Below, piece by piece: positions 1-64,000 of a stretch of DNA of 64,000 bases. The stretch spans positions 310,001 to 374,000 of the forward strand of contig NZ_VTRT01000005.1 in NCBI RefSeq assembly GCF_008274585.1, in the 5' to 3' direction. Numbering within the stretch: position 1 is the stretch's first letter; every line of letters starts with the position of its first letter. Origin of the DNA: Pedobacter sp. BS3. Its GTDB lineage: Bacteria > Bacteroidota > Bacteroidia > Sphingobacteriales > Sphingobacteriaceae. The translations under genes were made by a program, and so were the position numbers. The notes beneath the pieces were generated by a model. That model was not told the DNA's origin. It searched no databases and was given only the letters and a program-made list of their open reading frames with translations.

Positions 1-216
1 TGAAAAAACAGGTTAGTTTTGACGAGTTGTTTGTTGACGGCACTAACAGCGATTTCCAGATAAGGCGCTGGCAACAACAGGCCTCGTCAATAGCGTGTAC
101 ATTACACGTGCTAAAGAAGAGTAGGGCAGTGGTGAAAGAAGGAATCTAAGGAGTTTTTAGCTTACGCGAGACAGTGCAGCTAAATTAACGTGAGTTCGGG
201 TTAAGGCGCAGGCTCG

Positions 217-346
217 TCCCGATTTGCAATCGGGATGCCATAAAACGGCGTTTGCAACGCCGCACTGTTGCTTAAGACAATCAAAGGCAGCTATTATCGG
301 CGTTACAAACGCCGGAGATTTATGCGCTCGTTTTGCAAACGAGCGC
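217..346. repeat. Run of four short perfect hairpins
   Basis: Four palindromes follow each other: 217-235 (TCCCGATT-TGC-AATCGGGA), 246-262 (CGGCGTT-TGC-AACGCCG), 298-314 (CGGCGTT-ACA-AACGCCG) and 324-346 (GCGCTCGTTT-TGC-AAACGAGC plus GC). All share a central GTT/AAC with a three-base loop, while the outer stem sequence differs. This pattern, with stem sequence varying and loop core kept, points to a family of REP-like palindromes. Similar ones occur at 46956-47040. Confidence 0.6.
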
Positions 347-420
347 AAACAGGACAATGATGCACCTGTTTTCGTTCCCGAAGTCTCGTATAGGCGTCAA
401 GATAAGAGCTAAAAGCCCCT

Positions 421-499
421 GCCGTCATTCCGCCCCGAGTACTCGGGGGATCCGGAATCTCCTAAATAGCAGCATAAGCGCCGCTTTACTCCCGATGTC
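421..499. repeat. Dispersed repeat, also at 16461-16538
   Basis: This block starts with a GTCATTCCG motif, contains a palindromic stretch (CCCCGAGTACTCGGGG) and continues through CATAAG.CGCCGCTTT. The block at 16461-16538 matches it closely, with CCCCGGTACCCGGGG as its palindrome. It is non-coding. It appears to be an interspersed repeat of this genome. Confidence 0.55.
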
Positions 500-509
500 T
501 CGGGATGAA

Positions 510-795
510 TCAGGTTCAGGGTGACGGGGTTCCGGGCTTTTTAGCTCTGTCTGTGCTCCCACTTCACTTGCCATTTTTTTTGTCAATAACTATCTAATAA
601 TCAACAAATTGATAGCAAAACCTAAAATTAACTTGACGCCTATGCGAAGTCTCGGGACGAGGATCCCGAGGCCTCGGGAAAGCAACCGAACGAAGTGAGC
701 TCATGAATACCACTAAAAACATAAAAAAAACAATGAATAATCTCTGTTAAACCTGTTTTGAGCAGGATTATTAATCGAATTCACGTTAATTTAAG
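510..795. repeat. Long dispersed repeat, copy A (copy B at 56985-57256)
   Basis: Shared landmarks in the same order are CAGGGTGACGGGGTT, TTTTAGCTCTGTCTGTG, an A/T-rich tract, GGGAAAGCAACCGA, GAGCTCATGAATACCA and GTTTTGAGCAGGATTATTAATCG. The two copies diverge by small indels and substitutions. There is no open reading frame of note. The block could be a structured element or a decayed insertion; I do not recognise a known family. Confidence 0.6.
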
Positions 796-873
796 ACCCA
801 AACTCACGTTAAATTATATTGATGAGTGAAATCAGAAATCCAATAGGTGAGAGGCTTATTAGCTTTATTTCAT

Positions 874-1240
874 TTAAAGCCTTATTCGAGATAAATAATT
901 TGTGCAAGCGGGTGAACCTTCATCAAATCCGCAATTACAATTTAAAAACATACATGCAACTATCAACGAAAGGTAATGGGCAAGTGACGTTTTTAACCTG
1001 CTTAATGCTTTTCGCATATGTTGTTCTACGGTATTGGCAGAAATATTCAGCCTTTCCGAGATTTCTTTATTGCTAAGATTTTCTTCTCTTTTAAGCATAA
1101 AAACCATCTTGCAGCGTTCTGGCAACTGATTTATACTTGAAGCTACTAATTGACTAAGCTCTTTGTGGAGTAACCAATTATCTATGGTTTCAGAATGTTG
1201 AGGACTGTGATTAACCAGGTGGTTTTGATATTTATCTGAA
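874..1240 (-). pseudogene. ECF sigma factor remnant (C-terminal region 4)
   Basis: Reading the minus strand from about 1240, the frame gives the typical end of an ECF sigma-70 factor. It shows HKELSQLVASSINQLPERC, then the helix-turn-helix with LSNKEISERLNISANTVEQH and a tail AHYLSLIVACMFL. That is region 4, which reads the -35 promoter element. Region 2, which binds the -10 element and core polymerase, is missing: upstream of about 1240 the frame runs into the antisense of the gluconate transporter. The protein would be about 100-120 residues, against about 190 for the family. It is therefore a 5'-deleted remnant. In Bacteroidetes such sigma factors often work with FecR-type anti-sigma factors and SusC receptors; none lies beside it. 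Confidence 0.6.
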
Positions 1241-1319
1241 CCCGTTTTTTGCTTTATCCATAGCCGCGTTAGGAGTTGGACTGCTAAGTGGTATCTCTCC
1301 CGAAGATGTTGCCGGGCAA

Positions 1320-2501
1320 ATGAAAGCCGGCTTTGGGCACACGATGGAAAAAGTAGGCGTACTCATTATATTCGGAACCACTTTAGGTATGCTGCTGGAG
1401 AAAACAGGCGCAACGGTTAGTATGGCAACATACATCCTGAAAAAAGTATCCGAAAAAAATGCGCCTTTAGGTATTGCCATAACAGGATATATCATAGGCT
1501 TTCCCATATTTTGTGACAGTGGCTTTATTGTATTGAATGGGCTTAACCATTCCATAGTCAAAAGAACTCATTGGAAAATGATAATCATGGCAACATCTTT
1601 GGGAACTTCCTTATATGCAGTGCATTGCCTGGTTCCTCCACACCCCGGAATTACAGTTGCTATTGAAACAGCAGGTGGGAATTTCGGCTTAATTATCCTG
1701 ATGGGTGCATTGCTGGCTATTCCGGCAGCAACTGTAGGATTATTGTATGCGTTATGGAGAGGTAAAAGAGTAGCAGACGATTACACTCCGGCAGAAGATA
1801 CCGAAGCAGCAGCAACAGAACGAAAATTACCTCCTGTCGGACTATCTTTTTTACCGGTTATATTACCTGTTTTATTAATTGGCTCAGGAGCCTTTGTAAA
1901 ACTATTTTCTGAACTTACAGGGAGCTCCGGTTTTACAGGTCGTATTATTTTGTTTTTGGGAGACCCCATCATCGCGTTGGGAATTGGCATCATAGTTTCT
2001 TTGTTCCTGTTGAAAAGAGCCGATAAACCCCATCTGTCACATTGGATAACAGATGGCGTAGAAAAGGCCGGGGGAATTCTTGCGATTATAGGAGCAGGAG
2101 GTATGTTTGGTGAGATACTTCAACGCTCTGGTATAGGGAGCGATTTAGGAAACCTGTTAACCGGGGCGTCTTTGGGTATTTTCTTTCCTTTCCTGATCAC
2201 AGCATTCCTGAAAACAGCCCAGGGATCATCTACCGTAGCGGTAATAACGGCAGCTTCTTTGATTACGCCGCTGTTAAAAGATTTAGGCTTAAATACACCA
2301 TTAGAATTGTCTCTGGCTATATTAAGTCTTGGCGCAGGAAGTATGTGTGTAAGCCATACCAACGACGCCTATTTCTGGGTGATAAACCGTTTCTCCAATT
2401 TAGGCACAGCGGCAACTTTAAAAGTATATTCAGTAGCAACGTTGTTGATGGGCCTTGTTACTCAAACGTTTATCTGGGGTATTCTGATGATTTTCGGATA
2501 G
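1320..2501 (+). CDS. GntP-family gluconate:H+ symporter, 5'-truncated
   Basis: Polytopic inner-membrane permease of the GntP family, which imports gluconate or related sugar acids with protons. Family-like segments are TLGMLLEKTGA, GFPIFCDSGFIVL, LVPPHPGITVAIE, KTAQGSSTVAVITAAS and CVSHTNDAYFWV. Homology continues upstream of the first ATG to about position 1230 (LNPFFALSIAALGVGLLSG), but the frame is closed by TAA at 1212-1214 and has no ATG, GTG or TTG before 1320. Family members are about 440 residues; from 1320 this one has 393 and would lack the first membrane segments. The break lies where an ECF sigma remnant on the other strand also stops. It is probably non-functional. A role with the 3-keto-glycoside genes downstream is possible but unproven. 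Confidence 0.75.
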   Translation: MKAGFGHTMEKVGVLIIFGTTLGMLLEKTGATVSMATYILKKVSEKNAPLGIAITGYIIGFPIFCDSGFIVLNGLNHSIVKRTHWKMIIMATSLGTSLYAVHCLVPPHPGITVAIETAGGNFGLIILMGALLAIPAATVGLLYALWRGKRVADDYTPAEDTEAAATERKLPPVGLSFLPVILPVLLIGSGAFVKLFSELTGSSGFTGRIILFLGDPIIALGIGIIVSLFLLKRADKPHLSHWITDGVEKAGGILAIIGAGGMFGEILQRSGIGSDLGNLLTGASLGIFFPFLITAFLKTAQGSSTVAVITAASLITPLLKDLGLNTPLELSLAILSLGAGSMCVSHTNDAYFWVINRFSNLGTAATLKVYSVATLLMGLVTQTFIWGILMIFG

Positions 2502-2788
2502 GGAAAGAGTTGACATTATTACATATATGTGGTTAGCAAGTTTTGAAAATAAAATTACCAGTTACCTAAGAAGTTGTCTAAAAAAATGAAAATATTGAAA
2601 TATAGTATAGTAAGACTGCTTCTCCGCCAACTGGCAGATTGCAGTGACGCTCCTATTTTCGTCATTGCGAGGAGGTACGACGAAGCAATCTATACCCATG
2701 TAATAAATTTAGACAGTACCTGAATGGTCAATCCTGTTGTAAGGAGTTTTGACAAGATTAGAAAAAACAAATCAATAATAATAAATAT
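2502..2788. other. Intergenic stretch with short dispersed repeat
   Basis: There is no gene here. Positions 2660-2691 carry the interspersed motif GTCATTGCGAGG...GAAGCAATCT, which recurs between genes in many Bacteroidetes. It is framed by short inverted ends, TGTCTAAA at 2575-2582 and TTTAGACA at 2708-2715. The stretch just before 2789 is very A-rich, as is usual for translation starts in this group. Confidence 0.4.
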
Positions 2789-4144
2789 ATGAAAGTCAGA
2801 TCAATTTTTAGCATTTTAATGATGAGTGCGGCAACCGTGGTTGCACAATCAAACAAAGATGGGTGGCAGAACCTTTTTAACGGAAAAGATTTACAGGGAT
2901 TTAAGCAGCTGAATGGCAAGGCCAAATACGAGGTCAAGAACGGAGAAATAGTGGGCACTACCGTCAGCAACGAGCCCAACTCATTTCTTGCGACAGAGAA
3001 AACGTACAAAGACTTTATCCTGGAAGCGGAAGTTTTCGTTGACCCGTCCATGAATTCAGGCATCCAGATCAGGAGCTTAAGCACTCCCGGATATCAAAAC
3101 GGACGCGTACATGGCTATCAGGTAGAGATCGACCCATCAGAAAGGGCATGGAGCGGGGAAATATACGATGAGGCCAGAAGAGGATGGCTATATACGATGG
3201 ATGTCAACCCAAAAGGCAAAACGGCCTTTAAGAACAATCAATGGAACAAATATCGGATTGAGTGTATCGGTAACACCATCAGGACCTGGGTGAACGGGAT
3301 ACCCACCGCGAACCTGGTAGATGATATGACGGCAGAGGGTTTCATCGCCTTCCAAGTGCATGCAATATCAAAGGGCAAGGTCGCCGGAAAACAAATCCGC
3401 TGGAGAAATATCCGTATCAAAACAACGAACCTGAAGCCATCTCCTTTAGATGATATTTATGTGGTCAACCTCATCCCTAATAACCTGTCTGCACAGGAAA
3501 AGAAAGAAGGTTTCTATATGCTTTGGGACGGAGTTTCTACCAAAGGATGGAGAGGTGCTTACAAATCTGCATTCCCTGTTAAAGGCTGGAAGATTGAAAA
3601 CGGTGTGTTAAGCGTATTGAAATCTAATGGGGGAGAATCTGTCAATGGAGGAGATATCGTTACCGAAAAAGAATTTAGTGCGTTTGAGTTAAAGTTCGAC
3701 TTTAAGCTGACCGAAGGAGCCAACAGTGGCGTAAAATACTTCGTTACAGAAAAAGAAGGCAATAAAGGCTCTGCAATTGGCCTGGAGTATCAGATACTGG
3801 ATGATGAAAGACACCCTGATGCGAAACTGGGCCGGGATGGAAACCGTACGTTGGCCTCATTGTACGATCTGAAAACATCTCATAAACAACCCCGATTTAT
3901 CCGGAAAATAGGAGAATGGAACCAGGGAATCATCAAAGTTTCTCCAGATAATAAAGTAGAATACTGGCTGAATGGCGTTAAAGTGCTGGAATATGTAAGA
4001 GGATCTAAAGAATTCAACGATTTAGTAGCTATGAGCAAGCATAAAAGATGGGAGAATTATGGAATGGCTCCTAAAGGAAGAATCCTGTTGCAGGATCATG
4101 GCGACAACGTATCGTTCAGAAGCATAAAAATAAGAGAATTGTAA
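2789..4144 (+). CDS. Exported protein with two DUF1080 (3-keto-disaccharide hydrolase) domains
   Basis: The 451-residue protein has an N-terminal Sec signal (about residues 1-20, ending TVVAQ) without a lipobox cysteine, so it is likely periplasmic. Two tandem domains of the DUF1080 / 3-keto-disaccharide hydrolase family (concanavalin-like beta-sandwich) follow. The first runs from about residue 27 to 215 ([13 protein letters not shown]), the second from about 240 to 450 ([13 protein letters not shown]). Family members cleave glycosides whose sugar has been oxidised at C3. The next two genes encode exported oxidoreductases of the family that makes such 3-keto sugars, 17 bp and about 1.5 kb downstream, which supports this role. 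Substrate is unknown. A purely carbohydrate-binding role for one of the two domains is possible. Confidence 0.85.
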
Positions 4145-4161
4145 ACCGCTAAATTTATATC

Positions 4162-5520
4162 ATGGATAATTCAAGAAGGAAATTCATCAAACAATCTGCT
4201 ATTGCCTCTGCCGGAGTTTATTTAGGAACAATGGGTATGAGTGCAAAAAGCTATAGCAAAATTATCGGGGCAAACGATAGGGTAAGAATCGGCGTAGTCG
4301 GTTTTTCAGACAGGTTCAGAAACTCGTTGTTCCCGTCGTTTCTCAATCATCATAAAGAACTGAATTTCGAAATAGTAGCCGTTTCTGATCTATGGAAGCT
4401 GAGAAGGGAACAAGGTCAGGGTTTTTTGGAGCAAAAACTGGGTAATAAAGTTCAGGCATTTAGAAACAACGACGAACTGTACACCATGAAAGATCTCAAT
4501 GGCGTATTCATCAGTACAGCTGATTTTCAGCATGCGCTACTTACCATAGAAGCTGTTAAGGCGGGGTGTGACGCCTACGTGGAAAAGCCTTTTGCAGAAA
4601 CTATGGAGGATAACAGGGCAGCCTTAAAAGCTGTTAGAGCTACAGACCGGATTGTGCAAATTGGCTCGCAGAGAAGAAGCGGATTAAATTACAAGGCTGC
4701 GGAACGATTCATCAAAGAAGGCAGGTTCGGGAATATCACCATGGTAGAGCTGACCTGGAATGTCAATCAGCCGGGAAGATGGAGAAGACCGGAGCTGGTA
4801 GCTAAATGCAGGGAAGAAGATACGGATTGGAAACGCTTTTTGCTGAACAGGCCTTTCGAGGCGTGGGATCCAAGAAAATACCTGGAATACAGATTGTTCT
4901 GGCCATATTCTTCGGGTTTGCCCGGGCAATGGATGTCGCACCAGATAGATACAGTACACTGGTTTACAGATTTGAAGCACCCGAGAAGTGTGGTAGCAAA
5001 CGGAGGTGTTTACCAGTGGAAGGATGGCCGGCGTAATTGGGACACAATGACCGCTGTTTTTGATTATGGCCCGGAAAACGATATGAGCACAGGTTTCCAG
5101 GTAACGTTCAATTCCCGGATGCATAACGGAGATGAAAAACCATCGGAAATCTATTATTCCAATGGTGGAGAACTCAACCTGATTACCAATAAGGTTTCTC
5201 CGAAAGGAGGCCTTACCGAAAAAGCGGCAGCAGCAATGGGCATGAAAGCGAATCTGCTGCCGGAAGTCAATCTGACAGAAAAGGTAGAAAGAGTAGCCGC
5301 GTCAGCCAATACGGGCGCCGATGCGTTAACCTCTGCTCATGTGAGAAATTGGATGGAATGTGTCAGAAGCAGAAAGCAGCCTAATGCACCGGTAGAGGCA
5401 GGGTATAATCATTCTGTAGCCAATATCATGACTACGGCAGCTTCCAGGTCCGGCTCTAAAGCTACATTTGACAGCAAGACCCAGGAAGTAATGGTTGGCG
5501 GAAAGGTTTTTAAATGGTAG
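4162..5520 (+). CDS. Gfo/Idh/MocA-family oxidoreductase, Tat-type signal
   Basis: 452 residues. The N-terminus has a twin-arginine signal (NSRRKFIKQSAIASAG), so the folded, cofactor-loaded enzyme is probably exported to the periplasm. An N-terminal Rossmann domain is followed by the Gfo/Idh/MocA alpha/beta domain, with the conserved EKP (VEKPFAETM) and the SHQIDT segment that usually carries the catalytic histidine. The dinucleotide-binding turn is degenerate: GVVGFSDRFRNS instead of the usual GxGxRG. The gene lies 17 bp after the DUF1080 gene, so the two are likely co-transcribed. Likely reaction: NAD(P)-dependent oxidation of a glycoside hydroxyl, perhaps at C3. The degenerate turn leaves cofactor use open. 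Confidence 0.85.
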   Translation: MDNSRRKFIKQSAIASAGVYLGTMGMSAKSYSKIIGANDRVRIGVVGFSDRFRNSLFPSFLNHHKELNFEIVAVSDLWKLRREQGQGFLEQKLGNKVQAFRNNDELYTMKDLNGVFISTADFQHALLTIEAVKAGCDAYVEKPFAETMEDNRAALKAVRATDRIVQIGSQRRSGLNYKAAERFIKEGRFGNITMVELTWNVNQPGRWRRPELVAKCREEDTDWKRFLLNRPFEAWDPRKYLEYRLFWPYSSGLPGQWMSHQIDTVHWFTDLKHPRSVVANGGVYQWKDGRRNWDTMTAVFDYGPENDMSTGFQVTFNSRMHNGDEKPSEIYYSNGGELNLITNKVSPKGGLTEKAAAAMGMKANLLPEVNLTEKVERVAASANTGADALTSAHVRNWMECVRSRKQPNAPVEAGYNHSVANIMTTAASRSGSKATFDSKTQEVMVGGKVFKW

Positions 5521-5534
5521 TATAGCGTGTTTGC

Positions 5535-5635
5535 GGGTGCGTTTGAAATTGTCACCGGCAGGTGAAGACACCAACCGGGGTAATCCACCGGAGCTGACCA
5601 AAAAGCAACGGAACACGACAATTTGAAATGCACCC
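5535..5635. repeat. Small inverted-repeat element, about 101 bp
   Basis: Positions 5535-5553 (GGGTGCGTTTGAAATTGTC) and 5617-5635 are inverted copies with 17 of 19 bases matching. The inner 63 bp have no coding sense. The element sits between the two oxidoreductase genes. It could fold as a long hairpin in the RNA, or it may be a tiny mobile element. Confidence 0.5.
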
Positions 5636-5643
5636 TATATTTG
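5636..5643 (+). promoter_or_regulatory. Candidate -7 promoter box
   Basis: TATATTTG matches the Bacteroidetes -7 consensus TAnnTTTG exactly and lies 36 bp before the chosen start at 5680. I see no TTTG at the expected -33 position, so this is a weak call. It directly abuts the inverted-repeat element at 5535-5635. Confidence 0.3.
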
Positions 5644-5679
5644 CTGGCCCATTTTTTTATATTTAGTATCTTTTATAAT

Positions 5680-6879
5680 ATGAGTAGACGGAAATTTTTG
5701 ACTCAGTCCGGGCTTTTAGCAGGTGGTCTTTTATTACACAATACGGCTTTTGCTGTACCATATCAATCCATAGAAAAAGTATTAAAGGTTGGTATTATAG
5801 GGTATGGCGACAGGGGAACCGGGATAAAATCGGTAATGGACAGCCTTCCGGAAATGTTTGATGTGGTGGCGGTTTGCGATATATTACAGTTTAGATTGGA
5901 CAATGCCAAAAAGTTAAAACCTTATACTTATAAAGCACATGATTACAGAAAGCTTTTGGATGATAGGAACATAGATGTGATTGTTATAGCGACACCTTTA
6001 AGTGAACATTATCATATAGCCAAGGATGCGTTGCTTGCAGGTAAGCATGTTTATCTGGAAAAAACAATGACTTACTCTGCCCGGCAGGCCTTAGACCTGG
6101 TAGAATTGTCCAAAAAGCATGCTAAACAAATACTTCAAATAGGACATCAATACAGGTACTCTCCTTTATATTACAAGGTAAAGGAGATGATTGAAAGTGG
6201 CTATATCGGAAAAGTAACGCACGTAGATTGTCGTTGGGATAGAAACTGGAACTGGAGAAGAGCAGTTCCGGATAAATCCCTGGAAAGAAAAGTGAATTGG
6301 CGAATGTATAAAGAGTACTCCGGAGGCTTGGCCGCAGAGCTGCTTTCTCATCAAATAGACTATATCAACTGGGCTTTCAATACCAATCCGCAGGAAATAT
6401 TTGCAACCGGGGGGATAGACTTTTATAAAGACGGCAGGGAAACTTTTGATAATCTTCAGGCAGTTCTACGCTATAAAGACGCCGAAATGATTGGAACCTT
6501 CGGAGCCACTTGTGCCAATAAAAAGGACGGTTATCTCTTTAAGATAAAAGGCTCTAAAGGAACGATATCCCTGCTTGTTAATGAAGGCATTTTTTATCCT
6601 GAAAAAGACACCATGGAAGCTTTACAAACCGTTGATGGAGTTACAGGAGCGACGAAAATTACATGGAACAAAGATGGAGGAATTCCGATACTCAATGAAC
6701 GCACTAAAGACGGCACATGGTACGCTTTAAAGAATTTTCATCGTAGTGTAATTGAAAACAAATTACCGGACTCTAATGTAATCACAGGTGCAAAAACCGC
6801 CTTTTGTGTGGATATGATCAATCAATCTTCCTATACAGATACCATTCAGTACTGGAAGCCAGAATACAATATAAGCTAA
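5680..6879 (+). CDS. Gfo/Idh/MocA-family oxidoreductase, Tat-type signal
   Basis: About 399 residues from the ATG at 5680. An in-frame ATG at 5623 exists, but the later start puts a Tat-like signal (MSRRKFLTQSGLLAGG) at the N-terminus, as in its neighbour. The Rossmann motif is canonical (GIIGYGDRGTG). The usual EKP is EKT (VYLEKTMTY), a conservative change of a cofactor-contacting residue. LSHQIDYINW carries the likely catalytic histidine. It is related to, but clearly different from, the oxidoreductase at 4162. Together with the DUF1080 protein it would fit oxidation of glycosides to 3-keto sugars, hydrolysis, and possibly reduction of the freed keto sugar. Substrates are unknown. Confidence 0.85.
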   Translation: MSRRKFLTQSGLLAGGLLLHNTAFAVPYQSIEKVLKVGIIGYGDRGTGIKSVMDSLPEMFDVVAVCDILQFRLDNAKKLKPYTYKAHDYRKLLDDRNIDVIVIATPLSEHYHIAKDALLAGKHVYLEKTMTYSARQALDLVELSKKHAKQILQIGHQYRYSPLYYKVKEMIESGYIGKVTHVDCRWDRNWNWRRAVPDKSLERKVNWRMYKEYSGGLAAELLSHQIDYINWAFNTNPQEIFATGGIDFYKDGRETFDNLQAVLRYKDAEMIGTFGATCANKKDGYLFKIKGSKGTISLLVNEGIFYPEKDTMEALQTVDGVTGATKITWNKDGGIPILNERTKDGTWYALKNFHRSVIENKLPDSNVITGAKTAFCVDMINQSSYTDTIQYWKPEYNIS

Positions 6880-7218
6880 GCGCCTGTTAAAATGTAAAAG
6901 CTAAACTAAATCTATTGTTAAGATTAAGTAATGTGGTTGGCACTAATATGCATTATTATGCTGTAGCATATAAATATAATCGCTATAATATTCTGATATC
7001 GCTGGTAATATTGTTGAAACATTTCTGAATTGTTTTAGCCATATAAATATGCAGAATCAATTAGCAGCTGCGCTCGTGTTAAGCGAGTTGTTGTTCAACA
7101 AACGAGAGTTTTTTCCAACTTTCGCTGTTTATTGAGTTTGTGCAATGAGAGGTATGTTTGCTCCGTAAAGACTTGGATAAATATCACTTTTTATTTAATT
7201 TCATTATAACTACTGCTA
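6880..7218. other. Intergenic stretch, one hairpin
   Basis: This is A/T-rich sequence between the oxidoreductase gene and the convergent toxin gene. I see no gene. A stem-loop near 7083-7107 (CGAGTTGTTG / CAACAAACGAG) belongs to the same GTT/AAC palindrome type seen at 217-346 and may stop transcription. Confidence 0.3.
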
Positions 7219-7476
7219 TCAGTCATAATGGTATCTGCATTTGGCAATTTGTATTTCATCATCTAAAACCCGGTAGATTAAACGATGCTCGTCATCTATC
7301 CTTCTGGACCAGAATCCTGAATATTTATGTTTTAATGGTTCCGGTTTCCCAATATCATCAAATGGATTACGGGCAATATCCTTTAGCAGATCATTGATTT
7401 TTTTAAGCTTCTTTTTATCAGCCTGCTGCCAGTACAGATAATCTTCCCACGATTCATCTACAAATACATACTTCAT
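7219..7476 (-). CDS. yoeB: YoeB-family mRNA interferase toxin
   Basis: 85 residues, the standard YoeB length. All known catalytic positions are present with the E. coli numbering: Glu46 (GKPEPLKH), Arg65 (DDEHRLIYRV), and His83 and Tyr84 in the C-terminal CRYHYD. YoeB cuts mRNA at the ribosomal A site and arrests growth when free. The start overlaps the antitoxin stop by one base (TGATG), so translation is coupled. This toxin looks intact, unlike the two related toxins at 52454 and 53038. Confidence 0.93.
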   Translation of the reverse strand: MKYVFVDESWEDYLYWQQADKKKLKKINDLLKDIARNPFDDIGKPEPLKHKYSGFWSRRIDDEHRLIYRVLDDEIQIAKCRYHYD

Positions 7477-7730
7477 CAGTTTTCTGAAAGTTCCTTTGTG
7501 AAGGATTCTTTGCTTTTGAGTTTTTCAATGGCTGCATCTAATCTAAGTTCATTTTTCCGGGAGGATAACTCATGATTAGTGGCCATAAGGGAATTGTATT
7601 CTTCTAACGACATGATCACTACACCTGAATCTTTGCCCCGGTTAATAATCAGGGTCTCAAAATTTGAGACTACTTTGTCGAAATAGGATTTAATATCTTT
7701 CCTAAAATCTGAGGCGGATGTAATCAGCAT
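7476..7730 (-). CDS. yefM: YefM-family antitoxin (Phd/YefM fold)
   Basis: 84 residues from the ATG at 7730. The frame stays open to 7811, but the extra residues are not family-like and would start upstream of the promoter. MLITSASDFRKDIKSYFDKV is the Phd/YefM DNA-binding N-terminus, and VIMSLEEYNSLMAT is the conserved central strand-helix. The C-terminal tail (about residues 55-84) would wrap the toxin. It neutralises YoeB and, as a complex, represses its own promoter. A palindrome overlapping the promoter lies just upstream at 7740-7759. Confidence 0.92.
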   Translation of the reverse strand: MLITSASDFRKDIKSYFDKVVSNFETLIINRGKDSGVVIMSLEEYNSLMATNHELSSRKNELRLDAAIEKLKSKESFTKELSEN

Positions 7731-7739
7731 AATGTATTT

Positions 7740-7776
7740 TTGTACAAAAATATGTACAATTTTGGTTAGATGCAAA
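7740..7776 (-). promoter_or_regulatory. yefM-yoeB promoter with overlapping operator
   Basis: On the minus strand a -33 TTTG (7773-7776) and a -7 TATTTTTG (7745-7752) are 20 bp apart, a full match to the Bacteroidetes vegetative promoter. The palindrome TTGTAC-N8-GTACAA (7740-7759) covers the -7 box. That is the layout expected for self-repression by the YefM/YoeB complex. The predicted transcript start leaves a leader of only about 8-10 bases before the antitoxin ATG. Confidence 0.65.
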
Positions 7777-7865
7777 TCAGGTGAACGTAAGTTCGGTAAC
7801 AGGAGCTTCAATTATTCGGTTCTCAATCATTATCGTTATAAACAATAACGGTGTGAGATAGTGTG

Positions 7866-8840
7866 TTATTCTACACTTCGTTCTCCATTTTCTGCCAGAT
7901 CCTGTAGGTATTGTTGAATACTCCAATTAATGCCCCAATGCTTAACGTACTCTTTCAGAGGAGGTAAGTTAACTTCGGCACGTCGCTTGTCTACATTTGC
8001 CGGGTCTTCCAAAGGACGTACATAATAAGCTCTGGTTTTTGGGTTTTGCCCAATTTGGCTTCCGTAAATTTGCTTCTTACCTTGCCTCAGTGCAACCCTA
8101 TCTTCAAGTAATGCTAAGCTTGAGGCATGTGCTCTTCCGTTTTTTACGGCATCTCTCATCATAGGCAGATATTTCTCTTGTGTTGCCTGATTCGAGTGCT
8201 GAATGACAAGAAACAACGTATTGTTGCCTTCTGTTCCCACTCTATCTTTACCAAGCCAGCCATATTTGTCCAGAATAGCCTTCACTTTTATCAAATTTAT
8301 GGAGTCATTGTGAGTAATCAATTGCCAGTGGGCTTTCATTTCTTTTGACTCCCAGCCATATTTCTGTGCTATTTCGTCAATCTGTTTTCTATAGGCTTGG
8401 TCTCTATAATATACAGTATCAAGTGTTGCGGTTAAAACTTCATTTAAGCTTGGTGCTGTTTTCTCCTTGTTGGCTTTTATTAACTTGAGGAGTTTTTTCC
8501 ATCTCTTATCAGCGTGTAGTATTTTTAACGCGGTATCCTGGGTAGTTACATAATAGTTGATATAATAACCACTTTTTGCAATCCTTTCAAGGTTATAATA
8601 TGCAGAATCTGGTTTGTTCGCCATGGCCCAGCAACGGGCAGCACTATAGCGATGGTCGATGCGCCCCAGGTTTTTGTTTGAAGCAAAGGCCTTTGAATAA
8701 GATTCAGCTGCTTTTAAGTACTCTTTATTTTGATAATATTGTTCGGCTTGCTTAACATTTTCAGAGTATGGATTTGTTTGTCCAAAAGTGTTTAATGTTA
8801 ATAAGAGTAAAAGTCCAGTTAAAAAGTTGAGCCGGTTCAT
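7866..8840 (-). CDS. Exported DUF6624-type protein with N-terminal TPR-like helices
   Basis: 324 residues. A Sec signal (about 1-20, ending NTFGQ) is followed by a TPR-like region with the pattern AEQYYQNKEYLKAAESYSKA at about residues 31-50. The C-terminal part (about 150-320) matches the DUF6624 family: KYGWLGKDRVGTEGNN, FLVIQHSN, a conserved RVALRQGKKQIYGSQ and PLEDP. DUF6624 function is not known to me. The conserved histidine and the IYGSQ segment suggest a defined active or binding site. It is transcribed alone, divergently from the DUF3467 gene. Confidence 0.75.
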   Translation of the reverse strand: MNRLNFLTGLLLLLTLNTFGQTNPYSENVKQAEQYYQNKEYLKAAESYSKAFASNKNLGRIDHRYSAARCWAMANKPDSAYYNLERIAKSGYYINYYVTTQDTALKILHADKRWKKLLKLIKANKEKTAPSLNEVLTATLDTVYYRDQAYRKQIDEIAQKYGWESKEMKAHWQLITHNDSINLIKVKAILDKYGWLGKDRVGTEGNNTLFLVIQHSNQATQEKYLPMMRDAVKNGRAHASSLALLEDRVALRQGKKQIYGSQIGQNPKTRAYYVRPLEDPANVDKRRAEVNLPPLKEYVKHWGINWSIQQYLQDLAENGERSVE

Positions 8841-8928
8841 GTAGTTTAATATGTTAGCTAATTCTAAATATAGGTTATATATATGCAGATTTTGCCGGAC
8901 AACAATGATAATTTTCTATTTTTGTTTT

Positions 8929-9237
8929 ATGGAAGAGCAAAACAATAACCAGTTAAATATAGAGTTAGACGAGCAAACTGCTGAAGGTATTTATTCTAAC
9001 CTGGCCATTATTACACATTCTAATACGGAGTTTGTATTGGATTTTATTCGTGTAATGCCGGGTGTTCCAAAAGCAAAAGTGAAATCGCGGATTGTATTAA
9101 CCCCCGAACATGCCAAAAGATTGTTAGGGGCTTTGGAGGATAATATTGCCAAGTTTGAAGCGGCTAACGGGCATATCAATACGCATGAGGAGCCTCCTTT
9201 TCCGATGAATTTCGGTGGCCCGACAGCGCAGGCGTAA
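8929..9237 (+). CDS. DUF3467 family protein
   Basis: 102 residues from the ATG at 8929 (MEEQNNNQLNIELDEQ). The frame is open from 8851, but that extension is not family-like. The body IYSNLAIITHSNTEFVLDF...PGVPKAKVKSRIVLTPEHAKRLLGAL is typical of DUF3467, a small cytoplasmic protein common in Bacteroidetes and of unknown role. A -7 box TATTTTTG at 8917-8924 ends four bases before the ATG, so the message would be nearly leaderless. It converges on miaA across a 250-bp gap. Confidence 0.85.
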   Translation: MEEQNNNQLNIELDEQTAEGIYSNLAIITHSNTEFVLDFIRVMPGVPKAKVKSRIVLTPEHAKRLLGALEDNIAKFEAANGHINTHEEPPFPMNFGGPTAQA

Positions 9238-9320
9238 TTCAGGCGATACACTTGTCCCGACCATTCGGGAATAGCTGTTTTTTTCCTCCGTTAATAATGT
9301 TGACAACTTTCAATAGCTTT

Positions 9321-9353
9321 AACGTTGACAACTTTTTAAAAGTTGTCAACGTT
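9321..9353. terminator. Perfect 33-bp palindrome between convergent genes
   Basis: The half site AACGTTGACAACTTTT is repeated exactly in inverted orientation around one central base, giving a 16-bp perfect stem. A partial copy (TGTTGACAACTTTC) lies at 9299-9312. Its position between DUF3467 (+) and miaA (-) suits a two-way terminator, although a hairpin with a one-base centre could equally be a protein-binding or recombination site. A second hairpin with AGCCCCG/CGGGGCT arms lies nearby at about 9408-9447. Confidence 0.5.
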
Positions 9354-9487
9354 CCCAACAGGTGATAGCAGCATTGCCTTAACCAAAATAAACCCGGCAG
9401 CAGCGGCAGCCCCGATTGCAATGAGGGCTACAGCGGATGACGGGGCTATGGTTACCCGATGCAATGCTGCAAGTGCTTTTCAAAAAG

Positions 9488-10429
9488 TTATAATCTACTT
9501 TCAATGAAGGTGATAATGTGTTCTGTTTCGCCGGGTGCAAACCAGTGGTATGACGGATCGCGTTTGAACCAGGTAAGCTGGCGCTTGGCGTAACGGCGGG
9601 TATTTTGCTTGATCTGGCTGATGGCGGTATCTAAGGATATTTCGTTATTCAGGAAGCGGAACAACTCGGTGTATCCTACCGTTTGCAGGGCATTGAGCGA
9701 TTGATTGGGAAGCAGGTTTTTTACTTCGTTCAGCAGTCCGTGCTGCATCATGAGGTCTACGCGTTGGTTGATGCGTTCATAAAGTAAATGCCGGTCGGTG
9801 TTTAATGCGATCTTAATGGTGTTAAAAGGGCGTTTTGAGGTTTGTTTGTTTCTGTACGATGAGAAAGGCCGTCCGCTGGTGCGGTAAACTTCAAGCGCCC
9901 GGATAATGCGTTGCGGATTGTTCAGATCGACCTGGGCGTAGTATTCCGGATCGTTTGTTTTTAGCTCTTCCTGTAAGGGGGTTAAGCCATGCTGGGTGTA
10001 AATGCTGTTAAGTTCTTTGCGGATAGCTTCGGGAGCTTTGGGTAACGCATCAAAGCCGTAACATACAGCATCAATGAACAAGCCGGAGCCTCCGGCCAAA
10101 ACTACCGTGTTATTGCTGATGAACAGGTTTGCCAATGTTTCAAGTGCCTGCTGTTCAAAATCGCCGGCGGTAAACGCATGGTAAATGCTGTGTGAGTTAA
10201 TGAAATGATGCTTTACCTGCTTTAATTCTTCGGGCGATGGTTTGGCCGTGCCGATGGACATTTCGCGGTAAAACTGCCTGGAATCTGCCGATATGATCTC
10301 GGTACGGAAGTGCTGCGCTACTTTAATGGCAAGCTCGGTTTTGCCGATCGCTGTGGGGCCGGCGATGACTATCAGTGTTTTGGGCGATGTACCTTCAGGC
10401 GGCTGATTCATTGATAAGCGAAAGCTCAA
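9488..10429 (-). CDS. miaA: tRNA dimethylallyltransferase
   Basis: 313 residues, normal length. MiaA transfers a dimethylallyl group to N6 of A37 in tRNAs that read UNN codons. The Walker A loop GPTAIGKT is at residues 24-31, followed by the substrate segments ISADSRQFYREMSIGTAKP, ALPKAPEAIRK, NNPQRIIRALEVYR and the C-terminal QIKQNTRRYAKRQLTWFKRD. A second ATG six codons in (10411) may be the true start. It is 24 bp downstream of the DUF2157-like gene, on the same strand. Confidence 0.96.
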   Translation of the reverse strand: MSFRLSMNQPPEGTSPKTLIVIAGPTAIGKTELAIKVAQHFRTEIISADSRQFYREMSIGTAKPSPEELKQVKHHFINSHSIYHAFTAGDFEQQALETLANLFISNNTVVLAGGSGLFIDAVCYGFDALPKAPEAIRKELNSIYTQHGLTPLQEELKTNDPEYYAQVDLNNPQRIIRALEVYRTSGRPFSSYRNKQTSKRPFNTIKIALNTDRHLLYERINQRVDLMMQHGLLNEVKNLLPNQSLNALQTVGYTELFRFLNNEISLDTAISQIKQNTRRYAKRQLTWFKRDPSYHWFAPGETEHIITFIESRL

Positions 10430-10453
10430 AAATAAGTATTCGACGCTTGGATC

Positions 10454-11503
10454 TTATAATTTTTTCAGCGAATCCAGGCTCCAGATCTTTTCAGCTTTGC
10501 GGCCTATAAGCCAGAATGATATAGCTAATATGGCAAAGAAGAGCGTTTTGTTGGTGTTATCCCAGAAATATTCAAAATAACGAGTGTACAGGTTAATGAG
10601 TAAAAAGGTAATGCCAAATTCGCGGGCTATGGTATCTTTATATTTCAGTCCGTACAACGTACAGGCTATGGCAATAAGCGCCGATAAGATGCCCCAGTAA
10701 AACAAATGTGATTGTTTGATCTTGAGCCAGTCTTCAATGCTGCCAAAGTTTCCGAAGATGGACAGCAGCCATAGTGAAAGAAGCAGGTAGAGCATGCCCA
10801 TAACGTAGGTGAGTGTTTTAAAGGGCTCTAAACGGTTTACTTTACGGATAAGAAAACTGGATACTACCAGCAGTGCGCCAAAACAGGTAAAGCGCAGCGG
10901 GTAATTCATGCCAAGGAAATAATGGCTCCAATCTGTCTGATAACCGGTTTCTGTGCCAAACCAGCTACCCAACGAGATGAGCGCAAACGCCCATATCAGT
11001 TTGGAATTGAATTGTATGGCCAGAAAGCCGTAAACAAAAACTGATAGCAAAAACAGTATCGAGAAATGCCCGGAACCGTTATCCAGCGCTTTGCCGAGGT
11101 AGGCAATACAACTGGCTGTAAATAATACGCCCAGGAATATAACGGCCTCATTGCTGAATATTTTTTGCGGATGGTGCTTTTTCAGGTGCTGCCCGCGGTA
11201 AAATAGCCAGGCCGCCAGCAGACCGGAAATAATGCTGATGACAATATCGGGAGTATTATACAGCTTTTTGAGCCACCGGATAACAGCATCGTCGATAATT
11301 AATGAGGCAATGGCAATAACACCGCAAACTAATGCTATCCAGAAGGAATATTGTGCTAAACGCCGCCAGTCGAAGCCTTTGACCTCGTAACTGTTTTGCA
11401 GGGTTTCGGCTGTTTCTTTGGTTATTTGCCCTTGTTCCAGCCAATGGTCAATGGTTTTTGCTAAAAATTCAGCTTCCTGTTTATCCAGATTAAGTTTTTT
11501 CAC
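10454..11503 (-). CDS. DUF2157-like polytopic membrane protein
   Basis: 349 residues. A soluble N-terminal stretch of about 50 residues (LDKQEAEFLAKTIDHWLEQG, then a TAETLQNSY helix) resembles the helical head of DUF2157 proteins. About nine to ten hydrophobic membrane segments follow, to the C-terminus. No catalytic motif is visible and the function is unknown. It probably shares a transcript with miaA. Confidence 0.65.
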   Translation of the reverse strand: MKKLNLDKQEAEFLAKTIDHWLEQGQITKETAETLQNSYEVKGFDWRRLAQYSFWIALVCGVIAIASLIIDDAVIRWLKKLYNTPDIVISIISGLLAAWLFYRGQHLKKHHPQKIFSNEAVIFLGVLFTASCIAYLGKALDNGSGHFSILFLLSVFVYGFLAIQFNSKLIWAFALISLGSWFGTETGYQTDWSHYFLGMNYPLRFTCFGALLVVSSFLIRKVNRLEPFKTLTYVMGMLYLLLSLWLLSIFGNFGSIEDWLKIKQSHLFYWGILSALIAIACTLYGLKYKDTIAREFGITFLLINLYTRYFEYFWDNTNKTLFFAILAISFWLIGRKAEKIWSLDSLKKL

Positions 11504-11598
11504 CGGTTTGTGTTTATGGTGAAAATAGGTTTTTAGCAGAAAGAAAGCAAAAAGTAGGGTGAATCATTACCGATTATCACTTCCACCTGGTAGTGTGT

Positions 11599-12006
11599 TT
11601 ATATTAAATCGTTTAAAAACTCGGATGGTGTAAGACAAGGCAGACGCTTGTTTTGATGCCTGATGAAATCCTTTTTATTGAAGGTGATAAAGGCATCGCA
11701 TTTTCCCAGGGCAGAATAATATTGAAATCCGTCTTCAATATCGGTAAAAGAGGAGTTAACAGCAGCATGCAAGTCTTCATCGCGGGTTGTTAATGTTTTG
11801 ATAAAGGAGAGGTATATCTTAAAGATCTGTTTACTGTTTTTATCTTTCCTGAGGAAAAAGGCAAGGGTGAAGAACGTAGCTGCAGATGTGTAACACTCAA
11901 TAGCCCCGGATTCTGCAAGATGAAATAGCTCAACAACCTGTCGATAATTGCTGCGCTGCATGGCATGCTCTAAAATAACATTGGTGTCCAGGTATATTTT
12001 ACGCAT
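11599..12006 (-). CDS. PIN-domain toxin (VapC-like ribonuclease)
   Basis: 135 residues. The PIN fold acidic residues are visible: Asp7 in YLDTNVILEH, a central Glu/Asp pair in the FTDIEDGFQYYSA segment, and Asp in CDAFITFNKKDF near the C-terminus. PIN toxins cleave RNA, often tRNA or rRNA, with Mg2+. The start overlaps the antitoxin gene by 8 bp, which is typical of a two-gene toxin-antitoxin operon. No lesion is visible. Confidence 0.87.
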   Translation of the reverse strand: MRKIYLDTNVILEHAMQRSNYRQVVELFHLAESGAIECYTSAATFFTLAFFLRKDKNSKQIFKIYLSFIKTLTTRDEDLHAAVNSSFTDIEDGFQYYSALGKCDAFITFNKKDFIRHQNKRLPCLTPSEFLNDLI

Positions 12007-12238
12007 TGTGCTTATCTTTCAGGTATATTGCTTTTAGTTCTTCATCCGACAAGTCTTTATATTGTTTAAGAATGCCGATAAGATTGTCTGAAGCAAAATC
12101 TTCTTTTCTATCTTGTGCGATAAGTTTTTTTAAATAGGCTTCTATAATTGCAGACACGCTTGTCTGCTTTTTTGAAGCATAGGCTTTGGCGGCCTCAATG
12201 GTATTTTTATCAAACCTGAGATTGATGGTTGTTTTCAT
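11999..12238 (-). CDS. DUF6364-type antitoxin for the PIN toxin
   Basis: 79 residues. MKTTINLRFDKNTIEAAKAYASKKQTSVSAIIEAYL is a ribbon-helix-helix DNA-binding head of the DUF6364 type. The acidic, helical C-terminus (LSDEELKAIYLKDK) would bind the toxin. It is the first gene of the pair and sits directly behind the palindrome at 12241-12268, so autorepression is likely. Confidence 0.85.
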   Translation of the reverse strand: MKTTINLRFDKNTIEAAKAYASKKQTSVSAIIEAYLKKLIAQDRKEDFASDNLIGILKQYKDLSDEELKAIYLKDKHNA

Positions 12239-12240
12239 GT

Positions 12241-12268
12241 ATGCGTGTATTTACACAAATATACGCAT
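12241..12268 (-). promoter_or_regulatory. Operator/promoter of the DUF6364-PIN module
   Basis: An imperfect palindrome, ATGCGT.TATTT...AAATA.ACGCAT, lies immediately upstream of the antitoxin ATG. On the minus strand it contains TATATTTG (12256-12263), a full match to the -7 consensus. No -33 TTTG is visible at the right distance. Overlap of operator and promoter fits autoregulation by the ribbon-helix-helix antitoxin. Confidence 0.55.
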
Positions 12269-12386
12269 AGCGTTTGGTGTTGTGAGCTGAACTTATTGCT
12301 TTTTTAGCAATTTTATTCCCGGTGAGCCCCTGACAGACCAACTAACCTGCCGGGTGAGGTTTTCTAAATTTCTTAATAATTATGAA

Positions 12387-13343
12387 TTATACGTGAGCCA
12401 GCAGCTTGAGCGAAACATCCATATCGCGTTTCAATTGTTCCCGCAATTCATCCAGGTTGTTGAAACGCATGTCGCTGCGGATAAACTGGTGAAAATAAAT
12501 ACGGATATCATGGCCATAAATATCGCGGTTAAATTCAAACAGGTTTACCTCGATGTTGCGGGTCATGCCGTTAATGGTTGGCCGGTGACCGATATAACCC
12601 ATGCCTTTAATATCCTCATTGTCAAAGCCGGCAGCACCAGGGGCCTTGATCTTTACAGTAACGGCATAAATGCCATCGGCGGGTATGAGCTTATAGGTTT
12701 CGGGAACATGCAGGTTGGCTGTAGGGAAGCCCAGCTTACGGCCAATCTGGTCGCCTTTGATCACTTTTCCGGTTAGATGATAAGGATATCCCAGAAATTC
12801 GGCGGCCGTTTTTACATCGGCGTTGAGCAGGGCGTTGCGTATTTTGGTAGAGCTTACGGCAATGTCGTGAATATCCTGTTCAGGGATCTGCTCTACGTCA
12901 AAACCATACGTTTTTCCGTATTCCAGCAAGTCGGTAATGCTGCCTTTGCGATCTTTGCCGAAACGATGATCGTAGCCGATAACCAGGTGTTTGACGCCAA
13001 TTTTATCTATCAGGATATTTTTTACATATTCTCCCGGCAGCATATTGGAGAAATCGCGGGTAAAAGGTGTAACAATGAGATGATCGATACCGGCCTGCTC
13101 CAGTAATTCTGATTTTTCAGCGATGGTTGTCAGCATTTTCAGATCGGCATTTTGCGGGTCGATGATCATCCGGGGATGTGGGAAAAAAGTGAGTATGACG
13201 CTTTCGCCGCCGGTCTGACGGGCTACTTCCTGTAACCGTGAAATAATTTTCTGGTGCCCGATGTGTACGCCGTCAAATGTCCCGATGGTGACCACTGCAT
13301 TTTTAACCGGGCCAAACTCACTGATATCGTTATAGATCCTCAT
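12387..13343 (-). CDS. ribF: Bifunctional riboflavin kinase / FAD synthetase
   Basis: 318 residues, full length. The N-terminal nucleotidyltransferase half has HIGH at 27-30 (GTFDGVHIGHQKII) and SSTKIRNAL near residue 160, and makes FAD from FMN and ATP. The C-terminal riboflavin kinase half has GRKLGFPTANL near residue 195 and a PADGIYAV segment, and makes FMN from riboflavin. It lies 18 bp downstream of truB, in the usual Bacteroidetes order. No FMN riboswitch is visible. Confidence 0.96.
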   Translation of the reverse strand: MRIYNDISEFGPVKNAVVTIGTFDGVHIGHQKIISRLQEVARQTGGESVILTFFPHPRMIIDPQNADLKMLTTIAEKSELLEQAGIDHLIVTPFTRDFSNMLPGEYVKNILIDKIGVKHLVIGYDHRFGKDRKGSITDLLEYGKTYGFDVEQIPEQDIHDIAVSSTKIRNALLNADVKTAAEFLGYPYHLTGKVIKGDQIGRKLGFPTANLHVPETYKLIPADGIYAVTVKIKAPGAAGFDNEDIKGMGYIGHRPTINGMTRNIEVNLFEFNRDIYGHDIRIYFHQFIRSDMRFNNLDELREQLKRDMDVSLKLLAHV

Positions 13344-13361
13344 CGCTTTGCGGCTGCAAAA

Positions 13362-14075
13362 TTAATGTAATTGTCCGTTTTCTTTCAACTGGCGGATATG
13401 ATTAACCAGCTCCATCACCTCGAAGGCATCGTCAATATGAAAATCGCCGCTGCGGGTGCGACGTAATTTAGCAAGGTAAGCGCCATTGTGCAGGGCTTTG
13501 CCGAAATCGTGCACCAATGAGCGGATGTAAGTGCCTTTGCTGCATACCACGCGGAAATCGACTTCCGGCAGCTCAATGCGGGTAAGCTCGAATATAGTTA
13601 CAGTAACCGGCCGGGTTTTCAACTCCACAGTCTCACCACGGCGTGCTTTTTCGTACAGGCGTTCGCCATCTATTTTTACTGCCGAATGTGCCGGTGGGTA
13701 TTGTTCTAATTCACCGATGAAGTTGGCTGTATTTTGCCGTATGGCTTCTTCGCTAAGTGGAGAAAGGTCAAAACGGGCATCTATTTCGGTCTCCATGTCG
13801 TACGATGGGGTAGTGGCGCCCAGAATCATCGTGCCGGTATATTCTTTTTCCTGCGCCTGGTACTCGTCAATTTTTTTGGTAAATTTCCCGGTACAGATAA
13901 CCAGCAGCCCGGTTGCCAGCGGATCTAAGGTACCGGCATGACCAACTTTCAGCTTAAGCGGCTTAAACGAGTTGCGTATTTTACCCACCACATCAAAGCT
14001 GGTCCAGCGATAGGGTTTGTTCACCAGTAATAATTCGCCCTCGGCAAAATGGAAGCTTCTTTCCGGTAGTTTCAA
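13362..14075 (-). CDS. truB: tRNA pseudouridine(55) synthase
   Basis: 237 residues. TruB makes the pseudouridine at position 55 in the T-arm of tRNAs. The catalytic aspartate is Asp51 in GHAGTLDPLATGLL. Other family motifs are NKPYRWTSFDVV, PPAHSAVKIDGERLYEKAR and VVCSKGTYIRSLVHD. The chain ends without a long C-terminal PUA domain, as in other Bacteroidetes. It is followed by ribF. A 230-bp gap separates it from uppP. Confidence 0.96.
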   Translation of the reverse strand: MKLPERSFHFAEGELLLVNKPYRWTSFDVVGKIRNSFKPLKLKVGHAGTLDPLATGLLVICTGKFTKKIDEYQAQEKEYTGTMILGATTPSYDMETEIDARFDLSPLSEEAIRQNTANFIGELEQYPPAHSAVKIDGERLYEKARRGETVELKTRPVTVTIFELTRIELPEVDFRVVCSKGTYIRSLVHDFGKALHNGAYLAKLRRTRSGDFHIDDAFEVMELVNHIRQLKENGQLH

Positions 14076-14305
14076 TGTTAGTTTTTAGTTAAGCCCACCT
14101 CTCTCAATCTGGTATTGGGTAATGAGCATTGCGTATTGCGATGAATTTCTAAATGATCATAGATTGTGAGTACAATAGTACAGTTCCCATAATCCAACTA
14201 CATAATTCCTCTTTTTGTTGTTGCTATTTCATTGGTTTAGCCTTATGCTTTCTGCTTTTGGCTATCACCTTATGCCTTAAACCTTCTACCTTTAGCCTTC
14301 TGCCT

Positions 14306-15100
14306 CTAAATCACCTGCAAATTATATCCCGACAGCAAAAATACCAGGATTATACCACCGATTATAATGCGATACCAGCCGAATAACCTGAATCCGCGGT
14401 TTTGTAAAAAGGTGATGAATGAGCGTATGGCGATAAGGGCTACAATAAAAGCTACCAGGTTACCGATGATCAGCAGATGCATATCCTGGCTGTTGATGGT
14501 ATAGCCGTCTTTATAAAAGTCGTAGAGTTTTTTTACGGTAGCGCCAAACATGGTGGGTACGGCTAAAAAAAACGAGAATTCGGCTGCAGCTTTACGCGAT
14601 AGCTTTTGCGCCATACCGCCTACAATAGTGGCGGCCGAACGGGACGTGCCGGGAATCATGGACAGGCACTGGAATAATCCGATGATGAAAGCCTGCCGGT
14701 GGCTGATCTGGCTGGTAGAATCGGATACGGGTTTGTTAAACCATTTATCTACGAACAATAATACAATACCGCCGATAACCAGGGCCAGGGCAACGCCCAG
14801 CGGACTTTCGAGCAGGGCGTCGATTTTTTTACTGAAAAGCAGGCCGAATATAACGGCGGGTATAAAGGCAATGAGCAGCTTGATATAAAAATCAATCGAT
14901 TGAAAGAACCGCTTAAAATACAGTACAATAACCGATAGAATAGCGCCTAACTGGATAGCCACGGTAAACAGCTTTACAAATTCATTGCTTTGTATGCCCA
15001 TCAGCGATGAGGCAATGATCATGTGCCCGGTAGATGATACCGGTAAAAATTCTGTCAGGCCCTCAATAATGGCCAGAACAATAGCTTCAATAAGATTCAT
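14306..15100 (-). CDS. uppP: Undecaprenyl-diphosphatase
   Basis: 264 residues with about eight membrane segments. UppP/BacA dephosphorylates undecaprenyl pyrophosphate on the outer face of the inner membrane, recycling the lipid carrier for cell-wall and surface-glycan synthesis. The signature motifs [15 protein letters not shown] (residues 13-27) and [10 protein letters not shown] are both present. It starts 2 bp after the DUF3098 gene, so ftsX, DUF3098 and uppP form one tight operon. Confidence 0.96.
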
Positions 15101-15102
15101 GC

Positions 15103-15342
15103 TTATTTTTTCTCAGTATCTTTTTTGAGAATGGCAAAGAATCCAATGGCAAAACCAATAAGAACAACCAGCGGGGCCAGTACAATTTTGCGGAAGCTGT
15201 AAATGTCGGTTTCGCCGATCATAAGAATAAAACCCAGCAAAACAACGCCGATGCAAGTAAGCATCAGCCGGTAATTGGCTTTGCCAAAAATAAACTGGAC
15301 TTCTTTAGTTTCGCTTGGCGAAGTATATTTTTTTTGTGCCAT
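15103..15342 (-). CDS. DUF3098 small membrane protein
   Basis: 79 residues with two membrane helices (about 28-43 and 53-72) and a short basic tail. The sequence [20 protein letters not shown] and the length match DUF3098, which is nearly always found between ftsX and uppP in Bacteroidetes. Its function is unknown. A role linked to FtsX or envelope growth is inferred from position only. Confidence 0.9.
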
Positions 15343-15343
15343 G

Positions 15344-16222
15344 TTATCTGTATAGATCGTAAATTTTTAAACGCAGGTATTTGCTCACTGCAAAGTAAGT
15401 ACTTAATCCCGAAATTAATATGCCAATGCCAATAACTACAATAAACACCAGGATAAACTCATACCAGTTGCGCAGAATGAGCAATTCGGGTACTTGTTGC
15501 TGGGCAAAATACAGGGTTAGCAGCAGCAGGATGATAGCGATCAGGCCGCCCAGTAAGCCATGTAAAATGCCGTAACCGATAAAGGGCTTACGGATAAATG
15601 CTTTGGTGGCGCCCACCAGCTGCATACTTTTTATTAAAAAGCGTTGCGAGTAGATAGCCAGACGGATGGTATTATTTATGAGGGCAATGGCAATAATAAG
15701 CAGGATGGCGGCAAAGGCCAGAATAACCAGTCCGATAATTTTTATGTTCTGGTTAACCATGTCAATCAGCGATTTCTGGTAAATCACTTCCTTAACCATA
15801 GGGTTTTTAGAGAGCTGCCGGCTTAGTGTTTCTATGCTGGTATTGTTGGCATAGTCGGCTTTGAGATAAACATCAATGGACGACAGCAGCGGGTTATAGC
15901 CCAGGAACTCCACAAAGTCTTCACCGAGGTCTTTGGTAAGGTTTCGGGCTGCCAGCTCTTTACTAACGTATTGCGTTTTAAGCACGTAAGGGTTAGCATC
16001 GATCTGCTTTTGCAGGGCAAGCACATCTACCTCTTTGGCGCCATCGTTCACAATGATGTTTAGCACGATGTTTTCCTTTACATAGTTAGAAAGATTACGG
16101 GCATGAACCAGTATCAGTCCCAGTAATCCAACCATTAATAACACCAGGGCGATGCTGATAACGGTTGAAATGTATACCGTTTTGGTCTTTTTGGACGATG
16201 TGCTTAGCTCAAATTCTTCCAT
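15344..16222 (-). CDS. ftsX: Cell division protein FtsX (permease-like)
   Basis: 292 residues. One membrane segment (about 17-45), a periplasmic domain of about 120 residues (from YVKENIVLNIIVNDGA), and three further membrane segments (about 165-187, 215-240, 255-280) give the FtsX topology. With the ATPase FtsE it regulates peptidoglycan hydrolases at the division site; ftsE is not in this window. It heads the ftsX-DUF3098-uppP operon, with a 1-bp gap to the next gene. Confidence 0.93.
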   Translation of the reverse strand: MEEFELSTSSKKTKTVYISTVISIALVLLMVGLLGLILVHARNLSNYVKENIVLNIIVNDGAKEVDVLALQKQIDANPYVLKTQYVSKELAARNLTKDLGEDFVEFLGYNPLLSSIDVYLKADYANNTSIETLSRQLSKNPMVKEVIYQKSLIDMVNQNIKIIGLVILAFAAILLIIAIALINNTIRLAIYSQRFLIKSMQLVGATKAFIRKPFIGYGILHGLLGGLIAIILLLLTLYFAQQQVPELLILRNWYEFILVFIVVIGIGILISGLSTYFAVSKYLRLKIYDLYR

Positions 16223-16310
16223 GCTTGCTCAGATTGATTTGCGAAAATAAAGATTTCACTTTATAAACGTAAAAAACAAATTATTAATATCAGGGGCAGG
16301 CACATTTAGC

Positions 16311-16446
16311 GCCTGTTTAAAAATGAAAATTTAAGATATACGGAGGGAACTGGTGGGGACACCAGCCCCAGCAGGAAGCCGGGGGCGGTGTCCCCACCGT
16401 CCATTAATTAAAGCCTGTGAAATCTTTATATGAAATTTAAACAGGC
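16311..16446. repeat. MITE-like element, copy 1 (copy 2 at 53353-53484)
   Basis: The ends are perfect inverted repeats (GCCTGTTTAA / TTAAACAGGC). The centre is a perfect 12-bp stem (GGTGGGGACACC at 16352-16363, complement at 16387-16398). The copy at 53353-53484 has the same plan: inverted ends containing TTTAAATTTCAT and a central GGTGGAGACAC / GTGTCTTCACC stem. Conserved architecture with diverged sequence indicates a small non-coding dispersed element. Confidence 0.65.
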
Positions 16447-16460
16447 TCTTCATGTTCCCT

Positions 16461-16538
16461 GCTGTCATTCCGTCCCCGGTACCCGGGGAATCAGGAATAG
16501 TCTGCATAGTGGCATAAGGCGCCGCTTTCATCCCGAAG
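16461..16538. repeat. Dispersed repeat, partner of 421-499
   Basis: It starts with GCTGTCATTCCG, carries the palindrome CCCCGGTACCCGGGG and ends in GGCGCCGCTTTCATCCCGA, parallel to the block at 421-499. It lies directly beside the MITE-like element at 16311-16446 in the 460-bp gap upstream of the small gene at 16684. No other feature is visible in that gap. Confidence 0.5.
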
Positions 16539-16683
16539 TTTTGGAACAGATCAGGTTCTTCATCAGTGGTGTGATTTAACTATGATGCATTTGTTCTGAG
16601 CCGGTATGCAAAAATTAAAACAATATTGCCTGAAAAAACATTTATTGTTTTGTAATTGATAAATTAAAATAAAGCACACTGTT

Positions 16684-17001
16684 ATGAAAAAGAAAATTGG
16701 CTTACTATGTATTTTATGCGTTATGGGATTATCTTCTCTAACTGCATTTGCCAGCGAAAAACCTGTTTCTGTTGCCGATATGACAACCGAGCAAAAAGAA
16801 GTCCGTATTCAGCAGATTAAACAACGTGTGGAAGAGATAAAGGCTATGGATAGATCTGAACTGACAACCACTCAGCGTAAAGCGTTACGTAAAGAATTAC
16901 GCTCGATGGATAAAGAAGCCAGAGCGTTAGGTTCGGGCGGTGTTTATTTATCTGTAGGAGCCATTATTATCATTATCCTGGTATTGATTCTTATTTTATA
17001 A
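16684..17001 (+). CDS. Small exported membrane-anchored protein
   Basis: 105 residues. It has an N-terminal signal sequence (about 1-23, ending TAFAS), a charged helical stretch of about 55 residues that is probably coiled coil (KEVRIQQIKQRVEEIKAMD, RKALRKELRSMDKEAR), then a GSGGVY turn and one strongly hydrophobic C-terminal helix (87-105). Similar small proteins are common in Sphingobacteria; I know of no function. It stands alone between repeats and a terminator. Confidence 0.7.
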   Translation: MKKKIGLLCILCVMGLSSLTAFASEKPVSVADMTTEQKEVRIQQIKQRVEEIKAMDRSELTTTQRKALRKELRSMDKEARALGSGGVYLSVGAIIIIILVLILIL

Positions 17002-17020
17002 TTGGCAGATACCAGGATAA

Positions 17021-17055
17021 ATTCAGAGGCTTGCCATTAGAGCAGGCCTCTGAAT
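17021..17055. terminator. Hairpin between convergent genes
   Basis: ATTCAGAGGC (17021-17030) pairs perfectly with GCCTCTGAAT (17046-17055) across a 15-base loop. It lies between the genes ending at 17001 (+) and 17066 (-). There is no clear U-tract. Confidence 0.5.
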
Positions 17056-17065
17056 GCCCATAAGC

Positions 17066-17824
17066 TTAAAACCGGATACCCACCGATAATCCGGCACGCA
17101 GGTTGGCCCAGGGGCCGTCTATATGCAGCTTTGCACCATTGTCGTTAACCTCGTAACTGGTTTTTACCAAAGGGAGATCAATGTCATCTAATGATTCTTT
17201 CAGATATTGTTGTTCTTGTGGGGTTAATGATTTATTACCAACCAGGTCTCCTTTTGAAGTACCATAAGCGCCTCCAAGTATCCACCAATCTAAATAAACT
17301 ATTTTTGAAAGTTTCCATTGTGCGCCAAATAAAATACCGCCGGAGAAGGCATTTATTTTACCATCCAGGTTAATAGTTTGTTTGTCGCCATTTTCATCAT
17401 CATAATTATAAGGCACAGCAGCTGTAAAATGGGTGTACCGGGCGTAAGGTGCAATATAAAATCCCTGGTAATTTCCCTTGCCTAAATAGAACCGTACTTC
17501 GGGAGTAATGGTGAGATTGCTGGTTTTCAGGTTCTCGATCTGCTCTTTGGTGTCTTCATCATCTATCAGGCTCTTGAAAGTACCTTTAAACGGGATACCG
17601 CTCTTGGGCATGGTGCTGAACCCTAAGCCTACAGAGATCTTGCGGGTAAGCAGGCGCTCATACTGTACAGAAAATGTTTTCAGAGGCAGCGCCAGCACAT
17701 TCATTTTAACCAGGTTCTGTTTGGATTTCACTGAATCAGCTTTTGCAGCAGACTGGGCGTAAGAGTACTGTGTGAATGCTGCAAATACGAGCATTACAGC
17801 AACAGTTTTAATGGTTGTTTTCAT
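17066..17824 (-). CDS. DUF3575-like outer-membrane beta-barrel protein
   Basis: 252 residues. A signal peptide (about 1-23, ending YSYAQ) is followed by a beta-barrel-like chain beginning with NLVKMNVLALPLKTFSVQYERLLTRKISVGLGF, which matches the start of DUF3575 proteins. The chain alternates aromatic strands and ends with phenylalanine (GLSVGIRF), the usual signal for insertion by the BAM complex. Function is unknown. It is monocistronic. Confidence 0.75.
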   Translation of the reverse strand: MKTTIKTVAVMLVFAAFTQYSYAQSAAKADSVKSKQNLVKMNVLALPLKTFSVQYERLLTRKISVGLGFSTMPKSGIPFKGTFKSLIDDEDTKEQIENLKTSNLTITPEVRFYLGKGNYQGFYIAPYARYTHFTAAVPYNYDDENGDKQTINLDGKINAFSGGILFGAQWKLSKIVYLDWWILGGAYGTSKGDLVGNKSLTPQEQQYLKESLDDIDLPLVKTSYEVNDNGAKLHIDGPWANLRAGLSVGIRF

Positions 17825-17933
17825 GTTGTATAAGTTATTGAGGTTAATTTATGGCGTAAATATATTAATTAAAATAAGTTCTTTAGGTTAAAGTTTAAAT
17901 TAAAAATAGTAAGCGATAGGAGAGTGATATCGA

Positions 17934-18572
17934 TTATTTGCATAAGATCAGTTTTCTCAATTCGGCAGAGATGTTGCCGGCAATGGCGATCAGTTCTTCG
18001 GCAGCATGCTGATTATTGGCAATGATCTGATGGCATGAGTTTTTGTAAGGCAGCAGGTATTGCTGGTAGGCGGGCACAACATGGTTATGCCATTTGTACA
18101 TCACATCATCCTCAGAATAACCCCGTTCATCGTTATCGCGTTTTAAACGGCGCTTCAATGCCACATGCTCATCCGCATCAATAAATAATTTAAGGTTAAT
18201 AACATCGGCTATAGCCTTAAAGTGCAGGATAAACAGGCCTTCAATAACCAGGATGGGGGCCGGTTTTATCTCCAGTATTTTAGGCCTGATGTTGGGATTG
18301 TTAAACGTGTATTCTTGTTTATAAACGGTTTGACCGGTTAATAGAGCATCAATGTGAGTGGTAAACAACTCATGATCTATGGTTGAGGGAACATCAAAGT
18401 TGTACAGCTTGTTTTCTTCGGGCGTTAAATCGCCTACCGGGATATAATAATCATCCTGCGATAATAATGAAACCTCATGCTGCTGGAAATGGTTCAGGAA
18501 GCTGTTCAGAAAAAAGGTTTTACCTGAACCGCTGCTTCCGGTTATGCCAACAACGTATGGCTTAGCATTCAT
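17934..18572 (-). CDS. Uridine-kinase-like P-loop NTPase
   Basis: 212 residues. The Walker A motif GSSGSGKT is at 12-19. QDDYYIPVGDLTPEE and FDVPSTIDHELFTTHI resemble the nucleoside-binding part of uridine kinases, and ILVIEGLFILH is the Walker B-like strand. The lid region KRRLKRDNDERGYS follows. The likely reaction is ATP-dependent phosphorylation of uridine or cytidine. Udk-type and related phosphoribulokinase-fold kinases cannot be fully separated by eye. It lies 7 bp after the LysM gene. Confidence 0.78.
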   Translation of the reverse strand: MNAKPYVVGITGSSGSGKTFFLNSFLNHFQQHEVSLLSQDDYYIPVGDLTPEENKLYNFDVPSTIDHELFTTHIDALLTGQTVYKQEYTFNNPNIRPKILEIKPAPILVIEGLFILHFKAIADVINLKLFIDADEHVALKRRLKRDNDERGYSEDDVMYKWHNHVVPAYQQYLLPYKNSCHQIIANNQHAAEELIAIAGNISAELRKLILCK

Positions 18573-18579
18573 GCAGACT

Positions 18580-19434
18580 TTAAAAGTTAATGTTTACCTG
18601 GAAACGTTTATCTAAAGCGCCCAGTACATCGGCTGTAGCTTTAGTAACCACAATAATAGCATCTTTTGTGGTTTCGTTTTCAGTAAATTTTCCAACAACC
18701 TTGGCAAAGGTACTTTTGCCGTTCATTGGATTGGTGATTTTTACTACCGTGCCAACGGGAGCGGTGCGGTGCAGGGCATACATTTTGGCTGCATCTAATC
18801 CGGGTTCATCAATCCATACGGCAACGCCGCGTTCGCTTTGCTCATGCAGGCCATACCGGTTAGCCGGTATCTCACGTAAATTGCTGTCTAAGCTGTTGGT
18901 ATCTGCCGGGGGCTGTACAATTGCAGGCGAGGGCTTAATGGTTACATGGTTCGGTTCGGGCTGGGGATTTGCATTCTGGCGTACTTTAATTACCTGGCCT
19001 ATGCGTAGCTCGTTAGATTTAAGATTGTTTAGCGCTTTAATGTCGTCTACCGTGGTGTTAAACCGCCGGGCAATAGAAAATAAGGTCTCTTTAGGCCCTA
19101 CCTTATAATCCAGGATATCGCCGCCGGGCTGAGTATTGACCGGGCTTTCGGGCCGTGCAACAACCCTGGCTGGCTGACTGAAATCGTTGCTGGTAGGCAC
19201 TTTGATGATCGTGCCGATCTGCAGGGGCTTATTATCATTAAATTCAATGATTGTTTTTGGCGGTACGTTGTATTTTCTGCCCAACGAATAATACGTTTCT
19301 TTGGGCTCTATTTTATGGATAATTACTTTTTTCCCGTTATTGTTTTCTACGCCGATAGAGTCGATATAGTTGGCGGCAAAGCTGTTAAATGAATAAAAAA
19401 GGCAGAAAACGGTTATCAGAGTTTTAATGTGCAT
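18580..19434 (-). CDS. Exported protein with two LysM repeats and RlpA-like C-terminus
   Basis: 284 residues. It has a signal peptide (about 1-20), LysM 1 at about 41-80 (ETYYSLGRKYNVPPKTIIEF), LysM 2 at about 110-150 (ETLFSIARRFNTTVDDIKAL), a proline-rich linker, and a C-terminal domain at about 205-282 like the RlpA double-psi barrel (GTVVKITNPMNGKSTFAKVVG). LysM repeats bind peptidoglycan. The C-terminal domain lacks a clear catalytic Asp/His pair that I can place, so binding rather than cleavage is a fair guess. Confidence 0.82.
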   Translation of the reverse strand: MHIKTLITVFCLFYSFNSFAANYIDSIGVENNNGKKVIIHKIEPKETYYSLGRKYNVPPKTIIEFNDNKPLQIGTIIKVPTSNDFSQPARVVARPESPVNTQPGGDILDYKVGPKETLFSIARRFNTTVDDIKALNNLKSNELRIGQVIKVRQNANPQPEPNHVTIKPSPAIVQPPADTNSLDSNLREIPANRYGLHEQSERGVAVWIDEPGLDAAKMYALHRTAPVGTVVKITNPMNGKSTFAKVVGKFTENETTKDAIIVVTKATADVLGALDKRFQVNINF

Positions 19435-19463
19435 GAATCAGAATTTCTGTTTACGGTTTGCAA

Positions 19464-20207
19464 TTATACTAAATACGACACAATTTCATTTTTGTTGCGG
19501 ATACAGAATAAATGATTTTTTTGTAAAAAGAACGCTTCCGGATTTGGTTTCTGTATATCAGAACCTAATTTATCATGAAGTAAAATTTTTCCATCGCCGT
19601 ATATGATCAATTCCTGGCTTAAACGGCCGTTCTGCCGGGTATGATATGCCCAGATGCTTTTTTCATTATACATGGCAGTTAATACAGGCCCGCTGACCGT
19701 TCCCGGGATATAGCCGGGCAATTCGCCCTGATGAATTTGCGGAAATACCAGCCCTGTTGGTGTAGCGGCAGGTGCGGTATCCTGGTTCCGCTGACCCGCG
19801 TCGGCAGAAATGGTATAGAGCTTTCGGGGTTGTATCGCCGTATCATAAACTAACAGACCTTTATCGTAAACATCGTATAAAGCGATATTGAATTGCTGCC
19901 ATTGTATCTGTCCCTGAGCGTTTAAACAGATAATACCCCTGTGCTGCGGACTATCCTGGCTGATATAGCCATGCAGGAAAACCAATCCGTGATGAGCTTT
20001 ATCAAGCCCTAACCACCAGTTGTTTTCTAAAGCAAGGTCTTTAAACAATACCTTGCCCGTGCTGTAATTGAGCAATGAAAACTGTGCAGTATGTATTCCG
20101 GTATCGCGGGTTTCAATAGCGATATGCTGATGCTGCTCATCAATTTCCAGTTTCCAGATCAGGCTGCTGAAGGTTTGTTTTAGCGTTTGCTGTATAAGCG
20201 GCAACAT
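19464..20207 (-). CDS. DUF4905 family protein
   Basis: About 247 residues from the ATG at 20207 (MLPLIQQTLKQTFSSLIWKL). Upstream in-frame ATGs at 20219 and 20264 give unlikely N-termini. The chain is rich in short beta strands with W/G/H pairs (LALENNWWLGLDKAHHG, FLHGYISQDSPQHRG) and looks like an incomplete beta-propeller, as in DUF4905. There is no signal peptide and no catalytic motif. It is 29 bp upstream of the LysM gene on the same strand. Confidence 0.65.
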   Translation of the reverse strand: MLPLIQQTLKQTFSSLIWKLEIDEQHQHIAIETRDTGIHTAQFSLLNYSTGKVLFKDLALENNWWLGLDKAHHGLVFLHGYISQDSPQHRGIICLNAQGQIQWQQFNIALYDVYDKGLLVYDTAIQPRKLYTISADAGQRNQDTAPAATPTGLVFPQIHQGELPGYIPGTVSGPVLTAMYNEKSIWAYHTRQNGRLSQELIIYGDGKILLHDKLGSDIQKPNPEAFFLQKNHLFCIRNKNEIVSYLV

Positions 20208-20331
20208 GACCACAAACATACGGATTTTGAAGCGGTATCGGATAGCGGATATTGCGTAGTGCAATGGTGGGGATCGTTGAAATTGTTTAATTGCTGAATT
20301 GCTATATCGTTATCTGATGAACCATACAGGT

Positions 20332-20478
20332 ATTGTCAACTGTCAATTATCAATTATCAACTGTCAATTATCAACTGTCAATTATCAAAGATTGCTTCCG
20401 GTCTTTTCTGACTTTACTAACTTCCCGACTATAAGCTATGAACTATGAACTATGAACTATAAGCCATAAGCCATAAGC
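20332..20478. repeat. Short tandem repeats upstream of the DUF4905 gene
   Basis: Two low-complexity runs: ATCAACTGTCAATT units repeated about three times with partial copies at 20332-20387, and CTATGAA / CATAAGC heptamers at about 20436-20478. They are not coding. Such runs vary in copy number by slippage. They fill the gap between mazG and the DUF4905 gene. Confidence 0.7.
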
Positions 20479-20487
20479 ACGTACAAC

Positions 20488-21294
20488 TTATAACCTCTTC
20501 GCCTCATTCCAGAAAATATCCATTTCTGCCAGGGTCATGTCTTTGAGGTTTTTGCCGAGCTCAAGGGCTTTTTGTTCCAGGTATTGAAAACGCTTAATGA
20601 ATTTACGGTTGGTTTTTTCCAGGGCGTCCTCGGGATTGATGTTAATGAAACGGGCGTAATTGATCAGCGAGAACAGCAGGTCGCCAAATTCATCTTCGGC
20701 TTTAGCGGTGTCAATTACGGTATTGTCGCTCACATTAAATTCCTGCTTAAACTCCCGCATTTCTTCCTCAACCTTTTCCCAAACCTGTCCTTTTTCTTCC
20801 CAATCGAAACCTACGCCGCGGGCTTTTTCCTGTATGCGTGACGCCTTAACCAGTGCCGGAAGCGAAGCCGGAACGCCGGCCAGCACCGAGCGGTTGCCCT
20901 CTTTTAACTTGATTTGCTCCCAGTTGCGTTTCACGTCTTGTTCGTCGGCAACTTCCGTATCGCCATAAATATGCGGATGCCGGTTTATCAGCTTGTCGCA
21001 AATGCCGTTGAGCACATCTGTAATGGTAAAGCTGCCGGTTTCTGAAGCAATGCGGGCATAAAACACCAGGTGAAGCATGATATCGCCCAGTTCTTTTTTT
21101 ATTTCCTGGATGTCGCCATCCAAAATAGCGTCAGATAACTCGTAAGTTTCCTCAATGGTTAAATGGCGCAGGCTTTCCAGCGTTTGTTTTTTATCCCAGG
21201 GACATTGTTCACGCAGGGTATTCATAATGGTAAGCAGGCGCTCAAAAGCGGTGGCCGGAGTTGATGCTGTGATGGGAGGGGTATTAAAGGGCAT
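20488..21294 (-). CDS. mazG: Nucleoside triphosphate pyrophosphohydrolase MazG
   Basis: 268 residues. Two MazG-type all-alpha modules are visible. The N-terminal one has CPWDKKQTLESLRHLTIEETYEL and KKELGDIMLHLVFYARI, with the Mg2+-binding EE..E/ELGD residues. The C-terminal one has AEDEFGDLLFSLINYAR. The enzyme hydrolyses (d)NTPs to monophosphates and pyrophosphate, cleaning up aberrant nucleotides and damping stringent response signals. Length is normal. Confidence 0.95.
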   Translation of the reverse strand: MPFNTPPITASTPATAFERLLTIMNTLREQCPWDKKQTLESLRHLTIEETYELSDAILDGDIQEIKKELGDIMLHLVFYARIASETGSFTITDVLNGICDKLINRHPHIYGDTEVADEQDVKRNWEQIKLKEGNRSVLAGVPASLPALVKASRIQEKARGVGFDWEEKGQVWEKVEEEMREFKQEFNVSDNTVIDTAKAEDEFGDLLFSLINYARFININPEDALEKTNRKFIKRFQYLEQKALELGKNLKDMTLAEMDIFWNEAKRL

Positions 21295-21491
21295 TGTTTA
21301 AGTATAAAGTTAAAAGTCAAAAGTATAAAGTTGGAAGGCAAATACAGAAGAATTCTTCGTTTTTGTTTATCGGACGAGACCCGAAACCGCTTGCAAAGAC
21401 TCGGATTTTTTGACCGTCAGCTTTCCCCTTTTGGTTTGACAATGATTATATTTAACTTTTAATTTTTCGCGTAAAGCCGCCTCATCGTATA

Positions 21492-24400
21492 ATGATATTC
21501 TTTTTAAGATACATCCGGATAACTGTACTGATGCTATGTTTTATGATAGCTCCGGCAGCGCTTTATGCGCAGTTCTTAACGTTTTCGCATCTCAATGTAG
21601 AAAACGGACTGTCGCAAAGTACCGTGCTTGCCATTACGCAGGATAGCCGGGGCTTTATCTGGTTTGGCACCCGCGACGGCTTGAACCGGTATGATACCCG
21701 GGAGTTCAGGGTTTATCGCAATAAACCTGGCGATAAAGCTTCCATCAGCTCAAGCTATTACATTATTGCGTTGCTGGAAGATAGCCGCAAGCGTTTATGG
21801 ATCGGTACCAATCACGGGTTGAACCGCTATATCCCCGAAAGCGATTCCTTTGAGCCTATCCTTAAAGATTCGGTGAATACGCACAACCCCAAGGATAAAA
21901 TTACCTGTATCTATGAGGATAGCGATAAAAACATTTGGGTAGGTACGGGAAACGGTTTAAACCGTTTAACGGCAAACAATAAGCTGGAAGAATATTATCC
22001 GGCAGGAGGAGGCAAAATAGCCGCTCCCGAAAATTTTATTAATACCATATACCAGGATAAAAGCGGCGTTTTATGGATCGGTACATCCAAAGGATTAAAA
22101 ATACTGGAAAGAACCCCGAAAGGTTATTCATTCCGGTCGTTTTTACATTCGGCTGCTGATCCGGGCAGCATAAGCGGTAACGAGATCACTACCATTGCCG
22201 AAGACCGGCAGGGAAACCTCTGGGTAGGGACTAAAAATGCCGGCCTGAACATTTTTGACCGTAAAACCGGCAATTTTCTTCATGTTAAGTATCAGCCCGG
22301 CAATACCAAAAGCCTTTCGAGCGATGTTATCCGGAAAATAGTGGTTGATAAAAATACCGGGCATCTGTGGGTTGCCACTATCAACGGCTTAAACTACCTC
22401 GATCCGGTGAATAAATCGGTGGTATGTTATAAAAACGATTCCGAAAATCCCAACAGCCTGAGCAATAATTCTATCCACGATATTTACCAGGATAAAAACG
22501 GGGTGCTTTGGATCGGAACCATGTATGCCGGCGTTGATATTGCTTACCCGGATGCTACGCCATTTGAGTACTTTCAGCACAGCACCTACAAGAATAGCAT
22601 CAGTGGCAATGTCATTAGCTGTATCATAGAAGATGATCAGCATAATCTGTGGATAGGTACAGAGGGCGACGGCCTGAATTATTACAACATCAAAACCGGT
22701 AAGTTTACCCATTTCAGCTATAACCAGGATGCCCTGGGACTGGGCTCGGGTTTGGTAAAAACGGTGTATATGGACAGGAGGGGGGATGTCTGGGTAGGTT
22801 TGCACGAGGGCGGATTGTTTCGCTACAATAAACCAGCAAATGCGTTTAGCAGGGTCGTACTGTCATCGGCCGGCGCTGATAAGATCAGCCAGAATATTTA
22901 TTGCATCCTGGAAGATCATCAGGGACAGCTTTGGATAGGAACAGGAACAGAAGGCTTATATCTTGTAGATCGTAACACCATGCAGGTTATCCGGCATTTT
23001 TCGGCTAATGCGCCTGAAAAAGCCGATCGCATCAGCGATGATTATACGCGGGTGATTTTTGAAGATTCAAAGCATAATATCTGGCTGGGAACCAGTTCAG
23101 GCCTGAACTTATTGCCCGCCGGTGCTAACGGGTTTGTGCAATATATGGCAGATGCAAAAGCAGCAACACAATTGTATGCCGATTATATTAATTGTATTAC
23201 CGAAGACTCAAAAGGACGTATCTGGATTGGAACCTATCGCGGTGGATTGAGCCTGTATCATCCGCGGCAGCGTGATTTTACTACGTTTACACCTCAGAAT
23301 GGATTACCGAGTGATAACATTCTCGGAATTGTTGAAGATGACGCCGGTTTGCTGTGGATAGGTACCGATAAAGGTTTATCGCGGTTTGATCCGGTAAAGA
23401 AAACGGTAAGAACCTATAACGTTCGCGACGGCCTGCCCGGTATGGAATTTCACTATAATGCGGCCCTGAAAACCAGTTCAGGCCGGTTATATCTGGGCAA
23501 TTATAACGGGTTGGTGTCATTTATACCGGCTCAGATCAAAGAATATAACCTGTCGTCGCCATTGGTATTTACAGGGCTTAAGCTGTTTAACAGGCCGGTA
23601 ACTATCGGCGATAACAGCAATTTGCTCAGGCAGGATATTTCATACACTCAAAAATTAACGTTTACGCATAACCAGAATGTATTTACCTTAAACTTTGCCA
23701 CATTAAATTACATCCGGTCGGCCAAGAACCAGTACGCCTATAAGCTCGAAGGGTTTGATAAAGACTGGAATTATACCACCAATCCCGAGGTTACGTATAC
23801 CAATTTACCTGCCGGCCGTTACCAGTTTAAAATAAAAAACAGCACCAACGGGCTTGATAATGGTCGGTACAACAGTATAGCCATAGAAGTATTGCCCGCT
23901 CCCTGGAAAACCTGGTGGGCGTATGTATTATATGCCATGACCATTGGAACAATTTTGTATTTCGTGATCCGCTTTTTGAGAGGGCAGGCCCGGCTTGAAC
24001 GCGAATTGTATTATGAGCATTTGGAAAATGTGCGTCAGAAAGAAATGCACCAGATGAAGCTGGACTTTTTTACCAATATTTCGCATGAGATCAGAACGCC
24101 GCTTACGCTGATCTTAGGCCCGCTGGAAAAGCTGCTATCCGATACCGTAAATCATCTGAGCCTGTACACCCAGGTTAAGCTGGTTAAAAACAATGCCGAC
24201 CGGCTGATGCGCCTGATCAACGAATTGCTGGATTTCAGAAAAGCAGATACCGGGAACCTTAAATTGAGCAAAAGTCCGACCAACCTGATCGCCTTTTCAA
24301 GGGATATTTTTGTTTCCTTCGAGCCTATGGCACAAAGCCGGAACATCCGGTATGAATTTGTATGCGATACCGATAGGATCGATGTTGCCATAGACAGGCT

Positions 24401-25610
24401 GCAAATGGAAAAGGTGGTATTTAACCTGTTGTCAAACGCCTTTAAATTTACGCCGGATAACGAGCATATCACCTGTTTGATACGGGTAAATAATAACCAG
24501 GTGGAGCTTAAAGTAAGCGATAATGGCCGGGGGATCCCTTATGCCGACCAGGATAAGATATTTACGAGCTATTACCAAGCCGGTAATCAGAATATGACTA
24601 TCGGTACCGGTATCGGTTTGGCGCTAACCCGCACCATTGTGCAGCTGCATGAAGGTACTATCACCTTTGAAAGCATCCCAGCGCAGCCGCATTCGCCCGG
24701 TAGAACCTGTTTTACCGTTTGTTTACCTTTACAGGAAATAAATATCCGCGATGATTATTCTGATGATGGATTCCCGGTAACAAATACCGTCGATGAAGCG
24801 TATCCGGCAAGTCAGCAACTAACAGCAACAGACCCTGCTGTAGCAACGCATCATATTTTGCTGGTAGAGGATAACGAAGAAGTACGGCAATTTATTCGCG
24901 AATCTTTATCGGAGAACTATATTATTCACGAGTGTGTAAACGGGTTGCAAGGCTGGCAAACCGCTGTTGAGCTGATCCCGGATCTGATCATCAGCGATGT
25001 AATGATGCCCGAAATGGACGGTATTGCGTTATCATCTAAGCTGAAAACGGATGAGCGAACCAGTCATATCCCCATTATTCTGCTGACTGCGAAAGCCGCT
25101 CATACGCACCAGGTGAGCGGCCTGGAAACCGGTGCCGATGTGTACATCACCAAGCCGTTCAGCATTAAATTGCTGGAGCTGAATATCCGTAATCTTATTC
25201 GCTACCGTGAGATCATGCGGGATAAATTCAGCCAGCAGGTTACCTTGCAGCCTAAAAATATTGTGCTTGAATCGCCGGACGAGAAGTTCCTGGAGAAGCT
25301 GATGAATATCATCGAAACCCACATGGCCGATCCGGAATTTAATGTGGCGGCGCTGGTATCGAAGATAGGGATGAGCCAAACCGTATTGTATCGTAAAATT
25401 AAAGCGCTTACCGGCTTGCCAATTACCGATTTTATCAAATCGGTGCGGTTAAAGCAGGCGGCACAGTTATTATCACAGCATAAATTGAATATATCGGAAG
25501 TTGCCTATGCCGTTGGCTTTAATGACAGGAAGTATTTCAGTAAAGAGTTCCGGAAGCAATTTGGAAAGGCACCCTCAGAATTTAGTGTAGAACGCTTAGG
25601 TCAGGAGTAG
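21492..25610 (+). CDS. Hybrid two-component system regulator (HTCS), left flank of the PUL
   Basis: 1372 residues. After a signal peptide (to about 26) comes a periplasmic sensor of about fourteen propeller repeats of the type WIGT..GLNR, then a Y_Y_Y domain (about 710-800), one membrane helix (about 807-828), a histidine kinase with ISHEIRTP (His865) and GTGIGLALTRTIV, a receiver (about 1118-1230, phospho-acceptor Asp1169 in SDVMMPEMDG) and a C-terminal AraC-type helix-turn-helix (about 1270-1370). Such one-protein sensors bind a glycan breakdown product in the periplasm and activate PUL transcription. The PUL follows on the same strand after two divergent genes. The intact phosphorelay residues suggest it is active. 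Confidence 0.95.
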   Translation: MIFFLRYIRITVLMLCFMIAPAALYAQFLTFSHLNVENGLSQSTVLAITQDSRGFIWFGTRDGLNRYDTREFRVYRNKPGDKASISSSYYIIALLEDSRKRLWIGTNHGLNRYIPESDSFEPILKDSVNTHNPKDKITCIYEDSDKNIWVGTGNGLNRLTANNKLEEYYPAGGGKIAAPENFINTIYQDKSGVLWIGTSKGLKILERTPKGYSFRSFLHSAADPGSISGNEITTIAEDRQGNLWVGTKNAGLNIFDRKTGNFLHVKYQPGNTKSLSSDVIRKIVVDKNTGHLWVATINGLNYLDPVNKSVVCYKNDSENPNSLSNNSIHDIYQDKNGVLWIGTMYAGVDIAYPDATPFEYFQHSTYKNSISGNVISCIIEDDQHNLWIGTEGDGLNYYNIKTGKFTHFSYNQDALGLGSGLVKTVYMDRRGDVWVGLHEGGLFRYNKPANAFSRVVLSSAGADKISQNIYCILEDHQGQLWIGTGTEGLYLVDRNTMQVIRHFSANAPEKADRISDDYTRVIFEDSKHNIWLGTSSGLNLLPAGANGFVQYMADAKAATQLYADYINCITEDSKGRIWIGTYRGGLSLYHPRQRDFTTFTPQNGLPSDNILGIVEDDAGLLWIGTDKGLSRFDPVKKTVRTYNVRDGLPGMEFHYNAALKTSSGRLYLGNYNGLVSFIPAQIKEYNLSSPLVFTGLKLFNRPVTIGDNSNLLRQDISYTQKLTFTHNQNVFTLNFATLNYIRSAKNQYAYKLEGFDKDWNYTTNPEVTYTNLPAGRYQFKIKNSTNGLDNGRYNSIAIEVLPAPWKTWWAYVLYAMTIGTILYFVIRFLRGQARLERELYYEHLENVRQKEMHQMKLDFFTNISHEIRTPLTLILGPLEKLLSDTVNHLSLYTQVKLVKNNADRLMRLINELLDFRKADTGNLKLSKSPTNLIAFSRDIFVSFEPMAQSRNIRYEFVCDTDRIDVAIDRLQMEKVVFNLLSNAFKFTPDNEHITCLIRVNNNQVELKVSDNGRGIPYADQDKIFTSYYQAGNQNMTIGTGIGLALTRTIVQLHEGTITFESIPAQPHSPGRTCFTVCLPLQEINIRDDYSDDGFPVTNTVDEAYPASQQLTATDPAVATHHILLVEDNEEVRQFIRESLSENYIIHECVNGLQGWQTAVELIPDLIISDVMMPEMDGIALSSKLKTDERTSHIPIILLTAKAAHTHQVSGLETGADVYITKPFSIKLLELNIRNLIRYREIMRDKFSQQVTLQPKNIVLESPDEKFLEKLMNIIETHMADPEFNVAALVSKIGMSQTVLYRKIKALTGLPITDFIKSVRLKQAAQLLSQHKLNISEVAYAVGFNDRKYFSKEFRKQFGKAPSEFSVERLGQE

Positions 25611-25621
25611 CGGCAAAAAAA

Positions 25622-25671
25622 AGCCCCCATTTCGCTGCTCTGAACCTGATGGAGGGGCGAAAATGGGAGCT
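25622..25671. terminator. Two-way terminator hairpin
   Basis: AGCCCCCATTTCG (25622-25634) pairs imperfectly with CGAAAATGGGAGCT (25658-25671), with an A-run on the left and a T-rich stretch on the right. It lies between the HTCS gene (+) and the convergent secreted-protein gene (-). Confidence 0.5.
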
Positions 25672-25687
25672 AAGCTTATTATACAAA

Positions 25688-28390
25688 CTATAATTTTAGA
25701 AATTTGGCTTTCACCGCGTGCTCATCCTGTTGGTTTTGCACTTCTAACGTATAAATACCGCGGTTTAGATGGCTGATATCTACCTGCCGGTCTGTGCCGG
25801 AAGCAGTACCTGTTGATATGAGCTTACCCTGAATATTATAAATACGGAAAGCCAGTGGTTCGCTGCGACCGTAGCTGATATGAACAATATCATTAGCCGG
25901 ATTAGGATAGACCGTAAGAGCCTCTGCAGCATTTTTCAGGCCTGCATTAATGCTGACAATACCACTCAACGTGTACCTTCCGTCGGTATCTACCTGTTTC
26001 AACCGGTAATAGTTAGTGCCTTGTAAAGGATATAGATCGGTGTAATTATAGCTGATCAGCTGATTCGAGTTGCCGGCTCCTTTAATGGTAGTCAATGGAA
26101 TAAAGGTTTGCCCGTCCGGAGAACGTTCCACCTCGAAATGATCATTATTGATCTCGCTCAGCGTTTGCCAGCTCAGGTAATTGCCTGAAGTTGTTTTCCG
26201 ACCGTTAAAGCTAACCAATTGAATGGGAAGCGATGTTGTACCAGGGCCATTATATGCCCCGATGTTAGGTCGATCTGTAGTCGATACGGGATTATTGTAG
26301 TAATCGCGTAAGCCGTTATTGCTGATTACTACACCGGCATTCAGGGCAGGGGAGCCGGGCTTCAGCTTATAGCCGTTCACGCCATTACCGGGCGAAAGGA
26401 ATAAGGGATCAGCCTTGATCTTATTTGCATCAGCAGGTTCTGAGGTAGCCGTGCCGTAAAACAGGTTATTGTTGAATGAATAGCTTGATCCCGATACGAA
26501 ATCATAGTTGTTACCGGTACCTTTCAGGTAAAAAATATTGTTCTTGAAATTGATGTTCTGAGGCTTAGCCGACCACTGCGCCAACCGTACAATAGAAACT
26601 GAATTATGTGTTTCATCAGCATACACTGTATTATTATACACTTCGGCGCTTTTCATAGCTCCCGAAAAGGCAATAGCCTGCTGGTCGTTATTTTCAATGA
26701 GATTATACCGGATAACAGTATTGATATTAAAGCGTTCGGGAATACTGCCACTTTCCTGGTTCCCGCCGGTTGCCACTACGCCTCCAAACCCGTTATCGTG
26801 CAGGTAATTGTATTGGATATACGTATTTTTTGTCCTGAAATCGCTGTCAATACCACGTGCATCCGTATCACCGGTATTGTAAACGGTATGCATGGCTTCG
26901 TTAAACTGGAAAACAGCGCCGTCGGTATTGAAATTAAAGGCCGCATTTCCCGAGATGGTAGTGCCGCAGTAATCAAACAGGTTACTTTCAATGAGTGGGT
27001 TAACCGCTACGCGAACGACCAGGCCATTTCCGGCAATGTTTTTAAACGTATTGTCGCGAATAATGATGTCAGTGCTGGGAATCCAGTTATCGGTACGACC
27101 ATCGCCCAGGTTATTGCCAAAAATGGTGTTTGAGTTGCGCAGCTCCCAGTCAGATTCAAAGTTAACACCTGTACGGCTCAAGTCCTCAAAATTACAGTTT
27201 TGTATCAGCAGGTTGTTCCACTTACTTTGAACGGTGCTGCCCAAAACGGTAAAAAATACACCGCCGTGATTCTTTGTTCCGGCTGCATCTTCGTCATCCG
27301 AACTGTTTACATGGTATACTTTTAATCCATCCAGGTAAATATGATTCAATGTACCAGCGTCCTCATTAATAACTAACAGTGCATGAAACAGATCGGTAAC
27401 AGTGATGGTTGAATTGCGATAGTTGGTTATAGCCAGATTTCGTAGTTCAAGATACGAACGGTTATAGGCGTAAACTGCTGTTTTTACGCCACCGCCATCG
27501 ATAATAGCCTTTTCATCGCCGCCATAGGTATCATAAATTACGGGGTTGGCATCCGTTCCGCTGCCGGTAATGATCAGCGTTCCCGGAAATGTCTGTCCCG
27601 ATTTAAAGCTGATGTGGCTGCCCGGCATAAAACGTTTGCTGCTGGGCGCATTCACTGTTTTCCAGGCTGTGGCAGGAGATGTGCCATCGTTGTTATCGTT
27701 ACCGTTAGCAGCATCTATGTAAAAATTACCGCTTAGCGAATTGCTGTTTCCGGCTTCGGTAATAACCAGTTGAGGCTGGTTTGACAAGGCTTCTCTGGAA
27801 CTGAATGTTAACAGTGCATCAGATTCGGCTGCATCTTTCAACGCTACGGAAAGTGTAACCGGGTTAGCCGGTGATGGATTTAATGAGCGGACATAATCAG
27901 TAACATCCCACTCGTAATAAGTGTTTTTTGCCGAGAGTATGGTAGTGGCCAGACTTGTAGCCAGTAATGCCGGTCTATTATTCCAGTTAAGGGTAGTTTC
28001 CTGCCAGGAGTTATCGGCAACGGCCAGTGCTTCGATGATAGAAGGAACGGCCATATTGTTATTATCTTGCAGGTAAATACGCAATACAGCTTTTCCCGCT
28101 TGTGCCAGGCTGAAAGCAGACAGATCAAATTTCAAATATGTAATACGGGTATTATTGCTGCCCGGCGTTTTTTTGATCTGTAATGTGCCGGTAGTGCCAT
28201 AATTGTTACTACCGCCGCTGCCCTGATATACCTGGGCATCGGCAACAGGTACAAAAGTCTGGCTCTGCGCAAAAACCTGACCGCCCAACGCCAGGAAGGC
28301 CATTATAAAGGCAGTTCGTTTAATATATTGGCAGGCAACTGCCTGCACTGTTGCGGCCGGGAATGCCGGCCGCTTAATAAATAATTTCAT
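25688..28390 (-). CDS. T9SS-secreted DNRLRE (CBM96-like) + right-handed beta-helix protein
   Basis: 900 residues. It has a long N-terminal region with a signal ending QVFAQ (about 41) and a DNRLRE/CBM96-like domain at about 45-210 (VPVADAQVYQG, TYLKFDLS, WQETTLNWNNRP). A parallel beta-helix at about 218-690 follows, starting with YIDAANGNDNNDGTSPATAWKT and with repeated NNxI/NNLF turns. Then come a beta-sandwich stalk and a Por-type sorting domain at about 820-900 (VYPNPANDIVHISY, GIYTLEVQN). It is therefore exported across the outer membrane by T9SS. The beta-helix could be a polysaccharide lyase or hydrolase; no catalytic residues can be assigned by eye. It is co-oriented with the next T9SS protein, 43 bp downstream of it. 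Confidence 0.8.
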   Translation of the reverse strand: MKLFIKRPAFPAATVQAVACQYIKRTAFIMAFLALGGQVFAQSQTFVPVADAQVYQGSGGSNNYGTTGTLQIKKTPGSNNTRITYLKFDLSAFSLAQAGKAVLRIYLQDNNNMAVPSIIEALAVADNSWQETTLNWNNRPALLATSLATTILSAKNTYYEWDVTDYVRSLNPSPANPVTLSVALKDAAESDALLTFSSREALSNQPQLVITEAGNSNSLSGNFYIDAANGNDNNDGTSPATAWKTVNAPSSKRFMPGSHISFKSGQTFPGTLIITGSGTDANPVIYDTYGGDEKAIIDGGGVKTAVYAYNRSYLELRNLAITNYRNSTITVTDLFHALLVINEDAGTLNHIYLDGLKVYHVNSSDDEDAAGTKNHGGVFFTVLGSTVQSKWNNLLIQNCNFEDLSRTGVNFESDWELRNSNTIFGNNLGDGRTDNWIPSTDIIIRDNTFKNIAGNGLVVRVAVNPLIESNLFDYCGTTISGNAAFNFNTDGAVFQFNEAMHTVYNTGDTDARGIDSDFRTKNTYIQYNYLHDNGFGGVVATGGNQESGSIPERFNINTVIRYNLIENNDQQAIAFSGAMKSAEVYNNTVYADETHNSVSIVRLAQWSAKPQNINFKNNIFYLKGTGNNYDFVSGSSYSFNNNLFYGTATSEPADANKIKADPLFLSPGNGVNGYKLKPGSPALNAGVVISNNGLRDYYNNPVSTTDRPNIGAYNGPGTTSLPIQLVSFNGRKTTSGNYLSWQTLSEINNDHFEVERSPDGQTFIPLTTIKGAGNSNQLISYNYTDLYPLQGTNYYRLKQVDTDGRYTLSGIVSINAGLKNAAEALTVYPNPANDIVHISYGRSEPLAFRIYNIQGKLISTGTASGTDRQVDISHLNRGIYTLEVQNQQDEHAVKAKFLKL

Positions 28391-28433
28391 ATATAAGATG
28401 TACTGTTTAACTCTTTCTGTGAATCTAAAGTCC

Positions 28434-30062
28434 TTACTTGGTGAACTTCAGGCTTTGTACCTGCTTGCCAATAGCAACGCTGGCTACATAAATACCAGGC
28501 TGAATACCGCTTAAGCTGATGCTGGATTTCGTATAACCCTGTTCCAGGTTAAGCCGGGTATCGGCAAGCTTTCTGCCGGAAATATCCGATACGATAACAT
28601 GAGCCAGTGTCTTGTTGGTAGCATATATTTGCAGATCCAGTTGATCATTATCAGTTAAGGAAGCGGTAAATACCGGCTGGTTTAAATCGGTTTTTACAGC
28701 AACAACCGGTGATTTTTCTGATCTGCCGTCAAAATCAACCTGGTTAAGCTGGTAATAGCTGGTTCCGGATAAAGGATGCTCATCAATAAAAGAATAATTT
28801 ACCGGGCTGCTGGTTGTTCCGTGACCGGTAACCTGTCCGATTGATTTAAAATCTTCCCGGCTGGCCGAACGTAATACATCAAAGTGTGAGTTATTTTGCT
28901 CGGAAGCTGTAGCCCAGCTCAGTTTAACGGTTTTGTTTTGTTGTTTGCCGGTAAATGAGGTGAGTTTTACGGGCAACGATTCGTCTGTTGTTCCGGGAGT
29001 AAATGAAATATTCCTGAACATTTTAGTGCTCCCTGTTTGTTGAACCAATGGTGTAATAGTTGCATTTATAGTTTCGGTTGTACCTGCTTGGTCAACAAAT
29101 TCTATGATGTTTGATGGACTTGTTGCATTGGAAGCTGAAGAGGTGGCATAAAGTGTAGGATGTCCTCCAATCATTGCGCCTGTTAAACCTTTCAAGCCAT
29201 CAGTTACTCCGGTTTGCGAAGCAGACCCAGCTGCAGTCCATGTAGATCCATTAAAATAATATTTTACTAAGGAACCCACCGCATCATCTGCAAAATATAG
29301 TAAGTCCGGAATCTCGTCATTATTAGTATCGAACATAACAAAACCATTAGGAGTAATAGTGCTGGTAGGAATGCCTGGCAAATTAGTAATAGTTGCGGAA
29401 CTGGTAGGAAGACCTGTACCGATTTGGCACATTCTGTAGCCTGAACTTGTGGTGGCAACATAAAGCTGGCCGTTAAAAACTGCCATATACCTGAAATTAC
29501 CAGGAACAGATGAAATGTTTGAGTAAGTAGTATTTCCATTGGTTGTATAATATATACCGCCAGATCCTCCTCCAAACCATATATCGGTCCCATTATTAGT
29601 GGCGGCCCCTCTGGCATTGCCCGAACTTACCGTTACTGAAGTTGATGTATTAATATGAGGAAGTCCGGTTACTTCATCGTTGCTGATAATAGCTGTAACA
29701 CGTGGATAAGGTCCTGGAGGGTTAGCTGTAGATAAGGAGCCGGTTCCTACTGCCACGTCATAACCGGCAATTACTAAATATTTTCTGTCTGGAGATAGTG
29801 ATCCGAATCCTTCGGTTGAGCCTGTACCGCTAATAACAAAGCGAGCATTACTGCCGTCTGCAGTAGTAGGCATAGGTATAGATTGAATTAAAGTTCCATC
29901 CCTTTTATATTCATCAAGAAATACCGGACTGCCGGCTGCGGATAACGTACTTGTGCCATCACCCACACGAACAACTAATAAATTTCCCGGTGTAAATGCG
30001 CTTTGCGAAAACGCAAAATAGCTGCATGAAACAAAGCATGCAGAAAGTAGAAGTTTTTTCAT
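28434..30062 (-). CDS. T9SS-secreted protein with propeller-like N-terminus
   Basis: 542 residues. A signal peptide (about 1-19, ending FAFSQ) is followed by about 340 residues of short beta repeats (FGSLSPDRKYLVIAGYD, NGTDIWFGGGSGG, GQLYVATTSSG) that look like a beta-propeller. The FN3-like stalk LPVKLTSFTGKQ...SWATASEQNN is also present in the neighbouring 900-residue protein. The chain ends in a type A sorting domain (GIQPGIYVASVAIG). It is secreted or surface-attached through T9SS. It may bind a glycan or a breakdown product; no enzyme motif is visible. It is divergent from the first SusC gene. Confidence 0.72.
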   Translation of the reverse strand: MKKLLLSACFVSCSYFAFSQSAFTPGNLLVVRVGDGTSTLSAAGSPVFLDEYKRDGTLIQSIPMPTTADGSNARFVISGTGSTEGFGSLSPDRKYLVIAGYDVAVGTGSLSTANPPGPYPRVTAIISNDEVTGLPHINTSTSVTVSSGNARGAATNNGTDIWFGGGSGGIYYTTNGNTTYSNISSVPGNFRYMAVFNGQLYVATTSSGYRMCQIGTGLPTSSATITNLPGIPTSTITPNGFVMFDTNNDEIPDLLYFADDAVGSLVKYYFNGSTWTAAGSASQTGVTDGLKGLTGAMIGGHPTLYATSSASNATSPSNIIEFVDQAGTTETINATITPLVQQTGSTKMFRNISFTPGTTDESLPVKLTSFTGKQQNKTVKLSWATASEQNNSHFDVLRSASREDFKSIGQVTGHGTTSSPVNYSFIDEHPLSGTSYYQLNQVDFDGRSEKSPVVAVKTDLNQPVFTASLTDNDQLDLQIYATNKTLAHVIVSDISGRKLADTRLNLEQGYTKSSISLSGIQPGIYVASVAIGKQVQSLKFTK

Positions 30063-30679
30063 GTTACATTATTTTTTAGGTTTATACTGTGTTTGCCCCG
30101 GATGTTTCCAATGCAAACGTTTGTTACATCTGACCGATCAGGATCTGCAACCGGAGGTGTTGTTTAACCGGCTGTAAATCAATAGCTAATATAGTGCTGT
30201 CAAAAAGGCGTGATACCAGACATTTGCTGCAATTATGCCTTTTAGATGCTTCACAGAGAAAATGGTACGAGCGGTAACTTTGAGTTGAAGGACATTCTTC
30301 AAAAAAATCCCGCATATCTGCTTTCAAATAGGTTTTGATATGAAAAAAGCGCCCTGAAATAGCAGAAACTAATGTTTTGCCTGTCGTTTATCGTAAGTCA
30401 TGTACATCTGAACGATTTGACAGGTGCGCTTGCCTGGAGCTTTAACTAATATTGTCCATGTGATTTCGGAAAAACTAACAGTGTGAAATTTTTCCGGCTT
30501 ACAGAACTAATCAACAGTAACCAAATTTTAGTCTATATCATGATGCTCACAAACCAGTTATCCGATTCATTGCGCTGCTATTGGTGTTATGGATAGTGAA
30601 TTTCTTCCAGCAATATTATGTTTTGATAATAAAGCATAATAGGTAATGAATGAACCGTTAAACTATTTAAAATTTTATT
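30063..30679. promoter_or_regulatory. Divergent control region of the PUL
   Basis: 617 bp without a gene, between the T9SS protein (-) and the first SusC (+). Two near-identical 15-bp sites occur in the same orientation: TTACATCTGACCGAT (30124-30138) and GTACATCTGAACGAT (30402-30416). The core GTACATCT also lies just upstream of the 900-residue gene (28396-28403, minus strand). The first SusC start is preceded by AACTATTTAAA (30661-30671), a leader motif shared with two other SusC loci here. The 15-bp sites are candidate activator sites for an HTCS. Confidence 0.35.
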
Positions 30680-33600
30680 ATGCATAACTATTACCTGAAG
30701 GGAAAAATAGTACGATTGTTTTATATCTTCCTGTTCCTGTCGGCGTTTAGCGACATCGGTTTTGCACAAACTGCCATTACAGTAAAGGGCATCATTAAAG
30801 ATGATTATGGCAACCCCTTGCCCGGGGTCAGTGTCAGGGTAAAAGGCAGTGCTGTAAACAGCCAGACAGATGATACAGGCACCTTCACCATACAGGCTTC
30901 AGCAAATGACAAACTGATCATTAGCCATGCCGGTTTCGGCATATCCGAGGTGCAGGTTCAGTCGGGCAAGAGCATAACTGTTCAGCTCACCCCGAACTAT
31001 TTACAGCAGCCGGAAGTAATTACCTTATTGGATAAAAAGCAGCCCGCCTCAGAATTGCTGCAGGCCACAGCTACCGTTACCACGCCACAATTAACCACAA
31101 CTCCGGCGCCCTCATTTTTACAGGCTCTGCCCGGAAGGTTATCCGGTTTGTATACCCGGCAGCGCAGTGGCGTACAGGATAGCGATGATCCGGTATCGGT
31201 AATGGATTTCAGGATCAGGGGACAAAACCCATTGATATTGGTTGATGGCGTTCCCCGCGATTTCTCATCCATAGAGCCCGAATCTATAGAATCTATAACC
31301 GTGCTGAAGGATGCGCTTTCTACCGTGATGTACGGGCAGCGTTCATCTGATAATATGATACTGGTAACCACCAGGCGTCCCGTTGTTAGTCCGTTTAAAC
31401 TATCAGCCACGGTACAGCATGGCGTGCAGAGCATGTTAAACATGCCGAAACCTTTATCGGCGGCAGATTATGCCATATTATACAATGAAGCCCGCGAAAA
31501 CGACGGTATGCCGGCCGCTTATACGGCAGCGGATATTGCGGCATACCGCGATGGTTCTGACCCTTACGGACATCCTAATAACAACTGGCAGAAAGAGTTT
31601 CTGAATAAAACTACCAATCTTGACCGCTACAACCTGAACATCCAAAGCGGTAACCAAATGGCCCGTTTCTATGTAGCGCTGGATTATGAAAATGAAGGCG
31701 GTTTCTTTAAAACGGCAGGTATCAATACCTATAACACCAACAGCAGCGTAGACCGTTACATTGTGCGCTCTAACGTAAGCGTGGATATCAATAAGAGCCT
31801 GAATGTGGGATTAAATATTTTCGGACGCATTCAGAATACCAATCAGCCGGGTGGAGGAGCTTCCGGCATATATACCGCTATAGCAACAACGCCGGCTAAT
31901 GCATATCCCATCTTTAACCCCGATGGCTCGTTAGGCGGTAATCCAACTTATAGTAAAAATATATACGGCTTGGTAAATAGCAGCGGTTATACATTAGGAA
32001 CAACAAGAGATCTTGCTACCGATATGGAGATCACTCAAAAGCTTAATTTCCTGCCGGGCTTATATATTAAAGGTAATATCTCATACAACAATACGGTAGA
32101 CCAGACGGTTAATCGTTCAAAATCGACCGCGGTATTCTATAATAATCCGGCCGGTTCGGCAAATTACCAGATAATAGGTTCTAATTCAACGCAAGGCACC
32201 TCGTTTGCCTTAAATACCCGCAGAACCTATACTTACGGTAAATTATCTCTGGGATATAATAAACATTTTGGTGATAATAACCTGAACGCGGTAGTACTGG
32301 CCGACAGGCAGTCTACTACAATAGATATTGCGCTACCGGCTATCTATACCAATTATGCCGCCAACGTAACGTACAATTACAAAGAAAAATATTTTGCCGA
32401 AGGCGCTGCCAGCTATGGTGGCTTTAACCGTTACCGGCCGGGCCATCGTTTCGGGATGTTTTATGCCGGAGGTTTGGGGTGGAACCTGGCTAAGGAGGAT
32501 TTCCTGGCGCAAGCTAAATGGCTGAATACATTAAAGCCCCGTATAACGTATGGCCGTACCGGGAATGCCAATGTAGGTTATTACATCTATGATCAGTATT
32601 ACGATGCTACCGGTACAGTTTATTATTTCGGTAGCAATGGTTCCGGAACTGCTGCAAAAGGTTACGAGGAGCTGGCTTTGGCTAACCCAAATGCAACCTG
32701 GGAAAAAGCCGATAAGCTGAACATTGGGCTGGATCTGGCCATATTAAACAACCGGCTGAAAGTAACCTCTGAATACTTTAACGATACCTATTTTGACCTG
32801 ATGCAAACCCGGGGAACTTCCTCATCCCTTATCGGGCAGGCGTATCCGACAGAAAATATCGGCAAAAACCGTTATTCGGGTGTTGAAAACAGTATCACCT
32901 GGAACAGTTACGCAGGTAACTTCAATTATTTTGTTTCCGGTAATGCTTCTGTGCTGAAAACAAAAGTGTTGTACCAGGATGAGGTGTACCGGCAATATGC
33001 TTATCAGCGTCATACCGGACTGCCGGTAGGACAGGCCTTTGGCTATATCGCCGACGGTTTTTTCCAGTCGCAGCAGGAAATAAACAACAGCCCTGTAATT
33101 GAAGGTAAGGCTTCCCGCCCCGGCGATCTGAAATACCGCGATCTGAACGATGACGGCGTGATCAACCAGTTTGACGAAACGGCCATAGGAACACAAAAAC
33201 CTATGATCTACTACGGCCTTACCGCAGGCTTTACGGTGAAAGGTTTTGATCTGAGCATTTCTTTGCAGGGAGTAGCTAATTACGATGTGCTGATGTCGGC
33301 ACAATCCATAGCGGCCAGCCAGGAATATGAATTCCAGGATAATACCGGAAACGTATTCCGGCAGCATCTGTACCGCTGGACACCAACCAATACAGAAAAT
33401 GCCTTATATCCGCGGCTCAGTATAGGTGGTAATCCAAACAACCAGCACAATTCAACTTTCTGGATACGTCACAGCGATTATCTGCGGCTGCAAAATGTAG
33501 ATATCGGGTATACACTGCCACTATCGGTTACCCGCAGGCTTAAGCTGAATGGTATCCGTGTATTTGTTAACGGATTTAACCTGTATTCTTTTGATTCACT

Positions 33601-33685
33601 GGATGATGATAAAGACCCTGAAAATTATAATTCAGTGTATCCCCTCCGGCGAACCTTTAACGCAGGTATCAATATCAAACTATAG
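30680..33685 (+). CDS. SusC/RagA-type TonB-dependent transporter (first pair, XusA-like)
   Basis: 1001 residues. It has a signal peptide (about 1-30, ending GFAQ), a carboxypeptidase-regulatory-like beta domain (about 33-110, IIKDDYGNPLPGVSVRVKG), a plug domain (about 125-235) and an outer-membrane beta-barrel ending in the aromatic-rich INIKL. SusC transporters bring oligosaccharides through the outer membrane with a SusD lid and TonB energy. Oddity: the EVVVVGYG segment that usually starts the plug is absent. The linker reads QPEVITLLDKKQPASELLQ, and the usual NGVLIITT is DNMILVTT. It starts the four-gene SusC-SusD-SusC-SusD series of a xylan-type locus. Confidence 0.93.
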   Translation: MHNYYLKGKIVRLFYIFLFLSAFSDIGFAQTAITVKGIIKDDYGNPLPGVSVRVKGSAVNSQTDDTGTFTIQASANDKLIISHAGFGISEVQVQSGKSITVQLTPNYLQQPEVITLLDKKQPASELLQATATVTTPQLTTTPAPSFLQALPGRLSGLYTRQRSGVQDSDDPVSVMDFRIRGQNPLILVDGVPRDFSSIEPESIESITVLKDALSTVMYGQRSSDNMILVTTRRPVVSPFKLSATVQHGVQSMLNMPKPLSAADYAILYNEARENDGMPAAYTAADIAAYRDGSDPYGHPNNNWQKEFLNKTTNLDRYNLNIQSGNQMARFYVALDYENEGGFFKTAGINTYNTNSSVDRYIVRSNVSVDINKSLNVGLNIFGRIQNTNQPGGGASGIYTAIATTPANAYPIFNPDGSLGGNPTYSKNIYGLVNSSGYTLGTTRDLATDMEITQKLNFLPGLYIKGNISYNNTVDQTVNRSKSTAVFYNNPAGSANYQIIGSNSTQGTSFALNTRRTYTYGKLSLGYNKHFGDNNLNAVVLADRQSTTIDIALPAIYTNYAANVTYNYKEKYFAEGAASYGGFNRYRPGHRFGMFYAGGLGWNLAKEDFLAQAKWLNTLKPRITYGRTGNANVGYYIYDQYYDATGTVYYFGSNGSGTAAKGYEELALANPNATWEKADKLNIGLDLAILNNRLKVTSEYFNDTYFDLMQTRGTSSSLIGQAYPTENIGKNRYSGVENSITWNSYAGNFNYFVSGNASVLKTKVLYQDEVYRQYAYQRHTGLPVGQAFGYIADGFFQSQQEINNSPVIEGKASRPGDLKYRDLNDDGVINQFDETAIGTQKPMIYYGLTAGFTVKGFDLSISLQGVANYDVLMSAQSIAASQEYEFQDNTGNVFRQHLYRWTPTNTENALYPRLSIGGNPNNQHNSTFWIRHSDYLRLQNVDIGYTLPLSVTRRLKLNGIRVFVNGFNLYSFDSLDDDKDPENYNSVYPLRRTFNAGINIKL

Positions 33686-33705
33686 TTTAACTATAAAATC
33701 CTAAC

Positions 33706-35397
33706 ATGATGAATTATCGTTATTCAATTTTATATGGCCTCTTCGGTGCGCTTTTACTGGCAAGCTGTGTTAAAAGCCTGGAAGACAGGCCGCTGGAGCT
33801 TATTACAGAAGATTATTTGTGGGATTCAAAAGACTCGGCCGGTACCAATGCCAGCTATTTCCTGAATAATATTTATTCTAACCTGCCCACCGGCTTTAAC
33901 CGTATTGGCGGCAATGTGCTGGATGCCGCTACCGATGATGCCGTGGCCAGCGAAGACGGATCAACCATATCCACTTTTACCAACGGCGGGTATAACGCAT
34001 TAACCGGCGCTGATAACGTATGGAGCAAAAACTACGCTGCCATCCGGATGTCGAATATGTTTTTGCAAAACTTCTATAAAGTACATCTCAAACAATCATT
34101 ACGCCTGGAAGGGCAGTACTGGAAAGCCGAAGCCCGTGCCTTGCGTGCTATATTTTATTATGAGCTGGTAAAGCGTTACGGTGGTGTGCCTATTATAGGC
34201 GATAAGGTGCTGACATTAGATGATGACCTGAAGCTGCCGCGAAATACATTCGACGAGTGTGTGAGCTATATCGCTTCTGAATGCGATGCTGTTAAAGACA
34301 GCTTACGGCCCGACCCGGCAACAGTAGGCGATTATGGCAGAATTACACAAGCCGTAGCTCTGACCTTAAAAGCTAAGGTATTGTTACTTGCCGCCAGTCC
34401 GTTAAACAATCCCTCAAATGATATAAACCGTTGGATCCGGGCTAAAAATGCTGCCGCGGATGTGATCAGGCTTAATGTGTTCTCTTTAGAGCCGTCATTT
34501 GCCAATGTATTCACCTCCCGTTCAAACAGCGAGGTTATCCTGGCTTACCAGCGCTCAACCTCAACAGACCTGGAAAACAACAATGCACCCGTAGGTTATA
34601 TTAGTGGTAGCACCACCAGCCAGGGGCGTACCAGCCCTACGCAGGAACTGGTAGACGCTTTCCCTACCATTAAAGGGCTTCCCATTACAACCGACATTAA
34701 ATCGCCGGTAAATCCAACCGGTTACGATGCCTCAAACCCTTACGCAAACCGCGATCCGCGTTTATCGCTGACCGTATTCTATAACGGGATGAACTGGTTA
34801 AGCCGTCCCGTAGAAACGTTTGACGGAGGACGTGACCGTCCGGGCGGTTCGGCAATACAAACCAAAACCGGGTATTATATGCGTAAGTTTTTGGGCGATT
34901 TTGCTAACAACACAGCTTATTCGGCCCAGAATCACAATTTCATCATCTTCAGGTATGCAGATGTGCTGTTAAGCTTTGCCGAAGCTAAAAATGAGGTCGA
35001 TGGCCCGGTATCGGTAAGCGATTCTATTTATACGTATCTCAAAGCCATTCGTAAACGTGCCGGTATCAATGCCGGTGACGATGAAATGTACGGCCTGGGC
35101 AGCACGCTGCTGTCTAAAGCCGATATGCGCAACCTGATACGCAATGAGCGGCGCATTGAGATGGCTTTTGAAGAGCAACGCTTCTGGGATCTGCGGCGCT
35201 GGAAGATCGCTGAAAACGTATACAACAAACCCTTGCATGGTATACGCATCACTAAAACAGGCCCTCTTCTGGATTATCGTGTAGAAACCCTGAATATCCC
35301 GTTTCAGTTTATTGCCCCGCGTATGTACCGGTATGCTATACCATACAGTGAGATCATCAAGAATCCTAACCTGACACAAAATCCCGGATATGAATAA
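33706..35397 (+). CDS. SusD/RagB-type surface glycan-binding lipoprotein (first pair)
   Basis: 563 residues. The lipobox is LLASC, with the Cys near residue 22. The SusD fold is marked by ARALRAIFYYELVKRYGGVP, the central YGRITQAVALTLKAKVLLLAASP TPR helices and the C-terminal NERRIEMAFEEQRFWDLRRW. A second ATG one codon in is equally likely as start. It caps the SusC encoded 20 bp upstream and captures glycan chains at the cell surface. A 39-bp gap leads to the second SusC. Confidence 0.94.
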   Translation: MMNYRYSILYGLFGALLLASCVKSLEDRPLELITEDYLWDSKDSAGTNASYFLNNIYSNLPTGFNRIGGNVLDAATDDAVASEDGSTISTFTNGGYNALTGADNVWSKNYAAIRMSNMFLQNFYKVHLKQSLRLEGQYWKAEARALRAIFYYELVKRYGGVPIIGDKVLTLDDDLKLPRNTFDECVSYIASECDAVKDSLRPDPATVGDYGRITQAVALTLKAKVLLLAASPLNNPSNDINRWIRAKNAAADVIRLNVFSLEPSFANVFTSRSNSEVILAYQRSTSTDLENNNAPVGYISGSTTSQGRTSPTQELVDAFPTIKGLPITTDIKSPVNPTGYDASNPYANRDPRLSLTVFYNGMNWLSRPVETFDGGRDRPGGSAIQTKTGYYMRKFLGDFANNTAYSAQNHNFIIFRYADVLLSFAEAKNEVDGPVSVSDSIYTYLKAIRKRAGINAGDDEMYGLGSTLLSKADMRNLIRNERRIEMAFEEQRFWDLRRWKIAENVYNKPLHGIRITKTGPLLDYRVETLNIPFQFIAPRMYRYAIPYSEIIKNPNLTQNPGYE

Positions 35398-35436
35398 TGA
35401 TTGGCAGAAACAGTTAACCATTAAATCACAGATGTT

Positions 35437-38400
35437 ATGAAGAAAATAATACAGTTTATCCTGATATATAGTATGCTGCCGTATGTTATATATGCGCAGA
35501 ACAGCATTCGTGGTACCGTTAAAGATGAGCAGGGCGCTCTGCCGGGAGTCAGCATCATAGAGAAAGGAATGAAAGGGAACGGCACCGTGACCAACGAGCG
35601 TGGCGAATTTCAGCTGCAGTTGAAAGGAAGCTCGCACACGCTGGTGATATCCAGCATTGGTTATATTACCCAGGAGGTTAACGTAACCGGGAAAACCGTT
35701 ATTACCGTAAACCTGAAAACCGATGCCAAAGGGTTGGATGAGGTAGTGGTAGTAGGCTATGGAACGACCAAAAAAATTACCAATACCGGGGCTACAAGCT
35801 CTATCTCTGCAGCAGAGATCCGCACTACACCAACGCCTAACGTTCAGAATACACTGGCCGGCCGTGTACCCGGGTTTATTTCACAGCAGCGCTCCGGCCA
35901 ACCCGGCCAGTCAGGCGCCGATTTTTATATCCGCGGTGTTAATAGCCTGAACAGTGCCGCCCAAAAGCCATTGATCATTGTAGATGATGTGGAATACACG
36001 TATGATCAGGTTGCCCAGTTAGATGTAAATGAGATAGAGACCTTTACCGTATTAAAAGACGCCTCATCTACAGCGGTTTATGGGGTAAAAGGCGCAAATG
36101 GCGTACTCATCATTACTACCCGGCGGGGTAAGCTGGGTAAGCCCAAGATCAATTTTGTTACCGAATCCGGTTTACAGGAGCCGTTCAAGAAATACCATTA
36201 TCTGAACGCCTTCCAGGTAGCTTCTCTGTACAATGAAGCCAACTATAATGATAATCCGGATGCGGCCCTACCTTTTACATACGAAGATCTGGAACACTGG
36301 CGCAAAGGCGACGACCCGTATGGGCACCCGGATGTAGACTGGTACAACGTGATCTTTAAAAACCGGGCCTACCAAACCCGCAATAACATTGACCTTTCCG
36401 GCGGAAGCGAGCGGGTAAAATATTTTGTATCGGCAGGTTATGTGTTCCAGAACGGTATGCTGCATAACTTTAGCAAAGGTACCGGTCAGCCCGATAATAA
36501 CTATGCCTACCAGCGTTACAACTTCCGCTCAAATCTGGATATGCAGGCTACCAAAGATCTGAGCCTGCGCCTGGATGTAACCGGAAGGCTGGGAACAACT
36601 ACAGAACCCCATATTACCACTGCGCCGTTAAGTACGGTGAACAGTTATCAACGTTTACCGCCGTACGCCATGCCCTTAATAAATCCCGACGGCAGCTATC
36701 CGTATGCGTTCCGTTCACGCTACCTGGAGCCCAGCCTGGTTGGCCGTCTGGCCCTGCAGGGATATGACCGTACCTATCGCAATGAATTTAATATCCTGTT
36801 AGGTGGTACGCACAAGCTTGATTTTATCACCAAAGGTCTGTCAATAAAAGGACGGGTAGCTTTTGCCAGCGATGTACGTTATGTTCGCAGCTTATCGCGG
36901 GCAGAAGGGCATATACCGGCCTTTTATTATGACCCGGTAAATAATACTTACACACAACACTCTAACCAGCTGTATACGCTGGAGCCCCTTACTTTATCAG
37001 GAGGAGCAGCAGACAACGTTTCTCTTAAAACGATAAATACCCAGGCTATTCTGGATTATGACCGTACGTTTGATAATACGCATCATGTATACGGCTTGGT
37101 TTTGTATAACAGGAACCAGTACACCACCGGGCAAAAATCATTAGAAGTTGCTCCTAATAGTTTTCGGGGATACTCCTTCCGCTTTGGATATGATTATAAA
37201 CGACGCTATTTAATAGAGTTTGACGGAGCCTATAACGGCTCAGACCGTTTTGTTTCCAAGAACCGCTACGGTTGGTTCCCGGCCGTATCTGCAGGCTGGA
37301 ACATTTCCGAAGAGCCCTTCTTTAAAAAGGCAGTTAAATTTGTTGATCTGCTGAAGCTAAGAGGCTCATTTGGCCTGGTTGGTTCAGACGTGGTTGCAAA
37401 CGATACCTATAAGTATGAGCAGGTTTACGAAACAGGCTCATCAACAACTGACTATTCATTTGGCGAAAGTCATAATAACGCCCCGACCATACAGGAAGGC
37501 GATTTAGGAAACTTAGATATTACCTGGGAAAAATCACGTAAAACAGACATCGGACTGGATGCCCAGTTATTTAACGGGCAGCTATCATTTGGCATTGATT
37601 ATTTCTACGACCTGCGCTATGACCAGTTAATTTCCCGCAGGTCTGTTTTAGACATTATCGGTATCGGCTTACCATTGGTTAACCTGGGCCGTACAGAAAA
37701 TAAAGGCTGGGACGGACAGATAGCCTATAATAAAAACAAAGGCGATTTTACATATTCCGCGGCCTTTACATTCTCGTTCGCGAAGAATAAGATCCTGTAT
37801 ATTGATGAGGCCGCTGCCCGTTATCCCTGGTTAGCTGAAACAGGACGCCCCATCGGGCAGGCAACGGGCTACAATGTGCTGGGCTTTTTCCAGAGCCAGG
37901 ATGAAGTTGACAATTATGCCCATGTGGCTAATGCCAAACCCGGCGATTTGAAATACGAAGACAAAAATGGCGATGGGGTGATAGACCAGTTAGACCAGGT
38001 TCCTATCGGTAAACCCAACCTGCCCCAAACGGTATTGGGTACTTCGCTGGGTGCAGGTTATAAAGGATTCAGCATTAATGTGCTGTTGCAGGGCAGCTTT
38101 AACTACAGTTTCCGTATTGCGTCGGCTGGTATCATACCGTTTCAGGGTAACCTGCAGCCGGTACATTTAGGCCGCTGGACGCCCGAAACAGCAGCAACAG
38201 CCACTTATCCGCGGTTAAGCGCTGTACTTTCAGGCCCAAGCAGCCCGAATACCTCGTCAAATTTCTGGCTGATCGATGCAAAATACCTGCGGCTCAAATC
38301 GGTAGATATCGGTTATATGCTGCCTAAAAAATGGGTTAACCATTTAGGTATCAGCAGCGCCCGCTTATATCTCAGCGGTTATGACCTGGCAACCTGGTCA

Positions 38401-38505
38401 AACTTTAGCCTGTACCAGCAGGATCCTGAAATAACATCGAGCGGTAGCGCCGGAACTTACCCGGTGCAAAAGGTATATAACCTGGGCTTACAGGTTGGCT
38501 TTTAA
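35437..38505 (+). CDS. SusC/RagA-type TonB-dependent transporter (second pair, XusC-like)
   Basis: 1022 residues. It has a signal peptide (about 1-22, ending IYAQ), a regulatory-like beta domain (about 25-100, GTVKDEQGALPGVSI) and the plug start LDEVVVVGYGTTKK. The plug contains FYIRGVNSLN and VLKDASSTAVYGVKGANG, and the barrel ends in LQVGF. All hallmarks missing from the first SusC are here. It is probably the main importer for the larger oligosaccharides of the locus, partnered with the SusD 14 bp downstream. Confidence 0.95.
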   Translation: MKKIIQFILIYSMLPYVIYAQNSIRGTVKDEQGALPGVSIIEKGMKGNGTVTNERGEFQLQLKGSSHTLVISSIGYITQEVNVTGKTVITVNLKTDAKGLDEVVVVGYGTTKKITNTGATSSISAAEIRTTPTPNVQNTLAGRVPGFISQQRSGQPGQSGADFYIRGVNSLNSAAQKPLIIVDDVEYTYDQVAQLDVNEIETFTVLKDASSTAVYGVKGANGVLIITTRRGKLGKPKINFVTESGLQEPFKKYHYLNAFQVASLYNEANYNDNPDAALPFTYEDLEHWRKGDDPYGHPDVDWYNVIFKNRAYQTRNNIDLSGGSERVKYFVSAGYVFQNGMLHNFSKGTGQPDNNYAYQRYNFRSNLDMQATKDLSLRLDVTGRLGTTTEPHITTAPLSTVNSYQRLPPYAMPLINPDGSYPYAFRSRYLEPSLVGRLALQGYDRTYRNEFNILLGGTHKLDFITKGLSIKGRVAFASDVRYVRSLSRAEGHIPAFYYDPVNNTYTQHSNQLYTLEPLTLSGGAADNVSLKTINTQAILDYDRTFDNTHHVYGLVLYNRNQYTTGQKSLEVAPNSFRGYSFRFGYDYKRRYLIEFDGAYNGSDRFVSKNRYGWFPAVSAGWNISEEPFFKKAVKFVDLLKLRGSFGLVGSDVVANDTYKYEQVYETGSSTTDYSFGESHNNAPTIQEGDLGNLDITWEKSRKTDIGLDAQLFNGQLSFGIDYFYDLRYDQLISRRSVLDIIGIGLPLVNLGRTENKGWDGQIAYNKNKGDFTYSAAFTFSFAKNKILYIDEAAARYPWLAETGRPIGQATGYNVLGFFQSQDEVDNYAHVANAKPGDLKYEDKNGDGVIDQLDQVPIGKPNLPQTVLGTSLGAGYKGFSINVLLQGSFNYSFRIASAGIIPFQGNLQPVHLGRWTPETAATATYPRLSAVLSGPSSPNTSSNFWLIDAKYLRLKSVDIGYMLPKKWVNHLGISSARLYLSGYDLATWSNFSLYQQDPEITSSGSAGTYPVQKVYNLGLQVGF

Positions 38506-38519
38506 TCATAATATAACTC

Positions 38520-40271
38520 ATGATGATGAAACGATATTTATTCTTTACGGTAGTGGTTGTTGGCATGATAGCCGCCTGTAAGAGCGGTGAAGACTTTTTA
38601 GATAAAACAGAAACAACAAACCTGAACGAGGAATCGGTATTTGCCGATAGTGCCCGCACCATGCAGTTCCTCACACGGATCTATTCGGATATAGGCTTTA
38701 GCGTGAATCCCAAACGTTTTGGCAGTAGTAACGGTGTTTACTCCATCTGCGATGAAGCCGAAATGGCAGCCGTGGGCGGCGATCAGTGGAACATCCGTTT
38801 TCAGACCGGTAACATCAGCGCCTTGCAGATACCGGATGACGCATGGTCAACCACGTATGCGGATATCCGCCGGGCCAATGTGCTATTATTACATCTGCCG
38901 TCAACGCCGCTTTCATCCGCTTTAAAAGCCCGTGTTGAAGGCGAAGCCCGGTTTCTGCGTGCCTGGTACTATTTTATTATGTTAAAGCATTACGGCGGTA
39001 TACCCCTGGTTGGCGATAATGTGTACGGGCCAACAGATGAGATCCCCGGTAAACGGAACACGTTTGAGGAATGTGTAAACTATATTGAATCCGAGTGCCG
39101 GGCTGCGGCAGACCTGCTTCCGCCGGTACGTATCGGATTGGATTACGGCCGTATAACCAAAGGCGCTTGCCTGGCTTTGCGTTCACGGCTGTTACTGTAT
39201 GCTGCAAGTCCCTTATTCAACGGGCGTACAAACCAGCCCGAAAACCTGGCCGGTGTATTGGGGTATCCCACATACGACAGGCAGCGTTGGGTAAAGGCGG
39301 CAGATGCGGCACAGGATGTGATCAGCTTAGGCCAATATAGCCTGTATGAGGAAACCAGCCCGGCCGGGCACGGCTTTCAAAAAGTATTTACACTGCGGGT
39401 AAATTCAGAGTACATACTACAGGCTATGGAAGGCTCGAACAGAACCTTAGAATCCATCTGGGATCCGCCTTCACGCACCGGTACCAACGGCGCTTTTCCG
39501 TACCAGGAAATGGTAGATGCCTTTGGTACAATTAATGGTAAGCCCATTACCGAAGATGTAAAATCAGGCAGCAATCCCACCGGGTATGATGCAGCCAATC
39601 CGTATGTCAACCGTGATCCGCGGTTATCCTATTCCATTTTATATAACGAAGGGCTTCGGTTAAACACCAGCAAAACCATTACGCCGGTGTATACCTATGT
39701 GGGCTCGGGAGTTGATGCATATACCACACAAAACGGTTCGCAAACCAAAACCGGTTATTACATCCGCAAAATGCTGGATGAAAATACCATCAAAAGCAGT
39801 AGTGCATCACCTACTACACAACGTTGCTTGCCTCTGATCCGGTATGCGGAGATCTTACTTAACAAAGCCGAAGCGCTGAATGAAGCTAACGATGTTCCGC
39901 CGCAGGAAGTGTATGATCTGCTGGTTCAGATCAGGAAACGTGCCGGTATAAACCCGGGAACGGATAACCTGTACGGCCTGACAGCCGGAATGAGCCAGGA
40001 GGCTATGCGTACCGTTATTCAGAATGAGCGCCGTGTGGAGCTGGCTTACGAGGAGCACCGTTATTGGGATGTTCGTCGCTGGAAAATTGCCGAGAATGTA
40101 TCGAATAAACCCTTGCACGGAATGAAAATAACTAAAACCGGCAGTACCTATACGTATGAGCTGGTGAATGTAAGAACGCCGGTATTTGAAGCGCCAAAAT
40201 GGTATTTGTGGCCAATACCGCAGGATGAGATCAATAAATCGCCCGACTTACAGCAAAATCCTGGTTGGTGA
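38520..40271 (+). CDS. SusD/RagB-type surface glycan-binding lipoprotein (second pair)
   Basis: 583 residues, starting MMMKRYLFF; any of the three methionines may be used. The lipobox is MIAACKSGED. The SusD hallmarks EARFLRAWYYFIMLKHYGGIP, LDYGRITKGACLALRSRLLLYAASP and NERRVELAYEEHRYWDVRRW are present. It is paralogous to the first SusD, with the same C-terminal NKPLHGMKITKTG stretch, showing that the pairs arose by duplication. It binds the target glycan and closes its SusC. Confidence 0.95.
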   Translation: MMMKRYLFFTVVVVGMIAACKSGEDFLDKTETTNLNEESVFADSARTMQFLTRIYSDIGFSVNPKRFGSSNGVYSICDEAEMAAVGGDQWNIRFQTGNISALQIPDDAWSTTYADIRRANVLLLHLPSTPLSSALKARVEGEARFLRAWYYFIMLKHYGGIPLVGDNVYGPTDEIPGKRNTFEECVNYIESECRAAADLLPPVRIGLDYGRITKGACLALRSRLLLYAASPLFNGRTNQPENLAGVLGYPTYDRQRWVKAADAAQDVISLGQYSLYEETSPAGHGFQKVFTLRVNSEYILQAMEGSNRTLESIWDPPSRTGTNGAFPYQEMVDAFGTINGKPITEDVKSGSNPTGYDAANPYVNRDPRLSYSILYNEGLRLNTSKTITPVYTYVGSGVDAYTTQNGSQTKTGYYIRKMLDENTIKSSSASPTTQRCLPLIRYAEILLNKAEALNEANDVPPQEVYDLLVQIRKRAGINPGTDNLYGLTAGMSQEAMRTVIQNERRVELAYEEHRYWDVRRWKIAENVSNKPLHGMKITKTGSTYTYELVNVRTPVFEAPKWYLWPIPQDEINKSPDLQQNPGW

Positions 40272-40277
40272 TCATTG

Positions 40278-40310
40278 CCGGATGGGCTGCTGTAAAAAGG
40301 GCCCATCCGG
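40278..40310 (+). terminator. Stem-loop after the second SusD
   Basis: CCGGATGGGC (40278-40287) and GCCCATCCGG (40301-40310) form a perfect 10-bp stem with a 13-base loop. Only a weak T stretch follows. It lies in the 104-bp gap before the lipoprotein and enzyme genes, so it may act as a partial terminator or an mRNA-stabilising end. That would give more SusC/SusD than downstream product. Confidence 0.5.
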
Positions 40311-40375
40311 ATTTAACCACCATAAACATATAACGGAATGAAACAGCTTAATACCTGGTTTTTAAAATCTGAGTT

Positions 40376-41839
40376 ATGAAATTAAAAAAATTTACACTGC
40401 TATTGATTGCAATGCTTTGCGGAGCATTGTTTAATGCCTGCGAAAAAGATTATCCGGGAATACCGCTTAATATTGCATCGGTCAAATTCGATAAGGCATC
40501 GTATACCATTGAGAAAGGGTCTGTTGAGGCGTTGAAAGTTACATTGCCTTTATCATTACCCCTGGAAGAAGCCGGCAGCGTGGTTATTAATGTAGATAAT
40601 GCCAGTACGGCAACCGGCGCAGACTTTACCACAGATCCCGGTATATCTTCGGGCGCTATCACGCTGAATCTTGAAAAAGGAGCTTTAGAAGCATCCTTTA
40701 CGGTTACCTCATCGGGTAATTTTGATGAGAATAAGACCCTCATCTTTAAAATAGCCTCTGCTACCGGCGGTATCAAGCTGGCTAATGCCGGTACCGTAGC
40801 CACCATTAACATGATGGGTAACAACCCAACCATCCCGGAAATAATTATCTCTGCTAACAGCCTGGCAGATTTTGGCAGCGTAAGAAACGGTGAAGTTTCC
40901 GCCTCAAAATCATATACGGTACGAGGGTCGGCATTGAGTTCAAATATCCTGGTAGTTGCTTCCGATAACTTTGAGGTATCATTAAATAATACCACATTCA
41001 GTAAAACGGTAACTATTGATTACCATACGGCAAGCACCACACCTGTGGCCGTATTTGTGCGCTTTGCACCGGCCAGCGGGCAAAATAAGGTGCTGAATGG
41101 TACTATTGTTAACTATTCGACCGGCGTTATTGAGAAGAATGTAGTGGTAAGCGGCCGTGAGACCGGTAACGTGGTTGCGGGAGGCTCGCTTCTTTTGAAT
41201 GAAGATTTTGATTATGGCGCATCGGCAGGCAATCTTAAAGATGTGGCCGGCAGCAACTGGGCCGTATTCTCCGGATCTACTGTTCCTGTAAAATATGTTA
41301 CAACCGGCCTGACCTTTAGCGGCTATGCCGGTTCAGGTACAGGCGGTGCTGCTTCTTCCGAAAATGGAAAAGAGTCCAGAGAGGACATGTTCAGAACATT
41401 TGCTTCGCAAAATTCGGGAACCATTTATGTGGCCCAGCTGATCAATGTTGCGGCTGCCGGAAGCGGCGATTTCTTTACCTCACTACGGGATGGTACGGCA
41501 TATATTAACCGCTTATATGTTAAGGATAATGGCGGCAGCGCAGCGTTCGGGCTCGGTAAAAGTTCAGCAACCACCGCTTATGCGCCTGTAGCCTGCAGCT
41601 ATGGCACTACTTATCTGGTTGTCACCAAATATGATTTTACATCCGGGGTATCATCCCTGTTTGTCTTTGCCGATGCCCCACCGGAAACAGAGCCGGAACC
41701 TGCGGCTACAACAGATGTGGGAAGTGGCCCTGCTCAGGTTGGTGATGTGATCATCAGGCAAAATACAACAGTGCCCCTGTCTGTAACACTGGATGGAATC
41801 CGGGTTGCTACCTCGTGGTCAGAAGTCATCGGGTTATAA
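40376..41839 (+). CDS. Surface lipoprotein, Calx-beta/Ig-like/ConA-like (XusE position), copy 1
   Basis: 487 residues. The lipobox FNACEKD is at about residue 22. Domains appear to be a Calx-beta-like N-terminal domain (to about 155, ATGADFTTDPGISSGAITL), an Ig-like domain of the ADFGSVRNGE...ASDNFEVSL type (about 160-260), and a C-terminal beta-sandwich (about 270-487, LLLNEDFDYG, SREDMFRTFA, GDFFTSLRDG) like a concanavalin-type binding domain. It has no catalytic motif. Its place after the SusC/SusD pairs is that of the extra surface binding protein of xylan loci. It is clearly paralogous to the next gene. Confidence 0.75.
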   Translation: MKLKKFTLLLIAMLCGALFNACEKDYPGIPLNIASVKFDKASYTIEKGSVEALKVTLPLSLPLEEAGSVVINVDNASTATGADFTTDPGISSGAITLNLEKGALEASFTVTSSGNFDENKTLIFKIASATGGIKLANAGTVATINMMGNNPTIPEIIISANSLADFGSVRNGEVSASKSYTVRGSALSSNILVVASDNFEVSLNNTTFSKTVTIDYHTASTTPVAVFVRFAPASGQNKVLNGTIVNYSTGVIEKNVVVSGRETGNVVAGGSLLLNEDFDYGASAGNLKDVAGSNWAVFSGSTVPVKYVTTGLTFSGYAGSGTGGAASSENGKESREDMFRTFASQNSGTIYVAQLINVAAAGSGDFFTSLRDGTAYINRLYVKDNGGSAAFGLGKSSATTAYAPVACSYGTTYLVVTKYDFTSGVSSLFVFADAPPETEPEPAATTDVGSGPAQVGDVIIRQNTTVPLSVTLDGIRVATSWSEVIGL

Positions 41840-41871
41840 TTGGCAACAGATACGTTAAAATAAAAAGAACG

Positions 41872-43368
41872 ATGAATCTTAGAAAAAATTTAATATCAGG
41901 CTTTAACGCTGTGGCGTTGTCAGCGATCGTTTTATTTGCTGGAATAAGTTTCAGCTCCTGTAATGATAAGATCGAGGAAATGGAACTGATCATACCGACA
42001 CGGGTTACCTTCAGCAGCAAAACATTTATTGTGGAAAAAGACAGGGCAGAAGGCTTACCCATTACCCTGACCCTGGATCATCCTTTAGAGAAAGCCGGCA
42101 CGGTAACTATTCATATTGACGAAAGCAGCTCGGCGGACGGTACGCAATATACTACCAGCCCCGAAGCTACATCGGGCGATATCGTGCTGAACCTGGATAA
42201 AGGTGCAGATACAGCTTCTTTTACAATTACTTCGGCCCACAATTTTGATGGCAATCCAACCGTAGTATTCAAAATTATAGCTACAACCGGTGGCGCTATA
42301 CTGGGAGATCTGAACAGCCGTACTGCCACCGTAACCATGCGGGGTAACGATTGGTTTATTCCCGAAATCACGGCATCGGTTACCACGCTGGACGATTTTG
42401 GAAGTGTAAATAAAGGCGCCCAGTCAGCGTCAAAATTCTACACCATTTCAGGAACTCATCTCAGGGGGCCGGTTGCCGTAACGGCGTCAGACAATTTCCT
42501 GGTATCGTTAAACGATACACAATACAGTAAAACATTAACTATTCCTACCGATGTGCTGAGCGCACCGGCAAAGGTATATGTAAAATTTGCACCGTCAACC
42601 GGCCAGAATCAGGCGATAACAGGTTCCATAAGCAATACAACGCCTGATGCGCAAAATGTGATCATTTCGGTAAGCGGAACAGAAAGCGGCAACGTTCCTT
42701 ATGTGCCCGAAGTTCCGCTTTTGAACGAGAACTTCGAGTACGGCAATGAGTCAAATTTCCTGACCCGGCTTTCGCCGGACTGGGTGGCTTATTCTGCTCC
42801 GGGATCGATACCAGTGACTTATATTACACAGGGCCTGACCTTCCCGTTATACGGCAGCTCAGGTATCGGAGGGGCGGTAACCATTGAGCATGGCGATTTT
42901 TCACGTGAAGATATTGCCCGTGTCTTTACGCCTCAAACTACAGGCACGGTGTATGTCGCTTCGTTAATGAAGCTATCGGCTGCAGGTACCGGTGATTTCT
43001 TCTTCTCCCTGCGGGATAATTCCGGCGGCTTCTTTAACCGTTTGTATGCCAAAGACGACGGCAACGGTAAGCTGGTGTTCGGGGTGGGCAAAAATTCTTC
43101 CGCACAGTATCCTACAGCTACTTACAACTATAACACCACGTACCTGGTGGTTATTAAATACGATTTTACAGCCAAGGCGTCCAGCCTGTATATTGTTGAC
43201 GGCGTTCCTACGGTGACCGAACCGGCTACGCCGACTGTCGTATCATCAACCGGAACGAATCCGACAACGCTTAATGATGTAGCCATCAGGCAGAACACCG
43301 GAGTTTTAAGCGCTACTATAGACGGTATCAGGATTGCCACCACCTGGAGAGGTGCAGTAGGCCTATAA
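41872..43368 (+). CDS. Surface lipoprotein, Calx-beta/Ig-like/ConA-like, copy 2
   Basis: About 498 residues from the ATG at 41872 (MNLRKNLISGFNAVAL). The open frame begins at 41815, but the earlier start overlaps the previous gene and lacks a signal. The lipobox is ISFSSCNDK. It has the same three-domain plan as copy 1, with matching segments LDDFGSVNKGAQSASKFYTI, ASDNFLVSLNDTQYSKTL and GDFFFSLRDNSGG. The tail IDGIRIATTW parallels LDGIRVATSW. The two probably bind different chain parts or decorations of the same glycan. That is an inference. Confidence 0.75.
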   Translation: MNLRKNLISGFNAVALSAIVLFAGISFSSCNDKIEEMELIIPTRVTFSSKTFIVEKDRAEGLPITLTLDHPLEKAGTVTIHIDESSSADGTQYTTSPEATSGDIVLNLDKGADTASFTITSAHNFDGNPTVVFKIIATTGGAILGDLNSRTATVTMRGNDWFIPEITASVTTLDDFGSVNKGAQSASKFYTISGTHLRGPVAVTASDNFLVSLNDTQYSKTLTIPTDVLSAPAKVYVKFAPSTGQNQAITGSISNTTPDAQNVIISVSGTESGNVPYVPEVPLLNENFEYGNESNFLTRLSPDWVAYSAPGSIPVTYITQGLTFPLYGSSGIGGAVTIEHGDFSREDIARVFTPQTTGTVYVASLMKLSAAGTGDFFFSLRDNSGGFFNRLYAKDDGNGKLVFGVGKNSSAQYPTATYNYNTTYLVVIKYDFTAKASSLYIVDGVPTVTEPATPTVVSSTGTNPTTLNDVAIRQNTGVLSATIDGIRIATTWRGAVGL

Positions 43369-43381
43369 TCAGATCAATGTT

Positions 43382-45172
43382 ATGAAAACTATTCAAACCA
43401 ATTGTTTCTATTATCTTCCAGGATTCATCCTGCTGCTCTTCTTCGCAATATCAGGCTGTAAAGATGATACCGACCTGTTCCAGGACGGCAGCCGCTTATA
43501 CATCGAAAAAGCAGATTCCGTACAATCCCTTTCGGGGAAGAACCGCGTGGAAATAAAGTTTGCCGTACCCGGCACCGATGCAGTGAGCGCTAAAATATAC
43601 TGGAACAACCGGGCAAATGCTATTGAAGTCCCGGTACAGGGAGATTCCATCAAAGCGATCATTGAACCGCTGGAAGAAGGCGAATATACCTTTGAGATCA
43701 TCACCTACGATGCCAAAGGCAACAGCTCCATTCCGGTAAAGATTGTAGGAACAGCTTATGGCAGCCAGTACGCCCAAACCCTGCAAAGCAGAGCTGTGAA
43801 AGATATTCTGTATGATAACGGAACCGCCATTGTATACTGGGGAGCGGCAGACGCAGAATCGGTAGTAACAGAAGTCAGTTATACGGATGCTTCCGGTACG
43901 GCAAAAAAGGTGAGCGTTCCATCATCGGCAGACTCTACGCTGCTGGAAAACATCAAACCCGGAACGCTGTACACCACCATTACCCATCACACGTTTTTCC
44001 GCCCGGTATCAGCTATCGATACCATTGCCGCCGCGTTCAAAACCGATACGGTGGTAACCGGCAGTCTGAAGGATCTGGCCAAGGCAAAGGGTATCTTGTT
44101 TGGCAGCCTGATCAGCTATGGGGGAGGCACAACGCATGGCGTTATTTACGATGGCTCGCCCAATGGCATTTACACCAAATTGTGCAGGAGCGAGTTCAAT
44201 CTTGGGCAAGCTACCTGGGGGCCAACCCGCTGGAGCATGACTCCGCCATCTAATTTTAACGATGTAAATGCAGTAATTAACTGGAGCCGGAACCAGTATG
44301 ATAAAGTAGAAACCATGCTGATCACCGGCCCGAATAATTATATGCCCGACTGGTTTGATAACGGTACGTTCACGCCGCAGGAAATGGACGTGCTGCTCAA
44401 AAACCTGGTGAACGAAATTATGGACAGCAATGACAATAAATCCAAGGTTGATGTGTGGTGCGTAGCCAATGAGCTGTTTAACGAAGACGGTACCTATCGT
44501 AATATGAAATGGAACGACATGGGCTGGGAAGATGATGCATCAGGATTAAAAGGTACCGACCAGGTTAACCTGAAACACCCGGCATTTATTGGCAAGGCGT
44601 TTCAATACTGCCGAGAAAGAACCAATGCCCTGTTAGAGCTTCGGGATTACGGTATTGAGAATGATGATCCCAAATCGCCGTCATATTATAAATACAAAGC
44701 GTTTTATCAGCTGGTAAAACACCTGAAAGCTACTAACCGACCGGTTAATGTGGTGGGCATACAGGCGCACATGATGATCGGCAAAGGTACGGCTGTGGGT
44801 ACGGCTGCCAATATGAAAGCGGATGTGCCGGCGGGCAGCTATGATACCTTTAAAAAAGCGATAAAGAGATATAAAGATGCCGGACTGGATGTTTATTTAA
44901 CCGAGTTGGATATTGTATCACTAATGCCAGGCTCACAGCTGCAACCCTGGACAAAAACGCTGGCCGAACAGCAGCGTAAAGATTATTACAATGTGGTTAA
45001 AACAGCTGTTGAGGCTGGCGTTAACTTAATTTCCCTTTGGGGATTACGGGATAATAACGATCCGGGTTGGCGGGTAGGGCAGAGTCCGTTGCTGTTTGAT
45101 GAAAATTATAACAAGAAGCCGGCATATTACGGCGTACAACGGGCATTTTTCGATGCGAAAATCAACCCCTGA
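43382..45172 (+). CDS. Surface lipoprotein GH10-family enzyme with DUF4998 domain, copy 1
   Basis: 596 residues. The lipobox AISGCKDD, with acidic residues right after the Cys, suggests surface display. A DUF4998 domain lies at about 30-130 (DGSRLYIEKADSVQ, AKIYWNNRAN), then a beta linker domain, then a GH10 TIM barrel at about 230-596. The likely acid/base is Glu364 (VANELF) and the nucleophile is Glu508 (LTELDI). GIQAHM and SLWGLRDNNDPGW are GH10-like. The canonical HTLVWH segment is replaced by MLITGPNNY before PDWF. The enzyme likely cuts xylan or a related backbone at the surface. Altered or weakened activity cannot be excluded. Confidence 0.88.
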   Translation: MKTIQTNCFYYLPGFILLLFFAISGCKDDTDLFQDGSRLYIEKADSVQSLSGKNRVEIKFAVPGTDAVSAKIYWNNRANAIEVPVQGDSIKAIIEPLEEGEYTFEIITYDAKGNSSIPVKIVGTAYGSQYAQTLQSRAVKDILYDNGTAIVYWGAADAESVVTEVSYTDASGTAKKVSVPSSADSTLLENIKPGTLYTTITHHTFFRPVSAIDTIAAAFKTDTVVTGSLKDLAKAKGILFGSLISYGGGTTHGVIYDGSPNGIYTKLCRSEFNLGQATWGPTRWSMTPPSNFNDVNAVINWSRNQYDKVETMLITGPNNYMPDWFDNGTFTPQEMDVLLKNLVNEIMDSNDNKSKVDVWCVANELFNEDGTYRNMKWNDMGWEDDASGLKGTDQVNLKHPAFIGKAFQYCRERTNALLELRDYGIENDDPKSPSYYKYKAFYQLVKHLKATNRPVNVVGIQAHMMIGKGTAVGTAANMKADVPAGSYDTFKKAIKRYKDAGLDVYLTELDIVSLMPGSQLQPWTKTLAEQQRKDYYNVVKTAVEAGVNLISLWGLRDNNDPGWRVGQSPLLFDENYNKKPAYYGVQRAFFDAKINP

Positions 45173-45185
45173 TAAACTGATGTAC

Positions 45186-46934
45186 ATGAAAACCATTCAG
45201 GCTAACTGCTTCTGTTATCTTTCAGGATTTATCCTGCTCTTCTTCGCTATTACAGGCTGTAAAGACGATACGGAACTGTTTAAAGACGGCAGCCGTTTGT
45301 ATATCGAAAAAGCAGATTCCGTACAATCCCTTTCGGGAAAGAACCGCGTGGAAATAAAGTTTGCCGTACCCGGAACCGATGCGGTAACCGCCAAAATATA
45401 TTGGAATAACCGGGCAAATGTGATGGAAGTTCCCATTGAGCAGGATTCCATAAAAGCGATCATTGAACCGCTGGAAGAAGGCGAATATACCTTTGAGATC
45501 ATCACTTACGATGCCAAAGGCAATAGCTCTATCCCTGTAAAGATTACCGGAACGGTCTTTGGGAGCCAGTACGCCCAAACCCTGCAAAGCCGTCCGGTAA
45601 AGGATATTTTATACGATAATGGAACCGCCATTGTGTACTGGGGAGCGGCAGACGAAGAATCCGTGTTAACGGAGGTCAATTATACAGATGCTTCCGGTGC
45701 AGCGCAAAAGGTGAATGTTCCATCATCGGCAGACTCTACGCTGCTGGAAAACATCAAACCCGGAACGCTGTACACCACCATTACCCATCACACATTTTTC
45801 CGCCCGCTATCAGCTATCGATACCATTGCCGCCGCGTTCAAAACCGATACGGTGATAACCGGCAGTCTGAAGGATCTGGCCAAGGCAAAAGGTATTTTCT
45901 TTGGCAGCCTGATTAGTTATGGGGGAGGTGCGTCACATGGTGTGATCAACGACGGTTCACCTAACCATATTTATACTGAGCTATGTAAAAAAGAATTCAA
46001 TATCGGGCAAGCTACCTGGGGCCCCGGTCGCTGGAATAAAGATACTCCTTCCGATTTTAACGATGTAAACGCAGTAATTAACTGGAGCCGCGGACAATAC
46101 GATAAGGTAACGGCCATGTTGATCACAGGTCCGGATAATTATATGCCGGCATGGTTTACCGGTGGTACGTTTACGCCAACCGAGATGGATGCTATGCTGA
46201 AAAAGCTGGTGAATGAGATCATGGACAGCAATGATAATAAATCCAAGGTTGATGTGTGGAACGTGGCAAACGAATTGTTTAACAACGACGGCACCTACCG
46301 GGATATGAAGTGGGACGATATGGGCTGGGAAGATGATGCGTCAGGATTAAAAGGTACCGACCAGGTTAACCTGAAACATCCGGTGTTTATCGGAAAAGCG
46401 TTTCAATATTGCCGCGAAAAAACAAATGCCCTGTTAGAGCTTCGGGATTACGGTATGGAAAACGGCGATCCGAGCGACCGGTATTATACGAAGTACAAAG
46501 CCTTTTATCAATTAATAAAGCATTTAAAAGCGACAAATCGTCCGATAGATGTTGTAGGTATTCAGGGCCACATGACCATTGGGGCGTCATACCCGAACGG
46601 TTATGATACTTTCATGAAAACCGTAAAGAAATTTAAAGACGCCGGAGTTGATGTTCATATTACAGAACTAGACATCGTTTCTGCCAAGGTTAATTCGCAG
46701 CCGCAGCCCTGGACTAAAGCGCTTGCAGATCAGCAACGCAAAGACTATTATGATGTTGTAACGGCAGCGCTTAAAAGCGGTGTTAATTTAATCTCCCTTT
46801 GGGGATTAAGGGATAATAATGACCCCAACTGGATGTACGGACAGGCGCCGTTATTGTATGATGAAAATTACCACAAAAAACCGGCATATTATGGCGTGCA
46901 ACGGGCGTTATTTGATGCCATAGCGAACAAATAA
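45186..46934 (+). CDS. Surface lipoprotein GH10-family enzyme with DUF4998 domain, copy 2
   Basis: About 582 residues from the ATG at 45186, 13 bp after copy 1. An open frame from 45096 overlaps copy 1 and is not used. The lipobox is AITGCKDD. It has the same DUF4998 plus GH10 plan. The likely acid/base is Glu363 (VANELF) and the nucleophile Glu494 (ITELDI). The canonical HTLVWH is again absent, reading MLITGPDNY. It differs from copy 1 by VWNVANE for VWCVANE and by a shorter loop after GIQGHM (about 14 residues missing). The N-terminal halves are nearly identical in DNA over long patches. This is a tandem duplicate with possible new specificity. Confidence 0.88.
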   Translation: MKTIQANCFCYLSGFILLFFAITGCKDDTELFKDGSRLYIEKADSVQSLSGKNRVEIKFAVPGTDAVTAKIYWNNRANVMEVPIEQDSIKAIIEPLEEGEYTFEIITYDAKGNSSIPVKITGTVFGSQYAQTLQSRPVKDILYDNGTAIVYWGAADEESVLTEVNYTDASGAAQKVNVPSSADSTLLENIKPGTLYTTITHHTFFRPLSAIDTIAAAFKTDTVITGSLKDLAKAKGIFFGSLISYGGGASHGVINDGSPNHIYTELCKKEFNIGQATWGPGRWNKDTPSDFNDVNAVINWSRGQYDKVTAMLITGPDNYMPAWFTGGTFTPTEMDAMLKKLVNEIMDSNDNKSKVDVWNVANELFNNDGTYRDMKWDDMGWEDDASGLKGTDQVNLKHPVFIGKAFQYCREKTNALLELRDYGMENGDPSDRYYTKYKAFYQLIKHLKATNRPIDVVGIQGHMTIGASYPNGYDTFMKTVKKFKDAGVDVHITELDIVSAKVNSQPQPWTKALADQQRKDYYDVVTAALKSGVNLISLWGLRDNNDPNWMYGQAPLLYDENYHKKPAYYGVQRALFDAIANK

Positions 46935-46955
46935 ATCTAAGTTTGATTAATAATT

Positions 46956-47040
46956 GTATGCATTCGTTATTAACGGGTGCATACTTTTTGCTTGCGCCCG
47001 TTTCCTAACGGGTGCATATTTATCTGGCGTTTGTAACGCC
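46956..47040. repeat. Cluster of short palindromes after the GH10 genes
   Basis: Three stem-loops occur: GTATGCA...TGCATAC (about 46956-46984), CCCGTTTCCTAACGGG (46997-47012) and GGCGTTTGTAACGCC (47026-47040). All have a GTT/AAC core, like the hairpins at 217-346. They probably belong to the same repeat family and may end transcription of the PUL operon. Confidence 0.5.
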
Positions 47041-47140
47041 GTATTTTCAGGAAAGTTTTAAAACTTTTCTGCTATTCTAAGGCTTAAGTTATCCAGTGCT
47101 CAATACCCAGCTGAAACTTAAGCCAGAGTTTTGGTAGATA

Positions 47141-47487
47141 TTACTCCAATATCCTAATCCTCTCTGGCTCGAGAATTAAAAAGGAATATTCTTCTAATAA
47201 TTTTATTATCGCCGAGGCGTTACGTTCAAAATATGATTTTAGTTCCTTTAATCGCATATTGCCCAACTTTACGAAAACAAGCTTATGTGGTTTTCTTGAG
47301 CTTATGTAAGAATAATAAAAGTCAGAATCCTTAGTGATTAATATATATTCCTCTAAAATAGATAGCATATTAGTATTACTATCAGTGGTAGTATTTCCTG
47401 CTTCAAGCATCGATGTGTGAACAACTCATGTCCGTTAAAGAAAGATGCTAACGAAGCTGGTAAATGTGCATCAATGAGAAATTTCAT
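47141..47487 (-). pseudogene. DUF5615 PIN-like toxin, frameshifted
   Basis: The ATG at 47487 starts MKFLIDAHLPASLASFFNGH, the usual DUF5615 N-terminus, and overlaps the antitoxin stop as ATGA. After about 21 codons the family match jumps to another frame, VHTSMLEAGNTTTD...ILITKDSDF, which stays open to 47141. A single-base deletion near 47425 explains the break. In the original frame translation stops soon after. DUF5615 proteins are PIN-like (Mut7-C-like) nuclease toxins paired with DUF433 antitoxins. The toxin is therefore probably dead, or needs frameshifting. The C-terminal half alone would be an 89-residue open frame starting at 47410. Confidence 0.75.
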
Positions 47488-47717
47488 GCCGCCGGCACTT
47501 CGATATCTTTAAGTTTCATGGATGCCGATGCGTAAGCAATACAGGCAAGAATATCCTCACGTTGTAAGTCTTTGAACTCGCTTAAAAGCTCATCGATACT
47601 ATCGCCACCCGCGAGATATTCCAACATTGACTCCACAAGATACCTGGTGTTTCTGATAGTTGGCTTTCCGTGTCCAACCTCAGGGTTAATGGTTATACGA
47701 GACAAAAGGTTATCCAT
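47484..47717 (-). CDS. DUF433-type antitoxin
   Basis: 77 residues. RITINPEVGHGKPTIRNTRYLVESMLEYLAGGDSIDELLSEF is the DUF433 winged-helix-like core, and EDILACIAYASA is its conserved end. DUF433 genes sit directly before DUF5615 toxin genes, as here with a 4-base ATGA overlap. It is intact although its toxin is frameshifted. It lies just downstream of the second HTCS gene, on the same strand. Confidence 0.85.
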   Translation of the reverse strand: MDNLLSRITINPEVGHGKPTIRNTRYLVESMLEYLAGGDSIDELLSEFKDLQREDILACIAYASASMKLKDIEVPAA

Positions 47718-47759
47718 GACTTAAATATACAAATATAGTGTATATAAAACGAAATATCC

Positions 47760-50700
47760 TCACACATCCCGTTTCTCATTACTGAAACTGGCGTATTCTT
47801 TTGGTGTATGTCCAAACTGGTCTTTAAAACATCTACGGAAATAATCAATATCCAGGAACCCGACCATATAAGCAACTTCATTTACATTCAGCTTATTTTG
47901 TTCAAGCAGTTGCGCCGCACGTTTAAGCCGTACACTCCTGATAAACTCAATGGCTGTCTGGTTGGTTAAGGCTTTGATTTTACGGTACAGCGTAACCCGG
48001 CTCATGCCTACTTCTTTACCCAGCTCTTCCACGCTCAGTGTGGGCTCGGTAATATTCTTTTCAATAAAATTCATCACCTTTTCCAGAAATTTCTCATCGG
48101 GAGAAGTAATGGCAATATTGGTAGGTTGCAGGCTGATTTCCTTACGATAACGTTCACGCAGTTTCTGTCTGGAATCCAGCAGGTTCCATACCCGTGCTTC
48201 CAGCATGGTTAGGTTAAACGGCTTGGTAATATAATCATCAGCACCGGTTTCCAGCCCCTCGATTTTAAAGATGAGCGGTGTGCGGGCAGTGAGTAAAATA
48301 ACCGGAACGTGGCTGGTACGTGTATCTGCTTTCAGTTTACTACATAAAGCGATACCGTTCATTTCAGGCATCATCACATCGCTGATGATGATATCGGGAA
48401 TGATATTCAGCGCAATTTCAAATCCCTGTAAACCGTTTGATGCCGTATGTATCTCAAACTCCTGCTCAAAATGCGAGGAGACAAACTGCTGCACCTCAAC
48501 ATTGTCTTCAACCACCAGCATAATCATTTTATCTTTACCGGCAGTGCTTAATACGTGCTGCTTTCTTTTCTCTATGGCTTGTTTGGCAGTGCCTGTTATC
48601 TCAGATTCGCGGTAGCTTTCAATGTTTTCGCTGTCTTTGTAGTTGGAGATGATCTCATTTTCAGACAGGTGTTCATTGCCTAACGGAAGCGTGATTTTGA
48701 AGCAGGTGTATCCATGATGTTCCGGCGTAGCTACCCGGCTTTCTACGGTTACATCGCCATGATGAAGGGCTATCAGCCCCTTTGAAAAGGCCAGCCCGAT
48801 ACCTGTGCCATTACTATTGGTTCCGTTATCATCATAATGATTAAACTGCTCAAATATTTTGCTGATATGCTGCGGTGGAATGCCAATACCGTTGTCTTCT
48901 ACTTCAATGAGTAACAATTCTTTCTCAGACTCGGGCAATGACGTTTTGATGCGGATAGTCACCTGACCACCTTCTGGCGTGAACTTTAATGCGTTGGAAA
49001 GCAGGTTGTAGATTACTTTTTCCAGTTTATCCCGGTCAAACCAGAGCCTGATCCGCGGATTTTCGGGAATAAGCTTGATTTTGATTTTACGGTGGGCGGC
49101 ATAAGATTCAAACGCCATGACAATTTCTTTAATGAACCGCACGATATTACCCTCGGCAGCCTGTAGCTTCATGCTGCCCGACTCAAACTTTCTGAAATCA
49201 AGCAACTGGTTTATCAGGCGTATCAGGCGCTCGCCGTTACGCTGCATCAGCATCAGCTGGTTCTGTATTTTATTGTTGCCTTCGTTCATACTGAGCAGCT
49301 TATCAATAGGCGCCAGTATCAGGGTGAGCGGCGTTTTAATCTCGTGAGAGATGTTGGTAAAGAAGCTGAGCTTGCGCTGGGCCAGTTCCTGATCCTTTTC
49401 ATGGCTTCTGTGCTCAAATTCCAGGTCATTTTTTAACCGTACCGTTTTTAAAGAATAGTAGTAAAACAGGTAAAGCAAAGAGCTCATAATTGCTGCGTAA
49501 AGCAGGTATGCCCACCAGGTTTTCCACCAGGGCGGTAAAACGGTAATACGAATGCTTTTTATTTCGTCATTCCATACGCCATCGTTGTTGGCGGCTTTTA
49601 CCTGGAACGTATATTTTCCGGCATCCAGATTAGTATACGTAGCCATACGCTGGTTGCCTACATAATGCCAGTCATCATCATAAAATCCTTCCAACCGGTA
49701 AGCGTATTGATTTTTGTCGGGATTTACATAATTCAGGGCTGCAAATTTGAATGTAAAAAAGGCTTGATCATGTGTTAACGTAACTTTTCTCGTTTGTTCA
49801 ATGGCCTTTTTCAATGGCGAATTTTGGGTATTGATAGTTACCGGGGTGTTTTTGATCAGGAAATCGGTAATAACTACTTTGGGCTTAAAGGTGTTGCGGA
49901 TAATTTTTTCGGGGAAAAATGTGGTAATTCCATTGATTCCGCCAAAAAGTAATTCACCATCTTCGCCGGTTTCCGCCGCTCCCGATGCGAACTGGTTACT
50001 TTGCAAACCATCCGCGACAGTATAATTCATTATGCTAACTGCATTTTTAAGAAAGGGCTGGTTAAAGTTTTTAAACGTTATTCTTGATAAGCCTTTATTG
50101 GTACTTACCCATAAATTATGCATTCTGTCTTCGCGGATGTTATGAATAACCGTATTGGCCAGCCCGTTTTTATCCGTTATGGTATAAAATCTGCCGGCGC
50201 CTTTGTCAAACATATTTAGTCCGCCGCCTTCGGTACCAATCCACAACCGTTGCTTTGAATCAAAAAATAGTGATAAAATGGTATTGCGGCTGATACTGTG
50301 CGGATTGCGGATGTTATTGGTGTATTCTGTGAAAGAATTAGTGCTTTTATCGTAATAGCTCAAACCTCTTTCTGTCCCGATCCACAAGTTATTGCTGTTG
50401 TCCTTTAGCAATGCCAGGATAATATTGCCGCTGATGCTTTTCTTATCTTTAATATTATGTGTATAGGTGGTTATATGTCCCTGCCGGTCCATGAATTTCA
50501 ATCCCCGGCCGTCGGTTCCCAGCCAGATACCGTCTTTATCAATAGCCAGTGCATATACCTGTTTATTCTCCGGTTTGGCATCGTGCTCACTTATCTCATA
50601 GCTGGTAATAGCGCCGGTTTGGGTATCCATATAACTAACGCCATCATAAGTGCCAATCCACAGGTTACCTTTGGCATCTTTAGCCAGGCATTTGACAATA

Positions 50701-51965
50701 TTTTGCTGCTTGCTGTTTATCACGTAGCTTTTAAAAACAGCATTTTTACGGTCGATATAATTTAAACCGCCGCCTTCGGTTCCTATCCAAAAAGCGCCGT
50801 TGTCTGCTTTAAGAATAGAGCTTACAACCCGATGCGTAAGACCTGGTTCTTTACCAAACTGCTCGCCCAGGTAAGAGAAGTTGGTGCTGCTCAGCGAAAA
50901 AACATTTAAACCGCCGGCATAAGTGCCAATCCACATGTTACCGGCACGGTCTTTCATAATGTACCGGATGGAATTGTGGCTTAATGTTGTCGGGTCGTAG
51001 TGATTGTATTTATAGTTGTAAAAATGATTGTTGGTGAGATTCAAAATGCTGAGACCATCACGGGTTCCAATCCATAACTCGTTATCAGAATAAGGGAAAA
51101 TAGTGCGGACGATGCTCACCGGCAGACTGTTTTTATCCTGCGGATTGTTTTTGTAATTCACGCAGGTATTGGTTTGCGGGTTATAACGGTACAACCCGGA
51201 AGTTTCTGTACCAAACCAGTATTCGCCGTTTTTAAGCTGTTTTATTGTTCGTACATTACTTCTTCGCAGCTCCAGGTTGTTTTGAAGTATGGCAGGCAAG
51301 GGGATGATCTTTCCTTTTGCAGGATCAAAACATTTCAGATCTTTACCGGTCCCGATCCAGAGTAGTTTATGCGTATCCTGAAATATGGTCTGAACCCGTA
51401 CACCACCGGTATTTCCTGTATTGCCTCCTAGGTCATACGCGATTATTTTCTTAGACGGATAATCAAATCGTTTTAACCCGTTATAGGTTCCAATCCACAG
51501 GTTTCCGTAGCTGTCGTATAAAAAGGAAGTAATAAAATCATTAGACTCGCTGTCTTTATTCATGCCGGTGCTTACACGGGTAAACGTTTCGGTATTCCTG
51601 TCAAACAGGTTAAGCCCGTCGGAAGTTCCTACCCAGAAATTTCCTTTAGGATCTTCATACAGGGCATTTACCTGGCTGTGGCTCAAGCTGTGCGGATTAT
51701 TGTTGTCATGCTTGTAGATCGTAAACTCATAGCCGTCGTATTTATTCAGGCCGTCTTCGGTACCTATCCAGATAAAGCCGGTTTTATCCTGCATAATGGT
51801 AAAAACGGTGTTTTGAGAAAGGCCTTCGTTAATGGTAAGCCGTTTAAATGTAATATGATTCTGGGCATGAACGTTTGCTCCGGGAAGGAACATGAAACAA
51901 CTGCAGCAAAGTATGAAATACCTGCGTAAACTTATCGATGGTCTGCTTTTTGCGAGATTCAGCAC
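47760..51965 (-). CDS. Hybrid two-component system regulator (HTCS), right flank of the PUL
   Basis: 1401 residues. After a signal peptide (to about 35) come about fourteen propeller repeats (WIGTEDGLNKYDG type), a Y_Y_Y domain (about 720-805), one membrane helix (about 812-834), a histidine kinase with ISHEIKTP (His874), GIGIPPQHI and GTGIGLAFSKGLI, a receiver with Asp1196 (SDVMMPEMNG), and an AraC-type HTH (about 1300-1400, YMVGFLDIDYFRRCFKDQFG). It is a paralogue of the regulator at 21492, convergent with the PUL operon. Two intact sensors for one locus suggest two inducers or two target promoters. Confidence 0.95.
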   Translation of the reverse strand: MLNLAKSRPSISLRRYFILCCSCFMFLPGANVHAQNHITFKRLTINEGLSQNTVFTIMQDKTGFIWIGTEDGLNKYDGYEFTIYKHDNNNPHSLSHSQVNALYEDPKGNFWVGTSDGLNLFDRNTETFTRVSTGMNKDSESNDFITSFLYDSYGNLWIGTYNGLKRFDYPSKKIIAYDLGGNTGNTGGVRVQTIFQDTHKLLWIGTGKDLKCFDPAKGKIIPLPAILQNNLELRRSNVRTIKQLKNGEYWFGTETSGLYRYNPQTNTCVNYKNNPQDKNSLPVSIVRTIFPYSDNELWIGTRDGLSILNLTNNHFYNYKYNHYDPTTLSHNSIRYIMKDRAGNMWIGTYAGGLNVFSLSSTNFSYLGEQFGKEPGLTHRVVSSILKADNGAFWIGTEGGGLNYIDRKNAVFKSYVINSKQQNIVKCLAKDAKGNLWIGTYDGVSYMDTQTGAITSYEISEHDAKPENKQVYALAIDKDGIWLGTDGRGLKFMDRQGHITTYTHNIKDKKSISGNIILALLKDNSNNLWIGTERGLSYYDKSTNSFTEYTNNIRNPHSISRNTILSLFFDSKQRLWIGTEGGGLNMFDKGAGRFYTITDKNGLANTVIHNIREDRMHNLWVSTNKGLSRITFKNFNQPFLKNAVSIMNYTVADGLQSNQFASGAAETGEDGELLFGGINGITTFFPEKIIRNTFKPKVVITDFLIKNTPVTINTQNSPLKKAIEQTRKVTLTHDQAFFTFKFAALNYVNPDKNQYAYRLEGFYDDDWHYVGNQRMATYTNLDAGKYTFQVKAANNDGVWNDEIKSIRITVLPPWWKTWWAYLLYAAIMSSLLYLFYYYSLKTVRLKNDLEFEHRSHEKDQELAQRKLSFFTNISHEIKTPLTLILAPIDKLLSMNEGNNKIQNQLMLMQRNGERLIRLINQLLDFRKFESGSMKLQAAEGNIVRFIKEIVMAFESYAAHRKIKIKLIPENPRIRLWFDRDKLEKVIYNLLSNALKFTPEGGQVTIRIKTSLPESEKELLLIEVEDNGIGIPPQHISKIFEQFNHYDDNGTNSNGTGIGLAFSKGLIALHHGDVTVESRVATPEHHGYTCFKITLPLGNEHLSENEIISNYKDSENIESYRESEITGTAKQAIEKRKQHVLSTAGKDKMIMLVVEDNVEVQQFVSSHFEQEFEIHTASNGLQGFEIALNIIPDIIISDVMMPEMNGIALCSKLKADTRTSHVPVILLTARTPLIFKIEGLETGADDYITKPFNLTMLEARVWNLLDSRQKLRERYRKEISLQPTNIAITSPDEKFLEKVMNFIEKNITEPTLSVEELGKEVGMSRVTLYRKIKALTNQTAIEFIRSVRLKRAAQLLEQNKLNVNEVAYMVGFLDIDYFRRCFKDQFGHTPKEYASFSNEKRDV

Positions 51966-52149
51966 GGGGTAATATTAGGGTTAATTGATTGTTTTAAAGT
52001 TACTGATAATTATAGTCAATCAATAATATAAATGATAAAATTGGTATTACCGGTTATGTTCTCTCAACTGTAAATAGCTGGGTCAATTATGAAGTTATTA
52101 TACTGCAAGGAAGTGTAGTATGCTTATTGCTTTTATGTATTTTTGTAAT

Positions 52150-52212
52150 ATGATCGAAAAAGCAAGATTAGTATTGAAAGATTTTGTTGAAGAAGTAAAT
52201 CGTAAAATGTAA
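52150..52212 (+). other. 20-codon open frame at the head of the duplicated TA module
   Basis: ATG at 52150 gives MIEKARLVLKDFVEEVNRKM and stops 20 bp before the antitoxin. A -7 box TATTTTTG (52138-52145) ends four bases upstream, so the transcript would begin at about this ATG. A decayed copy of its end (GGTTGAAGAAAGTAAACCGTAAAAT) precedes the second antitoxin. It may be a leader peptide or the relic of a lost gene. Confidence 0.3.
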
Positions 52213-52232
52213 AACATTAAATTTGGGTAATC

Positions 52233-52457
52233 ATGGCAGTACTTTCATTTGAAATAGAAGAATCTGAGGTTTCAAAGATCCGGACCATCCTCAAAGCATT
52301 AGGAGCTAAAAAGCTTAAAGTAAAAGAGGACGAGACTAAAATGACTAAAGAGGAGTTTTACGCAAAAATTGATGAATCTATCAAGCAAGCTGCGGAAGGA
52401 AAAGTTCAGAAACTCACCCCTGAGCTGAAAAAGGAACTTTTTAAAAGTATTTTATGA
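52233..52457 (+). CDS. Antitoxin of YoeB-type module, tandem copy 1
   Basis: 74 residues. MAVLSFEIEESEVSKIRTILKALGAKKLK resembles small antitoxins with an N-terminal strand and helix. The C-terminus (MTKEEFYAKIDESIKQAAEG) is a charged helix suited to toxin binding. It overlaps the toxin start by 4 bases (ATGA). Copy 2 at 52817 has nearly the same first 56 residues and a different tail. The two tails would be expected to contact their own toxins. Confidence 0.8.
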   Translation: MAVLSFEIEESEVSKIRTILKALGAKKLKVKEDETKMTKEEFYAKIDESIKQAAEGKVQKLTPELKKELFKSIL

Positions 52458-52723
52458 GATACGAAATAGTTTTGACGGATAATGCCGAAAACGATATTAA
52501 AAAGTTAGAGAAATCAGGCGACAAAAAATCATTAAAAAAATTCCTTTCACTTTTGGGTGAACTGGAAGAGCATCCTACCTCCGGCACAGGTAAACCGGAA
52601 CGTCTAAAACATTACGCGTTGCCAACCTGGTCAAGAAGAATATCGGATAAACACCGGCTGGTTTACCAGGTTCAGGAATCGATCGTTACCGTACTGGTAT
52701 TGTCTGCCTGGGGGGCACTATGA
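52454..52723 (+). CDS. YoeB-type toxin, copy 1, with frameshifted C-terminus
   Basis: 89 residues. The YoeB core is present: GTGKPERLKHY with the conserved Glu, and TWSRRISDKHRLVYQV with the conserved Arg. The end reads SAWGAL and stops. One G fewer in the six-G run at 52710-52715 would give SAWGHYDDK, the usual end of this subfamily with the catalytic His-Tyr pair. Copy 2 has five Gs and reads SAWGYYDDK. The present sequence has thus lost the catalytic C-terminus. It may be an inactive toxin, a slippage-controlled one, or a sequencing error in a homopolymer. Confidence 0.8.
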   Translation: MRYEIVLTDNAENDIKKLEKSGDKKSLKKFLSLLGELEEHPTSGTGKPERLKHYALPTWSRRISDKHRLVYQVQESIVTVLVLSAWGAL

Positions 52724-52816
52724 CGATAAGTGAAGAAATAAAGCCGGTACAGGGGTGCAAAAATTTTGGTTGAAGAAAGTAAACCGTAAAATATAAGAAT
52801 ACTAAATTTAAGAAAC

Positions 52817-53041
52817 ATGGCAGTGCTTTCATTTGAAATAGAAGAATCTGAGGTTTCAAAGATCCGGACCATCCTCAAAGTTTTAGGGGCTAAAAAGCTT
52901 AAAATAAAAGAGGACGAGACCAAAATGACTAAAGAGGAGTTTTACGCAAAAATTGACAGGTCTATCAAACAGGCGGCGGAAGGCAGGGTTACTACAATCC
53001 GAAATAAATCAGAACTTAAGTCTTTTTTAGATAACTTATGA
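52817..53041 (+). CDS. Antitoxin of YoeB-type module, tandem copy 2
   Basis: 74 residues. The start MAVLSFEIEESEVSKIRTIL is identical to copy 1, and the sequence stays nearly identical to residue 56. The tail is then different (TTIRNKSELKSFLDNL). The leader before it is also a copy of the leader of copy 1, so the whole unit was duplicated. The frame is intact, although its toxin (53038-53307) is broken. It overlaps that toxin start by four bases. Confidence 0.78.
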   Translation: MAVLSFEIEESEVSKIRTILKVLGAKKLKIKEDETKMTKEEFYAKIDRSIKQAAEGRVTTIRNKSELKSFLDNL

Positions 53042-53307
53042 GTTATTTTCTTGATTTTACGGAAGAGTCTAAAAATGACATACAGAAAATAAAGAAATCG
53101 GGTAATAAAATACTTTTTAAAAAGTTGAATAACTTACTCGAAGAACTGACGATACATCCTGCCTCCGGCACAGGTAAACCGGAACTGCTAAAACATTAAA
53201 CCTGGTCAAGAAGAATATTGGATAAACACAGGTTGGTCTACCAGGTTTAGGAATCGATTGTTACCGTACTGGTATTGTCTGCCTGGGGGTACTATGACGA
53301 TAAATAA
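53038..53307 (+). pseudogene. YoeB-type toxin, copy 2, interrupted by two stops
   Basis: The frame begins MSYFLDFTEESKNDIQKIKK and runs to GKPELLKH, then TAA at 53197-53199. Comparison with copy 1 shows that an in-frame deletion of 9 bases made this stop. The same frame continues TWSRRILDKHRLVYQV, meets TAG at 53248-53250 where copy 1 has CAG, and ends SAWGYYDDK at 53307. It is a clear pseudogene with two separate lesions, neither shared with copy 1. Confidence 0.85.
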
Positions 53308-53352
53308 AAAAGCCCCCTGAAAGCCCTGAGGTTCTCCGGCAGGGCGGAATTT

Positions 53353-53484
53353 AGAACATGTTTAAATTTCATGGAATTATGTTTTTATTGGGGCTGGTGG
53401 AGACACTAGCAGCAGCTGAAGTCATGGACGGTGTCTTCACCGTCCAGCCACAATGACCATATCCATGAAATTTAAGCATATTCT
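53353..53484. repeat. MITE-like element, copy 2 (copy 1 at 16311-16446)
   Basis: Inverted ends of 22 bp (53353-53374 and 53463-53484) differ at only two positions and contain TTAAATTTCATGG. A central stem GGTGGAGACAC / GTGTCTTCACC is placed as in copy 1. It lies between the broken toxin and the MarR gene. No other feature is visible in the 53308-53580 gap except a weak GCCCTG/CAGGGC stem near 53323-53344. Confidence 0.65.
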
Positions 53485-53580
53485 TAGGGAAAAATCATCT
53501 TGTAATCGTATTGTTAAATTTCAATCAACATTAAAATTGAGTCAATTACTTTTCAGATATTTGTTGTACTAATTATTTGT

Positions 53581-54021
53581 ATGGCAAACGAATTGTATCA
53601 TCAATATTCCCTGCTGCTTGACAGAACGGCCCGGCGTGTAAAGCAATATGCCCAGCGGTGTTTTGCCGAGCAGCAGTTTAATATCACGGTAGACCAATGG
53701 CTGGTGCTTAAAACGTTGAATAATCACAATGATCTGAACCAGAGCGAATTGGCAGAGCTTACCGGTAAAGATCAGCCTACCTTGACCCGAATAGTAGATC
53801 TGCTGTGCAAAAAAGGTTATGCCGAAAGAAGGCAGCATGCTTCAGACCGGCGGTGTTTTGTGGTTCACCTTACGGCAGCCGGTATGGCCGTTGTTACGCA
53901 ATGGACTCCCAGGGTTAACCGGATACGAATGAAAGCCTGGAAAAACCTTACCGAACGGGATTATGAAACCCTGAAACGAATATTGAATACTATTTACAAC
54001 AATCTCGAACTGAACGAATGA
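53581..54021 (+). CDS. MarR-family transcriptional regulator
   Basis: 146 residues. The winged helix is in the middle: DQWLVLKTLNNHNDLNQSEL, recognition helix DQPTLTRIVDLLCKKG (about 67-82) and wing AERRQHASDRRCFVVHLT. Helices at both ends form the dimer. MarR proteins usually repress nearby genes until a small ligand or an oxidant binds. The stop overlaps the reductase start by four bases, so it is co-expressed with, and likely regulates, the reductase/ferredoxin pair. Confidence 0.9.
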   Translation: MANELYHQYSLLLDRTARRVKQYAQRCFAEQQFNITVDQWLVLKTLNNHNDLNQSELAELTGKDQPTLTRIVDLLCKKGYAERRQHASDRRCFVVHLTAAGMAVVTQWTPRVNRIRMKAWKNLTERDYETLKRILNTIYNNLELNE

Positions 54022-55028
54022 ATGCTATTAAAACGGATATAGGTATTATAGGCGCCGGCCCGGTCGGGCTTTTTGCAGTATTTGAAGCCGGGCTGCTCAA
54101 AATGCGTTGTCATGTAATTGATGCTCTGCCACAGGTGGGCGGTCAGCTTTCAGAAATTTATCCGCAAAAGCCGATATACGATATTCCCGGTTACCCGGAA
54201 ATTAAAGCACAGGATCTGGTTGACCGGTTATTGGAGCAAATCAGCCCTTTTGATCCGCAATTCACACTGGGCGAACGTGTTGAGATAATTGATAAGCAAC
54301 CCGACGGTTCGTTTATAGTAACAACCAACGAAAATACTACCGTGCAGTGCAAAGTAATAGTTATAGCAGGTGGGCTGGGATGCTTTGAGCCACGCAAACC
54401 GGATATTGGAAACCTGGAATTATTTGAAGGTAAAGGTGTAGCCTATATGGTGAAGAATCCCGAGCTGTTCAGGGATAAAAAAATTGTTATTGCCGGGGGC
54501 GGCGATTCCGCTTTAGACTGGACAATTTTCCTGTCGGATGTTGCTTCGGAGGTAACACTGGTGCATCGCGGCGATACATTCAGAGGGGCGCCCGATTCGG
54601 CTGAAAAAGTTTTCAGCATGGCCGAAACAGGCAGGATCCGGTTGATACTGCAATCCAATGTCACAACCATACAGGGAACCGGGCATTTGCAGCAGGTAAC
54701 TATACAAAATCGCAAAGGTGAAAGCAATGTCATCGCTGCCGACCATCTCATCCCGTTGTTTGGATTAAGCCCTAAATTGGGGCCGATAGCAAACTGGGGA
54801 TTGAATATCGACAAATCGGCAATAACCGTAAACACAGCCGATTTTGGCACCAATGTAGCAGGCATTTATGCCATTGGCGATATCAATACCTATCCGGGCA
54901 AGCTGAAGCTGATATTGTGTGGCTTTCACGAAGCGGCCCTGATGGCTCAAAGTGCATTCAAATACGTTTATCCCGATGAGAAGCTTACGTTTAAATATAC
55001 TACCGTATACGGTGTAAATTCTTTTTAA
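54018..55028 (+). CDS. Ferredoxin:NADP+ reductase, thioredoxin-reductase-like type
   Basis: 336 residues. The FAD-binding GAGPVG is at 12-17, HVIDALPQVGGQLSEIYPQK follows, and the NADP-binding GGGDSALDW begins near 160. The C-terminal AIGDINTYPGKLKLILCGFHEA is typical. There is no CxxC redox pair, which separates it from thioredoxin reductase. It passes electrons between NADPH and a ferredoxin. The next gene, 1 bp away, encodes a [2Fe-2S] ferredoxin, its likely partner. Confidence 0.9.
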   Translation: MNAIKTDIGIIGAGPVGLFAVFEAGLLKMRCHVIDALPQVGGQLSEIYPQKPIYDIPGYPEIKAQDLVDRLLEQISPFDPQFTLGERVEIIDKQPDGSFIVTTNENTTVQCKVIVIAGGLGCFEPRKPDIGNLELFEGKGVAYMVKNPELFRDKKIVIAGGGDSALDWTIFLSDVASEVTLVHRGDTFRGAPDSAEKVFSMAETGRIRLILQSNVTTIQGTGHLQQVTIQNRKGESNVIAADHLIPLFGLSPKLGPIANWGLNIDKSAITVNTADFGTNVAGIYAIGDINTYPGKLKLILCGFHEAALMAQSAFKYVYPDEKLTFKYTTVYGVNSF

Positions 55029-55029
55029 T

Positions 55030-55353
55030 ATGGCAACAATCACTGTAGAAGATCGCAATGGCGAGCGGAAAACGTTAACAATTCCCGCAAATTCGAAGCA
55101 AAATTTAATGGAATCGTTAAAGGAGGCCGGGTATCGGATACTGGCAACCTGTGGCGGAATAGCGCTATGTGCCACCTGTTTGATAGAGGTGCTGCAGGGT
55201 GCAGAACAGCTTCCCGGCCCCACGGGTGCAGAACTGGACATGCTGGATATACTGCCGCATACCGCATCCGGCGATCGCTTATCGTGCCAGCTTTGGAATA
55301 ATCAAATCCCGGATGGATTGACAATTCGCCTTAAAGGCGATGAACATTCATAA
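55030..55353 (+). CDS. [2Fe-2S] ferredoxin, adrenodoxin/plant-type fold
   Basis: 107 residues. The cluster ligands are Cys41, Cys47 and Cys50 (CGGIALCATC) and Cys86 (RLSCQLW), with the spacing of adrenodoxin-like ferredoxins. It is cytoplasmic. Directly behind the reductase gene, it would receive electrons from NADPH and feed an oxygenase, a desaturase or Fe-S assembly. No such terminal enzyme is encoded next to it, so its client is unknown. Confidence 0.9.
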   Translation: MATITVEDRNGERKTLTIPANSKQNLMESLKEAGYRILATCGGIALCATCLIEVLQGAEQLPGPTGAELDMLDILPHTASGDRLSCQLWNNQIPDGLTIRLKGDEHS

Positions 55354-55456
55354 GCCGTAGATGTTATGATACAAAGGTTGATTTTGACTTTTAACATCGC
55401 AGGGCTTTTGATTTTGCAGTTTTTTATTTTTGAGTTTTAACTTTTGACTTTTTAAC

Positions 55457-56746
55457 ATGGATCACAAATTTCCTAAAGTTGTTATTGTTGGCGGCGGATT
55501 TGGAGGGATAGAATTAGCCAAGAAACTACGGGGCAGGGAAGTACACGTATTAATGCTCGACAGGCATAATTATCATACATTTCAGCCCTTATTATACCAG
55601 GTTGCAACCGGTGGGCTTGAACCCGATTCTATTGCATTTCCGTTGCGAAAGATATTTAAAGGCCAGAAAAATTTTACATTCAGAAATACCGAAGTAAAAC
55701 AGATCTTCCCCGAGCGTAACGTGGTAGATACCAGTATCGGAGAGATCGGTTATGATTACCTGGTGCTTGCCACCGGTTCAGATACCAATTTCTTTGGCTC
55801 CAAAGAGCTTGAGCATTATACCATGCCCATGAAAACCATACCCGAGGCGCTTAACCTGCGGAGCATGATTTTGCAAAACCTCGAAGAAGCATTAATTGAA
55901 ACCGACCCCGAAAAGAAAGCCGGACTGCTCAATTTTGTGATAGTTGGAGCGGGGCCCACCGGTGTGGAGCTGGCCGGGGCGATTTCCGAGCTGAAACGGC
56001 ACATCCTGCATAAAGATTACCCGGAGTTAGACCCCAACAATATGCACGTGTACCTGGTAGAAGGTTCTGACGTGGTATTGGGCCCAATGTCAGAGAAGTC
56101 GCATCGCAACGCGTATCAATTCTTGCTGGATATGGGAGTGAATGTGCTTACCGGCGTACGTGTTTTAAATTACGATGGTCTCCATCTCAATTTATCATCC
56201 GGGCAAAGCATTATTTCAGAAAATGTGATCTGGTCTGCCGGAGTATTAGGCGAAGTTATTCCGGGTATCCCGAAGGATAGCGTGGTGCGGGGAAACCGTA
56301 TCCGGGTAGATGAGATAAACCGTGTGATCGGTTTCGATAATATTTTCGCTATTGGCGATGTAGCTTCTATGAGCACCGATGAGTATCCCAACGGGCATCC
56401 CGGTGTTGCCCCAGTAGCGCAGCAGCAGGGAAGACACCTGGCTAAAAACATCATTCACCTGATCAATAAAGAACCTACCGAGCCGTTTAAGTACTTTGAT
56501 AAAGGTTCGATGGCTACCGTAGGGCGCAATAAAGCTGTGGTAGATATTGGTAAGCTGCATTTCAGTGGATTTTTTGCCTGGTTTGTGTGGATGTTCGTTC
56601 ACCTGATGACCTTAGTAGGTTTCAGGAACAAGGTGGTTACGTTTGTAAACTGGGTGTGGAGCTATTTCAGCTACGACCGTGGTATCCGCCTGATCATTCG
56701 CCCTTTTAACCGCCAGTCAATGACGGAAGATACACGGCAGAAATAA
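55457..56746 (+). CDS. Type II NADH:quinone oxidoreductase (NDH-2)
   Basis: 429 residues. It has two Rossmann motifs, GGGFGG at 12-17 for FAD and GAGPTGVELAG near 165 for NADH. The FAIGDVAS segment binds FAD, and a hydrophobic C-terminal stretch (FFAWFVWMFVHLMTLVGF, then WSYFSY) anchors the enzyme to the membrane surface. It oxidises NADH and reduces menaquinone without pumping protons. A 103-bp T-rich gap separates it from the ferredoxin, so it may have its own promoter. Confidence 0.93.
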   Translation: MDHKFPKVVIVGGGFGGIELAKKLRGREVHVLMLDRHNYHTFQPLLYQVATGGLEPDSIAFPLRKIFKGQKNFTFRNTEVKQIFPERNVVDTSIGEIGYDYLVLATGSDTNFFGSKELEHYTMPMKTIPEALNLRSMILQNLEEALIETDPEKKAGLLNFVIVGAGPTGVELAGAISELKRHILHKDYPELDPNNMHVYLVEGSDVVLGPMSEKSHRNAYQFLLDMGVNVLTGVRVLNYDGLHLNLSSGQSIISENVIWSAGVLGEVIPGIPKDSVVRGNRIRVDEINRVIGFDNIFAIGDVASMSTDEYPNGHPGVAPVAQQQGRHLAKNIIHLINKEPTEPFKYFDKGSMATVGRNKAVVDIGKLHFSGFFAWFVWMFVHLMTLVGFRNKVVTFVNWVWSYFSYDRGIRLIIRPFNRQSMTEDTRQK

Positions 56747-56984
56747 TTCGGTTAAACAATTTTAGATTGGCGAATTACGATCTGACCTGATCTGATTTAA
56801 CCATTTCAGGCCATACACGCATTTATTCCATTCAGAATATTTCCAGCTATTCACCTAAGAAAGCCGGTTGCAGCCTATTCAGGCTTTTCATGATACCAAA
56901 ACATCCATAATTAACGCGGGGATTTTGCTTCGCAGCTACTTCGTGGTCTCCTCTACCGAGACTTCGCATAGGCGTCAAGTTAAG

Positions 56985-57256
56985 AATCAAGCTCAGGGTG
57001 ACGGGGTTCAGGGCCTTTTAGCTCTGTCTGTGCCGCCATTTCGCTTGTTGTTTTTTTGCTCATAACTATATAAAATAAATAAATTAATTAATAATCAAAA
57101 ATTTAACGCTAATGCGAAGGCCGGGATCTTCGTCTAAAGATTTCGGGAAAGCAACCGAGCAAGGCGAGCTCATGAATACCATTGAGAAACATAAAGACTA
57201 ATGAATAACCTCTGTTAAACCCGTTTTGAGCAGGATTATTAATCGGGCTCAGGTTA
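56985..57256. repeat. Long dispersed repeat, copy B (copy A at 510-795)
   Basis: The order of landmarks is as in copy A: CAGGGTGACGGGGTT, TTTTAGCTCTGTCTGTG, GGGAAAGCAACCGA, GAGCTCATGAATACCA, GTTTTGAGCAGGATTATTAATCG. It fills much of the 776-bp gap between NDH-2 and the third SusC. Copy A lies inside the inverted-repeat element at 181-816. Here the right end GGGCTCAGGTTAAAC only loosely resembles the terminal repeat of that element. Confidence 0.6.
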
Positions 57257-57425
57257 AACTAAAGTTTATTAAAGGGCATAAATGTTTCATGTGGTTATAA
57301 GCATGATGCCGGATACACGCTGTCATAATGTTTACAAAAGCAGCATCTTATCTTTCTTTTTGTTCTTTAAAATAGTTTATTATTTATTTAATAGTATTTA
57401 AAACTGTTAAAAATAATTTCAAACA

Positions 57426-57473
57426 GCAGGATGGTACATAACAGATATGGTAGCTGTCCGGTCTAACTTTATG
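57426..57473 (+). promoter_or_regulatory. Conserved upstream element of the third SusC
   Basis: A block ending GTACATAACAGATA (57426-57447) is followed, after exactly 15 bases, by CTAACTTTATG (57463-57473). The same two blocks with the same spacing occur at 62384-62431 before the fourth SusC. TAACTTTA is close to the -7 consensus TAnnTTTG. The first block is thus in the position of an activator or -33 element. AACTATTTAAA at 57501-57511 is a second shared motif near the start codon. Confidence 0.5.
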
Positions 57474-57522
57474 TAAACCAATTTACTCTCATCATGCAAT
57501 AACTATTTAAATCTAAATTATT

Positions 57523-60500
57523 ATGGAAAAAAGTCAACATTTCGAAATCAGATGCCGGTACTGTTACCTGCTATTACTTATTCTGTTTAGCAGTATTCAG
57601 GCGTTCCCGCAGGCTCAAAATGGTATAATAAAAGGAAAGGTCAGCGATCAGTCGGGGCCGCTGGCAGGCGCCTCTGTATCGGTTTCGGGTACATCGTACG
57701 GTGCTGTAGCCGATGTAGAAGGAAATTATATGATCAGGGTTCCCGAAGGTACTTATACCGTTGTGGCATCTTTTATTGGTTACACTAAGGCAATAGCTAA
57801 AGATGTTAAAGTGACCGCCGGTGCAGAAACAAGTACCAATTTTAGCCTGGTAACCAATAACCAGCTACAGGAAGTAGTTGTAAGCTATGGTAAGCAGAGA
57901 GCACGTGAAGTTACCGGTTCTATTGGTGTGGTTGAAGCCAAAGGAATGCAGGATATGCCGGTAAACCAGTTTGCACAGCAGTTACAGGGCAAAGTTGCCG
58001 GTGTGCAGGTTTCACAGCAGAGTGGGAAACCCGGGCAGGGTGTTAGTTTTCGCATCCGGGGGGCCGCTTCGTTCTATGCCGATAACCAGCCGCTTTTTGT
58101 GATCGATGGTATCCCGATCACAGGTAGCATCAATAATATCAATCCAAGCGAAATAGAAAGTTTCAGTATCTTAAAAGATGCTTCGGCTACGTCGTTATAT
58201 GGTTCAAGAGCAGCCAACGGTGTAGTGCTGATTACCACAAAGCATGCAAAGGCAGGCGAATCAAAAATAGAGTTCTCCGGTAACTACGGTACCCAGAAGA
58301 TACCAACCGAAAGAGTCCCTAAACCGATGAACGCAGAACAGTTTGCCCGGTTTATGCAGGAACGCTATGAAGACAAAGTAAAATATGAGAATTTTAACCC
58401 GGCCAATATACCTGCTGAGTACCAGGGCGATGTATCAAGGTATGGCGAAGGTACTAACTGGTACAAACTGCTAACCCGTACGGCGCCTATTCAAAATTAT
58501 GATCTGAGCATACAATCGGCTCGCGAGCATTCCTCATCTACCGTTATTGCCGGCTACCAGGAGCAGCAGGGAGTAATTATCAATAATGGAACAAAGCTTT
58601 TCTCGCTTCGTGCCAACCAGGATCTGACATTAAGCAATAATAAGCTGAAATTAGGGTTTAGTATAGCGCCAAGCTATCGTATAGATCATAATAACCGTTT
58701 GGGAACAGACGGGGTTAGCGGTCTTTTTGAACGTTTCTTTGAGGCCAGCCCGTTGATCAGCCCATACAATGAAGACGGAAGCTACATTCGTGCTGTAAAT
58801 TCACCGGGTATGGTAAGCTATATTAACCCCCTGGCCATTTATAATCTTACCAACGATGATTATTATACTACCCGCATTTTAGCAAGTACCTACCTTAATT
58901 ACGAATTTTTGCCGGGCCTAAGCATTAAAACCAATGTATCGGTAGATAAAGGAGCCGAAACCCGTAAATATTTCCAGTCGGGGCAGGTAACCTCTACGCC
59001 GGGACAGACCACCGGAACCAGCTCTTCGGTTGATAACGGCTCATGGACAGTAGAAACAAACCTGGAGTACAAAAAGACGTTTTTTGAAGATCATCACATA
59101 GAAGCCCTGGTAGGCTACTCGGCACAAAAGTTTTCTCAAAACGGTAATACCCTGACGGGGCTGGGCTTTGCCAGCGATGATATTGAATACCTCACAGCGG
59201 CTACCAGTGTTACCGGGAACAGTAGCTATACGGCATATTCCATGCTCTCTACCATTGCCCGTTTAAACTATAATTACAAAGGTAAATACCTGTTATCCGG
59301 CGCTTTCAGGCGTGATGGCTCCTCCCGTTTTGGTGAAAACTCACAGTATGGAGTTTTTCCCTCTATATCTGCCGGCTGGATAGTGAGCGATGAGCCGTTC
59401 ATGGCAAAATTCAGGCAGATCGACCTGTTAAAAATACGGGCGGGCTATGGTCTGACCGGTAATAATTCTTTCCCCAGAAATTATGAGGCCCAGGCAACTA
59501 TTGGTAATTATTATTACAATTTTAATAATACGATTACCCAGGGATCGATCAATAACCGGTTGCCTAATAAGGATTTGCGGTGGGAGCGTAATAAGCAGTT
59601 TGACATAGGTCTGGACATAGCGGTATTGAGCAACCGGATCAGCTTTACATACGACTATTATCATAAAATTACCGATGACCTGATTATGAGCAGGCCGATG
59701 CCTAAATCTTCAGGATTTGCGGACATACTTGATAATGTAGGCAAGCTGGAAATGTGGGGGCATGAGTTTACGGTATCATCCCGGAATTTAACCGGTAAGC
59801 TGACATGGAATACCAGCTTAAATCTTTCTTTCGACAGGAATTTGATTAAAACATTGGTTTCTCCGGGCTATATCCGGCGCAACAATACGGTAACATCCGA
59901 TTACTATCGGCAGCAGGAAGGGCATCACCTCGGAGAGTTTTACGGGTTTGTATTCTTAGGATTATACAAAGATGCGGCAGATCTGGCTAATTCTGCCAAA
60001 TATTTGCCTACTGCAACTAACCCGAACGGAAGCTCTGATGTGGGTACGATCAAGGTTAAGGATATTAATGGTGATGGTGTAATTGACGATGTGAACGACC
60101 GTACGTTTATTGGCGATCCAACGCCAACTTTTACCGGTGGGATGATTAACAATTTCAGGTACAAAAATTTTGACCTGAATATTGATATGACCTTCTCGGT
60201 AGGAGGCAAGCTGTTAAATGCTGCAAAATGGGCCTACCAAACCAATATGGATGGCTCCCGCGTGCTGCTGGCCGATGTGCTGGATAATTACTGGCGCTCG
60301 CCTGAAAATCCGGGCTCCGGTGCTTATCCGCGTACCAAAACCGGGACAACAGCCCTTGGCCGGGAAGTTAACTCTCAGTGGATAGAGAACGGTTCTTACC
60401 TTGCCGCTAAAAATATCTCGCTGGGATATACCGTACCATTGAAAAAGAACGTGATGTTTAAAAATATAAGAGTATATGCCTCTGTGCAGCAGGCCTTTGT

Positions 60501-60636
60501 AATAACCGGTTATAGCGGTATGAACCCGGAAGTTAACGTGGGTGGAGCCGACCCAACATCTGGCTGGGGAGTAGATGAAAATGCGTATCCCATTCCGCGA
60601 ACATTCTCGCTGGGTATTACAACAACTCTTAAATAA
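57523..60636 (+). CDS. SusC/RagA-type TonB-dependent transporter (third pair)
   Basis: 1037 residues. The signal sequence ends near residue 32 (QAFPQ). Then come a regulatory-like beta domain (GKVSDQSGPLAGASVSVSG), the plug start LQEVVVSYGKQRAREVTGS, plug motifs FRIRGAASFYADNQPLFVIDG and LKDASATSLYGSRAANGVVLITT, and a barrel ending SLGITTTLK. It is an outer-membrane importer for a glycan or peptide, substrate unknown. With its SusD 17 bp downstream it forms a separate unit from the xylan-type locus, without glycoside hydrolases in the window. Confidence 0.94.
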   Translation: MEKSQHFEIRCRYCYLLLLILFSSIQAFPQAQNGIIKGKVSDQSGPLAGASVSVSGTSYGAVADVEGNYMIRVPEGTYTVVASFIGYTKAIAKDVKVTAGAETSTNFSLVTNNQLQEVVVSYGKQRAREVTGSIGVVEAKGMQDMPVNQFAQQLQGKVAGVQVSQQSGKPGQGVSFRIRGAASFYADNQPLFVIDGIPITGSINNINPSEIESFSILKDASATSLYGSRAANGVVLITTKHAKAGESKIEFSGNYGTQKIPTERVPKPMNAEQFARFMQERYEDKVKYENFNPANIPAEYQGDVSRYGEGTNWYKLLTRTAPIQNYDLSIQSAREHSSSTVIAGYQEQQGVIINNGTKLFSLRANQDLTLSNNKLKLGFSIAPSYRIDHNNRLGTDGVSGLFERFFEASPLISPYNEDGSYIRAVNSPGMVSYINPLAIYNLTNDDYYTTRILASTYLNYEFLPGLSIKTNVSVDKGAETRKYFQSGQVTSTPGQTTGTSSSVDNGSWTVETNLEYKKTFFEDHHIEALVGYSAQKFSQNGNTLTGLGFASDDIEYLTAATSVTGNSSYTAYSMLSTIARLNYNYKGKYLLSGAFRRDGSSRFGENSQYGVFPSISAGWIVSDEPFMAKFRQIDLLKIRAGYGLTGNNSFPRNYEAQATIGNYYYNFNNTITQGSINNRLPNKDLRWERNKQFDIGLDIAVLSNRISFTYDYYHKITDDLIMSRPMPKSSGFADILDNVGKLEMWGHEFTVSSRNLTGKLTWNTSLNLSFDRNLIKTLVSPGYIRRNNTVTSDYYRQQEGHHLGEFYGFVFLGLYKDAADLANSAKYLPTATNPNGSSDVGTIKVKDINGDGVIDDVNDRTFIGDPTPTFTGGMINNFRYKNFDLNIDMTFSVGGKLLNAAKWAYQTNMDGSRVLLADVLDNYWRSPENPGSGAYPRTKTGTTALGREVNSQWIENGSYLAAKNISLGYTVPLKKNVMFKNIRVYASVQQAFVITGYSGMNPEVNVGGADPTSGWGVDENAYPIPRTFSLGITTTLK

Positions 60637-60653
60637 GCATATACAGTAATTAT

Positions 60654-62183
60654 ATGATCAAAGTTATGAAAAAGACAGTTATAGCGTTTGCCTTGTTGGC
60701 ACTAACAGCGGCAACATCCTGTAATAAAGATTTTATTGATTTAAAACCTAAGGACTCTTATACCGATGAGGTATTTTACAAAACCGAAGAGCAGTTCAAG
60801 TCTGCTGTTGTTGCAGCGTATGCACCGCTCAGGGATGTGCTGGTAAATGATTATTTTACTTCAGAAATGCACTCGGATAATACCGGTTATCAGCCTATAC
60901 CTTCTAACCGGGGTACCGCTTACATTGAGCGGGAAAATATTTCTGATTTTACTAACACGTCCACCAATGCTTATGCGGCAGCAACCTGGGAGCATAGCTA
61001 TAAGGGCATTTCCAGGTGTAATATTATAATCGGTAAATTGTCTGCGGCCGATATTCCCGAAGCCACAAAGACCAATCTTGACGGACAGGCTAAATTTTTA
61101 CGGGCATTAAATTATTTCAAGCTGGTGCGTTTGTTTGGCCCCCTGCCGTTATTCACCACCGAAGTAACCAGGGCCGATGATGCGTTCATACCCCGTTCGT
61201 CGGTAGACGAGGTATATGCCCAGATCATTGCGGATGCGAAAGATGCAATTAATGAGCTGCCTGCACCTGCGTTCCCGCAAACCGGCGTTGCAACCAAAGG
61301 CGCTGCAACCATGTTGCTGGCCGAAGTGTATGCTACACAAAAAAAATGGACTGATGCAGAACAACTGTTGAGGAATTTGCTGACAATGGGCTATGCTTTA
61401 AATGCTAATTATGCCGATGTATTTAATCCTGCCAATAAGAACAGTAAAGAATCCATTTTCGAGATCCAGTTTTTGGGCGGTACGGTAACCGGTTCAACAC
61501 CAAACCCGCTATCGTTTCATTTTATTCCAAGAAGTACAGATACCAAATTATTGACCGGTATTACTGTAAATAACACCAGCACCGGTGGCTGGAATACCCC
61601 CACTCAAAATCTGATCAATGATTTTGAACCGAATGACAAGCGTTTGGATGCTTCTATCGGTATAGCCGAGGGAACATATAATGCCAGCGATTATTTTACT
61701 TATTCGGCAGTTAAAAGTATTATTAATTATACCCCGGCTCCCGGCAAGGTCGGTGTGCCTTACATTAAAAAGTATTTACATTCACCATTGCCCAACGCAA
61801 CCGGGTCAAGTGATGATTTTCCGATTTACCGTTATGCTGATGCACTGCTGCTTTTGGCCGAAGCGCTGAATGAGCAGCCCGGCAAATCATCGCAAGCGTT
61901 AACGTATTTAAACATGGTGCGTGACAGGGCCTTTGGAGCAGGAGTGAGCCCCATCACTACAACAGACCCGAATGCTTTACGCGAAATTATTTACCACGAG
62001 CGCAGGGTTGAATTAGCCTTTGAAAATCACCGGTGGGAAGATCTGCTCAGAACAGGCCGGGCAATCAGCGTGATGAATGCTTTTGGAATAACCATTGATA
62101 ATCACAATCTGCTGTTCCCTGTACCAGACGCTGAAATAGGTGTGAATCCTAAATTGCTCCCCCAAAATCCGGGATATTTTTAA
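60654..62183 (+). CDS. SusD/RagB-type lipoprotein (third pair)
   Basis: 509 residues from 60654. The ATG at 60666 (MKKTVIAFALLALTAATSC) is a likelier start for the signal peptide. The lipobox is TAATSC. SusD hallmarks are GQAKFLRALNYFKLVRLFGPLP, PRSSVDEVYAQIIADAKDAI and HERRVELAFENHRWEDLLRTG. It partners the SusC upstream. A strong terminator follows at 62258. Confidence 0.94.
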   Translation: MIKVMKKTVIAFALLALTAATSCNKDFIDLKPKDSYTDEVFYKTEEQFKSAVVAAYAPLRDVLVNDYFTSEMHSDNTGYQPIPSNRGTAYIERENISDFTNTSTNAYAAATWEHSYKGISRCNIIIGKLSAADIPEATKTNLDGQAKFLRALNYFKLVRLFGPLPLFTTEVTRADDAFIPRSSVDEVYAQIIADAKDAINELPAPAFPQTGVATKGAATMLLAEVYATQKKWTDAEQLLRNLLTMGYALNANYADVFNPANKNSKESIFEIQFLGGTVTGSTPNPLSFHFIPRSTDTKLLTGITVNNTSTGGWNTPTQNLINDFEPNDKRLDASIGIAEGTYNASDYFTYSAVKSIINYTPAPGKVGVPYIKKYLHSPLPNATGSSDDFPIYRYADALLLLAEALNEQPGKSSQALTYLNMVRDRAFGAGVSPITTTDPNALREIIYHERRVELAFENHRWEDLLRTGRAISVMNAFGITIDNHNLLFPVPDAEIGVNPKLLPQNPGYF

Positions 62184-62257
62184 AGAATAAATTGCTTTGT
62201 CTGACTGGTTTAAGTTTTTCTCTCTTAACATCTACCCTGGTTATAATTAGTTTATCG

Positions 62258-62287
62258 GGCTCTCCCGCCTATCGGGAGAGCCTTTTT
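62258..62287 (+). terminator. Rho-independent terminator after the third SusD
   Basis: GGCTCTCCCG pairs perfectly with CGGGAGAGCC around a 5-base loop, followed by TTTTTATTTT. It is the clearest intrinsic terminator of the window and closes the third SusC/SusD operon. Confidence 0.9.
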
Positions 62288-62383
62288 ATTTTCTCTCACG
62301 GTATTGTATTTCATGATAAACCTGGTGGAAATAATATAATGGTTACTTAATGCTTATTTAATAGCCTCTCCGGTAATTAGCAG

Positions 62384-62431
62384 GCAGGATAGTACATAAC
62401 AGATACCGATCACACTTCATCTAATTTTATG
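62384..62431 (+). promoter_or_regulatory. Conserved upstream element of the fourth SusC
   Basis: The block ending GTACATAACAGATA (62384-62405), a 15-base spacer and CTAATTTTATG (62421-62431) match the element before the third SusC at 57426-57473 in sequence and spacing. The shared leader motif AACTATTTAAA follows at 62471-62481. The nearest ATG (62491) opens a 38-codon frame. The SusC itself starts 210 bp further on. Confidence 0.5.
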
Positions 62432-62490
62432 ACACTAACAGCACGAAACTGCTTACGCAGTTTATTAACTAACTATTTAAACCATAAGTT

Positions 62491-62607
62491 ATGAACCGGA
62501 AATTTTACTTGAGAACAGGATGTTATCACAACATCCGGCCTCTGCGGCATCTTGTATTCGCTCTGAACAGTCACATACCAAATAAAAATAATACAGGCTT
62601 TATTTAG
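62491..62607 (+). other. 38-codon open frame in the leader of the fourth SusC
   Basis: The frame starts MNRKFYLRTGCYHNIRPLRH and ends at TAG 62605-62607. It begins at the place where a SusC start is expected relative to the conserved AACTATTTAAA motif, and it is in the same frame as the SusC at 62701. It reads like the basic N-terminal extension of some longer SusC proteins. It may be a leader peptide, or the relic of an older start cut off by a stop codon. Confidence 0.3.
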
Positions 62608-62700
62608 CCTTCATCTCTGCTTCAGAAGATCACACTCACAGAAACGGGAGAGTTCATCTATCATTTATTTATAAATCTATAATCTATAAACTTTTTTATT

Positions 62701-64000
62701 ATGAGAAAAAGGGTACTACCATTCATTTTTTTGTGGGTATTTCTTTTTTGCGGTACTGCTTACCCTGCTCAGAAGCACAGTACAATAGTGTTTTTGAGTA
62801 GTAATAGCACTGAAACAGGCATATCGCATAAAAAAGAATCCAATGATGGAATGCTAAAAAAAGAAATCCGCGGTACAGTGCGGGATTCATTAGATGTGCT
62901 GCCGGGGGTATCGGTTAAGGTAAAAGGCACTACCAACGGTACCACTACAGATTTAAACGGGAAATACATCCTGGATGTTCCGGATGATAATGCCGTGCTG
63001 GTATTTTCAATGGTGGGATATACCCCGCAGGAGATTCCGGTTAAAGGTAAGGAAGTGATCAATGTTACCTTAAAAGCGGTAGGCAATAATCTGGAAGAGG
63101 TAGTTGTGGTAGCTTTCGGCCAGCAAAAGCGTACCGACATGGTGGGCTCGGTAACATCGGTGAGCGTGAAGGATCTGAAAGTTCCATCGAGCAACCTTAC
63201 TACGGCCTTAGCCGGCAAGGCAGCAGGTATTATTGCATACCAGCGCAGCGGCGAGCCGGGCCAGGATAATGCAGATTTCTTTGTGCGTGGCGTTACTACG
63301 TTTGGTTATAAAACATCACCGTTGATCCTGATTGATGGTATGGAATTAACCACAACCGACCTGGCCAGGTTGCAGCCGGATGATATCGCCAGCTTTTCGA
63401 TATTAAAAGACGCCACATCGACAGCGGTATATGGCGCCCGTGGCGCTAATGGTGTTATCCTGGTAACCACCAAGCAGGGTGCTGTGGGCAAAGCCAAGCT
63501 GGCGTTTCGCCTGGAGAACTCCATTTCATCGCCCACGCAAAACATTGAATTTGCCGACCCGATAACGTATATGAAACTGGCTAACGAAGCCAATCTGACA
63601 CGAGACCCGCTGCTGGGTACCATTTATTCGGATGATAAGATAGCGAATACTGCCAGCGGCAAAAATTCAATTATTTATCCTGCCAATAACTGGTTGGACA
63701 TGCTGGTTAAAAAACATACCAGCACGCAGCGGGCAAACCTGAACATAAGTGGCGGCGGCGGTGTAGCCAAATATTTCGTGTCCGGCTCTGCTAATAAAGA
63801 TAACGGTATCCTTAGGGTAGACCCACGCAATAACTTCAACAATAATATTGACCTGAAAAGCTATACCCTGCGTAGTAACGTTACCATCGACGTAACTAAA
63901 ACCACTAATATGATTGTCAGGTTAAGTGGTAATTTTGATGATTATACCGGACCCATTGACGGCGGTTCAGGCATGTACCGCAAAATTATGCGGGCTAATC
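62701..64000 (+). CDS. SusC/RagA-type TonB-dependent transporter (fourth), 3' end outside the window
   Basis: The open frame from the ATG at 62701 runs to the right edge, giving about 433 residues. It has a signal sequence (about 1-21, FLFCGTAYPAQ) and a polar spacer of about 30 residues. A regulatory-like beta domain follows (about 55-130, RGTVRDSLDVLPGVSVKVKG), then the plug start LEEVVVVAFGQQKRTDMVGS and plug motifs FFVRGVTTF, LILIDGME and ILKDATSTAVYGARGANGV, then the first barrel strands. It lacks an STN domain. It is likely followed by a SusD gene beyond the edge. Confidence 0.9.
   Translation, partial: MRKRVLPFIFLWVFLFCGTAYPAQKHSTIVFLSSNSTETGISHKKESNDGMLKKEIRGTVRDSLDVLPGVSVKVKGTTNGTTTDLNGKYILDVPDDNAVLVFSMVGYTPQEIPVKGKEVINVTLKAVGNNLEEVVVVAFGQQKRTDMVGSVTSVSVKDLKVPSSNLTTALAGKAAGIIAYQRSGEPGQDNADFFVRGVTTFGYKTSPLILIDGMELTTTDLARLQPDDIASFSILKDATSTAVYGARGANGVILVTTKQGAVGKAKLAFRLENSISSPTQNIEFADPITYMKLANEANLTRDPLLGTIYSDDKIANTASGKNSIIYPANNWLDMLVKKHTSTQRANLNISGGGGVAKYFVSGSANKDNGILRVDPRNNFNNNIDLKSYTLRSNVTIDVTKTTNMIVRLSGNFDDYTGPIDGGSGMYRKIMRAN

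Follow-up and report, generated by a model that had tools for sequence, protein, structure and literature searches.

A tandem repeat and a -7 box common to two SusC operons and to rhamnose genes of Pedobacter sp. BS3, probably an L-rhamnose regulon promoter

Genes and upstream features of the two SusC operons

The window, meaning the whole 64-kb stretch of Pedobacter sp. BS3 DNA analysed here, contains a SusC/SusD pair (SusC1 and SusD1) and the beginning of a second SusC gene, SusC2 (Table 1), which opens a cluster that also encodes GH106 and GH78 rhamnosidases. Within this cluster SusC3 is 70% identical to SusC2, carries an STN domain and is ECF-linked; the STN domain is absent in SusC1 and SusC2. 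An ECF/FecR pair is located about 30 kb past SusC2 (L028:10265 and 11179) and none was identified directly upstream of SusC1, where the left neighbours are MarR, two flavoprotein oxidoreductases and a ferredoxin-like protein. Two hybrid two-component system (HTCS) genes are also present in the window (21492-25610 and 47760-51965).

Table 1. Positions in the window of the two SusC operons and of the features upstream of them
Feature	Position	Strand	Remark
SusC1 putative operator half-site 1, CAGGATGG	57427..57434	+	register from the rhaT promoters of relatives
SusC1 putative operator half-site 2, CATAACAG	57437..57444	+	10 bases after half-site 1
SusC1 putative -7 box, TAACTTTA, type TAnnTTTG	57464..57471	+	19 bases past half-site 2
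AACTATTTAAA ahead of the SusC1 start	57501..57511	+	
SusC1, 1037 aa, no STN domain	57523..60636	+	TIGR04056 above cut-off
SusD1, 509 aa	60654..62183	+	
Terminator-like hairpin and T run at the end of the SusC1-SusD1 operon	62257..62283	+	11 pairs; such matches about as frequent in shuffled sequences
SusC2 putative operator half-site 1, CAGGATAG	62385..62392	+	
SusC2 putative operator half-site 2, CATAACAG	62395..62402	+	
SusC2 putative -7 box, TAATTTTA	62422..62429	+	19 bases past half-site 2
AACTATTTAAA ahead of the 38-codon ORF	62471..62481	+	
38-codon ORF in the SusC2 leader	62491..62607	+	in frame with SusC2, two stops between
SusC2, 1080 aa in full	62701..64000, continues beyond the window	+	

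Upstream of both SusC genes is the element GTACATAACAGATA-N15-CTAAYTTTATG, with exact matches at 57434-57473 and 62392-62431, 0 expected by chance and no match over 100 dinucleotide shuffles. The two blocks, their order and the equal 15-base gap, as described in the initial annotation, were verified at both places, and they stand in DNA that is otherwise unrelated at the two sites, both around and between the blocks. Its first half had been overlooked: conservation starts 7 bases further upstream with CAGGATRG, at 57427 and 62385, so that the element is a tandem repeat with a 10-base period. In its entirety it comprises CAKRAYRG-N2-CAKRAYAG, 19 bases and a -7 box of the TAnnTTTG type. Both TAACTTTA and TAATTTTA are of this type with the exception of the final base, A and not G; TAnnTTTG is given as the consensus of sigma-ABfr-type primary-sigma promoters in the available part of PMC7366714. 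The -33 TTTG is not present in either window promoter, its place being occupied by the ACAG of half-site 2, and the -33 box of F. johnsoniae is weak as well according to the accessible sections of PMC6847099. Judged from the sequence, the downstream half agrees with the -7 box that the primary sigma factor of Bacteroidota uses, and the upstream half resembles a tandem repeat bound by a transcription factor.

A third motif, AACTATTTAAA, had been taken for a leader specific to SusC genes, including one supposed to start at 62491, and neither of these two points stood. The ATG at 62491 opens the 38-codon ORF, either a leader peptide or a decayed first start, and SusC2 begins further downstream; no convincing homology was found between the SusC2 leader and the DNA upstream of SusC3. 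Three copies of AACTATTTAAA are observed in the window against 0.16 expected, one of them at the SusC at 30680, where the two-part element is absent. Genome-wide the 19 sites compare with 15 (4 + 11) for the reversed control, which is chance level and rules the motif out as a SusC leader signal. Five of these 19 (three in the window, two elsewhere) stand 8-11 bases ahead of an ATG opening an ORF of at least 38 aa, and a by-eye comparison of coordinates placed none directly ahead of the remaining CarbopepD_reg_2 matches in the genome. The motif is probably a generic A+T-rich start context.

Occurrence in the genome and in the Sphingobacteriaceae

With up to 3 mismatches, GTACATAACAGATA-N15-CTAAYTTTATG was identified only at the two window places of the 4.81-Mb genome (reversed control 0), against 94 CarbopepD_reg_2 matches. 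A general SusC promoter is ruled out by these counts, the strict element being absent from all SusC loci except SusC1 and SusC2. A relaxed pattern with up to 2 mismatches was identified at 6 places (reversed control 0): before rhaT, SusC1, SusC2, a GH78 rhamnosidase and an ECF sigma gene, and at C12:410120, a doubtful site with 2 mismatches. The rhaT site (C21:653135-653179) has 0 mismatches and the gene after it is rhaT, above the cut-off of the RhaT equivalog NF010024; the same putative operator precedes the rhamnose catabolic operon of this genome. A matrix derived from the rhaT promoters of relatives (25 promoters, none from the own genome) gives the window sites scores of 20.5 and 22.9, the next best in the window being -1.8 and the best in 20 simulated 64-kb windows 5.8. 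Plasmid relatives of the SusC1 promoter were searched with no match. The dedicated promoter for a set of SusC genes proposed in the initial annotation is supported in that two SusC operons share the element; rhaT, GH78 and the ECF gene carry it as well and no other SusC does, so that the set is defined by rhamnose and not by gene type.

A related family pattern was identified in 138 of 301 Sphingobacteriaceae genomes, the reversed control in 1. The rhamnose permease gene rhaT is present in 136 of these 138 and in 217 of the 301 overall, an association whose Fisher p-value exaggerates independence since the genomes are related, and the strict pattern is missing from 81 of the 217 rhaT-bearing genomes. 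The -7 box, with up to 1 mismatch, is placed 19 bases past the repeat in 24 of 25 rhaT promoters (other offsets 0-3). Among 20 sites chosen by hand from the matches listed, favouring places away from rhaT (4 nonetheless precede rhaT or rhaEW), 18 stand before rhamnose or polysaccharide-utilisation genes, counted as SusC, rhamnosidases, GH39-like, rhamnogalacturonan lyase, ECF and a CCG protein resembling that of the own rha operon. The informative matches of the first family search were G104 and G093; the one in G216 (L026) has no properly placed downstream gene start and is probably due to chance.

The SusC1 orthologs of two other genomes (64% identity) carry the element. It was found in 0 of 29 SusC2 orthologs of relatives, so the SusC2 site is recent or lineage-specific. 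An ECF sigma gene with a similar element upstream was identified in the own genome and in four relatives.

A few bases past the -7 box ACCAAT is conserved, CCAAT being present in 33 of 80 sites and in 6 of 158 upstream windows. The -7 box with ACCAAT was also sought in the window, with only a chance-level match.

Candidate regulator and proposed mechanism

The reader of the element is likely a GntR-family regulator with a LacI-like sugar domain, as suggested by its genomic linkage. This regulator has rha genes as neighbours in 37 of 80 loci, the other 43 being without a rha gene in the flank examined; the element is present in 24 of the 80, always before rhaT or rhaEW (reversed control 0). The GntR gene occurs in 11 of 30 rhaT loci (1.5-kb flanks), which are those closest to the own RhaT and no random sample, and in a further 3 of 18 at up to 9 kb. 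In 13 family genomes compared by eye, the element is present in 6 of the 8 with a strong GntR match and in none of the 5 without. The own GntR ortholog is about 12 kb from rhaT; the genome contains two GntR paralogs, at 60% and 54% to the rhaT-linked GntR of G104, neither directly adjoining rhaT, and no good site was found in a scan of the own GntR promoter region. The own GntR protein of C21, encoded at C21:639611-640729 and with its paralog on C23, presents PF00392 and PF13377 above cut-off. The regulator model has a LacI/PBP fold (Z about 20). The Foldseek and VIA-align rows behind this result span residues about 86-342, the sugar domain, and say little about the DNA-binding part. Palindromes, not tandem repeats, are usually bound by GntR proteins. 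No description of a GntR-type rhamnose regulator in Sphingobacteriaceae was found in the open-licence PMC literature.

It is unlikely that the rhamnose regulator to which the operator belongs is of another family, AraC or DeoR, with the GntR linkage being incidental. The Bacteroides RhaR is AraC-type and the operators of DeoR-type RhaR are tandem repeats with a 10-11-bp period (PMC3870299, in the part available), but an AraC-type protein was identified in 0 of 18 rhaT regions (about 9-kb flanks) and in 0 of the 37 rha-linked GntR loci, using a small profile built from 4 own sequences, which gave matches in 3 of 109 other loci. Neither the 18 rhaT regions nor the 30 rhaT loci contain a homolog of the own DeoR protein, and the GntR counts for these same loci also argue against both families. 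We find it improbable that the repeat is read by a local HTCS, such as the one encoded at 47760-51965, which would then activate both SusC operons. Two HTCS genes are within the window and Bacteroides HTCS motifs are direct repeats, but those published are longer, with 12-16-bp sites and 5-9-bp spacers (available sections of PMC3878776), the same element is found family-wide before rhaT, which is an inner-membrane sugar permease, and the regulator linked to rhaT is a GntR.

Reading by an ECF sigma factor, as initially suggested, with the upstream block as -35 and CTAAYTTTATG as -10, is very unlikely. The ECF/FecR pair past SusC2 speaks for it; it is left unsupported by the downstream block, which fits the primary-sigma -7 box (PMC7366714 and PMC6847099, as far as available), by the upstream block, a transcription-factor-like tandem repeat common to rhaT, and by the lack of STN in both SusC1 and SusC2. 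A similar element stands upstream of the ECF gene itself, which the element may drive instead. Shared ancestry only, the SusC2 upstream region being a recent copy of that of SusC1 with no regulatory meaning, would agree with the restriction of the element to these two SusCs of the genome but is practically negligible, given the unrelated flanking and intervening DNA with block and spacing kept and the rhaT, GH78 and ECF sites, which share the element with different intervening sequence.

The element is most probably an L-rhamnose regulon promoter, formed by a GntR-type operator and a housekeeping -7 box. The two tandem half-sites CAKRAYRG and CAKRAYAG would be the operator of a GntR regulator with a LacI/periplasmic-binding-protein-like sugar domain, sitting in the -33 box position, 19 bases ahead of the housekeeping-sigma -7 box. 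Cytoplasmic rhamnose or a derivative would bind the regulator, and the loaded regulator most likely aids initiation by RNA polymerase (class II activation), the alternative being relief from repression. The targets switched on, within their predicted operon extents, would be the rhaT operon (rhamnose uptake and breakdown) and the two SusC/SusD importers, together with GH78 rhamnosidases, GH106 if co-transcribed, and the ECF sigma gene adjoining FecR and an STN-bearing SusC.

For the further proposal that cytoplasmic GntR sugar sensing stands above trans-envelope ECF signalling, and that SusC2 moved from ECF to direct GntR control, our confidence is evenly divided. Free intracellular rhamnose would arm the ECF/FecR/STN-SusC system, which would then sense the outside polymer, and SusC2, having no STN, would have exchanged one control for the other. 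One operator type would then serve monosaccharide uptake, SusC/D importers, rhamnosidases and ECF sigma genes. If the ECF step is true, intracellular sugar sensing ranks above outer-membrane ECF signalling, two subjects treated separately in the portions of the literature available.

The Sphingobacteriaceae, a large group that degrades plant polymers, would gain a readable rhamnose regulon and a named candidate regulator, whose protein family differs from that in Bacteroides. A searchable operator may also allow substrate assignment for uncharacterised SusC/SusD loci.

Comparison with known systems

RhaR of B. thetaiotaomicron (AraC-type, BT3768) has in common with the system proposed here rhamnose catabolism, a dedicated positive regulator and a tandem-repeat operator (available parts of PMC3870299 and PMC3878776). 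As described there, it belongs to the AraC family and has a 21-bp periodicity and a single target operon, whereas here the family would be GntR and the periodicity is of 10 bases, with SusC/D, rhamnosidases and the ECF gene as further candidate targets. ManR of the same species (GntR-type, BT2103) responds to mannose instead of rhamnose and an ECF target is not mentioned in the available part of PMC3878776, but it is similar in its predicted control of a SusC/SusD operon, glycosidases and sugar uptake.

The ECF sigma/FecR/STN-SusC systems of Bacteroidota are represented in the same cluster by SusC3, which is of this kind. Unlike them, SusC1 and SusC2 have no STN and present the repeat promoter.

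AraR of Bacillus subtilis, an arabinose repressor with palindromic operators, is like the candidate regulator in combining a GntR winged helix with a LacI-like domain. Its effector domain (3tb6_A) aligns to the regulator model with Z 19.6 and rmsd 3.8 over 248 residues, and the DNA-binding part of the arabinose repressor (4egy) has a sequence match to the candidate regulator.

Structure of the element

Two blocks with an identical 15-base gap had been proposed as a dedicated promoter for a set of SusC genes. Both blocks are present at that gap in the two places, and the combined pattern gave no match in 100 shuffles. With up to three mismatches allowed, it was identified only at these two places of the 4.81-Mb genome of Pedobacter sp. 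BS3 (reversed control 0), which contains 94 CarbopepD_reg_2 matches; it is therefore not a general SusC promoter. The supposed third motif, AACTATTTAAA, occurs genome-wide at chance level (19 sites, with 15 for the reversed control), and the position taken as the second SusC start opens a 38-codon ORF instead.

The same pattern was searched in 399 genomes of the family and three places outside BS3 were identified. In G093 the downstream genes, identified by eye from their translations, are a rhamnosidase-like gene and, after it, a GH106-like gene and rhaT; in G104 the match precedes rhaT, which encodes the rhamnose permease, and a GntR-family gene next to it runs divergently; and in G216 no suitable downstream gene was found. 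These places revealed the tandem repeat CATRACAG-TA-CATRACAG, of which the initial annotation had seen the second half and missed the first, CAGGATGG or CAGGATAG in the window. A perfect copy precedes rhaT in BS3.

The geometry was derived from 29 rhaT promoters of relatives, BS3 itself being left out; 25 of them contain the repeat, with up to three mismatches and no further than 300 bases from the start region. A TAnnTTWG box with at most one mismatch stands exactly 19 bases past the repeat in 24 of the 25 (11 exact), other offsets giving 0-3, and the window boxes, TAACTTTA and TAATTTTA, lie at the same distance. Two papers (PMC7366714, PMC6847099) assign the -7 consensus TAnnTTTG to the primary sigma factor of Bacteroidota; judged by its sequence, the box of these promoters is this consensus, the second half-site occupying the -33 position. 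A matrix from the 25 promoters gave scores of 20.5 and 22.9 to the window sites, against -1.8 for the next-best window position and a maximum of 5.8 in 20 simulated windows.

At many sites ACCAAT follows about 5 bases past the -7 box, the SusC2 site lacking it. CCAAT within 40 bases was identified in 33 of 80 sites versus 6 of 158 upstream windows, and ACCAAT is possibly a start-site or 5'-end signal.

Genes preceded by the element in BS3

The relaxed pattern (up to two mismatches) was identified at six places in BS3 (reversed control 0): before rhaT, SusC1, SusC2, a GH78 rhamnosidase gene (locus L028) and an ECF sigma gene (the last first detected by the matrix), and a doubtful one on contig C12. 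The rhaT operon comprises RhaT, a bifunctional rhamnulose-1-phosphate aldolase/dehydrogenase, a rhamnose-isomerase-like protein and an FGGY kinase, the isomerase-like protein and the kinase scoring below NCBIfam cut-offs. Between SusD1 and the second element lies a terminator-like hairpin. Past SusC2 lie SusD and a series of rhamnosidase genes: three of GH106, then GH78 and GH106. The half-sites before the ECF gene are CAGGACAG and CAGGATAG, and after the gene come FecR and a SusC with an STN domain (SusC3). Sites upstream of ECF genes were also identified in four relatives (L139, L140, L141 and L145).

The element was found before none of 29 SusC2 orthologs. SusC2 and SusC3 share 70% identity; SusC3 has the STN domain and adjoins ECF and FecR, whereas SusC2 lacks STN. 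Together this suggests a change of SusC2 control in this lineage. The 38-codon ORF, in frame with SusC2 with two stops between, occupies the usual SusC start place for this promoter type, as if it were a decayed first start or a leader peptide.

Features of the window and of related loci (window positions unless a locus or contig is named)
Feature	Coordinates	Remarks
Element before SusC1	57426-57473	half-sites 57427, 57437
ACCAAT, SusC1 site	57477-57482	
SusC1	57523-60636	with SusD1
Element before SusC2	62384-62431	half-sites 62385, 62395
38-codon ORF	62491-62607	
SusC2	from 62701	
Element before ECF gene	L028:10117-10161	C23:402117; BS3 locus beyond SusC2
ECF sigma gene	L028:10265-10846	
GntR paralog with deviating helix, adjoining DeoR-type regulator gene	L127:7790-8557 and 9047-10078	C23:284789-287077; DeoR-type gene named by eye
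Site in relative G020	L131	G020:C63:52700-57700
Tandem duplication, small gene pair with YoeB-like toxin gene	52193-53289	85-93% identity, 575-584 bases apart; second toxin copy shortened by stop
Two adjoining GH10 genes with DUF4998 domains	43382-46934	locus also has SusC genes (30680, 35437) and HTCS (21492); probably xylan-type, unrelated to rhamnose locus

Occurrence in Sphingobacteriaceae

The strict pattern (up to two mismatches) was identified in 138 of 301 family genomes, and its reversed control in one genome. Of these 138, 136 contain rhaT, compared with 217 of the 301 overall; the exceptions are G020 and G147. The G020 site precedes what appears to be the last part of rhaT only, then rhaEW, which suggests that rhaT has been shortened while its promoter was retained. 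Among 20 hand-picked sites the first downstream gene was rhaT or rhaEW (4), ECF sigma (4), SusC (3), GH78 or GH78-like (3), GH106 (1), GH39-like just under the cut-off (1), rhamnogalacturonan lyase of PL11 type (1), a cysteine-rich (CCG) protein resembling one in the BS3 rha operon (1) and others (2). The SusC1 site has been conserved along with the gene, two of the three SusCs being SusC1 orthologs (64% identity).

Candidate regulator and known systems

Of 30 rhaT loci, 11 have a protein like the G104 GntR no more than 1.5 kb from rhaT; among 18, flanks of about 9 kb revealed a further 3. With the BS3 GntR as query, 37 of 80 loci have rha genes in the examined flank, and 24 of the 80 contain the composite site (reversed control 0/80), which in every case precedes rhaT or rhaEW. 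Counted against GntR as the reader are the 43 loci without rha genes in the flank and the 81 of 217 rhaT genomes where the strict site is absent. BS3 has an ortholog on contig C21, about 12 kb from rhaT, and a paralog on the window's contig (C23), 81 kb left of the first element. The C21 protein is the better candidate, since its recognition-helix stretch SRDTAEKGY is that of rhaT-linked GntRs and the C23 paralog deviates (SRDSINKGY). No rha genes were noticed among the neighbours of the paralog. A further point against GntR is the lack of a good site in the promoter of the BS3 GntR gene.

The candidate comprises GntR and periplasmic-binding-protein domains. Its structure model (pLDDT 86.7, pTM 0.81) resembles proteins of the LacI family and sugar-binding proteins; one match is the effector domain of AraR (Z 19.6, rmsd 3.8, 248 residues). 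Rhamnose or rhamnulose would be the obvious choice of inducer from the gene set. Bound over the -33 region at a fixed distance from the -7 box, the protein would contact RNA polymerase; activation in this way is the probable mode, because both the operator place and the fixed distance fit it. Repression lifted by the sugar is the less likely alternative.

No paper on a GntR-type rhamnose regulator in Sphingobacteriaceae was found among open-licence PMC papers. PMC3870299 and PMC3878776 describe RhaR of Bacteroides, an AraC-type regulator of the rhamnose genes whose repeats have a periodicity of 21 bp and which has a single target operon; for ManR, a regulator of GntR type, control of a SusC/SusD operon is predicted. 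Compared with these accounts, the present system would work like ManR, but for rhamnose; it differs from the RhaR system in the family of its candidate regulator and in operator, and has ECF genes among its proposed targets.
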